Shown one piece after another: positions 1 to 64,000 of a DNA stretch of 64,000 bases. The notes under the pieces are model-generated. The model did no database searches and had not been told where the DNA came from. It worked only from the letters and a program-made list of their open reading frames with translations. The stretch spans positions 4,836,001 through 4,900,000 of the forward strand of contig NC_060020.1 of the NCBI RefSeq assembly GCF_021134715.1, read 5' to 3'. Made by a program: the position numbers and the translations under genes. Every line of letters starts with the position of its first letter. Positions within the stretch are counted from its first letter, which is position 1. The stretch comes from Daphnia pulex (taxonomy: Eukaryota; Arthropoda; Branchiopoda; Diplostraca; Daphniidae).

Positions 1-1314
1 GCAATTTATGGGGCAAAGAGGATCGCTTGAATTCTCTTACGAATTCTTTTTTCTTTATTCATAAAGTAAAGAGAGAACGGAGAGGAAATTCTCTATTTCT
101 TCTTCTTTTTTCTTTTTCTATAAGACGCGACTGCAGCAGCAGCGGTGAACAAGGAAACTCCAGGGACATAAGGCACAGGAAATAACAAGTTCGAAAGATA
201 TACCAGCAGCATTTCCCTAGCTACCGCCGCTACCTCCTACCAACCGTGGCTCCAACAGACCCACAAACAAATGTATTTCTTGTTTATTTTGCTCTCATTT
301 TTATTTTTCCCTCTCTCTCTAGCTTTCGGTCGCAGACTGTTTGAATATAGCTAGACAGCATAACTTTTGCATGCTTCTTTTGAATTCTATGTAGCCTTTT
401 GGCCCCGATTCTTATATGCTGACGCGTTGCTGGTACTACCCAAGTATTTCTTCTTTTTCCGCGTCTCCCTGGAGTCTCTGTTGACCGCCAGTCCTTTTGA
501 ACACATAACAAGTACTTGAAAATATTTTTTTCAACTTGTTTGGTAGAAATATATTTTCCTTTGGTACACACATCTCTCTCGTCGTTATCAGCCAGCATCT
601 CTATGTTTTTTTTTCCTTTTTCCGTTCCTGTGTCGCTCGCTGAGTATCTCCACGTAGCGGATCGTCCTGGCATATTCTCTTTCTCTCTACCCTTACAGTC
701 TCAATTGTATTTTGTTGATGGTGACGCCGTCTATACTGAAACTGCACTCTAGACTAGGCACGCAAGAGTAACCATCTTGTCAGATCTTGTATAACTGTCG
801 ACAAATACACTAGGCGTTGAGTCTACAACGTATGCATATAGCTTTCTAAATTCTCCCAGCTCTCTACGCGGAAATTATTTTGGAAGAAATCAATGTCATA
901 CTGGGGTGATTGCTTCGCGAACCACATCAGTTGTATCTCTGACAGTTCCTTCTAAATGGAAATGAAAGCTTATAAACTTCGTGGATTGCATAAGAGTGCA
1001 TACGGCTAAACCCGACGCTATATAAGATCTAAGAGGGTTCCAAACTGAAATGTAGGTGAATAGCATAATAGTTAATTAGTTCGACTGTCTGGCTGCTGCT
1101 CAGCCATCAAAAGTTGAGCTCTCCACAGGGAAACGCTTTGTCTTCCGTATAAATCCAGTGGCGGAACCGGAGAACAAAATGAAGCACTATATTACGTCCA
1201 TGCCGTTCTTTCTACTTGTATGTAAGTTTCGAGGCCGAGGCGAACGAAACTTCTATTTATTCCGACATGAAAGACACAAGGCTGGCGCCGCCAAAGATAT
1301 CAAGTTTTACGCAC
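1..1314. other. Region downstream of the GPCR; no firm gene
   Basis: I see no convincing coding region here. The last resolved exon of the minus-strand receptor ends at 1315 in phase 1, so its C-terminal exon must lie in this stretch or beyond the window edge. One candidate acceptor on the minus strand lies near 1047-1045, followed by about 45 open codons. Nothing in that translation is recognisable, so it was not joined to the gene. The short open frames in both strands look random. Confidence 0.4.
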
Positions 1315-4300
1315 CTTGCATAGAAATGGCCGAACTCCGGTTGGAACGCCATTTGCAGCACTTGCGAAACAAGACGCGAATGAGAGTCTTTCGGTAGGTC
1401 TGTGGGAAAATCGCAAAGGTTTTTTTAAAGAAAGATTTGTAAGCGAATCACAACACGCATCAAAGTCTATGAAGCTTTAAATGTTCAACATTTTGTCGGC
1501 TCAAAATGTTGTAAGCCATTCCAGGTGAACGATTCCGCAAGGACAATATTAGGAATGCCAAAATCGTTAATCAATTTTCAAGAGTAGGTAAGTGGCTTAC
1601 CTGATTTAGACCGCCGTACAGCAAAGGATTCAGAGTCGAGTTGGTGTAAGCGATTGAGTACACCAAAAACATGACTTGATCGTACCACTCCGGCAGCTAT
1701 ACAGGATAGATAAATAAACGTAACAGTTTACTCATTTGATTGCATCACAAATATATAAATAGAGCTTTTACCTCTCCAACTTCTTGTGAATTGTGGCTGA
1801 ACTGAGCGAAGAGGATGAGGACTTGCAGCGGTGCCCAGCAGACGATAAAGACGAGCATAATGACGCAAACCATCTTTACAACCTGTCCAAGCAGAAACCT
1901 CTACAGTATCATTATTTATTCAAAATCGATTACTTCCATTTATGTTGCTCAAAGATTCAATTCCACTTTGTAGGTTAGCGCAAACAAACGTCACACAAGT
2001 ACAAATATTCCTTATGGAATATATAGCTCGTCTGTTGACACGCAGCGTTTAATTAGGAATCCTGGAATCCCAACAGATCGATATAATATGTGAAAAAAGG
2101 ACATCAGCGCAAGGGACATTTATCTTCGACTCTTGTAATTTTAGTCGGAAAACTGTCTGAGCCAGGAAATGTCTGGCTCCGGGGAAAAAAAAAACGTCCT
2201 GAAACGGGAGGGAGGATTATTGATTAACTGAATTTGTGTTTAAACCTGCCGCGCCCTAGCGCCCGCGTCATAGAGAAAAACCCCGTGACTGGATGGCAAC
2301 GTTTTGCGTCATTATGAGCAGCCGGTTGCTTGCTGAAATTGCTAGTACTAATATTTGCAGGAAACACGGCATGCTTCCGATCTTTCATCCAGCAGTTCTC
2401 TCTTCAGCCCAGATTCATCAAAGTAAAAGCTCTTTAGGCTCGCCCTACCCTACATCTATAAAGTAGACTACCCCCCCCCCCAGCACACGCGGGTTTTTCA
2501 AGGGAATCTAGTCGTCTAGTTGATAGCAAACTCCTGTTGATATGCTCGACGACGACGACGACAAAGCGAAAAATTCCTCCAAGTGCAATCGTTAAACGGA
2601 TCCCTGATCTTTCAAGTTGCTCCCCGTCAACTTTCAGCTGCGAGAAACGGGAAATATGTAGACGCTGTCGTGCAGATAGCAGGAGCAGAAGCGGACGGGG
2701 CGCATATATTGTCTCGCGATAAACATACGATAGATGTTGCTGGGAAATGAGGGCGCGTGCCAACACGTCCTGACAACTATCCATATTTTGTGTGCAGTAT
2801 TTTCGCTGTCCACCTCTCTCCCCTACCCCCTGATCGCTTCACATTTCCGCGTTGGATTCGGAAGTCTAGTCACGATGCGTTTCCAACCCATGGTTTTTCT
2901 TTTCCCCCCATCTCCCTTGATGTTGATGGGGAAATCGATGGGAGGGGCGGACGGTCAGATGTATGTGTATACGGCACAGACAAAAAGAGGAAGTAGAAAA
3001 AATCGGTCATTTCCGAGCGAAAGAAAAATGATGTCAGGCCAACTGAGGAAAACTTACTTTTCTCTTTGCCCGAGCTTGATTGGTAAGTGCCGCATCCATC
3101 TTTTCACCCGGTGGTTTGGAGCCCCAGAGCCGCCCGATGATCAAGGCGTAAGCGATGGACATGATAACGATGGGCAGGAAGAACAGCACGACTGAAACCT
3201 ACACAAGAAAAAATAACCCCCCCAAAAACATTGTAGCTGGAAATTCTTACCAAGATTACAACTTGGGCAACGGTGAAATTTATACCAATGAATAGTAAGC
3301 GGTTTTCGGCCAGACGCTCGAGACGCAGGACAAGGATTTCGGGTCGTAATAAAGTAGACTCGGCCATGTCTCCTGACACGACACCTCGACGGCGTTCTTC
3401 CACTGTCAGATTAGCAAGACGGACGTGAACATATTAATCTAATATCATTGACTCATCCAGAAGTATATATAATGAAGAACAGAAGGGTTTTGATCAAATA
3501 AAAGAGAATACGGAGGGAATTTTAAATTATGAGACGTCTACACTATCTTCTTCTTTGCAGCACATTAAGCTTTAACAATATAGTGAACGCAACATTAATG
3601 ATGACGTAACCCTGTATCGCAATCTATTACAACACAACGCGGAGAGCCTCGCCTAAAATATTTGGCGAGCGCAGTTTTTTTGTGTGTGAGACTTATTGAT
3701 TGAAATCTCACTAGCAGACTCGATTGTGCGCTACGTCTGGATTGAATGTGACACAATCATGGCGTCTGTGTTTTCGTTTTTTTTTATGCATTGTCCTGTT
3801 TCTCACTCAGACTACTTGATTGCACAGCACACATGTGTAAATGCACTGTACTTCTGTATAAGAAAATGTCCCTGGCATAAAAGAAAATCGAATTTCCTAC
3901 AAAATTTCTTGAAATAAAGGTTCGAGTCGTTTGGTAAAAGCGGGCGCACTGCGCGTACAGGGAAAGTAACAAGTTACGCAACGAGCTTTGAGTGTATGCA
4001 CTTTTTAAGGCTTCGAACGTGAATAGAGAGGCGCAGTCTGATTCGATCTGTTCTAATTGCATCAGAGAAAATATGGTGTCGTTGTGCACAAGTCTTCCGT
4101 AATTAAATTAAATCGCAATATGCCTGAGCCGGAGAAATCGAGAAATTATTTTTTCCTGGAACGTTATATGCTTGCCGCTTGTGTCTTTTGAAGGAAAGTT
4201 TTATTCACAATTAAGAAATCGTTGTCGACTCCCGAAGCCACGATGAATATCAAAAGTTTCTTTAGTGCTGCGCAACAACTTGGCTCTCTTTTTTCGTTAT

Positions 4301-7300
4301 AAAGTAACTAGTTTAGCAAGATAATGGAATGATATGGAAACAGGCTTCTCTAATTGTTGCCGTCATTTTTGTGCCAGGCTCTGTTAATGTGTGAGAGATC
4401 ATTCGGAATTCACATACACACGCCAACCTTTTGTCCATTCTTATGTACATTACTAAAGATAAAATCGAAAGCAAATATGATGGAAAAATCCCCCCTTCCC
4501 CCAATTCGTCGCCCATTGAACGATTTTCATTCACAGTAATGCAAAAAAACTGAATATTAAGATACGAGAACGAGATTACACAAGAAAATCGTGTAACTTA
4601 TAATGCATCGAATAAACGTCCGATTAAAATGTTTTCCCCTTTTGAAATCGCTCTCGCAATAATAACACATTGAAGAGACCTGATACATGTGCAATTTGTG
4701 CATGTGCTGCGCGAGATTGAAGGATGGTTACCGAACTATTTGCTGCGGCGCAATTCTCAGGAGGAATTTCTTAAGCTGTTATTGAGCTTGTTTGGCGGTT
4801 CAGAACTCACGCTGTGTACGTTCGATCATGATGCCACTAATACCTACACAAGCGACGGAGGGGTTTCCAAATCAAATGATTCAGGACAGGACTATACGGC
4901 ACTGGGTATATTCATATTAGGCGGTATACAAAGCTTCACTAAGTCACCCATAATCTTGCCGAGCTTTGTCTGCTGTCTATCTGGTTTATTCAGCCTTGGG
5001 GTTTGTGCTGCAATACATTTCTTCGGAATCACAGGGTCAAAACTATGTGCGTATGCAGCGCATGTAGCCAGACAGGGTTATTGCATCCAAATAAGTCTAG
5101 AGGTAATTCCAGCTGATGTTATTATAGGCCATGCGCGGCTAAAAATCCGCTTTTATAATAGTATTAGACTTGGACGGATTGATACCGCCACTAATACTAT
5201 AGAGCCTATAAGGATGTTAAGCTCACAATGTTCAATGCCAGAGAGGAAAAATAATAATTTTAATAACAAAAAAAGGTTCATTACCAAGAAGGAAAAAAGT
5301 AATACGAAGAAAATAATTGGAATATGCAAAATAAATGCAAACATGCTGAATTTGAATGAAAAACTTTAAAAGCAGAAAAAAACTAGATTTCCTATTGTAG
5401 TAAAAAATAGTTTTGAAGAAACATGAATTTCAAAATTATGCTAAAGAAGGATATCCACAAAAGTGATCTCACTTGAATTTCGAAGAGTTTCCTGTACACA
5501 GCGAAGGGCAGAGCCACAGTGATGGAGACGACCCAGATGGAGATGATGACGGCCCGCGCCCGGCACTGAGTGATTCTCTGCGCGATATCACGCAACAAAG
5601 AATAGAGACTCTTTTTTAGCATGACCTCGTCTCATTTTTTATCTTGATTGATGATCGTATCTTACCACTCGAAGGGGATATATGACAGCCATGAAGCGAT
5701 CGCAAGCAATGGCAGTAAGCGTGAGCACGCTCGACGTCAGACATGTCACTATAAAAAGACAATCCATACAATATGCAGAAACAAGAGAAAGATAATAAAA
5801 TAAAATAAAAGAGTTAAACCTTACGTAATAAGCCTTTTTGAGGTCTTTTAGGGGAACAGGAGAAACACAGACTTTGTCTAAAGGAAGGTCGGTTTTAGAC
5901 GGGGGAAATAAGTATAGCGTTTCAATGGAGATTCTGTGAGAAGGAGAGCCCATGGGAAATTATTCGATTTTTGGCCTAACTTCAGAGTGTCCCATCCCTC
6001 TTGGAACAACATACTCTGGTCAACAATGTTTTATGCAAGGCTTTGTGCATATAAGATTCGTTGGACGCAAGTTCATTCCTTTCGGTAGTTGGAAAAAAAT
6101 TTCGCATGTCATAAATAATACTACTTTAGTGGGCAAGAGTGCCCGTACTGATGAAATAGATCTTTTCCGGAAAACAAAAAGTCGAAAACCGTCACAACCT
6201 GTGGGTTTTCCAAAACCCTAATTTTCCCTGAATATGAATCGACCGAAATAAAATGTCATTTTGTTTGAATTTAAAAGCGGCCACGTAAAAATGTTGACGA
6301 ATGCGAGTAATCTAGAGAAATATGATTTCTAATCGAGAAGTCGATTTCTAAGAATTTGTTCTATCGATTTTTAACTAATTAGAAAATTACTGTCGTCTGC
6401 ACGAAAAATAGCAGAACAAATAGTGACAAAAATGTGGTCGCGTTTCTGTAGAATCGCTTAATACACACTCCATGCTGCTTAGCAGGTAAATAAAATTGAG
6501 AATTCAAATAGTACAATGATCATTGGAGCCGTAATAGAAGAGTTAAATCTGATCCAAATGTGTGAAATTTTAATTCCTGACTCTCTTTTATCATGTAAGC
6601 CCCATGTCGATGCATGGCAGTTTTTTTGCACTACTATTTTTGCACTATGTAACCTTTCCTTATTTGTGCAGATTTGCGGCCAGATAAAACTACCACAACC
6701 ACAAGCAGCACAAGCTATGCCAGTTTTGCTTTTTTCTGGTATTGACCATGATCACCAAATCTCAGTGTCATCGCTTGGGTGATGATTTTCGCTACTTTTA
6801 TTAACCTGTAATCTGCTAAATATTTGAAGTATGCATGACTTGCTTAAATTCAGTGTGATTGTATTACATCTAAACCTTAAATTCTCCTGTAGCAATTTCT
6901 CTTATTCACAATTAGGGTTTTGGGTTTACCAACTGTCTTATTTTCAATTCTTGGTGTTTTTGTCAACATGTTTCGTAAACCATTTTTCATTTCTCATTTA
7001 GATACACAGTTCCCGAATCATTGGAGCAACTACCAATGTAGACCTCGAGTTACGGATCTCTTGTTCCCCTTTCTTTAAATCCTCTGTGTTCTCGTGTACA
7101 CCCATGTGTGTGTGGGGGTATTCACGAGGACGTCCTTTTTCCTATCCCGCCTGGTGGATTCAACTACTCTGGCGGATGGATCACTTTTGGATGCCTGGCA
7201 GTATTTCCCAGGCATAAAGGTAGGAAAACTGCATCTCTATTCTTCCTTTTTGACTATTTGGTGGCATTGGTTATAAATCGATAGATAGTACGGAGTACCA

Positions 7301-10300
7301 ATATTCCTGAGCTAGGCGATTGAATGGAACTGTTTTCTTTTGTCGTTTCAACTCACTGAGGTTTTTTAAGCAACTTTTTTGTAGAACGACTGCAGATCAG
7401 GCCCGGTTTTGTACCTTTTCTGATGAGCTAAACAGTCAAAAACGAAAGACTTCAAGTAAAGTGCAACTTGAAAATTTATTGACCAAAAAGGAAATTTGCT
7501 CCACACCGGCGACTCCTCGTTTCCCTAACAACAAAACCAAAATTCCTACAGATCCTTAGACAAGGGCAGTTGTGTTAGCAATAACCACTGAATTTAATAG
7601 TAAATCCCTTTCAAGTTCACAAAAAACATTGTCACTAAATGATAGGATTGCGTGTATTATATACGACGCGAATTGTTTTGTAATAATGCATTAGAATCTA
7701 TAGATGTATATATTTTGTTTTCCTTAAAATGTTGGCGGCACACAAAGAAAGCACGAACCATTTGTCTGCACGAACTCTCTATTTGCTTTCGTTTTAGATT
7801 TGAATTTTTTGGTTCGTGTTTGGCGATATTTTATTGGACACTGATGTATGATGGGCGACTCGCCTCGGAGCGACTGTCGTCACGATGGATGCTCCTTTTC
7901 CCAGTCTTTTGAAATACTAAGCATTATACAAGAGCAGAACCTTCAGTTGTGAGCTCTGACCCCCCTGGCCGTGCTCTTGTTCGTTGACAAGAAAATGGCT
8001 GCTTGAAATAGAAAATGATGTTGGATACGGAATTCTGTCAGAAACATCCAACTAATCAGTCAGAAAGCGCGCTACTTATTTGCCATGTTGTAGCAGTCCA
8101 CAGAGCTGATTCCGGTGTAAAAGCGTAAAAGCTTTGTCTGATTGTCCTTTTACGTCAGCAAAAGGACACATCTGGAATAACTGTCATCAGTAAGACCCCA
8201 GAGCTTCGCGGTCTTTTGGCAAGCTGATGAGATGTTATTAGCTTAAGATTTTATTTTTGTGTTGTTTCCTTATGTTGTAAAGCTCTTGCAAAGGGCAAAT
8301 CCGAGATTTATCGTACATGCCATCCGACGTACAAGTCTCGCGATAACCGTTTTCTACTCGGAAATGGCTGCCACTGATTTAAAGCATCGGGAGACACCTC
8401 GTAGGTCGTGTTCACGTGCTGTTGTTTAGCGAGTACAGCAACCTCTTGAGACTAGACCACCGGTTTCCAACTTGTCAAGGGGTCTGCATGCTTCATTAAC
8501 AACAGTCTACCTTCAATTCGATTCGTAGACTACGCTGAATAACGCGCCTGATAAAGTGACGGTCAAATTTGACCGCACCGCTCCTTGTGATACAGACCAC
8601 AGAATGTAGGACACGCTGTTTAATCTTCAAGCAGCAGGCCTAACTTCAGCACGGTATTGTGATTGCAATTATTGCTGCTCGCTTTGTGTTTGGCGTTCTG
8701 CCATATTACTTACAGTATTCCAAGAATCAAACTAATTCCTCCCTGTCAAAACTACACAGAGAGATCCGCGGGGTTTGAAACTACTCCTCTGTCTAACGAA
8801 CAACATTTCCACCGACAAAAGCTAGAGTAAAAAATGCGCAATTCTTTTGTTGTCTGCCTTTGATAGCAGTGCCTGTATTTCATACGCATGTACTGCACGT
8901 CGGCTTCTTTGATATCTATAGAATGCTAGAACACCGGTAGTATGCTGGGCTTTAGCTAAGATATGTTAATACGAGGAAAGTCCCCAGAGCAGTCGAACAC
9001 GGCTTTATACTTTGCCGAACACGGAAAAATGATCAAAACTATGGGAAAGAAGACAATGGATGCACACAGAAAAGCTCGAGGCTCAACGTTCGACTACTGT
9101 GAAATTGTCGCGGGCGGGGTATTAGTGCGAAAAATTTGAATAAGATGTAGTGTTATTTCGCAACGCTCAATCTTGATCCTCAATCGATAATATGACGAAA
9201 GGATCTCAGCATATTTGTTGGTTACCATTTCAAGGATTTTGTAATTATAAAATCCTTTGCAAAGTCCTGCGATTTTTTTTTGTCTAAGCAGTTTTAATAA
9301 AGAAGCGAATCGATTTCGTCTTCCTGGATCATTTATATTTAAATGCAAACAAGTTTGAACGGTACAGATCGAGTCTTTTGATGTATTTTCACCAATTCCA
9401 TATAGTTATACGTATCAAATAACCGCAGTCCCAATATTCTTTCTTCAAACAAAAGGTTTCACGTCGTTGGTTTTCTAGATTTTACCCCGTCGAAAATTTC
9501 CATTCATCAAAATGAGTGATGACTTTGGCGCTTCTGAAGAGGGGATGTGATTCACGGCGCTTATCACAACAGGCTCTTACTGATAGTGTTTGGTGTTTGC
9601 GGAAACGGTGTTGCGGTATATGGCGATGCCGATTCCATTATGAAAAGTCTTACCGCCCGTGGCAGCCTTTTGCTTCTTGGTGACTTCGCGCTTTTCTGGC
9701 GAACAACCCGCTTTGATTAATGAGTTTCCCGTTGCCCCAATAAAGTTTTGTTTGAAATTTTACTTATACCAAGCTAAACTGTTCTTCTGAACATGGTCCC
9801 AACAGTCGGCTTGCTGCAAATTGTTTTCTAAATGTCGAGTAGTTAATGATCACGAAAGTTTTATAGCTACCTCGTTTGGACTGTATTTAGTGCTTTGGTT
9901 GATTGATATTTCTATAATTTGAGTTGGTAGCTGCACGTGTGTACGTACTATACAGTAATTATACTAAAAAGCAGGTCGATACGGCGAATAGCACTTTTTC
10001 TGCATCAAGTTTTTGTTGAACAATTTTCTTTCACACAATATTCTCGTGTACGTTTTAAGATCCCTCTCTCGTTTTCCCAATATCGGCCATTATTAAAGAA
10101 AATAGGAAAGATTACCCTCTTCTTGACTGTAAAAATCCAATTAATCAAACGAATCAAATGTTTATCGTTTTAATTTTGTATTCCAGCACCTGCTGATTAT
10201 CAAACTGTAAAAGCAAAATTAATTAACTGTTGTCGGGATCTCTTTTCTGAAAGTTTACTTTATTATCTAACCCAGAAAATTGTTTAAAATCAAGCCGTTG

Positions 10301-13300
10301 ACTGGACACCCCTTGCGGATCGATAATCGCACAAGGGCGCGATTAATCCGCCAACGGCCGTACTGCTTCCGCTCTTTATCAGCCATTCAGCGGTCGAAAA
10401 AAAAGCATTTGTAGACGTATGCATAAACGGAAGTGTATTAAGTGTGAGTCCAATCTGCGTTGCTGTATAACGCTATATAGGCATACACGTGACGTGCACA
10501 ATTTTGATTCGTTTCCGACTCACAGCTACATGTTGTCTACTTCCTCATAATCCAGCTTCAGGGTTTCCTCTACTTCGCCGAAATACTCTGAAATACATCA
10601 GCCTGAGCTGAGCGCAGCATAGAGAATCATGTTTCTGTAACATGATTACCATATCGTCTTCACTAACGTCAACTAAGCCACTCTATCGAAAGGGCCAAAC
10701 TGTGTTTGCGCATTCTTTGCATTTGGCCGACGGCTGCACAAGTCGCAGAGAAAAGCCGTTTTCACTGAGCAGCAGCAGCATCGTCCGAAAACTTCTTAAC
10801 TTGACAAAAATAAAAGTAAATTCTATTTCCTTGCGTTATTTCGTCACTTCCTGAAGAATAAATACAGTTTGCTTCCTTCGTTACCTTCGTTCCCCTATTT
10901 GTATGCTGCACCATAGCGCCGCCAATCGACACTATTCAATTCAGTATGAACAATAGCCATTGAAATACTGCCGTTTCTCAGACACCACCTTTCGTATTCG
11001 TTGGAAAGCGCGTTCGTGCTGGTTGTTTTGCGCCTTTGGCGGAGGATAATGGACAGCATAGGGTTTTATTCGACGAAAGGGAATAAAAAGGTCACCCTCT
11101 GCCGACAAAAGCTTTTTGGGTCTCACGATGTTTACCTTTTTGTCATTTTTCAATGACGGCGACTGACGCCAAGAAGCGCCTGTTTCGTCAGTTTTGTTGT
11201 TCTTATACAGGAGTGGGAGGGCAGCTCCATTAGTTCAATCTATATACGGGTTCCCATTTATAAAGGTTGGACAAAGAAATGGCTAAGTTTAGACGAGTCT
11301 AGTACGCACATTATCTTGGAAGGGACGTTGTTGAGCAGCACTGTTGCCTCTTTGCCTCAGAAACAAGAAACCGAAAAGTCCACGCAGATTGAGTTATTCG
11401 ACGCGCCGCGATCAACTTGCATCAAGGAGCAGCTGTCTTATATACTCTTGCAACCAAACTGCTGGAACTTTCAAGAGGAAATGCTGACTTATAACAACAC
11501 TACACGCTACAGTATACTGTATTGATATGTTTGGTTAGTATGTTCGCATCCAGTTGAAGTGGTGGCCAATCAGATTTTTCTGCGAAGAAAAAGCATCTCT
11601 TGTCTCGAAATCGATCGCTACAAAATAAACGAGTTTTTGATTAGAAAAAGTTTGTTCATAGAATGATGATCGATCGCCATTAAATGGGTTTTTAGGCTTT
11701 TTTTTTAGGTTTTCTCTCAACTCTCGCTCTTTTATCTGTTTTATTGTTAAAAAAATCATGTCAGTGGTGTCCTTTATAGAAACCCGGCATCTCTTGTTCG
11801 ACGAGCCTCCTTAAACTTTTTCGAACACAAACGCATCATAGAAGAAATGATTCATTTAACTGGAAGAAGAGTCCACACTAAACTATCTTTTCTTTTCTTC
11901 CGCCAAATGTTTTGAAATTTTTTTTTCCTTTTTTTTATAGACTTTCTACCTAATTACAGTTACAAATTTTCGCCGTTGTTTCATTAACAAAGTTTACTTT
12001 TTTTTTTTTTTTAATTTGATTCAATAGAATTGCAGTAAAATCGCCTTGTTAAACTTTGTAATAGGCTCGCCAGCTAGACATTTTTGAAATTTTGAACCGG
12101 TGAGTCTATGTACATACGGGAAAGCTCAAAATCGATCCGTCGCCGTGATAGCAATACTCACTCACTTTAGAATGGCATTATGTTCATTACTGTCGTGATC
12201 TAGTCGTGCTAAGAGACTTGATGAGCTTAATTATTTGGTAATATCAAGCGGTATGCGAGCAGCGATGTATTCTCAAAGATATTCGACAGCACCTGATAAC
12301 CTTTGAATCGATCGCTTGATCGCTTCCAATACGTATCTGTGTCGCAAATTACTAGTTTATCACGGCAATCAAGTCTGTCTATCATGCAAGATGAGACGCC
12401 GTGCCCGTGCTGTCTTTGTTTGGAGTATGTTATACTCACGCCATGGTAGTATATGATGAAAGATCAATGGTAAACTTCAGAAATATTGCTAAGCTACTGA
12501 TAGCGTGTAAAGATCGCGTAGGCTACAAAAGTGAAGGGTACATGGTGGGCGTTTTTCCAGTGGAACAAATATCGCATAATTACCCCGCACAGCTCTCATT
12601 GCTTCTCTAAACTACCCAAAATTTATAAAACATTTTAGTTTTATTTCGTAAATCATACACAAGTATGTGATATCTTTGTGGCTCTACCTTGTCGACCATC
12701 GTAAATGAAATATCCACAATTTTGCATTTTCAACTTACGACGGGTATATTTTAACTTTGCAAGAGCTGATTCGATCGTGTTGGATGTGCGAATGTTTTTA
12801 CACGTTCCGGGAAAGAACAAAACAACGGCCACTCTAATACCTACAACTAGTTAACGGGAGTGAGTCAAGTAGTCAGCAAAGGTAGTTGCCACCTGGGAAA
12901 CGCCATGATGATACGATTCGTCTTGAAATTGTTCATCAACCGAAGCGTGATAACGAGAGCGAATAAGAACAAGGTTTAACTAGGAGGGGCGGGGTACAGC
13001 TCGAATTCACTAGCTTTACTTGTTTAGTACTGTATTCACGACTGTATATACGACCACGAAGTTGTGTACGAGTTAGAGTCAAGAGCAAACCTGTTTTTGA
13101 CACTATCATTGCGCTAATGGGAAACGGACGTGCAGCTAGCACGCTCGAATATTGTGATGCGCATTTTAGAACTTGGTAATATTACTTACTCTGAGCAAAC
13201 GCGTTGAATTTGCACATGAACGCTCCCAAGACGAACGCGGGTTTTGTCAAATCATTAACCAGATGTGGCCACATGCAGCACAGCGCGATCAAGACGTCGG

Positions 13301-14108
13301 CCACCGCCAGATTGACCTAGGGGGAAAAATTCGTTTAACGACTTATGCAAATATCCGACAATATAGACTCTCGTCAATGCGACGTATGTCGTCACGACTC
13401 ACGACGCAATTAAAGCTCTATCCAACATTTGGTTATGATAAGTTTGAAGCATCCAAGATTCAAAATAACCCCGCTTCTGCATTTCATTTGAAGCACAATC
13501 ATTTTTCCTCGAATTGCCTTTAATAATGACTGGACTTCGTCACCGCCACCAGACATAATTACGTCATCTTTCAAACGTGACGAGAAAAAGATGGCGGAAA
13601 CATGAAAGGAATAATTACGACTGGTAATTGGGTACTGGCGACAAGGGGAAACGTGAGACGAATCGTCATTCGGTAAAAGAACAGTCGTTACAGTGAAAGA
13701 TACTTTTACCTACAACTGCCCTCTGCATCATGCCAACTAATTTACCGTATGTCCACATGCCTGAAGTGATGGTGGACCATTCGAAAAATGAAAATAAATA
13801 TTTACTAGATAGAAGTTGATGGTCGATCTGAGAGCAGGATTGTGATAGACAGCAATGATGACGGCACAGTTTCCGAGAATCGAAACAATCATGTTAATTA
13901 CACAAAACGTAATTTTCATAGCCGAAATGAGACCGAGAGGTGGAGGCCATGGGCCACCGCCTCCAGGATAGTCGAATTCGCTGAAATTAAATTGTAGGAT
14001 GTCGGTGACGGCTGTTGCATTTTCGCAAGATGGGTAAAACGACGCCGCGACGTCCAAATGTTCCGCTTCAATCTCAGACGTCATAGTTCCAAAAATGGAG
14101 ACGTCCAT
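1315..14108 (-). CDS. Class-A neuropeptide-type G-protein-coupled receptor (partial, trissin-receptor-like?)
   Basis: Nine exons join in phase: 14108-13806, 13316-13190, 5748-5666, 5577-5473, 3402-3286, 3198-3058, 1882-1772, 1696-1601 and 1399-1315. They give 389 codons without a stop codon; the 3' end is missing. The N-terminus carries two N-glycosylation sites (Asn30, Asn41). All seven membrane segments are present. Landmarks are LAVAD in TM2, MCK at the top of TM3, CDRF (variant DRY) near residues 159-162, a two-cysteine second extracellular loop, CWAP in TM6 and NPLLY in TM7 (352-356). A Cys-Cys pair near 375 could be palmitoylated. The family is rhodopsin-like peptide receptors at the plasma membrane. 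The ligand is inferred only: a trissin or RFamide-type receptor is my best guess. Exon 5 uses a weak donor (GTATAA), and intron 2 is 7.4 kb. Confidence 0.85.
3403..5472 (-). other. GPCR intron 4 (about 2.1 kb)
   Basis: This is intron sequence of the receptor on the minus strand. It contains a 226-codon plus-strand open frame (4689-5369) that opens with GTG and has no ATG until near its end. It resembles no family I know, so I do not call it a gene. No structured repeat was seen. Confidence 0.5.
5749..13189 (-). other. GPCR intron 2 (7.4 kb)
   Basis: This is a long intron between the exons encoding TM2-TM3 and the DRF motif. It holds one copy of the dispersed repeat (about 6360-7560). The rest, about 7.6-13.2 kb, is A/T-rich with only short random open frames. 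I found no exon, tRNA or recognised element in it. Its size is far above the 50-80-base introns of the right half of the window. Confidence 0.55.
6360..7560. repeat. Dispersed 1.2-kb repeat, copy 1
   Basis: By eye this stretch aligns over most of its length, in the same orientation, with 60170-61380. Shared blocks include GTGTACACCCATGTG, TTTTGGATGCCTGGC, CCCAGGCATAAAGGTAGG and CATGGCAGT, in the same order and spacing, with many substitutions and small indels between them. This copy lies inside a receptor intron. Parts look exon-like (an AG acceptor before one block, GTAGG after another), but no frame stays open in both copies. It is therefore probably an old transposon fragment or duplicated pseudogene. 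Confidence 0.7.
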
Positions 14109-17100
14109 GGCGATGAGACTGTATGCGCTGTAATCGAAAAGGCAAGGGATAGACGGACAAACGGTCGTTCAAATACTACTTTCTTGTGGCACTGGCGTCC
14201 TAGAGCAACCACTTGCAAGTTGAACAGAGAGTACACTGAATCCTATGAATCTGTCTAGATCTCGAGGGCCGCGACTATCAGCAGAGTAGGGCTGAAGTGG
14301 ACTTCGGTATAGAAGGACGCAGGCGCCAAATAACTACATTCTTCTGTGACACCAGTTTATAACAAACAAGCTCCAATCCAGGATTAAGATGTTTACTGTA
14401 AAAAAAAATGTCCTCTTAAAGTCACATATTGCTCTAAGATGCTGCAAATTCACAGCCTATGTGCACGATTGCAAGCTTCATTCGTGATACTTTCTTCCGT
14501 AACGCGCGTTAATGATGACTTACAGTGCTTTACAACGAAATTTCTGCTAAAGCTGTGTTCTGGGAATCGCGTGACGGTGCATGACACGTCATTAAAGCAA
14601 TAACAAAGCAGATTTCTGGTAAAAGCTACAGGGTGAGCACTCTGTGCTCAAAACATTAAAATTTTGGAATTTTTTGAGAAAAGGGATTCAACTTCGACCA
14701 ATAAATTAACAATTTTTAAATTTAACTGACGGATGGTAAAAACTACAGTGTGAGCACTCTCACATTTTTAACTTTGGGAATTATGTAAGTGCGCAATTTA
14801 AAAAAAAGGATTCCACTACGACCAATTAATTTAAAATTTTAAAATTTAACTGATGGGTGGTGGTGCATCGATTGTTCTCTTATACGTTTCCAACTTTCTT
14901 CATCAACTGTGTAGAATGAAATCTGCTTCTTCGTGTTTCACTTATCGACCAAACAAATGTCAAATAGAGAGATGGGCGTAGCTACGCACACTTTGGACAT
15001 ACCTACAAAAGATGATAAATTGTTTATGATTTATTTTTCTTCCAATAGGCGCGAAGTATTATTGGAATTAAAAACCTTTTCTATTTTCCTGTCTGCAAAT
15101 GCGTAGGTAATATAGCCTATCGGTCCATGAATATTCGAAGCCGAGAGAACATAATAGATTCTTTGAAGTTCCTCTACGTTCTATATATAGTGCTTTAATC
15201 ACAAATGGAAACGCATCCGACCGTACGGTTGATTCAAGCCAATTCAGGCAGAAACTAGCGCAAATACAGTTCGCGTACAATATATCCAACTCGCCGTTGG
15301 GTATCTTAATCATCTATCAACCAGTTGGGACCTTTCAAGCAACACCACTATTGAAAATGACCTGTCGTCATCGTGATACTTTAAAGTTTCCTCTGCCGTA
15401 CGTACCTTATAGCATATAGCCAAATAATCAAACATAAAAAACGAAAAAAGATGTCTCGCATTTCTTATGAAATGGCTAGACGTGCACAAGGATCGGATTT
15501 GTTAGGATTCGACAAGCCTTGCTGGCTCTTACTTCCAAAATACCAGTGCACGCCACGGTATCATTCTCCAACCAGGTGGACACTATATGGCATGCGCCAC
15601 ACAAACATGTTTTGCAGTAGCCACAAGCAACTCCGAGAAGAAAATCCGATCTACGTGTACTAGACATACATAGCAGATTGAAGGCGAATGCCGAGAGATC
15701 CATATAATACCATAAAACAAAATATCAGTATTAAAAAAAAAAGGGAAACATCTTGTAATGCCAAGGTCCATTCTCTTCTGTGTCCACCGTTTCTTTTCTG
15801 TCAACCCTTTGGCAAAAGGCTCGATTACTTTACAAAAAAATTATTTCCACGTTGCGGCAGTGTTTGAAGACAAATCACGTACCAACGCTGCTATATTTAG
15901 GCAAGTCCAATTATACACCGGTAATAGGGCTGTGCGTAACCTGGACTAGGCTGTAAGTTATGAATTTAACTTATACAAAAATAATTTTAAGAAAGTTGTC
16001 TGTTACAAAATTCCAAATCCTTGAATACTTCAGTGTCGAAACTAAAAAATCAGTACGCAGTTCTATTTTAAAATCCAATCAAATGTGTTTCGCTTTGATT
16101 ATTATTTGCACTGCCAACTAATGGACAAGATGGGAAACATAGAAGGCGGTATAATTAAAGTAGCGTGTCTTATCAGCGGCATCTTTTTTGAGTCATGCCT
16201 TACACAGAAAACAACTGAAGGAAAAGGGATAGACCCGTAACAGAAGGAACTAATGTAAATTAACTAAGTTACGCATAGATGAGATACTTGCAGATAGAAT
16301 CAACATGTTATGCCATCAACCTTTTCTTGTCTTCCCCCCCACAAATCAATTAAATTCGAGAGATATGATATTTTTTCCGGGTTAAATTTTTGCGAGTTTT
16401 TAATAACCTAAACTAACCTCGTTTGTGGGAGCGACTTCTACTGTATAGATGCAAACTTCAATAGCGCGTAATGAACTAACTCCAAGCGCATTGTGGTTCA
16501 ACGGCGCATAGCATACTGATGATAATTGCAGAATAACACCCTGTGCTCGAGTTAAATTACTGAGGATCAAATGTGATTCTGTATTCTGATAGTGCGATTT
16601 TTTTTACCAAACACCATTATTACATTTCTTCCTCTATATGGCCTGCCTAATTTAAGGAGGGCAATTAATTTTTCGGTAATCAATACAACGGAATATATTT
16701 TCCGAAAATGACGTCCAGTGATGTCAGGCCATTTCGGTTGAAAATTTACGCTACAATCCAGATGAAATTGGTATATCATCACATCAGGGAACTCGAAAAC
16801 CCCCCTCCCCCTCCGTGTTACCCCAGCAGTGCCGAACGACACCACTTGTTTTTGTTTTTTGTTTTTTTTTTAGCCTGCCTTTATTAACTTTGAAGATGTG
16901 CCTTCCAATTACTTTTTTATACGGTACTAAAGGAAGGCGCTTTATCACGACGAATTTTGATGTTGGTCAGAATCTTTCGACTTTTTCCAATTTTTAGCAT
17001 TCTTTGTACGGCGGCGCATTCTTGAAAAAAGCCGACGCAATCTAGAGGGAAGGAATTTCATATGCCGCAATGTCCTTCACAACCATAAATCGTTTTTATT

Positions 17101-19192
17101 ATTATGATCATTTTTATTTTATTCAGCTCAACTGCAAATTGTTCTCTTGTTTTTTTTTCTGTGGTGACGCTGACGAAGAACTGCATTTTATCAAGCAGAC
17201 GTCATCGTCGTGTCGCCGTTTTTTCTCTTCATATTTCCTCAAATTGCTTACCGCATATCAAATTGCCCCCGGTTTTAGTGGTGATGACGGAGAACAGCAT
17301 ATACATTTATCAGTAGGCGTTATCATTACCCTTTCATCCCGGTTATATTTTCGCCGAATTTTCTTAAATTACTTGCTGCTTCGCTTCGCTTGCCTTTTAA
17401 GTGATCGAATTAGATATATTGCAAATGAGTAAATGGTTTTATTTTGTTCAAGAAAAACCTAATTTTCTTTGGCAACGCCAGTGGCAGGATCCCGGCAACG
17501 CTTGAGTGAAGTAATAGAGTGCATTGCGAACTGGATATCTGTATTGAAATCTTGGCGATGCGATTGGCGAAAACTGACAATAAAAATTATAAGGTGAAAG
17601 CAAGTAGCCAAGTATACTCTTGGTAACTGAGGGATTGTCATTAATTACACAATCAAAATCGATAATGTGTCTTTCAGTGAATCGTCACGTAACTTTTCAT
17701 GTATTTTCTTCTAGAGCTTGACAGTTATGATATTGGATCTGTTATTTTTTTTTGCCGCATGTTGATACAATCGTAGACGAAACAAAAACACGGTTTCACA
17801 TGGCAGTACAGCTTTGATGGCAGCAATAAAATATTGGTAGTGTAGGTACGTTATTGCAACGCACATATAAATAATACTCTTTGCATCACTGTGAGTGTAG
17901 TATCACGGCTATTGTTTAAAAATGATCAGAAGTACAGTTAACTTAGACTCACACAAAATAAAATAATGGACGATCGTGGACTAGATAAATAGATCAAGGA
18001 ACATGCACCCACGCAGTCTGAATTGAAAAGCAATGATCAACGGATCGTTTATGATCCCCAACATCAATGGCATTTCCAGCTAATTATATCTGGTTACATT
18101 ATATGTGTATACAGGACCTCGTTTTCGGCGTTATTGAGTACCAATCAAACAGCCGCTCGCCTACTCGTTTTTGCTCCATGCGTCTGTTGATATTGTTACA
18201 TCCCCTTGCGTCACATGAATTCGTTCCCACATTAATAAACAAATCGCCCGCCGGTAATGTCTTACTAATGCTTGCTTGGGCTCTCCTTGATGCAGCAGCT
18301 GCAGTTTAATTGTCGGTAGAGAGATCGTGTAAACAGTGAAAGAGGTTATAACCCTTCAAGGTGACATCATATTACTATTTAGTTACCTAAATGCTGATTT
18401 ATTTCGGACTGGTGCTTCATTGTAAACGATTAATTTTTATGTGTTTAGAAATACTATTGTAAAGACGATTATTTTAATGAAAAGTAAATATACTCGCAGG
18501 AGCATGCTACATGCTACACATACGTATGCTACCTCGGTGCCCTATATCGCACGCTGAAAACGATTGATACATTTCAGAAATTGCTTTGCTTCAGTCTTGC
18601 AAATGTCAGGTAATATTCAAATTGTTATTCGTCAACTGATTTTGGAATTCCGTGTCTATTATGGTTATCCATTTGTGCAAACATGCCAGAAATGCAATAA
18701 GGGACAGAGAAATATAATTGCAAGCAATCAAAAGAATCCTAAGAATGCTTAATTTGAAACTAGAGCAATTAGATAGTTTACAGTTTACTTAACCACTGTT
18801 TTAAAGGAATTTGGCAAGCCGTGCCAGTTGCCACATCTCGCGGAAAATGTAAAGATAATAGTCCTGAAAATTGAAATACTAATTCCAATTACAAACAACT
18901 ATGTAATAGTTAAAGTAAAGTCATACAAACAACTCAGTAATGAGTAAATTATAAAGGGAGTGTAATTTGTGCAGAGCCATTTAATGTACTGTTAATGTCT
19001 TAATGAGCTCTGCTTTGTAGTGTTAAATATATAATTACATTGAAAACACTGCATTAAAAAGGCAAAAATAACAATTCATATGGAATAGGTTTCAGTGCAT
19101 GGGTATTCGAGGGAAAAAATTACCGCCGATAACTGTTTATTTTTGTATTAAAGTTTTAGTAAATAAAAGCAGTAAAATAAAAGGTTTAGTAA
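14109..19192. other. Upstream of the GPCR; no gene recognised
   Basis: Five kilobases of A/T-rich sequence lie upstream of the receptor start codon. They would include its promoter and any 5' untranslated exons, which I cannot place. Apart from the tandem duplication at 14.6-14.9 kb, only short open frames without family resemblance are present, for example 17070-17432 on the plus strand. Confidence 0.5.
14618..14860. repeat. Tandem duplication, two units of about 117-125 bp
   Basis: Two adjacent diverged copies start at 14618 and 14735. Each opens with GGTAAAA.CTACAG.GTGAGCAC, continues through GGATTC.ACT.CGACCAAT and ends with AAATTTAACTGA. The function is unknown. Confidence 0.75.
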
Positions 19193-22100
19193 AAAAGTAA
19201 ACTTTTTATTCCAATGACCCTAGATGGCGAAAACGTCGAATGATGAATCCGTGCCCCATCTCGCGGCAGTCGTAGAAAAGTGTTGTCTGATTTGGTCCAT
19301 ACGGAGCGCGGCTGTACTTCATGCTAAAGATGAAGCACGCCACGTCCACGTACTCACGGACACGGAGTCCGCCATTGCCCACCCAGTTCTTAATTCTTAT
19401 CGAGTCACTGTTGGAGAACGTTACCATTGAAGGGTACTTTCTTTCCCGAAATTTTTCATAAAAAAATGTTAATTCCTGCTTGTATTCTATAAGGCAATTA
19501 AATGTAAATTTTTTGTATAGTGAATTTACAGGTTACAGCCTTTAATTTATCCTTGGCAATTCCATCTGATCACGTTGCCTGAAACCACTACATTTCCCAA
19601 AATTTTGTCTTTTGCTGCTACCGGCTGTAGGCCTACGTTTCGTCATATGCAGCAATACTTCAGAACAGTAAAAGTTATTATGTTGTGTTGTTCAACTTTT
19701 TAACATTAAGGTTCCACATTTAGTTATTTGATGACTTTTTTTCTGATAGTTATCGAGTTTTTATTTTTCTATTTACAGCCAGGTGTCTGAGAAGTCAGAG
19801 AAGTCTGAGCTTCTTCATTGCAGTCGAATGTGCACATGGATTTGTTGGGTGAAAGGTGTTCCTCTTGCAGGCTTGCTACCTGCACCAGTTGTAGCTTTTG
19901 CCACATGCTGAAATACTTCAGAACAATTTGAAGTAATTAAGTTTATCAACTTTTTTATAGTAAGGCTACTCATTTACTTTGTTGATGTCCAGCTTGTTGC
20001 TTTGTATCTGTTGACTTTTCAGTTAAAACTGTTTTAAAAGTATGTCAATTGTTGATTCTTTTGTAATGTAATAGTAATTCTTAGGGATTGCTAAGTTTAA
20101 CTATGCTTCTGTCATTTTGTTTGTGTCACACAACTTGATTTTCTGATAGCAATTGATTTTTTTTTTCTCCAAGTATTACAGGATTACAGCCTCTTAGGGT
20201 CTGGGCCTCTTCAATCTTCATGGCAGTCAAATGTGCTCATGGATTTGGTGCCAGCTGGTGAACGGCGTGGTGAGCTGTTGAATGCAGACTCTGGTGCTGG
20301 TGTCGTTCGTTCAATTAACTTTGGACCCTTCAGTCGTTCGTTTATAAGTAGGTGTGCAAAATTCTGTCCGCCAGGTTGCGGAGTGTCTGCTCGTTAGTAT
20401 GTGACGAAATTCCGCCATTTGCTGTTGAGACAGTGGACGGGAATGTGTTGCTGACGGTGTTTTTTGCTTTTACATTAAAGAACGACCATTCGACCAAGCT
20501 GAAACGAAAGTGAACAACTCTAAAGCAAAGTAAGTGAATCGTGAGATAGTTTTTACTATTCGAAAAGTCCATTTTCTAATCTACTTGCATGTATTTTGTA
20601 AAAGCATGTCGAAGATCTTGCCTTTCTCCACGGTGTCGCTCGTCTTTGAGAGGGTCTCTACTATATTGCAAGACAATAATAAGATGTAAACAGGAAGTCT
20701 GAAATGGTAATGATAATTGTAAGATAAATCAAGTGGGTTAGCATTATGTTCTTGATGTCAAAGACAAGTGACATGATATTTTGTGCTTCTTATTAAGACA
20801 ATTTTTGTGGGAAGTTCTCGTAAAGAGTAGATATCACTTCAATTTTTTTGTTTTTCTTTTTAAATGTTATTATTGGTTTCTTTTTTTTCACGTTTTAAAT
20901 GGTTCATTAATGTTCTTTTGCTTTATGGGATTTTAGTTTAAAGTTTGAGCAGTTTATGGTGTTGCTGTTTGGTGTGGTTCAAAGTCATTTTCCAGTTGGC
21001 AGATGCACTTGAATGGAGCTTGTGCAGACTTACATGTCAACATCATACCTCAATGTGTTATTTGCCTATGCTTGTGTCCTTGCTGTGTTGAAGAGTTGGT
21101 GAAAATAGCCAATGTTGCCTGATGGCTGTCGGGCATATTTTATCTGCTTCATCTTGTCGATGTGTCATCTTTAGCTACCTGTACCGGTGTTGAGGTAATG
21201 CTTATTGTGCAGTCTCTTTTTATAATTGACTTTTTTAAAATGAAATCTCCATTTTCGTTTCAGTTGAATCGTTCGTCGCCGTTCTGTAGGTGGAACTGAG
21301 GAGGTTTTTGAAATCCAAAACTTATAAATTATGTAGATGTAGATAAATAACAAGTGCATATATGTGCTCCCTCCCTCCCTCCACATTTCTTTAAGTAAAC
21401 AGTAAATAACTCTCCCCTCTTGGTGATGAATCACTCGCTGTGATAACTGCGATAAGACGCGTGATGTGTGGAAAACTTGAAGAGCTACAAAACTCTTCTA
21501 TGATCAATTCACAACCCTTTACTTTTCCTTCCCTTCACTATAAATGTTTTCATATGATAAATATCTTCCTTAACGACTTTCTCCACTTTTTCTTCCCTGC
21601 AATGTCAGTCCTACGATTAATTGCTCCTACAATACCTGATCTGATAACATTAACTAATTCAAATACCAATACCATCGTTATAATTCTGAAATAAAATATT
21701 TATATATTATCATTACTAAATAACATTTTATTATTAAATAAACATAATCATTAATCAACGAAACAAAATATTACATTCAATTTTATCTTACTTGCCAAAC
21801 AGATCGTCCGGTTCAACACTTAATTATTTTTGCAGATTCTATATAAAGCTATTTTGGATGCCGGATTGAAAACCAACAACCAGAACTGATCTATAAAGAC
21901 TAGCATGCAGCCAATCAAGGCAGGGGGAGACACTGCCTTAATTGACTGCGACCAGGGAGATTACCCGGCCAGTGGTTGAGAGAAACCGGAAAAAGAGCGA
22001 AGAGTTGAGGAACAGTTATTACGAGAGCGATTAATCATAGTAGACTTCCGGCTTAGACTCATGACCCTCCAAAAGTTTTCATCGGATCATGCGCCTTGCA

Positions 22101-22880
22101 AGTCCTCGTTCGACCAGCACACTCCCTTCTTCCTGGTTGTCGTAGCGAGTGAGTGACCACCGGCGGGCGTTGGTTAGTGGTTAGATAGGGAAACGGGGCC
22201 ACAGAAAAGAAGGGAGCCCAGATATGCACTTGCAATTTATCTAACAACTACGCAATTTTCAGTCTTGAATTACAGCATTCTCTCGTCAGTTTTCACCAAT
22301 GGTTGAAGTCCATGACAAGTAGCGAAGGATTACCCTGTAAGCAGAATGAACATTTATTTGGATGACAATAACATTCAAATAAGATTGTAGCGACAGAAAG
22401 CAATACCTTAAATCAAGAAGGCCATATAAGGAAGTAAAAAGGGAGATTCAAGGGTAGCAGCCAACAGGTTAGCAGACAAGGAACCTTACTGAATAGTTCT
22501 TGTCCTTTTTCTTGAAAGAACATGACTTTTCTTAAAGTCTGTTAGGCAAATTTAGAAACTTGTAGTTTAGAATCAGCAAATATATAAAAAAATAAAGTTA
22601 CCTTGTTTAAACTTTGTCATCAATGTGCTTGACATCTATGATCTAATAAAAGATTAATTAAACAGTTATTAGTATACACTTGAAATCGTCTCTTAAACAT
22701 TAGATAGACTTGAGTGTAAACACTCAAAAAACCTTGAACAGCACGCTTTAATAAGCTTAAGCCTTGACTGACACGTTGAGAACACTTCAGGATGACACCA
22801 ATGCTACAAACTGCTTGCAGCAGCTGCAGCTCAACTTGAACTCCCGAGAGATGGAAGCAAATCAATGAACAACACATTGA
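19193..22880 (+). repeat. Left arm of the giant inverted repeat
   Basis: This arm is collinear, on the opposite strand, with the right arm. The section at 19560-20580 is itself made of diverged tandem subunits of a few hundred bases. Each contains a CAG/CTTCAGAACA block, a phrase like GCAGTC.AATGTGC.CATGG and a stretch ending in tyrosine-codon-free A/T runs, with no conserved frame. Short open frames such as 19224-19430 are not conserved in the partner arm as protein. Confidence 0.65.
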
Positions 22881-24399
22881 ATTGTGACACCAAGGACAGC
22901 AGCAACAGCTTAAAGCACATCTTTCACCATCTCCTCATTAGGCAGCATCTCCATCTGATCTCCATTAACAGCTGAACATAAATGTCCATCGGAACCTGCA
23001 TAGAAACAGAAAGATTTATCACAAGTAAGGCAAAGTGCAGAATGATAGGAATGAAGTTATTAAAAGGGTGATAAGTAAGGGAGTAGTAGTATGCGATATT
23101 CGTCAACAATCTGGAATCACTAACAGTAACAGATGTAGAAGTATGGTAGAAGCATGTAGAAGCACTGCTCATTGTAGAAGCATTATACCTTGGGAATTTC
23201 GTCTATTGTGATGTGTGATGCTGAGGTGGTGGCTTTTTGGTGAAGACGAGAAATAAATTTGGAGGGTAGAATATAACGTGAGTATTAAATTTATTTGTCT
23301 TTGTTAGTTGTTTTTTTTTCAATTGAGTGTCAAGTATTCAGTTGTCAACGAGCTAGAGCGGACATTGTTTTCACTGTCAAATCAAACGTTTATTTTTTCT
23401 GACGCTAGACGGCATAGCCTTTTATCATTTTGACATTTTCCGCTCAGTTTAGTAACGTTTATTGTTCACATCTTTGAAGAATTTCTTGCTGCTACTACAA
23501 GGAAATTATGTTTGGCAGCTATCAGTTTCTGTTTCAGCAACAAAGCTCACTTGTTAGTTTTTAATAATCATGTGCTTTTTTGGCTACTTCCGGTTTTCTC
23601 ATTTCAGTCAGTAGTTCAGTAAATATTAATTCGACGCACAAAAGAACAACATATTCGTGGTCCTCGTCAAATTTGTGATAAAGTTCATGTTTTTTTTTGC
23701 ACATACGCGTACTTCCGGTTTCGAGAATTTTCCTGAACTATAGTTCAGGAAAAATCTTGATTTTGACCAATTTCTGGATTTCGTTTAAATTACACCTAAT
23801 CGACCCCAAATTTCATGTAGATCACGAATATTTGGTTTGTTTTTATGACAGCTCAATGGTTAAGGCGCTATCGCTTACTTCCGGTCTACTTCCGGAAATT
23901 TTGCATAAAACTAGCAAGTGAGCTTTATTCTCTGTACAGTTCTCAAGACTGAAATTTAGGTTTTAGCGAACAAAAATGCGCTTTTCAAATTTTGTGAGTA
24001 TTTTTAAGACCAGCCCTTCAAATACTGAGTTTTGAGTCGTGTCAAATAGATGGCGTGTTGATTGTGTCAGTTATGGGCTTATGGCGGTTTGTTGTAAAAA
24101 ATTAAGCTGTCTTTTTTTCGAAAATTACCAATCAATTCATAGGTAAATTCGAGTGATTTCTTCTGTAACTTTTCGGTGATGTGTTCTATTCCGTGTAAAT
24201 GTTGGATAACCTAAATGTTTTTCATCAACTTACAGGAGAAAAGAGTCGTGTGGCCGTCGTGCCTACTGTTACTGTAAACTATTTTGTTCAAAATCATTGT
24301 ATTCTACTGATTCTACTAAAATATGCCATCGAAATGATACAGGTAACAACCGACACTAGCTTAATTACAGTAATGCTGAAAGTTTCAGCCTGAAACATT
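22881..24399. other. Spacer between the inverted arms
   Basis: Pairing between the arms becomes unclear here. The spacer contains four copies of TACTTCCGG (about 23584, 23709, 23874 and 23885) and a perfect 26-base palindrome at 23728-23753. No coding frame is recognisable. Confidence 0.55.
23728..23753. repeat. Perfect 26-bp palindrome at the centre of the inverted repeat
   Basis: The half-site is TTTTCCTGAACTA, followed directly by its reverse complement with no spacer. It lies within about 200-300 bases of the symmetry centre estimated from the large arms. Confidence 0.9.
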
Positions 24400-27300
24400 T
24401 ATTCATCTCATTTTTCATTAGGATTCATCATAATTAATACCTGTTGTTTGTATTGGAGTAATTCGACTTGCTAGATCACCAGCCCCAGCATGGACCATTA
24501 TCTCATTCCATCTTCTAGAGAACCTTGGATAACTGATTGCTGGTTTCATGTGTAAGTTCACTTTTCATGTCACTGAACTTTTTCGTTGAAATCTAATATG
24601 TATTTAAAGTATTGATCTGGGCTTTTGTCTTTCTGATGTTTAAGAGACAATTTCAAGTGTATTTTGATAACTGTTCAATTATACCTTAAGATCATAGACG
24701 TCAAGCACATTGATGACACAAACTAATACCTTTTAATTATAAACATTAAGATGACCCATTTTTAAATTTTATTTACAGGTTCTAAACTACAGGTTTCTAA
24801 ATTGGCATGACAGACTTTATGAGAAGTCATGTTGGTATCGTCGTGTTCTTTCAAGAAAAAGGACAAGGACTATTCAGTCAACAAAGTTCCTTGTTAGTTG
24901 TTTGCTAACCTGTTGGCTGCTACCCTTGAATCTCCCTTTTTACTTCCTTTACATGGCCCTCTTGATTTGAGGTATTGCTTTCTGTCGCTACAATTTTGTT
25001 TGAATATTATTGTCATCCAAATAAATGTTCATTCTGCCTACAGGGTAATCTTTCGCTACTTGGCATGGACTTCATCTTCATTCACTCGTGAAAATCAACA
25101 AGAGAATGCTGTAATTCAAGACTGATAAATTGTGTAGTTGTTAGATAAATTTCAAGTCATATCTGGGCTTCCTTCTTTTCTGTGGCGGCCCCGTTCTATC
25201 GCTCTCGTAATTATGTTCCTCAACCCCCTGCCTTGATTAGCTGCCTGCAAGTCCTTATAGATCAATTCTGGTTGTTGGATTGCCTAATTCCGCATCCAGA
25301 ATGTAACTATATTGAACTTGCAAATAAAGACAAGGTTTGAACCGGACGGTCTGTTTAGTAAATACTCGTTATTTTAACACTTTTTGATGAATTATAAATA
25401 AATTAAATATAATATAATTAAGTTTAATTAAATTAAAACTAGTTTAATTAAATTAAAATTAGTTTAATTAGATTAAAATAATCTTTAAATGAATTAGAAT
25501 TAAATAAATAATTCAGCTTAATTGAATAAAATTATTCATTGTTTTTATTTCAATATAAAACTCATGATAATTTATAACATTTAAGGTTTTATTTGTTGTG
25601 GGTATGTTATTGAATAGTAATTAGATATATAAATATCAGGTAAGGTTTTGTAGGACAACAGTTTACAGAGTTGTGATTGTTATGGGTTAAGGAGCAAATA
25701 ATTATAGGACAGACCTTGCAGTAGAATTGTAAAAGTGGAGTTCTGAAACAAATATTAAGGGAGCAAATAATCATAGAATAGTTTCCCTCATAACCCTCCA
25801 AATTTCCCACAAATCATGCGTCTTACCGCATTATCACAGCTGGTGATTAACCAGCTAGAACGAGGGGGGGGAGGTTGGTTACTGCTTACTAAAGAAAATG
25901 GGGAGAAGAAGTACAGATATGCACTTAAAATCATCTACATAATTTATCAGTCTTTAAATTTCAGCATTCTCTTGAATTTCAGCAGTCTCTTCAGTTTCAG
26001 CAATGGAACGGCGGCGAGCGATTGACTGTAATGAATTAAAAGTAAATAATAAAATGAGAATGTACAACAAACATTACCTCAAAACCGGTACAGGTAGCAG
26101 AAAATAACATATCGACACAAAGCAGCCGATAAAATATGCCCGACAACTATAAAGCAACATAATTTCCTGTTTTCATCACAATATTGTCTTACAATATAGG
26201 AAAAACCCTCTCAAAGACGCATCTACATGACACGGCAGCGACCACGTGGAGAAATGCATGATCTTCGATAAACCTTTACAAAAAAAATCAAGTAGATTAG
26301 AAAAGGGACTAAACAAAAGTAAAAATTTCCATAATTCACTTACCTGCTTTAAAGTTGTTCACTTTCGATTCAGCTTGGTCGAAGGGTGTCGGAATACCTC
26401 AATCGTTCTTAAATGTAGAATCGAAAAATACCGTCAGCAACATATCCCAGTCCACTGTATTAAAAGCAATTGGCGGGATTTCGTCACCTCATTCTCACTA
26501 ACGGAAAGACACTTCACCACCTGGTAGACAGAATTTTACACTCCTAGTGAAAAGAAATAGATCTCTCAGCATTAACGAACGACGGAATGGTCCATAGTTA
26601 AATGTACGAACAACATCAGCACTAGTCTGCATGAACAGCTCACCTGTCACCACACCGTACACCAGCTGGCTGCACCTAGTCATCTGCACATTGGACTGCT
26701 ATCAAGAGGCTTGAAGCCTCCGACCTTAAGAGGTTGTATTCCTACTTGGAGAAAAAACTCAATAACTATCAGAAAATAAAGTCATGTGTGACATGAACAA
26801 AATGACAGCATGGTTTAACTTTAAATTGTTCTGAAGTATTTCTGAATGTGACGAGAGCTACAAACTGTACAAGAAGCAAGCAAGCCAGCAAGAAGAACAC
26901 CTTTTGCCAGATGTCTGCAACAAATCCGTGTGCACATCCTACTGAGAGCTCAGACCTTAACAGGCTGTATTCCTACTTGGATGAAAAATCAATTACTATT
27001 TGAAAATAAGGTCATGTGTGACAAGAAAAAATGACAGAAGCATGGTTTAACTAAGCAATCTCTAGGAATTACTGTTGCATGACAAACATATCAACAATTG
27101 GCATTTTTTTTATGGTTTTAACTGATAAGTCAACAGACATAAAGCAAAAAACTACACATCAACTAAGTAAATGAGTATCCTTACCATAAAAACCAGACCA
27201 ACTCCATTATTTTAAACTGTTCTGAAGGGTTGCTGCATGTGACGAAAGGTACACTGTACAGATAGCAAGCAAACCTGCAAGACGACTACCTGCCAGCTGA

Positions 27301-30033
27301 CTGCAACTGCAACAATGCACATTGAACTTAGAGGCTCCTACCTTAAAAGGCTGTATTCCTACTTGGAGAAAAAAACTCAATTGCTATCAGAAAATAAAGT
27401 CATCAAATAACTAAATGTGTAACCTCAGGGTTAAAAAGTTTAACATAATTACTTTTACTGTCCTGGATTGTTGCTGCATGTGACGAAACGAAAAGGCGGT
27501 ACGTGCAGCAAGAGACGACATTTTGGGAAAATGTAAAGGCCACGTGATCAGATGGAAGTGCCAAGCATAAATTGAAGGCTATGTTACCTGTAAAGTGTTA
27601 ATTCACACCAAAAAATTTATATTTGATAACTTTAAAGATCAAAAGCAGGAGTTACCTTTTATGAGGAAAAGAGTGAGGAAAGAAAGTACCCCGCAAAGAC
27701 TAACGTGTGACGCATGAACATGTGATCATGAAATGAAAATGATATACGGTCCTTACCAACAGTCAAGGGCTGAATAGTTCAATCCCTAAACACACTGAAA
27801 TATTTATCCATCTAGTGACAGCCCTTAGCATCTATACAGACGGTACGACTGTCAGCTGCGTTAGCAAGGACGCAAGGTACATATACCCGAACCGAAGGAC
27901 TGTTTTTTGCCATTTTTTTTTCAATTGAAAAAACAAAATTGGACATAAGACTACAAAAGTTCGGAAAATTAAAAAAAATCATTAAAAATAAAAACAGCCT
28001 TTTTTAGATTTGCTTCAATTTAAATTACCTAGTCTGTATGTGCGTAAAGTCGTAAACAACACCACACTTGGTCCCTGAAGTTCGAGTCAACACTCAAGTC
28101 AACACATTAGATCGTGTTGCTAGATATCGACATTCGGGACTAACGGATTCGTCTGGAACTGCCGATGATTTCGCAGTCTCTGAAGATGATTCTTTCTGAT
28201 CGACATTTCATGTTCGAGCAATCAATTCTTCTTTTCCGCCATCCTATCCAATTCAGATTGCTGTTCGTTTTTCTTAGGTGTCGAATGTGGTGTAGCCAGC
28301 TTGGAAACCTCTTGACTTTACTGTTCCTTCTTCACTGGGCTTTTCCGCGGGTAAAGAGAATAATATGAGGCCACAGTAGCTTAAGTTCCGCTTTTCTTGT
28401 CTACACTCCGCAGTGCCTCACACAAAATTAAATTCTTCATTCTAGTCTAAATCATAAATAATTAAAAGAATCATTAGAAACATATAGGTAATTAGGCACG
28501 CATATTTGTACAGTGAAGAATCAAAAACATTCCACATACCAAAATGATTTTGGTCGATTTTTGGCAAAATCCACTATCCAAAAAACCTTTACCTAGGGTC
28601 GGAACACTGCAAAGACACGCCAGGAGTCAGGAAATCACCACATTCATGCTATTTATTCATTAGTACTAATATTCATACCATGTGTAAACACGAAAGATCT
28701 TGTTTCACAAATGTTTAAACTACTAATGGGAAAGATTCGCTGTTTTAACAATGACAATTCAATACAACTTAATTTGACTTTACTACCTAGCCCAAGGGGT
28801 AGCATTGAGCAAGAGAATTTCACTGTTTTCCTGGATCTCAAAACTCATTCCTATATCCATTGCCATCAATGACGTTCCCTGTCAGCAGTACTGCTACTTC
28901 TCGAGATCTACCAGCATGTTGAAGAAACTTACAATGGCCAAAACTGAAGCTCCATAATTCTGGTTGAAAAAGGTTAAAAATTACCAAAGTGTAATAATCT
29001 AGCAGGTAGTATACGCTTTTTAGTACTAAAATTCCAAGCAATTAGGTACTCTTCTACGTCTGTGACGGTTGACATACCTGACTGTTTTTTTTTTATCATG
29101 CCATTCCTACAAGAGTCCAGTCCATTAAAATAAAGTAGTCCATGCCTCCATGGTCTAAGTCCATTTAATATTGTTGCTCGTGCTGAAGAAAATTGACTAT
29201 AGAAGATTCATCTGATATTTGAGTCAGTAACAGAGGGAAACTTTTGGGGTTATTACATAAGGGTACTGATGCCGCTGAGGAAACTATAAGTAAATTATTC
29301 TTACCAATATCAATTTAAGTCAAATGAAAAACAAAGACAACATGAAATGCAGGGGACCGACACAATATAAATAAAAGTGATTGAGATTTTTCTCTAGCAG
29401 GACCCTTTCCTTCTTCATGGCAAGACACTGAATGGTTCCCGTTTTACTCAAGAGAGGTTTACTGTCATAACATCCACGTAGCTATTTTGGATAACTATCA
29501 CTATTTACTTGGAATTTTATATTTAAATTGCTATGATGCATCCCAGATAATTACTACTCAAGAAGAGTTTGATACCTGTTCAAGTGGCTCCATTTACCCC
29601 TGGCTGATATCCTCCAAAACATAAGTTCACATTTTATTATTCAATTACTGCAAAACTATACTCTCTATCTCAATGATAATTTCTACACTTTAACTGTTAC
29701 TACATTCTTTGCTGAAAATCTATAATTCTTACTTAACCAATAGTGGAATACTGTTTTCTTCTCACCGACCACAATTTAAACTTAACGGTAGTGAACTGCT
29801 ATTTGGGTACGTCATATTGAAATGTTGAGAGGTCTTACCTGACAATCGAAACGTGGTCGCGTACTCGCGTTGGTCGCCATTTCTTATCACTTTATCAGCG
29901 ATAGAATGAAAGATCCGTCCAACTCTAACAGTCGTAGTCCAACTCCAACACCGGAAAATTATTTTCCATGACTGCCGCGAGATGGGACCATCGTTCGACG
30001 ATTTCGCCATCTAGGGTGGAACGTTTACTTAAT
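24400..30033 (-). repeat. Right arm of the giant inverted repeat
   Basis: This is the reverse-complement partner of the left arm. It contains at least three tandem subunits recognisable by a block beginning GGCTGTATTCCTACTTGG (variants at about 26730, 26967 and 27347), followed by a run of A and an AAAATAA.GTCAT block. It is about 2 kb longer than the left arm, because 27600-29760 has no clear counterpart at the matching place. Confidence 0.6.
25380..25520. repeat. A/T-only tandem repeat
   Basis: The sequence is short tandem units built from TTTAATTAAATTAAAA with a recurring CTAG or TTAG junction. It lies just outside the inner arm section of the inverted repeat. Confidence 0.7.
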
Positions 30034-30399
30034 CGTTAACGGTTTAAGATAATGTAACTGACTCAACGTTAAAAGCGCCGTCGAGCTGCTACTGTTTCAA
30101 TGGAAAACAGGGCAATACCATGTCAATTTGCTACCAGATATTTGTTTGTTTAATCGTTGTCTTGCGATATTTGCAACGGGCACTATTGCATTTCCATTAT
30201 TCTTTTTCATCACAGATTGATGGGTTGTTTATTTTCCTTTGCCAAAATTCGACGTTCATCAATAATTGAACTACGCAAGCGCCTCGACCTCGAGCTTTTT
30301 CGTTTGCCGTGCGCAGCCGTCGTGCAGGGTTTCATCATTGTGTGATTTCTTTTGATCTGGCGATATTTATGGTTCAGCTGCGGACGAAGAGAGACTGCC

Positions 30400-31037
30400 A
30401 TGTCAACTCCCGAGAATTTAACCATTTTAACGCCCACCAAAAAGGGTAAGGATTTGAATTGACACTATACACATTTCGCGTTCATGCTGCACTCATTTCA
30501 GTGAAGAGAAAGCCGAAAGCCTGTCTCGCATGTAAGTCAGCAGCACACGCCAGCATGCACGCCAGTCCATGCTGCACAGCACTGATATTGCGCATTGCTG
30601 TTGGAATTGTACATACAAGTACAACGGTATGGCATGGCACGCAATATAATAAATAAGCTATCATCGCTACTGACAATGTGATTGATGAAAACGCTACGCT
30701 TTTATGCTTATCTATATATACGGTTGAATTCTGTGAATGCTGTCTAGAGTCCCCCTACATACTTTATTAAGTCCGTGTTATTTACTGTACCATAAATGAA
30801 AACCTTACTTCTGATGCCGAATGTGATTATAATAGGCCTAAATTTTATTTATTTTTTTCAATTAATACAGAAACATTATCACATTTGGGAGATATGAACG
30901 AAATTGCTATTGCCAACGCTTACGCCACTTGTCACAACGTACAAGATTTACTACATTTGCGTGGATTTACGTCGAAACCAGCCTATACGAAGAACAAAAG
31001 AGGGAAATCCAAAAAAAGAAAGAAAGACAAGGGATGA
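30400..31037 (+). CDS. SMKR1: Small lysine-rich protein 1 (SMKR1)-like micro-protein
   Basis: Exons 30400-30445 and 30871-31037 join in phase to give 70 residues. The second exon carries the conserved core I associate with SMKR1: an Asn-Ala-Tyr stretch, then CHNVQDLLHLRGF, then a strongly basic tail (KRGKSKKRKKDKG) ending in TGA. Donor AGG|GTAAGG and acceptor AATACAG are good. An additional exon-like block at 30502-30531 (acceptor TTTCAG, donor CAT|GTAAGT, 30 nt) is phase-preserving, but its last base T plus the following AA makes TAA. It was therefore left out of the coding model. The function of SMKR1 is unknown to me. The match rests on remembered family sequence, not a search. Confidence 0.65.
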
Positions 31038-31217
31038 TTGAGATGGCGGATATTATCGCCAAAAATATCCGAAAATAATGAAAGTAATAAGAAGACGACC
31101 ACCACTTCCTTTTTTACGGTTTGCTTACTTGTGTGCTTAGTTAGTTCAACTAACCACCCGGCAACGAAATTTGTTTTCGTTCTACGTTGTTGGTAAAAAG
31201 AAAAGAATAGGGTTTTA

Positions 31218-31223
31218 AATAAA
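31218..31223 (+). terminator. Poly(A) signal of the SMKR1-like gene
   Basis: An AATAAA hexamer lies 181 bases after the stop codon, on the coding strand. It is the first exact hexamer seen downstream. Confidence 0.5.
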
Positions 31224-33297
31224 TACTGAATTCTGCTAAACAAATGATGTTAAATTGCTGTTTCAAAAATAACATGGATCATTTAAAAAATTTACAGTTG
31301 TCCTATTATTATTATACAGAGTTATACGCATGTTGAGTGTGCTACATATTCAGAATTTGATTAGTTATTCCGTACTGATGCAGCTATATACGTAAACTTA
31401 AGTTAAGTTATACTCTATAAAGTTAAACTTTTAGATTGGATTCGGGCGTGCAATCATTCGTCCACGTATGGTTGAGAGCGGAAGCGGAAGAGAAGAAATT
31501 TTCTAATTTTTTAGATTGGCTTATTTGCAGACATAGATTGATGAACAATTGTTTGATTATTCAAAAAATTTTTAAATGTCGAAACACACATTCTTTGACG
31601 GATGTTTTTTTTTTTTCATTCGTGTGCTATAATCTTTTGTTTACTGCGTATATTTTAAAGGGACGATATTCCAGTATTAATTTTTTTCTCCTTTTTTCTC
31701 AAATTTAGCGGGAGCTGTACTATAATTCTGGCCACAAGTTGGAAGAGAACGCCTTATAGCCGACGCTCGCGTCAGAACATCACAACACAATATTGAAAAT
31801 TTGCTCCAGAATTAATTCATGGAATTTCACGAATACAAAAATATTCTAACCAACATGTTGATGGCCGCATTCTTGCAGTGTACATCAGGCTTGTCGACGG
31901 CTCGTTAAAGAATAATAGTTCCTCACGTGTATTCGCGTCATGGTGGCAAACTCATTTCCTTTTTTAGGTGGGGGTGGGGCGGAGAGGGCGGAAGGCATGT
32001 ACAGTAGCATTCAGCAGTTAACACAATTCTAAAATTCGTCATATACCATTTTTTAAGGGGAAATATTCTTATTATTATTTGCTAGAAAGTTTTTCTTCAC
32101 AAGCCTAACGCACTCTTTCTTTGACTATATTCACATGCTGCTTTCGGACGGTGGAAGTTGTATGTAATAATAGCTTAGTATGTACGTTATTCTCGACGAA
32201 TCAAAATATTGTGAAGGCTAACTTAAATGTGCATAGGTGTAGTACCCATCCATCGTCACACTGTGTCAGCATAGACGTTGAACAAAGTAGTTTAAAGGTC
32301 ATTGGGGTGAGTAGATGAAACTTGGAACTAAATATATTGTCTCTTTGATATCAAACTAGCGTGTCATGTGTCACACACCATGTATTACCATAAACCCGAA
32401 GCATGCTGGCGATCGATTTTCATGTCCATAACATGCTATTCACGAATATACATCGTGTGATTAGGTTACTGAGTTCGAAGGCGAATATCGAATATTGCAA
32501 TCCTCCTATATATATTTCCTTTGTTGGCGTGTTTCGGATTTTTCAGTTGAGTTCTTATTTGAGATTTTAAAAATATATATTGACTTTCGACAATTTCATT
32601 ATAGTGGTGGGGAGGCGATTTTAAAAGTTCATATCAGTTCTTAATGTTGCGTGATATTATCTCGTGATGCTGGGTGTGTGCTGAAAACAATTTAGCCAAT
32701 ACTTTTATTACTGCGATTTACTGGTTTTTCCCCTTCCTATTTTTGGGGGGAGAGGGGGGTTTTCCAAGGTGAATTTCAAAGATTAGATTGAATGACAAAG
32801 CGCTTATTTATATAGATCTATCACTCAATCAACTGATAACATGGAGAAGAGTCAGCAATCGCTGTTGTCGATAATAACGATTTATTTTCAGTTATAAATG
32901 CAGGTTCATAGTGAGTTTCAATTTACTTTTCTCAAAGATTTTCCTTTATCCATACGTCCTTTAAACGACGACGTTGTCGACGTTGTTGCTCTCATCCATA
33001 AAACGTTAAAGAGGGAGCGCATATTAAATAATTGCAGTTCTACCTTCAACATCGTTAGTGCAGTCCGTTAATGTGTAGAGTTCCTTACATAGATATATCG
33101 CTTGCGCATTCAAGACATACAGTAACACCTACCTTTATATACCCAAAATCATCATCCAACATCGAAATATAGGGTAGTTGCATAAATTATTTCCCGCTCT
33201 ACAGGGATTACGCACATATAGGGTACCTAAAATATTTGCATTTATTTTCGAATGTAATATAGATTAACTGAATACAGCATTTTCAACTTGCGTCAAA
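31224..33297. other. Intergenic, upstream of NOS
   Basis: Two kilobases without a recognisable gene. They should contain the NOS promoter and possible untranslated 5' exons, but no core promoter element stands out. Homopolymer runs and A/T-rich DNA dominate. Confidence 0.5.
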
Positions 33298-36200
33298 ATG
33301 TGGTTGGAAGATCGACGCGGCGTTGAACTACGCAATCACACAACAGGCGAAGTTTCCGTTGACAAGCTGTTTCATGAAAATATTTGTGTAAGTAATTATT
33401 TTTAATATTTCTACACGGATCACGGACTGTATGCTCACATGAGAGTAGTACATAAGTATATGACAGCACATCGAAACGTTTACTTCGTGATATTTTTAGG
33501 AAGGACCTTGTTCGGGAGAAGAAGTGTGCGTCGGCAGTCGAATGGTCCCCAGACAAATTCCCGCCAATTATAAACGACCAAAAGACAAAATTTTGCAACA
33601 GGCCAAGGAGTTTCTCGATGGATACTTCCGTGCTTCAAAAAAGTGATTTCCTATCAATTGTGTTGTGTATGCAAGGAAATGTAATTATTAATACGTGATG
33701 CGGGTCATTATACTTTCTATAAAAGATTTGCTTCAGAGGAACATATAGTGCGGTTGCTTCAAGTTCACAAGGACATTGAGAGTAATGGTAAGTATGATTT
33801 GACTTACGATGAGTTAGTACACGGATGTGGCATGGCTTGGCGCAATGCCCCACGATGCGTCGCAAGAGTTCAGTGGCAATCCCTCAAGGTAGGCCTATAT
33901 AACACTCTGTTAAAATATATGAATAAGAGAATTTTCTTTCAAATTCTCTATATACAAAATGTATAAGCTATATTACTGAGCTACCGTTTGCGTGATGCGT
34001 TATTTCTGTATATAGGTCTTCGATGCTCGGCATGTTCAAACAGCCCAAGAAATGTTCGATAGCCTTGTCGAGCACATCAAGTACGCAACAAATCAAGGGC
34101 GTCTTCGTTCAGTCATAACCGTCTTTCCAGCCCGCACTGACGGCCAGCTCGACTTTCGTATTTGGAACAGCCAATTGATTAGTTACGCTGGCTATCGGAA
34201 CCCGGATGGAACAATACAAGGAGACCCTTCCAACGTTCAGTTTACTGAGGCATGTTTTATATACGTATACGTATTGCTTGTATCTATACGCCTACCCTAC
34301 ACCGGAAAAATCATTAGCTATTTTCAATGCTGTAATTGCTTATTGTTGATATGTTTACAGCTGTGTCTCTCATTGGGATGGGATAGCCAAGAGAGAACTC
34401 AATTCGATGTTCTCCCCCTTGTCCTTCAAGCTAAGGGTCTTGCGCCCCAAGTTTTCTTACTTCCGGATGACATTGTACTTCAAGTTCCTCTCGTGCATCC
34501 ATCGTAAGTTTCTCTTTATTATACCGAAAACTTTTTTTTTTCTTTTTTAACTCTATTGACCAGAGTTTATTATACTATTGTACATGCTGTTGATTAAATC
34601 AACAATTTCAGGTTGCCTTGGTTCGGAGAATTAGGATTGCGTTGGTACGCCCTACCTGCGGTAGCCAATATGCTCTTTGACTGTGGGGGTATCCAGTTTC
34701 CAGCTGCTCCCTTTAATGGATGGTATATGGGCACAGAGGTAGGCTCTAGAGATCTGTGCGATCCTCAACGCTATAACATATCAGAAGTAAGATTTGATTT
34801 ACGCAAAAACTTTATTTGCAAAAAACAAAGTTAATTGAATTTTGACACAGATGATAGCCAGAAAAATGGAATTAGACACGAGCACTCACGCCACACTTTG
34901 GAAAGACACAGTTTTGTTAGAGGTGAACAAAGCGGTGCTGTACAGCTATCAAAAGTGTGGGGTGACTACCTGGGACCATCATACGGCCTCTGAATCTTTC
35001 ATCCAGTTTTACGCAAATGAAATGAAGACGCGCGGAGGATGCCCAGCCGATTGGATTTGGCTTGTTCCGCCAATGTCTTCTTCTTCTTCGCCACTTTTTC
35101 ATCAAGAAATGGCCTTTTACTTTCTCAGGCCGTCTTTCGAATACCAAGTATACTTTTTGTAATTTAAAGTAATTTTATATCATTACATTAATTTTTACCC
35201 AGATGGCAGCCTGGTCAAATTTCCAGACGAAATCATTAGTCAAAAGTAGAGGACAAGGTAACCCGAAGAAGAAAATGATGGCAGTAATTATAGCGGTTCG
35301 ACTGTGCAGTTATTTGTTCTCCTCTCGTTGGTCGAAGCGACCCAAAGTGGTCGTCCTATTTGCTTCACAATCCGGAAGAGCTGAAAACTTTGCGACGAAA
35401 GCATTCGTCAAGTTCAAATCTCTTTTTCAGGCCAATGTATATATAAAGAAGCTTGATCATTTACTCTGAGCTATATTATCGGCTTTTTAATAGATCACCT
35501 TTTCATTTGACTACAATATAGCTTTACTCTATGGCTGATTTTGATGCCAAAAAATTGCAAGACCAACAAGCAATTATTATAGTAGCATCGACGTTTGGAG
35601 ACGGAGAGGCTCCCATCAACGGAGAAGAATTCAAAAAAAATCTCATCAAAATGAGCAAGGAAAACTTTAAATTTCGACATATCAACAATGAACTCCCATG
35701 GTATGATGCCCATCATATAGTTGGCTATAAAATATATAAGGCATAATATTATTTTTTAAAGTATTAATCTAAAGAAAAGTTTTTTTTTTTTCTTGTATAC
35801 AGTTTTGCCGTTCTGGGTCTGGGGTCGACATCATATCACCAATATTGCGCGTTCGGGAAATTTGTCGACGTAACGTTTAAAGAACTGGGGGGAACCCGTC
35901 TGTTGCCGCTCGCCTGTGCCGACGAACTTAACAATCAAGAAAAAACTGTTCAGACTTGGTTGTCAGACATAACTACTGCGCTGTGTAAACAATTTCTCAT
36001 CGAAGGAATAAACTACAACAATTTTATTAATGAGGAATCATCTGCTGATCAGCCAAGCGTCCATTTTTCAGCGCGTTTCATCACATCATCCCAAGAGGAA
36101 AAAGAAGACGTCTTGCATGGTTAGAATTTTTATATTTTTTAATGCAAACCGTTTTCTATTTTAAAAAAAAATTTCGGTGTGTCTTCTTAGTTCTTTCGTC

Positions 36201-38046
36201 TGTCCACCAGAAAGAGGTGTCACTTGTTAGGATATCAGGAAAAACTTTAATCGGTGATCCTGCCAGGCCAAAGTATGTGATTGAATTTTTGTTACATAAA
36301 TATTTTTCTTATTAAAAATTAAACCCCATATTTTTGTCATTAAATAGCCGAGACGGTCATGCAACAATCCTCCTTCAGTTAAACACATTAAACCCGGAAA
36401 CACTCAAGTACAAACCCGGAGATCACTTGGCCGTCTTTCCTCGGAATAATCGAGATATGATGCAACGCTTTGTACTTCGTCTAAGAAACTGTCCCGCGTC
36501 CAAATCACCAACGATTCAACTTCAAATTCAGGGACCCAATGGAAACAGGGAAAATTGGAAGAGAATTCCGCCGTGTTCGTTCGACAATTTACTGGCTCGA
36601 TTCATAGATTTGACCAGCCCACCTTCACAGACTACTCTTCGACTTATGGCTTCGTCAGCAATCGATCAAAAAGACAAAATGCGACTTGAAATTTTAGCCG
36701 AGGTATTATACTACGGTATCGAAATAAGAATTAAAGTTTATAACTTGAGCTTAACTTTGATTTGATATTTATACGTATAGGATTTGGCAGCTTATCAAAA
36801 ATGGGTATCATCCGTTAATCCTAATATTGTGGACGTCTTGGAAGACTTTCTTTCCGTCGATGTCGATGCGGCGGCTTTAATCAGCACGCTACCAATGATT
36901 CAACCTCGTTTCTACAGTATTTCCTCTTCCGCTGCCTTTGCACCGACTGAAATCCAGTTCTGAAATTTTAATAATTTCTTTAAAATGAAAAAATACGTTT
37001 AAAAATAATAATCAATACAATTTTTTAAAATTTAGTCTAACAGCAAGTTTAGTTCGTTACCGGACTGAAGGTGGCAAAGGCCGTCTTTTCCACGGACTCT
37101 GCACTTCTTACTTGGAACAAACCAATCGGGGAGATTTTATCATTTGCTACTTCAAGTCCAATCCAAGCTTTCATTTACCACCCTATCCGTTAAAGCCCAT
37201 CATTTGTATCGCTGCTGGAAGTGGTATCGCACCTTTAAGGTAATAATATTTTCGATAAACCGACGAAGTAATTTGAATTTATATTCTGATGTCATACATT
37301 TTTAAAAATAAATTTAGAGGTTTCTGGCAACAAAGACATTTTGAAAAGGGCGCATTTCATCACACTTTTATCTCCAAACTATGGGGGAATTTTTCGAAAC
37401 GACCTGTCCAGCACCAATGTACTGTAAAAAAAAATTAACCTTATTTATTGAATTGCTCATTTTTAAAATGTATGTGCCTATCTATTCTACTATTTTCCCC
37501 ACTTACAGCGTCCAATCAGTATGGTGCAATCTACATGTACTACGGATGCAGAGAAAAAGCTTCACAGCCGTTTCGTAATGAACTGGATACGATGATGCAA
37601 CATAAGGTCATCACCAAAACCTTTGTGGCATTTTCTAGAGAAACCGCAAAGCCGAAAGTAAAATCAATAACACATCACAACAAAAGATGAAATGTTTAAC
37701 CTACAAAAAAAATAATTGACCCTATTATGCAGGAATATGTTCAAGATTTGCTTTGGAAGGACGGTGCTCGGGTGTCTACGCAAATTTTAAACGAGGGAGC
37801 TTACGTGTACATTTGTGGGAAGACAGCGATGGCCACCCAAGTGGAAGAGACTATAATCCGGATTATTCGTCAATACGGCGAAATGAATCACGACGAAGCG
37901 GAAATGGTCTTCAGAAATCTTAAAGTATAACGCGTACAAGTTCATCTCGCCCTTTTTTGTTTTTTTAAATCTACCTGACATTAAATTTTTTTCATTCAAT
38001 TTAGGCGGGGGGTCGTTACAAGACTGATATATTTGGATCAAAATAG
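33298..38046 (+). CDS. NOS: Nitric oxide synthase
   Basis: Eighteen exons join in phase to 1091 residues: 33298-33387, 33500-33642, 33726-33888, 34016-34249, 34361-34503, 34612-34786, 34851-35147, 35203-35436, 35522-35700, 35803-36119, 36191-36272, 36348-36702, 36781-36956, 37036-37239, 37318-37418, 37509-37657, 37733-37924 and 38005-38046. The enzyme converts L-arginine to NO and citrulline. The oxygenase domain carries a zinc-site Cys pair (34 and 40), heme ligand Cys122 in [13 protein letters not shown] and substrate Glu300 in [10 protein letters not shown] basic amphipathic calmodulin site lies near 435-462. The reductase has the FMN motif FASQSG (468-473), FAD motif PRFYSISS and NADPH motif [16 protein letters not shown]. 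The autoinhibitory insert of constitutive NOS is absent, and the protein ends four residues after the TDIFG motif. Intron 4 is GC-AG. An in-frame stop at 33265 supports the start. Confidence 0.95.
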
Positions 38047-38113
38047 AAAATAAGTGAAATTACTATGGGATCACGATCGTCAATGTTTTATATTATATAG
38101 TCAAAAACACAGA

Positions 38114-38119
38114 AATAAA
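38114..38119 (+). terminator. Poly(A) signal of NOS
   Basis: An AATAAA lies 68 bases after the NOS stop, in the 220-base gap before the convergent trehalase stop. Confidence 0.6.
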
Positions 38120-38266
38120 AAAAAAATGCATACAAATAAACTTTTAAACCTTCAGGCCGGCAGACTGAATGGATCGATGACAGAAAATAAAATTATACAT
38201 ATAAAAATACATAGGCGATCAACTGTCTTGGTGGTTTTTATACTTGCATTGCTTTGGTTAACCTCA

Positions 38267-40746
38267 TCAAAGGCGATCACCGTAATTGTTTAGAAAATCT
38301 ATAACAACTCCATTGGTCCATCCAAAACCTAATTGAACGTCATATTCTCCACCTCCTATATTTTTAAAAAATTTCGTAAAGGCATGCAATAATAATAATG
38401 TAATAAAATATGAATAAACTTACCTCCTGGAAGGCCAATAGACGTCACATCATACTTAAAAAAAAAAAGGTATTTTAATTTCTCTTCTTAAAACTTCACA
38501 CCCACCCCACCCTATACATATGCGATGCGAGTAATATTACGCAAGAAGATTCACTTTGAGAGCATATCTTGATTTTTTTGGTACAATACAGAAATAATTA
38601 AACTATCCAGTACCTTCTCAAACATTGAATTAGGGACGCTTTGTTCGTACGCTGCGAAATTGTTGTCGAGCCATTTGCGAGCGATATCGAAAGCAAGTGC
38701 TTTGGCCCTTGGGTCAGCTGAATTTTCCAGACCATAAACCATTAAATGCTAATCAAAAAATAAATCGTTTTGCGGATAAAATTAATGGTTACAAATTCAC
38801 CAAGTTATTCTTTATACCTGCAAGGGTGCCCAGCCATTTGGGTAGTCCCACTGCTGTCCTGAATTTTCCATCGATGTCGGGATACCACCAACAAGTCTAC
38901 ACATCGCAGCAATGTCAATGAACAGAGAAAAGATTAAGAAATTATTTAAAAATAATAGACTTACTTTGTAGCTTGGCTTCGATCAAGATAGTCGAGTACG
39001 CGATTAATGACAGAACTGTTTTGAGGGGAAATTGGATCCCAGCATTCAGCCCATAGCGGAGAAATATTAGAAGCATAAAAGTAGTTTCTTGATCGGCTAT
39101 TTAACATGTCATAATCCAACCAAACACCTTCTTCCTCATTCCACAAAACCTACCAGCACGTAAATGTGAATACAGCTATGCTGGTGAAATAGCATAAGTT
39201 TTGTCGTTCTGATTAAAACATACCATTTGTATGGCCTCTTTCCATTTTATAAATTTATCCAAATAAAGCTGTGATTTTTCTTCGTCTCCTAAAAGGCTGA
39301 ACATGTTCGACAGCAGTTTTGCATTCATGCAAATAAAAGAATTTAAATCCACCGGTATAATATTTGTTATTTTGACATCGTTCAGTTCTCCAACATTGCT
39401 GCCATCTTCTGCAATGAACCATCTTGTGCTGAAATCCCATCCAGATTCTGCCCCAGATTTCATGTTGACATAAAACTCTTCTAGAGGTTTTCCACTCAAG
39501 TTTCCAGCTGTTCGAAAGTCCTCCCTTTTCACAATCATGTTATGTATCCTATAAGCGCTCTTTAATCAGTTATTAAACAAAAATAGCCTGTACCTGTAGG
39601 ACTCTGGCCTAGGTCCGTCAAATTCGACATTGTATCGTGCAAGGGTGTGCCCTTGAACTGACACTGTTCGATTTAATAACCAAAATTCAAATTCTTTCTC
39701 AATTAGATTAATTCGTTCTCGAAGGAAATCAACGTCACCAGTTGCTCTCACATAAAGATCAACCATTGGGATCAACATTGGAGGTTGAGATCTTTGTTGG
39801 TAATATATGCGTCCGCCGTTCGGAATTAGTCCAAACATGTCCACCATTTGAACGAAGTTATCTAACATTCCTCTGACCTAAATACATTTCAGTTTAAAAT
39901 TCGTTCTTTAGCCCATTCATGTCAGAAATATTTAAAATGTTTTTATACATACTGTTTGATTCATTTGAGAGATAAGAAGACCTTTTACGATCCAATAAGA
40001 ATCCCAGTAATAGGATTCTCTGAATCTTCCACCGGGAACAATAAATGGATTCGGAACATATACAATGGAGTATAAATCAGGATTATCACGAACGTCGTCT
40101 AGAATTACAACACAGAGCCCATAGTCCAAGCAGTGAAAGAGAGAACACCAGCAAAGAATAGAAATTTAAAATATGATTCTCTTATCTGGCGGAAAGAAAA
40201 CTGGACTGCAATTTAAGGAAATCAATAAAACCATAATGTTTCTTTTTAGACCATCACCTTTTATCTGTCGCCCGAGAGATTTCCATCCTTCATGAAGACG
40301 ATTCCCCCAATTGCGGAACTCTGAATTATTAATTTGAGATAGAAATGGAGGATCACTGATCCAGTCCGATGGATCCCAATTCTGGAATTCCAATCCTTCA
40401 GCTTCAAAATTGCTGTCAACAAATGCCTGTAATTCTTCTTTGGTTGGCTGGTTTTCAGTGTCGGTCATGAACTGTGAGAAACTAGTTAAGACTATTTCTG
40501 GATTAAAACGCAATTTTTTATCCACAAAAGTTTTGGAATCTTTGTATAACTCCGCGTTTTGGACAGCATGCAGCAGGGGTCCATAGCAATAAATTTCGCT
40601 AAAATTAAAACGTAATTCTGGTAATTAAGCAATTTCATTGTTAGATTACAGAAATTTTCTTGCCTGGGGCAGGGTGGTGGCAGTTGAAAAGTTGAAGTTG
40701 AAAAGGTCCAAGCAATTATTGCTAAAACGGTAATTAATCGAGACAT
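38267..40746 (-). CDS. TREH: Trehalase, secreted soluble type (GH37)
   Basis: Ten exons join in phase to 565 residues: 40746-40664, 40598-40258, 40098-39953, 39877-39594, 39548-39224, 39149-38965, 38896-38818, 38748-38614, 38454-38424 and 38355-38267. The enzyme hydrolyses trehalose to two glucose molecules, the main step releasing haemolymph sugar in arthropods. An N-terminal signal peptide (about residues 1-20) is followed by the PCPSEIYCYGPLLH start of the mature domain. Trehalase signature 1 (PGGRFRESYYWDSYW) lies near 163 and SGWDFSTRW, with its catalytic-region Asp, near 323. Signature 2 (QWDYPNGWAPLQ) is at 470-481, and the glycine-rich GGGGEYDVQLGFGWTNG lies near the end. There is no C-terminal membrane anchor, so this is the soluble form. 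Intron 1 has a GC donor (CAG|GCAAGA). It converges on NOS. Confidence 0.95.
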
Positions 40747-41470
40747 TCAATAATATGAATTTTAAATGTTTTGCTTAAAAAAGAATGTAAAATGTTTGAG
40801 AGAGGTTAAGCATGGAGCTAAACATGCAATGGGCCAATGACTAAACGAAAACGAATCAAGTGACTAAACGAAAATTATGTTTCGTAATCAAAAGGCTACG
40901 ATAGATCAAAAACTTATCAGTCTTGTTTTTGTCAATATTTTCAGGTCAGATAACTCTACGATTGATTGAACATTGGAAGTTTTGAACCCGTCCACCGAAA
41001 CTTAAAAAATAAATGATAACTCATGTTGACGAAAGCAGAAAACTCTTTCGTTGAGTATTGACTCAACTTAAATGGCTAATGATAAAAGCGCAAATCCGCT
41101 ATCCGCATGATTTCAAACCTTTCTTTTGTGCGCGCACAATTGTTTCAGCGTTGCCAAAAATAAAAAAATTTAGTACCTTATTATTTTCCAGTTTCAACTC
41201 TTTGAGTGAACCAAATCTAAAAAAAATAGTTAAAAAAATTTAAATACTTTCAAATAGTTTGCGTCTGACTATAGAATAGATGATAAATGTATTGAAATGT
41301 TCAAAATTTAATTGGCATCATATATTATAAACAGCCGACAAAAAACGGGGCTGTCATGGCGGCTTAGTTGCAAGCCAGGTTGTTTGGATTTTTGGTAGTT
41401 TTTCCCAGTTTGTTGGCTAAAGTTAGTAATTGATGGTTACCACTGTTGTTTAACGTATATTAGTAAAAGA
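40747..41470. promoter_or_regulatory. Divergent intergenic region between trehalase and ZC3H18
   Basis: This 724-base A/T-rich gap separates two start codons facing away from each other, so it must hold both promoters. No TATA box or initiator could be assigned with confidence. Confidence 0.45.
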
Positions 41471-44400
41471 ATGAGTCAAAGCGGTTTAAGTGCTCCAGCA
41501 AGCCCGGATCCTGACTTGTCTGGAACCAGTTCAAGCATAATCGAAGGACAGTTGTATACGAATTCGCGTCCGGAAAGCCGAAGCAGCATTAGCAGCAACT
41601 CCATGGTTGATCAGGACCAAGCCGCTGAATCCAGTCGTCTGAGTTCAAACGTAGATGAAATTGATAGAAAATCTGATAGTGGAGAAGTGATTGGGCTTGA
41701 TGAAAATGCCCAATCAGGTGGCTTGCTGGATGAACATAAACAAGAGTTAATGGCTTCAGATTCAAGCAAAGAAGATGAGGATAGTCTTGAAATGGTATCA
41801 GATGATGAAATGGAAGCTAACGAAAACTGCAAAGATTCATCTAGTAAAAAATCTCCTCAAATTTTGGATCCATTGATTAAAGACACTGAATTAGACTTTG
41901 AAGAAGATAATCTTGAAGAAGAGCCCAAAAAGCCGATTGAAGACAGAAAGCCTGAAAAAGATGACGAAGATGGAGAATGTGATGGAGAGAAGCCACAGAG
42001 AGAAAAGGAAGCAAGTGAAGAAGAACTAGAGGAAGGTGAAGAGTTGGAAGAAGGTGAAGTTAGCAGCGAAGAAGATGTTGGCAAACATGCACGCATGGAA
42101 CCTAGGCCTGTTTGTAGATTTTACAGTAAAGGCAATTGTACTTGGGGTAATAATTGCAGGTAAGAACTAGTATTTTTCTTTTTTTGAAAGAAAAAGTATT
42201 GATATTGTTTTACAGATTTGTTCATCCTGGAGTATTAGACAAGGGAAATTACAATATGTTTGCTCCTGCACGTCCATCTGCCCATAACGGGCCTTCAGCA
42301 CCCTACGAAAGACCTTTTGATCGACCACCGGTGGTTCCACTCATCCCGCCAGCAGAGTGGGCAAATTCTCAGCCAAGGGTCGCTAATCCTCGACCTCCAC
42401 GACATCCACAGGTACACGGTTACTTACTTTCAGCTAAGTCAATTTTCGTTATTTGAGAAACTTCATTTCTGAATTGTAGCCGGCCGAGCCACCTCGGACT
42501 GATGCAACCGGTGCTGAATCACCTTGGGAAAGAGGACTGAGACAAGCCAAAGAGGTATGAGACAATGCCGTGATTATTTAAGTTTATTGCTATGGGTTCA
42601 TAATAAACGTTTTCTTTACAGATGCTCAAAAAGTCCAGTCATCGTAAAGAAACTGACATTGACTTCGAAGAAAAAAAACTAAATTTAGGTTTAGGTGAGG
42701 AAGAATTGGACAAAGAGAATGACTACTACACTCGACCTGCTAGTCCAGTTTTACATGGAGACGTCCCTCCTCCGTAAGTTAAATCGCACTGCATTAAAAT
42801 CTGTTTAAGAGTTAAATAGGATCTGTTAATTTTTTTACTCCTCTAGATTTGAAGAGCCAGATACAGAACCATACCATAAATTTTTACCTCCATCAGCTGA
42901 AGGGCGATGGCCTCCGTCACGCTACCCGCCTCCTCACCGCCACCCCCCACCTGGTTACCCTTATCCGTACGAAGGCCGGCGACCTTACCCACCAGAATCA
43001 GAGTATAGAGAAAGGGAATACTATCATCCGGAAGGATATGAGCGTCCGCACTACTACGGTCCAAAACCAAGTGAACGAGATATCCATCCATCTGCCAGTA
43101 AATCCCAACCTCAACTTCCTCCCCCTCACGAAAAAAGATGGTCTGATGAGAGGTCAGTTTTAATTGATGCAATGTGACTGCGTCTGTAGAACCAAAACAA
43201 AATCCTTTATTGAACCTTTTAAATTGTTCAATATAGATACGTGGAAGTTGTGCCTCCAGCTCAGCGTGGACGTAGTGATGAATGGTGGGATCCGTGGATG
43301 AGATCAAGATCTCCTGGTGGTGCTGGAGGCGGAGGTGCTGCTGGTGGTGGTCCATCTTCAAGTGCAGTCGTTGGCGCCGGAGGAAATTCGGCTGGAGCTA
43401 AAGGTTCTAGACGACGTAGCTATTCGTCTGGGTCATCTTTTTCAACATCGTCGTCGACATCGAGCTCAAGTTCGAGTTCATACTCGAGCTCAAGCAGTCG
43501 TTCCAGTCGTTCCAGTGCTAGCTCACGTTCCACTTCAAAATCTAAATCAATGAATGTAAAACGACGGCAAGGACGGAAGGCAAAAGTCGGAGACCAGCGG
43601 GTTAAAGGGAACCATAAGACCGTCTCTTCACTTCCTGTTGCCAAACATAAAACATCTTCATCCGCTCCCATCCCGTTATCGCCCCCGCACCCCCAATCCT
43701 CACGGAAGCCCACAGATAAGCAGCGGAACATCCATGAGAGGTCACCTCAAGTTCGAAATAGGTAAATAAATAGCTTACATTGCTAGGCATATGTCAGTTC
43801 AATGTGACGTTTTGCATATTGTCGTGGTACACATAGGGACTGGTCAAGTTCTTCGTCCCGTTCACGTTCCAGATCTCTTTCCAAGATGCGCCCTGCGACT
43901 AAGAACAATAGCTCTGCCCCTCCCACGAAAGCCCATGGAGGACGAGCTCGTGCCTCCTCCGGTTCGTCCAGTTCTAGTGAATGGGAGTCATCTCCACATT
44001 CAAATGACATCGGACGACCCCGTCGACCATCGAACCGTGGCCGACGAGACTTTGCCGAACGTAAAGAGCTACGAGGTGTAAACCCTCCACCAGCGTCATC
44101 TCATCCATCAACTAAAGGAAAAGCTGTGCCGGAACCTCCAAAGGTAATCTATTTACTATGAATCATTTGACAAAATCTGACTGAGCTTTATCATTCAGGT
44201 GGAAGCGAAACAGATAAAGTTAACACTGAAATCAGCCGCGCCACCGTTAAAGAAGATTACAAATAGGTTCGATGATGATTCAGATGATGAAGGTACTTCG
44301 TTTATTGTTATTTTAATTATTTCTTGAGCGGGAATTCTCATCAACTAATTTTTTCTCATTTAAGGTTGGGAAAAAGAAAAAACTGTCTCTGTTAGTGCGT

Positions 44401-44678
44401 CTCAACCTCCTGCGGCAACTAATTTAAATCAGGCCACAAGGAAACGAGCAGCAGAATCGCCTCCCCCTTCTGCACCGCCATCAAAGGTAAAAGTTTAATT
44501 TCATAAAAACGAAATGATTTTTCATCGTTATGTAATATTTTAGGCTGCCAACACATCACCGCAAAAGGCGGACAAAGGAGGGAAGAAATCAGCTGCTACG
44601 CGCCGTGAAGAATTACTGAAGCAGTTAAAAGCAGTCGAGGAGGCCATTGCCAAGAAACGTTCAAAGTTGCCAGTCTAA
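41471..44678 (+). CDS. ZC3H18: Zinc finger CCCH domain-containing protein 18 homologue
   Basis: Ten exons join in phase to 866 residues: 41471-42159, 42216-42411, 42480-42554, 42622-42773, 42847-43152, 43237-43761, 43837-44143, 44199-44292, 44365-44486 and 44544-44678. A long acidic, serine-rich N-terminus (about 1-210) precedes a single CCCH finger of spacing Cys-x7-Cys-x5-Cys-x3-His (CRFYSKGNCTWGNNCRFVHPG region, split by intron 1). After it come a Pro/Tyr-rich segment and a Gly-Ala/poly-Ser and RS-rich stretch. The C-terminus is a basic coiled region (REELLKQLKAVEEAIAKK) ending near KLPV. ZC3H18 is a nuclear adaptor linking the cap-binding complex/ARS2 to the NEXT-exosome RNA decay pathway. 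Identity rests on the domain order and the C-terminal motif. Confidence 0.85.
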
Positions 44679-44872
44679 TCGACTCCGACTACCATAGACC
44701 TGGCTCTTTGTATAACTCTGAAGAGTATCTTGTTTTTCTTATGTTGATCATTCGATAAAATACCACAATCCCCAGCAGGTAGTTTTAAGAACGGTCTTAG
44801 TTCACACGTCATTGAAGTGAAATAATTTTGTTTTGACTTATCACGTTGTCCCCACTTCATGGAACACTTGGA

Positions 44873-44878
44873 AATAAA
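44873..44878 (+). terminator. Poly(A) signal of ZC3H18
   Basis: AATAAA lies 195 bases after the ZC3H18 stop codon. Confidence 0.6.
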
Positions 44879-44902
44879 TGCGAAATGTTTCATATACAGT
44901 AT

Positions 44903-44908
44903 TTTATT
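44903..44908 (-). terminator. Possible poly(A) signal of catalase
   Basis: TTTATT on the plus strand reads AATAAA on the minus strand, 339 bases after the catalase stop. It sits almost back to back with the ZC3H18 signal, as expected for a convergent pair. Confidence 0.45.
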
Positions 44909-45246
44909 CTGAACCCGAATTCAATTTTTTAAAATTCAACTTCTTTTGCGTGAGTTTTATGTCACTTGATCGGTATACTAAAAGCCTTCCTTCACTTTTA
45001 GAAAACAGTGGGATGGATTATACCTTACTTTCCCATAAACCATGAAATAAATATCAGAGTAACCATTTATCAATACATCATGTATTTATAACCAGATAAA
45101 GTGAAACCCATATTATTGCAGGCTGGATTTAAGAGTAATTAATAAAAACACCCATGCTACTTTCCATATGATTTTTTTAGCTACTAGTTTCGTGAAAGAA
45201 AAATTGCTCAGCCAAAAACCAAAACCTTGTAGATCGATTTTTGCTT

Positions 45247-47371
45247 TTATAAACTGGAAGAAATGTGCTTGTCAAGAGCAGCACGTAGTCGTCGTCCGAA
45301 GTCTGCGTGAGCTTGAGTAAAATTCTTTACCGCACGATCCTAAGAATATTTGGAAATTCATTATTAGCAATGTTACATCATAATTACATAACATATATTT
45401 CATTACTTGAATAAACGACTGTGCACTCTTTAGATGCCCTGCAATATTTTGAACAAGTCGCTCTTTAGCACCATCATCAAGAACCTTTGTCCAGTAAATG
45501 CCGACTTGAGAGAAATTGTCATCATCGGCAGTGTTGTAGCGAGCTACATCACCCGAAACCTCAAACTTTGATTCCAGAGCTGCTGGCGCATCGGATGGTC
45601 CGGAAAAGCTGTTGGGAAAGTAGTTTGGATAGCCTGCATAGTCCGTATTGAAAGTCATCGGACCATCTCGTTGGTAATTTAAAGTTTTGGAACGGTAAGG
45701 GCAGTTGACAGGCAAGTGAAGGTAATTTGTTCCAAGGCGATGGCGATGAGTATCGGTATAGGAGAAAAGACGTCCCTACAAATCAATTTTCGATTTATAT
45801 AACTTGTGTAATAAAAACAGGTATGAAAAATGGTCACAACCTGAAGCATTTTATCTGGACTTGGCTCAATACCCGGGACCAAATGAGCTGGACTAAAGGC
45901 AATTTGTTCAACTTCAGCAAAGTAATCTTTAGGGTTGCGGTCCAAGACCATACGACCAACTGGAATTAGTGGAAAGTCTGCCTGTGGCCAGGTCTGGTAA
46001 CAATAAAACAAAATTATACAATGATCTTTGAAATTGTTGAAAAAGAATGAAATTACTTTAGTTAAATCAAAGGGGTTCCATTTGAACTTTTCTGCTTCTT
46101 CAAAGGTCATCACTTGAATTTTTACGGACCAGGAAGGAAAATCTGCTTTGGAAATGGCGTTATACAGATCACGAGTTGCATAGTCTGGATCATCGGCAGT
46201 AAGTTGATGAGCTTTGCCAGCATCTAAATTACGAATCCCTTGGTCGGTCTAAGAAATACAGAACTAACGTTAGAATCCTATGAATAAAAAATTTTCAATA
46301 ATTTGTCAATACCTTGAAATGGAATTTGCAGTAGATAGGCTTGCCTTCCGCATTAACTAATTTAAAGGTATGCGATCCGTAACCGTTCATGAAACGATAG
46401 CCATCTGGAGTTCCACGATCGGAAAACAGAAAACAAACTTGATGAGTTGTTTCCGGTCGAAGAGATATGAAATCCCAGAACATATCAGGGTCCTAGTACG
46501 TATTCAATGTAAATAAGCCAAATTAAATACTGAGTCTTACACTCTTACTTTCTTTAAAAATGATTAACCTTACCTTCAAATGGGTTACTGGATTGCGTTT
46601 CTGAGTATGAATAAAGCTCGGAAAGAGAATAGGATCACGAATAAAAAATATGGGGGTGTTGTTTCCGACTAAATCCCAATTGCCTTCTTCGGTGTAAAAT
46701 TTGACTGCAAATCCTCGAGGATCACGAGCGGTGTCGGCTGAGCCACTCTCTCCACCAACAGTAGAAAATCGAACAGCAACTGGAGTCTTTTTACCCACTT
46801 GGCCAAAGACAGCTGCTTTACAATACTTGGTAATGTCGTGGGTAACTTCAAAATAGCCAAAAGCGCCTGAAAAATAAAAAAAATAATAATAATTAACAAA
46901 CTAAGTAATATTATGGTAGGCCTACTGGAAATTGGGACAGTACCAAAAAAAGGTCATTTTCCATATCAGTTGTATAAATAGATAAAATCATACCTGAGCC
47001 TTTAGCATGAACAACACGTTCTGGAATCCTTTCACGATCAAAATGGGCTGTCTCATCAATGTATACCTGGCCATAAAAAAAATATAAATAGTGTGTGTGA
47101 AAGTGAGAGTATCTAATGTATGCATACATGATCTTGAAGTAGCATTGGACCTCTAGGTCCTGCAGTAAGGCTGGCAGTTTTGAATCCAATTGGAGCTCCC
47201 CCACTTGTGGTCACAGTAGGAGTAGCTTCATTCTGTTATATAAGGTTGCAAAGTATTAAAGTTGGAAATATTATAACTGTTTTACAAAAAATTCATATAG
47301 CTAAAAAAATGTACCTTCACAGACTGTGCAAAATCCTTAAGCTGATTGGTTGCATTATCACGTTCCGCCAT
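45247..47371 (-). CDS. CAT: Catalase, heme-containing monofunctional type
   Basis: Nine exons join in phase to 504 residues: 47371-47315, 47232-47128, 47066-46994, 46866-46574, 46492-46313, 46248-46057, 45993-45841, 45775-45407 and 45339-45247. The enzyme dismutates hydrogen peroxide to water and oxygen, usually in peroxisomes. Catalytic His74 lies in [12 protein letters not shown]. The distal Asn is in [14 protein letters not shown], followed by [20 protein letters not shown]. The proximal heme ligand Tyr357 is in [16 protein letters not shown]. The length is typical of small-subunit animal catalases. The C-terminus ends SSSL, which is not a canonical SKL-type peroxisomal signal, although animal catalases often have divergent ones. 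It converges on ZC3H18 and diverges from BRAT1. Confidence 0.97.
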
Positions 47372-49199
47372 TTCAACTTCAGAAGAATAAAATAAATTTA
47401 GGGAATAGCACGGAATATTCAAACGTCTCGGTCGCAGTAGAAAGCCCTAGCCGCAGGCAAAGAGAGAGCAAATGCGTATTAAGTTTCTCCCTTGGACTCG
47501 CTAGCCACTAGGACTTGTTGTTATCAATCAATACACACAATATCTGTATTGATGATAGCAATCTGATAGCAAGCAAATTTTTTGTATACGCATTAGTATA
47601 GTTGAAAGATAAAAACAAATACGAGCAGATTTTTGTTTGACAATTGTCTAGTGTCTATGTCTTAAGTGAAAGCTGTGGCCAGTGATGTGCAGTACATACC
47701 TGTTGCCGCTATATTTTTTCCCAACTAAGTCTGAATCTGACACAGTAAGGCGGTATTTATAAGCCTCGATCAGATGCAGAGTTGCCTACTTGCCTATTTT
47801 ATTAATCAGCTGTTCACGAGACCCAGAGGGAAATTCAAAAATGCGTTATTGCAGAGTCATCCTGACTGGATGACTCTGCTCATTGCTATTTTATGTCAAT
47901 AATACTAATCACTGTTTTACCGCTTATGGTGGATAGTACCTCCGTTAATTAATAAAATTACAGACGATCAATAAGTTCTATTTTCCGGCGTATTTGTAAA
48001 AACCACCGAATACATTAGATCCGCCAAAAGATAAGTCAAAATTGAAAACTGCGGCCAAGACCATTAGTTTTAAGCAAAATGACTTAATATAAAATAAGTC
48101 GAACAAGAAGTGAACCACAGTGCAGCACCAGAGCTATAGAATACTGGCAGCACGCTAGTTTGTTATTTAATTAGTAAGTAGAAGTTGATATATACTTTGA
48201 AGAATGATAATTGGTCTGAAAGGAATAAATTTTCAATAATAAATTCAGTCGGTCATGTTCGGTCGATTTCTAAGTTGATTTCGTAAAAACGATCTCACCC
48301 TGTGCTGGAGGAACCCAACCCAAACCAACATTAGGCAACCTAAAGTTACATTTAATTACTATTCTATGCACTGTACCAACACAGCTACCACGTTTATAAT
48401 GATGTGGAATGTAGAAATCGATACAGATTGAAGCATTGGCCTAAATAAATAAATTTTCGTGTCTGTTATAAATTCTGGACACCAAACGCAAAAGGTAATT
48501 TAAACATGTACTGTAGTATTTCGTAAAACAAAAAAAAAAAAATGGGGAAAAAACGGGATTTGAAGTTTTAAATCCATTCCTATACTTTTACATCGCCACG
48601 AAAATAACACGCCGTATATGATCGGAAGATTCCGAAAAAAGAATCTTCAAAACAAACAAACACCCCCACCCTCTAAAAAAATCATAAAATTTAATCGAGA
48701 ATCCGATTAATGGGAGCGATACCTAAACGCCGTTAACCATCAGCTTTTCTCAGTCGTTCCAATACTTTCTCTAGGAATAGGAACTGTACAAGTGTACATT
48801 GTAAAGAAAAGTTATGAAAAGAAAAGTTTTTCTTATCGCAGTTTTTCCCTTCATAGATCCCACAATTAGGAGAAAGGAAAGGAGAAAACAATAGGGAAAG
48901 GCAATCGGTTTCGGTTGGGATGGTCACGCGTCCGACGAAAGGGCGGGGCTAATTGAGAAATTAAAACTCATGCGTAGGTGTGGAGATTTCGGGAATGGAA
49001 ACACAACTCAACCTGGTGGCAAAAATATGCATTACAAATAATAAACAATTGTCCATGTCAAGTGTCAACCACCGTAACGAGTGTGGTCATTCCTCATTCT
49101 AAGATTTCTAACAATAACCAACAAAAAAGTACAAAAGAATATTAATCATCATATTCGATTACACTGTTTAAGTGGTTGTTTTGATTGGAAAATCGAATC
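47372..49199. promoter_or_regulatory. Divergent intergenic region between catalase and BRAT1
   Basis: This 1.8-kb gap separates two divergent starts. A GC-box-like GGGCGGGGC lies near 48940-48948, about 250 bases before the BRAT1 ATG. The rest is A/T-rich with no gene. Untranslated first exons could be hidden here. Confidence 0.4.
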
Positions 49200-52100
49200 A
49201 TGGGAGCTAAAGATGAAAGCAGTTCAAGTCAGTTTCTTCAGAAATTTGATAAAGCTTTGTCTTTGTTAAACTCATATTGTGACAAGCCTAAATCCTCGTT
49301 TTCTGAAAATATTTCATTTTTACTTGATAAGTCTTTGGACCATTTAAAGAAGCTTGATAGTGATAGCATTAAGGAAGCCCAATTTCTTGATCCAACACAT
49401 GTGGCTCTCATTCAAAGTCAAAGCGTGAAAGTTTTCTTGAATGAAGTTTTGAAGATATCAAAAGTGCATAGCATCCACTCTTCTATAATCACTTTTGCTA
49501 TCAACCTGCTACTACAGCTGACCAACAATGAAGCTAAGTTTGAGCTCATGTATTCAGAGTCACCAAATATCTTTGTCAAAATTCAACAGTTGACGGAAAC
49601 CACAATTGTAGAAAACAATGAATTCAAGCAATCCATCATGAACTTCTTTTTGAGCCTTTCAAAACTTAAAGCAGGCCTGCAGTGGCTATTGACTTCAGGC
49701 TCTCTCCTTTTCATTGTTGATAGCTTGAGTGATCGTACAATATTTACAAGAAAGAAAGCCGAGGAGGCCATTAATTATGCTTTGCCACTTCTAAATGATG
49801 CCAACCGTGAAATCATATTCACAAAATTGTTGGAACCAATTCTCAAAGCGGGAAATAAACTTGAGAATCATCAAATAGAAAGTGACAAACTGAAACCTTA
49901 TTTTGAAATTTTGGAACACTATGTTACCTTAACCCTATCATCCAACAAAATGGACACAACCGGAAAAACTCTTTCATCGTTAAATACTGAACAAGTTCTC
50001 CACAACATTGTATCCACTGCACAAAATGAAAAATTACTCACTCAAGCCGCATCCCTTATTGCAGCAATATACGCCAAATGTGCCATGGAAAATGAAAAAG
50101 AGCAAAATACTTGGGAGATAAAAACAGTGTCACTGATTCAATTGATTTTACGTCGCGGTTTCTTAAGGGTTACTTTGACCGTAATTTCGCAGAGCTTGTT
50201 CTTTTGGAGTCAGTTGAAAACATCTAGGTTAGTGGGACAACTTGTCCATCTTATGGTAAATGCAAATGTTTTAAATTCCGCAATATTTCACTATTTTAAC
50301 TTTAATTTGTTTCTGTTGTTATTCTAGATAGTTCCGGTGTTGGTTGATACAAAGGAGGTTGGTGAGCATTATCCATGCTACCCAAAAGTTTGTCAATATT
50401 GGGAAAATTTGGCTGACGATTCAACAAAATCCATTAGTAAAACTCTTTCGGCAATGCTTCATTCAAACAGTGAACTCAATGAGCTCACTAGTATCTCATT
50501 GATTGGTTTCAATAAATCAATCAATAAACTTGACAAGGTATTTAATATCAGCACTTACATATTTTTTAAAGTTGTATTTAATTTGAAATTTATGAAATAA
50601 GGATTCTGCATTGAAAATTACTCGTTCTGGCATCTTTCTTCTTGGCTGCTTGAAGGTTCCTGAAGCCAAACGAATGACCCTTATGTCTTTCACTCCTCAG
50701 CTTGCGATTAACTTGATCAAGAGTTTGTGCTCCTACATCGATTTATTCAATATTAGGTGGTGGGAGACCTACGAAACGGTGTGCCTTCCATTCATATTCA
50801 CCAAGATAGTAGCTTTCAATGCTAGCCGTGATATTCAGGTAATATTTTGCATGGAAAAATTTTGAATGCGACGCTTAACAATATTCTGTGTTGTGAAAAA
50901 TTAGGTTACGTGTGCTGGTCTAGAAGGGATCAAATTTTGTATTCAGCAATTCATTCATCCGAACCAGGCTTTGCTTTTGACTGACTCACCGGATTCCTCG
51001 TTGCAGGATATGGCCGAAGTACTTCAACAGTGCACCGTTTCCGTTCACTGGGAAGTTCGTGACAGTGCGATGGAAGTTGTGCTGGAAATGGCCCAGCTGT
51101 CGCACGTTAGTAAGTCTACTGATTAATATTTAAACCCTATTTCTTACCGTTTGTTTTATAGTGGTATATTCATGATTACTTTTATCCAGGATTCCCACCA
51201 TTTCAACAATTACTGATAAACTCGCACTTGATTGAAGCTGCCTTATCCGCATTCAACGACACAGAGTCATACGTGCGAGCTTCGGCTATAGGAGTGATTG
51301 CCGCCGCTACTCCAGTCCCTTTTTTATGGGAACATCTTTTGACTTTCTCTGATATCCCAGTAATCAGTAGTTGCTACCTTGTACTACAGCAAGATAGCGA
51401 GGCCTTGGCCAGGCGTGCGGCTGCCAAAGCTTTAACGCTCATTACCCAATCCGGACATTTCCCGTAAATCAATCTCTTATATTTTCATAATTGTTACATC
51501 AACTCCTCTTTATTTAGACTCGATCAAGACCGAACTACGCTGTATCGTCAAATGAGCTCGGCTGCTCTTTCGGATTTAGATTGGGAGGTTAAACTTCAAG
51601 CGCTAGAATTTTGGCAAGTTATGATTGATGAATCACTGACCCAACAGGGAATGTTGGATGGAAGTTTTCCTGAGCTCACTTTTTCGAAGGAGAAACAAAA
51701 AATAGTTCGGTACTGATATTTTGAAAACTAAGTTACATTACAAAAATTCGTGATATACCGTTTTGTTTTTGCTTTGCTAGATTGGATGCGAAAGAAATTC
51801 GTTCGAGATTACAGACTGCCTTATCTGAACTAGGATCTTGTGGGTGCCTTCATGTTTTACTCCAGCTTGTAGATGACTGCGATGCTCCTGTTCGAGAGAA
51901 ATCAATTCAATTACTTCACCGTTTACGCGATATTTTGGCCACTTATCAATCATTGGACTTGAACGTTTGGCAAGTTTCTCATCCTCCTCAAGTTGAAAAA
52001 AACGAAATGAGCGGAGAAGAACATCTAACACCAGAAGATGAAACTATACGCAAGGACTCGGACGAAGTGATCGACGAAATCCTGTCAGTTAATGATGCCT

Positions 52101-52339
52101 GTCTTGTGGCTGGTATTTTAACAAACAAGGATCCGAAAATGCGACCCGATCCCATACCAGTGTCACCCGTGAACGCACACGATTTCGTGAACAGAATTAA
52201 TTTAATGGATATGGAGACCATGCTCTCTACTACTACTATGTCTTCAGATTTGCATGTTAATGACTTTGATTCATTACTTGAAGATCTGGAAGATTGCATC
52301 CATACTGACACAAATCGTCCACGACCTGATTGCTACTAA
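49200..52339 (+). CDS. BRAT1: BRCA1-associated ATM activator 1 (BRAT1) homologue
   Basis: Seven exons join in phase to 910 residues: 49200-50255, 50328-50537, 50602-50838, 50905-51109, 51190-51463, 51518-51709 and 51781-52339. The protein is almost wholly alpha-helical with HEAT-like repeats (for example the segments around RASAIGVIAAATPVPF and ARRAAAKALTLI). A less ordered acidic region follows, and the last residues are PRPDCY. The Asp-Cys-Tyr terminus, preceded by a short LLEDLED segment, is the feature that decides the call. In animals BRAT1 binds the Integrator endonuclease INTS11 and inserts this tail into its active site. BRAT1 was first described as a DNA-damage/ATM partner. The first ATG after the open frame begins is 49200; upstream in-frame codons lack an ATG. 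Confidence 0.8.
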
Positions 52340-52412
52340 ATAATTTTTTATGCCAACAAAATTTTCGTAAGAAAACAACAATATTTTTGTGTATCATCAG
52401 TGAGTTAGCAAA

Positions 52413-54177
52413 TCAACTGTATCGCCGCACAACAATATCGAGAAGTCTGTTGTATGGGAGAGTTCGGAGGGCTTGCATTAATTCATCTACCAATAAAGAA
52501 ATAATTATTGTTAAATTAATGAAAATTTCAAGTGAAAATTCATATGCTTACGTGTGTTTCCGTAAAGACAACCGGACGATTGGGCTACCTGAACTGATTG
52601 TGCTAGTCGGTCAAGAGATAATTGAATTTTCTCGTTGCTAGAGTTGTTTTTTGCACACGAGTCTAGCAAACCTCTGACAAGTGCCACCAAATGACGAGGT
52701 GAAATCACTTCAGCTTGAAGAAGTTGTTGTTGATTCTGCAATACGGATCTTTCTTGCATTGATTCTAGAAGGCTAGAATGAAGTTGACTATAGTAAGAAT
52801 TTTCATTCCATGTCGACTTGGTGTCCTTTGTTTTCTCGAGTTTTACAGGCGATGTCTTTTTCAGACTGGGATTGAAAGGAGCTTCAACGCACCATCTATA
52901 GACGAATGAGAAATGTTTTCTAAATTTTGAATGTTGAAGAAAAATAAGCAAAAAAGCTGGAACTATACTTAAGTAATCCAGCCAAAGGAGTAACCGATGT
53001 CATCACTATGCTTCCTTTTGGAAGAAGGGGTTGGAGATTCAATGTCAGTGGTGTCAGGCATAATCTAGGGTTAGAAGAAACCCAGTTGACTATGGTATTG
53101 AGCAAGCACATTGGAGGGGGGATGTAAGCACTTCGGTTGCCATCTAAATAGTTTTCCCTGTGTTATTTAACCACTAAACAATTTCTACACGACAACGTTA
53201 CCGATTCCACCGTAAAGCTCTGCGGCAGCTGTTAAAAAACATGATGTGAAATGTGGAGCTTGTTGCGGTAGCTGTTCCAGGTAACTTGCAGATGAACTTA
53301 TCTGTGGAAAGAATTTAGTTGTTATTTAATCCAAATTTAATTTATCCATATAGTCCATTTTTTAATTAAAATTATTTGTAATTTATTTCATACATTGGAT
53401 TGTGGTGTGTTAAGAACAAAATAGTCCTCAATGAAAACTCTTGACAAATTGAGAGAGTGTTGGCTCAGGCATCCCTAGAAGAGTAAAAAAAAAAATTAAA
53501 TAACTGGTTAATTTCAAAATCTTTGTCTCTGAAAATGTGTACCAACTGTTGCATCCAAACGCCTGTACAGTTCAATACAGCCAAATTGCGGGAGGCTACA
53601 GCGGCTGACACTAGTCGTGCTAGGATCCTCATTCGATCACTCAGCGTGGCAGTCGCTGTTCCAGGAGTAAAGACATCCGTGCGAGCAAACCCCGAAGGTG
53701 AGGGGCTAGGACTGGGGCTAGGTGTATGAGGAGGGGTAAATAACATCATAAACACAGTATTCAAAATGACTTTATCTTCCCCAGCAGCAAAATAGCCCAG
53801 TAACACTTCTAGTAGTTGCAGTTCTTGAAGGGGATTTAACCTCTGTAGAAAACAAATGTTGTATAACTTGATGATGATTTGAAATACTCATATCTCAGTA
53901 CCTTTCGTCTGGCACCCTTGTGATCTATCTCACAAAAAACAAATTCATCAATGATTTCTCCAATGTAATCTAGCTGTTTTGATGTAGGTGGACGTGTATG
54001 TGCAAGGGGAAGGCATAATTGTTCTGAAAAACATTAAACAATAAGAAAAAGTAAACTCTTATTCTGAGATATACTTTCCATACCAAGACAAGCAAGAGCT
54101 TCTTTAGCTGATTGTGGAAAGTCAAGACGCCTAAGAATACGATGAAGATCTGGCTGTGGACTGCAAGCTATAGCCAT
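52413..54177 (-). CDS. INTS15: Integrator complex subunit 15 (C7orf26 homologue)
   Basis: Eight exons join in phase to 429 residues: 54177-54084, 54023-53902, 53842-53543, 53474-53394, 53301-53202, 53143-52969, 52895-52552 and 52486-52413. Diagnostic blocks in family order are EFVFCEIDHKGARRKRLNPL, LQELQLLEVLLGYF, DRMRILARLVSAAVASRNL, LLNTIVNWVSSNPRL, TPLAGLLKWCVEAPF, IQLSLDRLAQSVQVAQSSG and a C-terminal LPYNRLLDIVVRRYS. Human C7orf26 is about 449 residues, so the length fits. INTS15 is a peripheral subunit of Integrator, the nuclear complex that cleaves snRNA and promoter-proximal transcripts. A Pro-Ser-rich insertion (PPHTPSPSPSPSPS) lies between the early helices. The stop is 73 bases from the BRAT1 stop on the opposite strand. 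Family assignment is from remembered sequence. Confidence 0.85.
52492..52497 (+). terminator. Possible BRAT1 poly(A) signal inside INTS15
   Basis: AATAAA lies 153 bases past the BRAT1 stop and falls in the last intron of INTS15. If used, the BRAT1 transcript runs antisense through the whole last exon of INTS15. Confidence 0.45.
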
Positions 54178-54879
54178 TCTATGGAAAAGATTCAGAATCT
54201 GTATCTCTCGTTTAAAAACAATGCTATCCTTGTATGATCACTATGCACCACACTACATCAACTTCAACTGCTTTAGTTAACACTGTCTGTGATTTATTGC
54301 TGATTTTCAAAAGTAAAAAAACATTATTATTATTTGAAATGGTAATCAAAATTTTGCCAATTTTTGTACACAATCGGGCGGGCTTGATTGTCAAGCAGAA
54401 GATATTTTTGATCGCCGGTTACAACTTTCAACGTTGTCAATTCTTCTGTGAAGAAAAGTAAAAACTTAAAGTATCTAGAATAGTAGAATCTAAATTTTTG
54501 TAAAAAATTTCAATATTTTCAACGACAAAATTCCAAAGATTATAATGATATGATTTGGTGTCTTAAAATATTGATTTGCTATATTTTTATCGAAATCCGG
54601 CAACTGCCATTGTTTGCTGTCTGCACTGTGGGCACTTTTTGTTGGTTTGAGGATTCTGGATTCCCAATGCAGTTGTTGGTGAAATAATTTACTAGAATGC
54701 ATATCTATACTTTGTTTACTTGAAGTTATTAAATATTTTACACCATTATAACATTTATGGACTGGTGAAAGAGTGAAATTGTTGAAAATAAGCGAACGCT
54801 AGTGCAAAAGTTCGTATCCCTACCAGTCTCTACGATACCAGCCTCAAGTGACAATTCTGTAAAATTGTGAAAGTAAAAA
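54178..54879. promoter_or_regulatory. Divergent intergenic region between INTS15 and BOD1L1
   Basis: The 702 bases between two divergent start codons are A/T-rich, with no clear core promoter element. No gene is seen. Confidence 0.45.
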
Positions 54880-57537
54880 ATGGAGATCCCTCCATCTTTT
54901 CATCAACTTCCAGCTGACCCTAAATTCGTCGATCAAATCGTTAACCAGATTAAGTCACAAGGTACTTTTGATCAGTGGAGGCGAGAATGTTTAGCTGATG
55001 TGGATACCAAGCCAGCCTACCAAAACCTGACCTTTCGAGTTGACAGTGCTGTTGCAGCGTTTTTAGGCAAACAACGATGGAGGCCAGATATGGCAAAAAA
55101 CCAAGTCAGGGAGAATTTGAGAAAGCACATCTTGGAACTGGGATTAATTGACAAAGGAGTGGACAGAATTGTCCAACAAGTGGTTCAGCCTAAGGTGCTC
55201 CCTGTATTCCACCCAGCAGTTGAAAATGCTATTTACAATTTCCTTGGCATACAAAACCCTCGTGCTGGAAAGAGTAATCAGACTCCTGACACCAGTGTAA
55301 ACATAAGTTCCCCCAGAAAAACCTTCCGTCCAATGCCTGTTTCAATCCCAAGTAGAGATAAGGAAGACTGCACACCTCCACCTGGAGAGGAATTTGATCT
55401 CGAAGCTATAACACCATCACCCGAATCGAGATGTCAGTCCAGCTTGAAGAAAGATCTTGCCGAAGATATGAGTGACGTCAGCATGGAAGACAGCCGACCA
55501 GCCCCCGAGGCTGGCCTAGAACGTATTTGTAGCCCTATATCGCCACAGAGTAGCAGAGACAGTGTTAAAGTAGAAGATGCAGAGGAGCCTATTAGGAATC
55601 GAGTTGGCTCAGCACTCTCGGCTATAAGTTCTGGTGATGATCTTCCGTCTGAATCGCCTGCAGTACCTTCGCCAATTACTTCAGAAGAGTTCCACGACAA
55701 TAATAATCCTCCAGAAGATCAACCGCAGAACTCTCCATCGAGCAGTGATGATAACGACGAAGACATGGAGGATGATGACGAAGACGATTTTTCTAGTCCC
55801 GAATTTGAGAAGATCGAAATCAACGCACCGACCAGCCGATCGGTGACACCTATTCCAGGCGAGGAAGAGCCCGAAGAAAAACATGGTAACGGTTCGACGA
55901 TCGACGATCACTACTCCTGGCGGCCCAAAACAGATGGCCGCGATCCTGATCGGAAGCCGGATGAAGATCCCGGTGATTTAAATTCTAAGAAAGCAGGGGA
56001 GTCATCAAATCAGCCTACTTCCTTCAGAAGTCAGCCGTCGGAAAGTGGAAGCAAACCGACAGGAGAGGTGGCAATCTCTGATTCGGGGAAACCCACTACA
56101 ATAGCGGCATCGACAACACCTACGGAATCTTTTGAAACAGAAAAAAATACTCAAGAGGCAGGAATCGAAGCTTCCGCTTCCTCCTCATCCAAAGAACGAA
56201 GTCGCTCGAAATCTGAATCACGCAAGTCGGATCGTAGAGAAAAATCAAGCAAAGATCGAGACAGGGATCGCGATCGGGATCGACAAAGAGATCGGGATCG
56301 AGAGAAGAGACGCGAACGTGAAAAACGTGAGGAATCTGACCGTCGAAACAAATCTCATCACTCTAAATCTGGACACAAAGATCGAGACGAAAGGAGGAGA
56401 TCTTCGTCACACCGGGATAAAGATCGCGATAGGCACAGAGAAAAAGAACGTGATCGCAATCGCTCGAAATCAAATCACGAATCTGATCGATACCGATCGA
56501 GTTCGCACAAAGACAGAGACCGAAAATCAAGTGATCGAGCGGCGGATAAAAGCCTAAGAGAGTCGTCGATTTCTCCCCTGCCAGGGCTGCACCCCAAGGC
56601 CTACTTGTGGAAAAGGCCAGAAGAAAAACCCACAGCTCTGTGGGATTACTTGGCACGATTTCCCGAAGAAGTCTTTGACGAAATGTGCGATACAAATGCT
56701 GGGCTGTCTGACGTTTCCGTGTCGTCCGTGTCCTCCTACGAAGATTCGGATTGCGAATCCATTCTGCTCTACTTGTCGGAAGTGGAAGTCGATTCGGAGG
56801 TGGAAAAGGCTGTCGTTCATTCGGGTGGGCGTGTCGTCTATCGAGACGATGAAGACATTGAAGAAGCTAAAAATGGCGCCGAGTCAGATCTCATCCCGGC
56901 TTCGGAAGAGTTCACTCCATCCGAGTCGTGTTTAAGAGACCAGCAATTGAACATTAACAACAACAAGCGAGTGCGGAAGCTCAACACGCGATATAGCGAT
57001 AGCTACGTCGGTTCTGAATTGCGCAAGATCATAACGACGCAGAATTCGGCGGACCACCCCCAACGTAGCCCGCGACTCAACAACAATACGAAATCTTTGC
57101 CAAAGGAGAACCAAGAAAATTGCATTCAAGTCCCATCGTCGGAAGTAATTCAGGAGGGTGAAGAAGTTGTTGACTATCAGCCGCCCGACGCCAAACGACT
57201 CAAAGCTGAACAACCTCTGCCTTCAAGCCCGGAAAGCGTCCAGTCAGATTTGACACACCCTGCTCATGTTCTACCTTCCTCTCCACCTCCCGCCGACGTC
57301 CAATCCGCTGCGGAAGAAGACGCCGGCAAGGACATCATTTCACCCAATGGCCGCCGGAGATCCACGGCGTAAGTTTTGACGCTTTCTCTATTTTTCTACA
57401 GCTGTTTTAAAATTCATCTGACACTATTATCTAGATTGAAGCAACCACAACAACGTTATGACGATGCTGATTTATACAAACCACGTCCCGTCATCACACC
57501 TAGCAGCCGCCGTTCCCGTCGCCACGATGACTCCTGA
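54880..57537 (+). CDS. BOD1L1: Biorientation-of-chromosomes-1-like protein (BOD1L1/Shg1 family)
   Basis: Two exons, 54880-57368 and 57435-57537, give 863 residues. Residues about 10-125 form the BOD1/Shg1 domain (FVDQIVNQIKSQGTFDQWRR, then AFLGKQRW and PAVENAIYNFLG). Long disordered acidic and serine-rich sequence follows, then an Arg-Asp/Arg-Glu repeat tract near 455-560. The short conserved C-terminus reads YDDADLYKPRPV with an Arg-rich end, encoded mostly by exon 2. In animals BOD1L1 protects replication forks and associates with SETD1 histone methyltransferase; BOD1 itself acts at kinetochores. The single large exon is unusual beside the intron-rich neighbours. The split between BOD1 and BOD1L1 is decided by length and the basic repeat tract. 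Confidence 0.82.
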
Positions 57538-58732
57538 TGACCTAACGCAAATATTTAACTACTTATGCAATTTTTTCCTTTTTTTCCCCCACAAATCCTA
57601 ACGATGATACGATCTGTTATACGACTCAAATCATCTCTCTTTCAAATTTCATTTCATAGAGATGTAGAACTGTCATCAATACATTTTCCTTTTTTTTTAT
57701 AACCTAACATCAGCATTTGGTAAATTTATTGTTTAGGTTTACGAGCAGAGTCTGGCGCGTCAAGTAGTCGTGAAACAATTTTCTTAAAATCTACCCCCCT
57801 CATGCGCATAATGTTGGTTATCATCTAGTCCCTGCAGAGACGCCCTCGATCATCCGGAAATTCCACTTTTGAAGTCGTCGTCCAAGTCGATGATGTGTTG
57901 CATGGGTGTGTGATTTAGGTGACTTGGATCGTGACTCTAACCGCCTTCACCCCCGCAGTCCCCCAACTCTCGTTGAAAAAACCCGAAGGTTATGTCAGTT
58001 ATTACGACTCCGGCTAAGAGTGGGGGGGGGGGAAACGAGGAAGGAGATTTAGAAGGGAAAATAAAGAAGGAGAGTTTACTGCTACATTTTCAAAAGTCTA
58101 AATCATAACATCATGTTATTTTTCTAGTTGCTTCCTTCCGGGGCCGGAGCCGCTATCTAGCCTTTTTTCTCGCGCTTATTTCTATCCGCCTCTTTTTGAA
58201 CGGTGCGGTACAGATACACACACACAGACAGGAACACTGACGCACGAGAAGACAGAGGGAAATAAAAGTTTATCTCTTCTTCTTCTTCTTTTCCTCCTTC
58301 CCCCTCCCGTTTTGCGCTTTGTTTACATGTCACGTGTCTGTTGAAATCCGTAAAGGGAAACCTCGCAAGGCCGACGAAGATGCCGCTCCTGTTGCTCTCG
58401 TGAAACAATCCACAGCTTTGTTGACTCGTTTCTGAGCTGTTTTCAACTTGGCAACACTATCGTAAAAAAAAACTATTTCATGAATTTGAGAACTAAAAGA
58501 ACTCTGGTGTTACAAAATTACTTGATTATCCGGTTAGTCTGGAGAGTAACTTATTTTTACAGCGTAGGCCTGCGGTAAAAATTCAATTGCGTAACAGCTG
58601 AAATTATACAACTGCAGATTTAAATGAACATTTTGAATTTGACGAAAACTTTTATTTTAACATTGCGTTTCAATGGGATTTTGTGACATGCTCTTAATCA
58701 TAATGTGTATTTTCATTCTTCAGTAGGATGAA
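57538..58732. other. 3' flanks of BOD1L1 and the convergent membrane-protein gene
   Basis: No gene is seen between the two stops. An AATAAA on the plus strand at 58060-58065 could end BOD1L1, giving a 3' UTR of about 520 bases. A G homopolymer lies near 58022-58032 and a pyrimidine-rich microsatellite at 58276-58311. Confidence 0.4.
58651..58656 (-). terminator. Poly(A) signal of the membrane-protein gene
   Basis: TTTATT on the plus strand is AATAAA on the minus strand, 77 bases past the stop at 58733. Confidence 0.55.
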
Positions 58733-59713
58733 CTAATGGATGGGCGATGGATTCGGTAGATATTCCCATGATGTCGAAAGTTCTTGTCCGTTTCCTTTAT
58801 TTTTAGACAGCAGAGGATTCTGAGTGGTTGGAGGGACGTCGTTCCAATTGCGCGGAAGTTTCTGCTCCACATCCCAATTCATCCAACGGGCATTCAAAAT
58901 TACGGAGAAGAAAGAAGAAATCATTCCGATGAAAAATCCGAAAACCGTGTTGATCCAATCGGCCTCATTGCGTTGAACTGCGCTGTATCCTACGCCCCAG
59001 GTCAAGAGTACACAGAGTAACATTGAAAATGAATTCATGTACCGCATCGCTCCCGACCAGCTCATGTGCACTATTACGAAAAAAAGTGACGTCAACATCA
59101 GGTACGATTGGAGAGTGACGGATGTCGGCAGGAATGACGACCGCGAAGGGAACCATAATTCCGCCGGTGTTGTGCAGACGACGTCAACCGAACGGCGATC
59201 GTAGGGACAGTGGCATAGAAGGTCAAGCTTGGCTGGTTTGCACGCGCTAATAAAATTGGGAGCCAATTCACCCATGTAGTAACTCCAAGGTAAAGTAATC
59301 AACACCATCAAAAATAGTCCGATAGTTAGCACGCCAAACCATCGGACTAAACGAATCATCGGGACATTTTTTCTAACCCCGTTCAGAATTCCCGTCTGCG
59401 ATTCGTAGTCCTGATTTTTCATGGCGAAAATGGTGTGTCCGATGCTCATGGAACACCACAGGAGGATTCCTGCTGCGAAAAGGTACGGAATCCAGTTGGT
59501 TTGCGCTTCTGGTGCCATCGGTTGGTTTATGGTTCGATCGTTGCATTTGATTCGGACTGGATTGGTTTCGAGCGATTTCCTGTATTCCACAACGCCAATA
59601 AACAGACAAGATTCAACGAGAAGGAGTGCCGCAATGATTAGCAAGTCTTTTGCGCTAATATACTCCCCGAATTTTGAAAATCTGGTTTGGATTTTTTCAA
59701 TAAATGTTTTCAT
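58733..59713 (-). CDS. PAP2-type phospholipid phosphatase-related membrane protein, likely inactive
   Basis: A single intronless frame of 326 residues runs from the first ATG at 59713. Six hydrophobic segments are visible, approximately 24-41, 74-94, 124-146, 199-216, 222-243 and 251-271. The layout fits phospholipid phosphatases and their PLPPR relatives: a YRKSLETNPVRIKCND stretch, then ACKP after TM3, then the loop before TM4, then a DWINTVFGFFIGM segment at TM6. The catalytic motifs are degraded. The usual PSGH region reads SFLPTSVTL, and the SR(x5)H motif region reads QRNEADW without His. The family would act on lipid phosphates at the plasma membrane; this one probably lacks activity, as PLPPR proteins do. 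The assignment is from spacing of weak motifs, so it is tentative. Absence of introns contrasts with all neighbours except BOD1L1. Confidence 0.55.
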   Translation of the reverse strand: MKTFIEKIQTRFSKFGEYISAKDLLIIAALLLVESCLFIGVVEYRKSLETNPVRIKCNDRTINQPMAPEAQTNWIPYLFAAGILLWCSMSIGHTIFAMKNQDYESQTGILNGVRKNVPMIRLVRWFGVLTIGLFLMVLITLPWSYYMGELAPNFISACKPAKLDLLCHCPYDRRSVDVVCTTPAELWFPSRSSFLPTSVTLQSYLMLTSLFFVIVHMSWSGAMRYMNSFSMLLCVLLTWGVGYSAVQRNEADWINTVFGFFIGMISSFFSVILNARWMNWDVEQKLPRNWNDVPPTTQNPLLSKNKGNGQELSTSWEYLPNPSPIH

Positions 59714-60169
59714 ATTTGAAATCACTGTACCGACAGGGCAGCAATGTGGTATTGACTCCCATTTATGTATCCTTCGCCCAAAGAATCATGGGTGGCAGTT
59801 CCCGAAAACGGCCATCGATTGTAGATTTCTTATCGAACATTTAAAAAAATGAATTTAAAATTATTCCGTATGTTGACTGGAGAATTAAACGCATAATGTT
59901 CTATTGTTTTTAAAATAAAGAGGGTTTAAAAAAATTTAAATCTTTGACTTTTAGCTGAATACATCATAGGCCTACTACTACTAGTGGCGTCCTTGATGTG
60001 ATTATTAGAAAATGATTTTTATTATGCTGTAATTTGAGATACCAGAACCTTATTAAAATGACTAAACTGAATGATAATAAAATAATTCCGATCCGTTCAG
60101 TGGATGTCGATTGCGTGTGAGAAAATCGCTTTTATCGTGTTTGAGCAGTTTGGATTTAGGAGGAGGGGG
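59714..60169. other. Intergenic, upstream of the membrane-protein gene
   Basis: This is A/T-rich sequence that would contain the minus-strand gene's promoter. Nothing is recognisable. Confidence 0.45.
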
Positions 60170-61380
60170 CGTCTTTCTATCGATATCTTAACTTAAGCGG
60201 CTAATTAGAATATTAGTGTCGTCTGCTTCATTTGGTTTACCAGTTTCGTAATAAATGTGATCACCGTGTCAACTCTGGTCTTGCAAATTCTTAATATACA
60301 CTATACGCTGCAGGAAAGTAAATAAAACTAAGAATGCTCATGGAGAGCTTAAATAGAAGAGTTAATCCTGGGTTAAAACTGTTTCAAATTTGTGAGTTTC
60401 CTGACTAGCATTGTAAGTTCCCTGTCAATGCATGGCAGTGTGTTTGCACTTGTAACCTCTTCCTTTGTTGCAGATTTGAGGCCAGATCCAGCCATTATAA
60501 CTACCATATATGCTAGTTTTACTATTGGTGCTGGTATTCACCTGTCGTCACCAACAATCTCAGTCTCATCATCACTTGGGGTAATGATTTTCGTTACTTT
60601 TTTATTAACCTGTGACCTGCTAGATATTTGAATAGTGCATTGCATGAATGCAGTGTTACATGGAAACCTTACATTTTCTTGTACATTAACAATCATTAAC
60701 ATACCCACTGTATCATTTTCGACTTTTCCTTACTTGGTGATTCTGTCAATATTTGTTCGTAACCCATTTTTTATTTTTTTAGATAAACAGCATCCTGTTT
60801 AATTTGAAGAACTACCGATGTCGGTCGAGTTACAATTCTCTTCTAGTCTTCTTCCTCTTTTCTTAAATCCCCTCTGTCGTGTACACCCATGTGAGTGTGG
60901 GTGTATTCACGAGTCTGAGGCCCCCTTTCCTATTCCTCCTGATGTCTTCAACTTTTCAAGATGGATGGAGCAATTTTGGATGCCTGGCCGTATATCCCAG
61001 GCATAAAGGTAGGAAAAATACTCTATCATTCCTTTTTGTCTATTGGGTGGCGTTGGTTATAAATCGTTAGACAGTATAAAAATTTAGTATGATTATTCCT
61101 GGGCTAGGCGGTTGAACTGTTTTCTTTTGCCGTTTTTGTTGTTCATTGAATAACTCATTTGTAGAAGGAATGCAAATCAGGCCTGTTTTGTTTTGTACCT
61201 CACCAACTTTTTCTGTGTGTAAACAATCAAATTCTAAAACATTCAAACTTTAAACACTTCAACCAAAATGCAACTAGAACATTTTATGGTCAAGAGGGAC
61301 CTGCCGCCACACCGGCACTTCCTCGTTTTACGTAACAACGGCTCCCCCGACGGGAAGATTGGGTCGGCTAATAACGTCGC
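60170..61380. repeat. Dispersed 1.2-kb repeat, copy 2
   Basis: This is the second copy of the repeat found at 6360-7560, in the same orientation. Matching landmarks in order are ATTAG.GTCGTCTGC, CATGGCAGT, GCAGATTTG.GGCCAGAT, TAA.GATTTTCG.TACTTTT, GTGTACACCCATGTG, TTTTGGATGCCTGGC and CCCAGGCATAAAGGTAGG. A one-base length difference before the last block shifts any reading frame between copies. Confidence 0.7.
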
Positions 61381-64000
61381 CGTAAAAATGCTATCATATT
61401 TTTATAAACCTTTTTACATTATTGGTCTTTTACTTGTTGCTATACTCTAAATACTTAACTACAGTATTTGGAGTAATGATGGATTTAACAGTTCATTCCC
61501 ATAATTTCATTTCAACTAAAAGAGATAATTGCATACGGTTAGCAAAGGTGGGAGTCGAGAATCTCTTGTTATTATTTGACCGAGAAAAATGTCTAGCTGG
61601 TTTGTTTTTAAACGAGTTTGATGCAAGATTGTAAAGAAACACAAAAAAGAGATAATGGTCTGATTTAGTGGGGACAGGGAGTCAGAAAATGAAAGTTGAG
61701 CGCTCCACTTTGCTACTTCTGTTTTGCCTCTTCCGGCCGATCCGGTGTCAGGGAGGGAACGGCGCACATCCACACACTGGTTGCTGGTTGGTTGGGCCGT
61801 GGACTAATTTACGTTTGTCATATCTCTTTCTCACGGATTCCTTATTTGAAGAAAGAAGCTCAATATGTCGTCGGAGAGATGCCGAGACTCTGCACAGCGC
61901 AAAGATCATCTCCCCGTCCCGTTTCTCACTCGCCAAGTCTATGCCCAGGCTGTTTGTATAGAACCGTACAGCCTGTGCATGTGTGCGGTTTTTATTTGTG
62001 AATTTTCTTCCACGGACAGGCGTTTAGCTATGTTGACATTGTGTCGCACTGTCATTTTCGCTCGTCCCGTCCTCGGTTCTACTCCGTCATCGACCAGGGG
62101 ATCCAGCCAGTAAACAAACCATCATTTCCACCCGTTCACACGCTTGTACCAATATAAGAATAGAGAGATTCTTATTCAGTTTGGGCTAAACCATTTCGCC
62201 TCGACTGATTGCAATCGCCCGTTTTCATGTGATTGGATCGAACAAATGAATTAAGAGCAGCAAATGAAAGTGTTGGAGGGGAGAGACAAATACGTCCTGG
62301 CGTAGAGGTGAATGAAGCCCCCCGTGTCAAGTGAGGTTAGCACGTGGCTTGAACCGCTTTGAGAGAAAACAGAAGATGCAAGAGACGACTGGGATGGAGA
62401 ATAAGGGGGGAGTGAGAATGAACGAAGGGTCAGCCGCCGTCTGTTGGCGTCGGCCGGCGGGCGCGGGCACTCACTTTTATAGGCCGTCCGTGGATTTTTA
62501 TCTTTTCAAAATATTAATGTTCCCATATGTATAGCCCATAGAAAAGTGTTGGGTCCTGTTTCTAAAAACCTCTTTTGTTATTCTTTCGAGATTGGTGTAG
62601 ACCGCCAAGTCCCGATACGGAAAGACTTTTTGAGAAGCTTTTACTTTCCGCTTTTTACTAAATCCACCTGAAAATAATATTTTATAAAATTTTACAGCGA
62701 AGAAACTTTTAATATTCATTTCAAAATTTTACATTTTTAAATGATGGCAAGGTTTTAATAAGGAAAAGGGGGGTTAACATATTTTGGCCAGGAGCCGTGA
62801 TAGAGTATTTCAACTATTTGAATAATTTGACGATTTATCGTGTCCTCGGAGCTGTACACAGTTGGAGCGCAAGGTTTGAATTATGTTGACGGCACGCCAA
62901 AAGGTGCTGAATAACTCCTTCCGTCTCCCTTTGCTCTTCCCCCCTTTTTCCTTCTTCTCCGGTACTCCGGAAGGTTCTATATCTCTGCTTTCGTTCCAGC
63001 CAGTTGTTTCATATTTCAAAAATGATTTCTTCCCAGAGCCCACCTACCCCCACCATACATAACGAGCCTTTTCGCTACATTATCATTTAGCAATATATTA
63101 TTCTCATAACGATTTGGTGCGCTCGGCTAATTTAGACGCGGTTGGGATGTGTGCAGCGCATAGTCTCAGGGATTTTTAAACTGATGCAAAGCAGACTCAT
63201 CTTCTTTTTTGTTGTTATGTTTTCTACACACGAATAACACAACAAACTCCGCCAAGTTATTCCACGACGGATGTGCTGCTGGAGGATTCATGAAGTGTTG
63301 CTACTCGAATTGCAATAACTGAAACGGTTTACTAATTATTCGTTGTGTGCGAAAATGTTTTTGGCACGGACATTCGACGCCATCGCGGGCGATGACCTAT
63401 GTAGGCCCATGTTGTTACACCAGCTCTCCTTTTTCCTGTGGGCTTTTCTTTTTCTTTTACCCCTCGATGTGTGTGTATACATAACGCGATGCGCGATCTG
63501 TGTTTATCTTAATTATCTAAACATTTACCCAGGCTACCAACTTTTTTTTTCCCCTCTTCCTTTTTTCTTTTTTGAAAAAATAATAAAAAAAAAAGACTGG
63601 ACGGATTGGGGGGACGTGTCTGACCGTTTATGACGCCTTTGGTGTTCTGGCATTTTACGAATTGTATATATTAGACTCACAGACACAAACTGGACAGAAC
63701 TCAAATGACTTGATTTAAAAACACAAATGTAATATGAATAATATTCCATTTCACTGGAAACATTGTCCGGACCACCGAGATCATTTCAGATAATAATTAT
63801 AGGCTCTTTTAATTATTCAATATCCTCCAATCGTACACGCCATTTGGATTTAGACATTATACAAAGTTGATGTTTTGATATGGCCTATCCATGCGATGGG
63901 ATCAGGGCCAGCACGTAATTAGTGTTGCATTCTGTTGTTCTTATTGATAAACAAGCGGATGAGATCCTACAAGACGAGGCCCACCAACAGTTTGTGCAGT
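61381..64000. other. Right end of window; no gene recognised
   Basis: An ATG at 61689 opens a plus-strand frame whose first 22 residues look like a signal peptide, but nothing downstream supports a gene. A GC-rich patch at 62420-62500, with a TTTATAGG element near 62476, might be a promoter for a gene outside the window. Otherwise the sequence is A/T- and pyrimidine-rich with short random frames. Confidence 0.4.

Follow-up and report, generated by a model that had tools for sequence, protein, structure and literature searches.

A giant imperfect palindrome in the Daphnia pulex genome, possibly a decayed foldback-like element

The analysed stretch of DNA, hereafter the window, comprises 64,000 nucleotides of contig C4 (C4:4836001-4900000), one of the 13 contigs that make up this 133-Mb genome. 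An imperfect palindrome at 19.17-30.05 kb of the window is read here, tentatively and with slightly less than even confidence, as an old, non-coding, non-autonomous transposon-like element of the foldback type, which is bounded by a terminal sequence T and carries two opposed modules of core and tail (C-X). For the window taken by itself, the analysis mainly accounts for an odd pattern by a decayed repeat.

Results

Self-BLAST of the window revealed that the left arm (19418-22709) and the right arm (24627-27706) are reverse complements with 69-81% identity. The arms were paired in five inverted blocks, 22192-22709/25195-24627 (81%), 19418-20206/27706-26948 (73%), 20093-20696/26821-26164 (73%), 21112-21504/26160-25770 (69%), and 21789-21927/25364-25224 (78%), and an outer inverted pair was found at 19217-19279/30017-29962 (81%). 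The giant imperfect palindrome proposed in the first-pass annotation is therefore real and was accurately placed, with inverted blocks at 19.4-27.7 kb and the outer pair at its proposed ends. The common centre proposed near 23.5 kb holds for the five main-arm blocks, the midpoints of which (23457-23694) define one axis, but not for the outer pair, whose midpoint is shifted to 24617 because the right side is about 2 kb longer. An ungapped repeat search of the window yielded 25 inverted pairs, in agreement with the self-BLAST. When the left arm was shuffled 100 times with dinucleotide composition preserved, the maximum score was 31.9 bits, against 523 bits for the best inverted block; alignment columns at E<1e-5 summed to 3086, and no match at E<1e-5 was obtained in any of the 100 shuffles. 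An assembly artefact at the window was rejected because the arms are only 69-81% alike.

The order of modules, read rightward, is T, inverted X, inverted C, J, H, C, X, a repeat segment, and inverted T, where H is the head (from 22858), C the core (to 25195), X the tail (25224-27706), and T the outer end. The left T lies at 19165..19292 on the + strand (position 19165 was estimated by eye; the matches of relatives begin at 19178-19217). It is followed on the - strand by the left arm (19418..22709), an inverted C-X of a dispersed repeat delimited by self-BLAST and by relatives, and by J (22710..22845), with which the left copy ends on its inner (5') side. On the + strand, the right copy consists of H-C (22858..25195, from alignment to relatives) and X, the right arm (25224..27706), with internal direct repeats at 26718-27403. 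Beyond it lie a repeat segment (28407..29011, + strand), pieces of which match C3, C4, C5, and C11 among others, and the right terminal region (29645..30047, - strand), made up of T at 29962-30047 and a short inner piece at 29645-29788. This inner piece, which lies some 0.2-0.3 kb inward of the right T, recurs beside T at 218, 232, 298, and 4248 kb of C6. The middle of the palindrome, 22.86-24.6 kb, is no neutral spacer; it belongs to the right-hand copy, of which it forms the head.

The two repeat copies are thus in opposite orientation and joined head-to-head, which contradicts the tail-to-tail duplication suggested earlier, as does the non-sister position of the arms in one of the two segments tested (X1, below). 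J was contiguous with C at no fewer than eight other loci (best 40 of 252 candidates scored), and in seven of these eight the match stopped at 22843-22845; the left copy therefore has its own type of head. The junction of J with H (22846..22857) recurs at C4:5280174-5280468, where the alignment runs unbroken across it, and the breakpoint is located at GGAAG, a motif present in both partners by eye. Because the same fusion occurs at this second C4 locus, it probably either had a single origin followed by copying, or was carried along in a duplication of the pair inside C4. Beyond H at the second fusion locus (C4 5.28 Mb), right-arm X did not appear among the matches listed, with the best 40 of 224 candidates scored. 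Nor could a T be made out at the expected distance in L047 and L027, the loci at C4 5.28 and 4.60 Mb in which inverted X lies beside H.

Copy counts of the arm sequence, a check named in the first-pass annotation, showed that the arms belong to a dispersed repeat, for which candidate places in the genome number in the hundreds. At least 531 first-look candidates were obtained for 22192-22709, of which the best 40 scored, the window itself included, matched at 81-100%; at least 653 were obtained for 22720-23700 and at least 224 for 26150-27700 (best 40 scored in each). Copies were located on contigs C1 to C12 among the matches listed, and several related copies lie on C4 at 4.60-5.54 Mb. A single copy on C8 (L021), with no inverted partner within the 10 kb examined, is collinear with both window arms: its positions 2986-5238 align with window 22858-25186, and its blocks at 4722-8102 align, reversed, with window 22714-19503.

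The kinship of the arms was analysed in trees whose rows are sampled copies, a subset of all. In the X1 tree (10 rows), the right arm grouped with the C4:4603 kb copy (support 99/97), and a topology holding the window arms together was rejected (p-AU 3e-11). In the tree of segment C (25 rows), the window arms also stood apart, yet their sister placement was not rejected (p-AU 0.137). On these trees, the window palindrome was probably not formed by doubling a single copy; exchange between copies could also have produced non-sister arms.

T, with L055 as the query, was detected at 31 genomic places and is rarer than the arm repeat. Six convergent T pairs were found within 30 kb, at 10.8-21.1 kb from start to start: the window pair on C4 (about 19.17/30.05 kb) and five on C6, at 218/232, 298/319, 1222/1233, 3524/3539, and 4248/4264 kb. 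T also bounds other palindromic stretches elsewhere in the genome. A same-oriented H or core was located 2.1-6.0 kb inside 11 of the 31 T, among the 52 H/core places used, which comprised the first 40 of the 49 matches of the H search (nine smaller ones dropped) and 12 placed from sampled loci; for the pair at C6:1222/1233 the position used was that at which the core becomes readable, instead of the start of H. The left T of the window, 3.66 kb from H at 22858, is one of the 11. Among the H/core places listed, the opposite-oriented H closest to any T was 6.3 kb away, at the right T of the window. This right T is also among the 20 of 31 T without a same-oriented H among the H/core places listed, a shortfall that partly reflects the limit of the search.

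The non-autonomous foldback element offered in the first-pass annotation fits best: as in an element bounded by long inverted terminal repeats, the palindrome of the window is enclosed by inverted T almost exactly at the proposed coordinates, though at one relative the palindrome passes T. At C6:3524/3539, mirror symmetry runs at least 60 bp outward past T, and the 65 bp outside T were found only there; therefore, T is not always the edge. By eye, the symmetry ends at TGTCCGT at C6:298/319, where the right side carries an additional tandem unit, and inside T at C6:1222/1233. No target-site duplication was recognised by eye at the window or at C6:298/319; the ends have decayed or are imprecise, and both sides could be read in few copies. 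PiggyBac-type ends were considered because of a possible TTAA that was noted by eye next to the right T; this was dropped because homology continues outward in the relatives. Local alignment gave weak T matches above control in L028 (on the strand opposite to that expected) and L046, and none above control in 15 further loci tried.

Among 16 sampled stretches of 10 kb, seven, chosen for paired inverted matches, contain large palindromes: six on C6 (L009-L014) and one on C11 (L015). In L022, one of the nine further stretches, the outer inverted pair is shorter (0.2 and 0.8 kb at 93-94%), and no long inverted pair was found in the remaining eight. Substitutions between arms numbered 0/4575 in L009, 3/3427 in L010, 66/3720 in L011, 105/3925 in L013, 3/3599 in L014, and 40/3253 in L015; L012, outside this count, has arms at 94-98.5% by blastn. 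Arms within a copy are thus 97.3-100% identical by substitutions (six loci), as against 82-96% in long blocks between copies, with one 0.6-kb block of L013 and L012 at 74%. An assembly artefact is not excluded for the 100% palindrome of L009; L011, L013, and L015 carry 40-105 arm substitutions.

In the tree of segment C, the arms were sister within L010, L011, L014, and L015; those of L009 were identical to each other and to one L013 arm, those of L012 grouped with L020, and those of L013 were non-sister. The arms are accordingly mutually closest, or not separated, in four to six of the seven palindromes, and one palindrome departs from this. Such kinship is expected under recent palindrome formation or arm-to-arm conversion. 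The alignments L011/L014, L013/L014, and L009/L010 pass through the palindrome centre, and the centre of L009 matches part of an L013 arm, so that the centres are not all the same. In some palindromes the centre includes a portion of a second repeat, which is about 2 kb long and has inverted ends of about 345-380 bp. The sequence immediately upstream of H in L009 gave nine first-look candidates and ten matches, all on C6. The cores of the C6 palindromes point to the centre, an orientation different from the head-to-head interior of the window. The C6:3524/3539 copy was read minus about 2.3 kb of each arm. Judged by sequence comparison, these C6 and C11 palindromes, a new observation, suggest a transposon-like palindrome family shaped by recent formation or arm-to-arm gene conversion.

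ORFs with 80 or more codons numbered 219 in 26 sampled loci and window 18500-31000, and 159 of them were non-redundant. The Pfam scan of 76 of these 159 returned five families, none of them a transposase; ten of the 76 came from the window, in line with the earlier remark that no transposase frame is present. The genome-wide transposase search was confined to MULE domains and gave 55 matches, none on C4 or C6. A Mutator source was considered and set aside on this distribution, and no autonomous partner was found among the 76 scanned ORFs or in the MULE search of the genome. Gene content (catalase, with others by eye) shows an animal, and by eye the window contains a gene for nitric oxide synthase. 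Neither an Rfam family, at gathering threshold, nor a tRNA was detected in the window, nor was there a match to the phage collection, as expected for an animal.

Discussion

In the proposed mechanism, the inverted T ends would enclose a J-headed and an H-headed C-X copy, fused head-to-head at about 22.85 kb. T would be the recognised end, and a transposase acting in trans may once have moved such elements. Pairing of the inverted arms may have driven internal rearrangement and, in the C6 relatives, homogenised the arms; the window copy would since have lost both mobility and homogenisation. By its divergence, this copy is presumably old and inactive.

Counted for an element were the inverted and decayed arms, a repeat family spread over the genome, the convergent T pairs with their spacing to H, the short piece that also lies beside T on C6, the large palindromes among the relatives, and the J/H fusion common to two C4 loci. 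Counted against it were the lack of a recognised target-site duplication (window, C6:298/319) and of a transposase in the scanned ORFs, the fact that T is not always the edge, the 20 of 31 T without a same-oriented H among the places listed, the head-to-head interior unlike that of the C6 copies, the lack of a T that stood out at the other C4 loci (5.28 and 4.60 Mb), the absence of a second arm among the matches listed at 5.28 Mb, and the lack of MULE matches on C4 and C6.

The main rival is that two independent insertions or fragments of an abundant repeat came to lie opposed by chance, so that the palindrome would be no element of its own; we regard this as a serious possibility, although less than probable. 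Hundreds of candidate copies were available for such an event, the X1 arms are non-sister with the right arm allied to another C4 copy, the J end is common to eight other loci, and the second fusion locus has neither T at the expected place nor a second arm among the matches listed. Against chance stand the matching inverted T at both outer edges, a T-to-H spacing like that of relatives, and the recurrence of the head-to-head fusion elsewhere on C4. The two readings overlap, because the inner inverted copy may come from another copy within one T-bounded unit.

A decayed foldback-type element is our preferred reading, and a more far-reaching version of it, which we consider rather unlikely, is a family of giant mobile palindromes, 11-21 kb between T and dense on C6, whose arms are kept identical by arm-to-arm gene conversion; the C4 copy in the window would then be a relic that homogenisation did not reach. 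Among the literature matches listed, none had a title on a palindrome family of this kind, and the word "palindrome" is absent from the available portions of PMC12221973 and PMC8527503.

An inverted segmental duplication of one copy by the host, through breakage and fold-back repair followed by divergence, is improbable. The single axis and long arms, the compatibility of segment C with sister arms, and the related C4 copies at 4.60-5.54 Mb would agree with it, but X1 rejects sister arms, the arm heads differ (J versus H), and copies occur on C1 to C12 among the matches listed. A selected source of hairpin RNA or siRNA is very improbable: the arms share 11 exact complementary runs of at least 18 bases, but the longest is 47 bases, so that any long dsRNA would be heavily mismatched, and the arms are 69-81% alike, the loop is long, and no Rfam family was detected in the window.

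Foldback (FB) of Drosophila has long inverted arms, many repeat-only copies, structural variation, and exchange between copies. The window family resembles FB and Galileo in these features, and differs from them in a T-to-T half-length of about 5-10 kb in the relatives, with a variable orientation of interior modules; Galileo is not known to reach such half-lengths. Galileo, of the P superfamily in Drosophila, likewise combines long inverted arms with repeat-only copies, structural variation, and inter-copy exchange, according to the available part of its description (PMC3573991). A difference from this P-superfamily element is that neither a P-type transposase (76 ORFs scanned; MULE domains genome-wide) nor a target-site duplication (window and C6:298/319) was recognised in the window family. 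The Mutator/Foldback element Tm1 of root-knot nematodes is described, in the portion available, as having composite inverted repeats of variable length and members without transposase, together with 9-bp target-site duplications and a Phantom-type transposase (PMC3169594). Inverted arms of variable make-up and copies without transposase are likenesses to Tm1, whereas neither its 9-bp duplications nor its Phantom-type transposase was found in the window family, and no MULE match lay on C4 or C6. By analogy, the window element appears to work like the foldback type; we do not assign it to FB, Galileo, or Tm1, since neither the transposases nor the target-site duplications of these elements were recovered (MULE only in the genome-wide search).

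Provided that the relatives on C6 are mobile palindromes and that homogenisation acts between the arms of each copy, they would form a natural replicated system, with seven members partly read and arms from about 94% to 100%, in which it could be tested whether arm-to-arm conversion begins at palindrome formation and when it ceases; the window copy would be the end point of that series. Sex-chromosome palindromes, the arms of which are kept alike by arm-to-arm gene conversion in the partial accounts available to us, resemble the C6 relatives in having near-identical arms within a palindrome. They differ in that the present case is an interspersed repeat family, with no conserved host gene claimed in the scanned ORFs of the arms and with diverged arms in the window. 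Should the giant-palindrome reading be true, palindromes born from transposons would behave like those of sex chromosomes.

Palindromic relatives of the window copy

Seven large palindromes related to the window copy were found in 10-kb stretches of the same genome (L009-L014 on contig C6 and L015 on contig C11), and their arms were approximately 94-100% alike. The arm pairs were mostly closer within one copy than between copies, with L013 as an exception. An imperfect palindrome of 372 bp (84%; L009:3543-3910) lay at a similar position in most of the relatives compared; self-comparison of the window did not reveal it in the window copy. The center of some giant palindromes was occupied by a repeat of approximately 2 kb with inverted ends of approximately 345-380 bp (L013:3991-5600 and L011:4302-6222), which was also present in many other places and whose inverted ends, as judged by eye, begin near CAGCTGGCTGCATCAAATCC.

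The palindrome family was dense on C6, whereas none of the 55 Mutator-type (MULE) transposase matches from the whole-genome search was located on C6 or on C4, the contig of the window.

Other features of the window

Exons of nitric oxide synthase, trehalase, and catalase were read by eye at 34016-36762, 39179-40624, and 45275-46900, respectively, all to the right of the palindrome, and the catalase reading was confirmed for one exon. Two direct repeats of approximately 1 kb each (6515-7532 and 60333-61339) showed 69% identity at a spacing of 54 kb.

Motifs in the terminal sequence

The short inverted sequence at the outer ends of the palindrome was compared among the window (19217-19260) and the copies L055-L059. 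The perfect palindrome TAAACCGTTAACGGTTTA was present in L055/L056 and L059, and the remaining copies carried imperfect forms of it. All of them contained CCCTAGATGGCG or close forms, which resembles an invertebrate CTCF-type motif.
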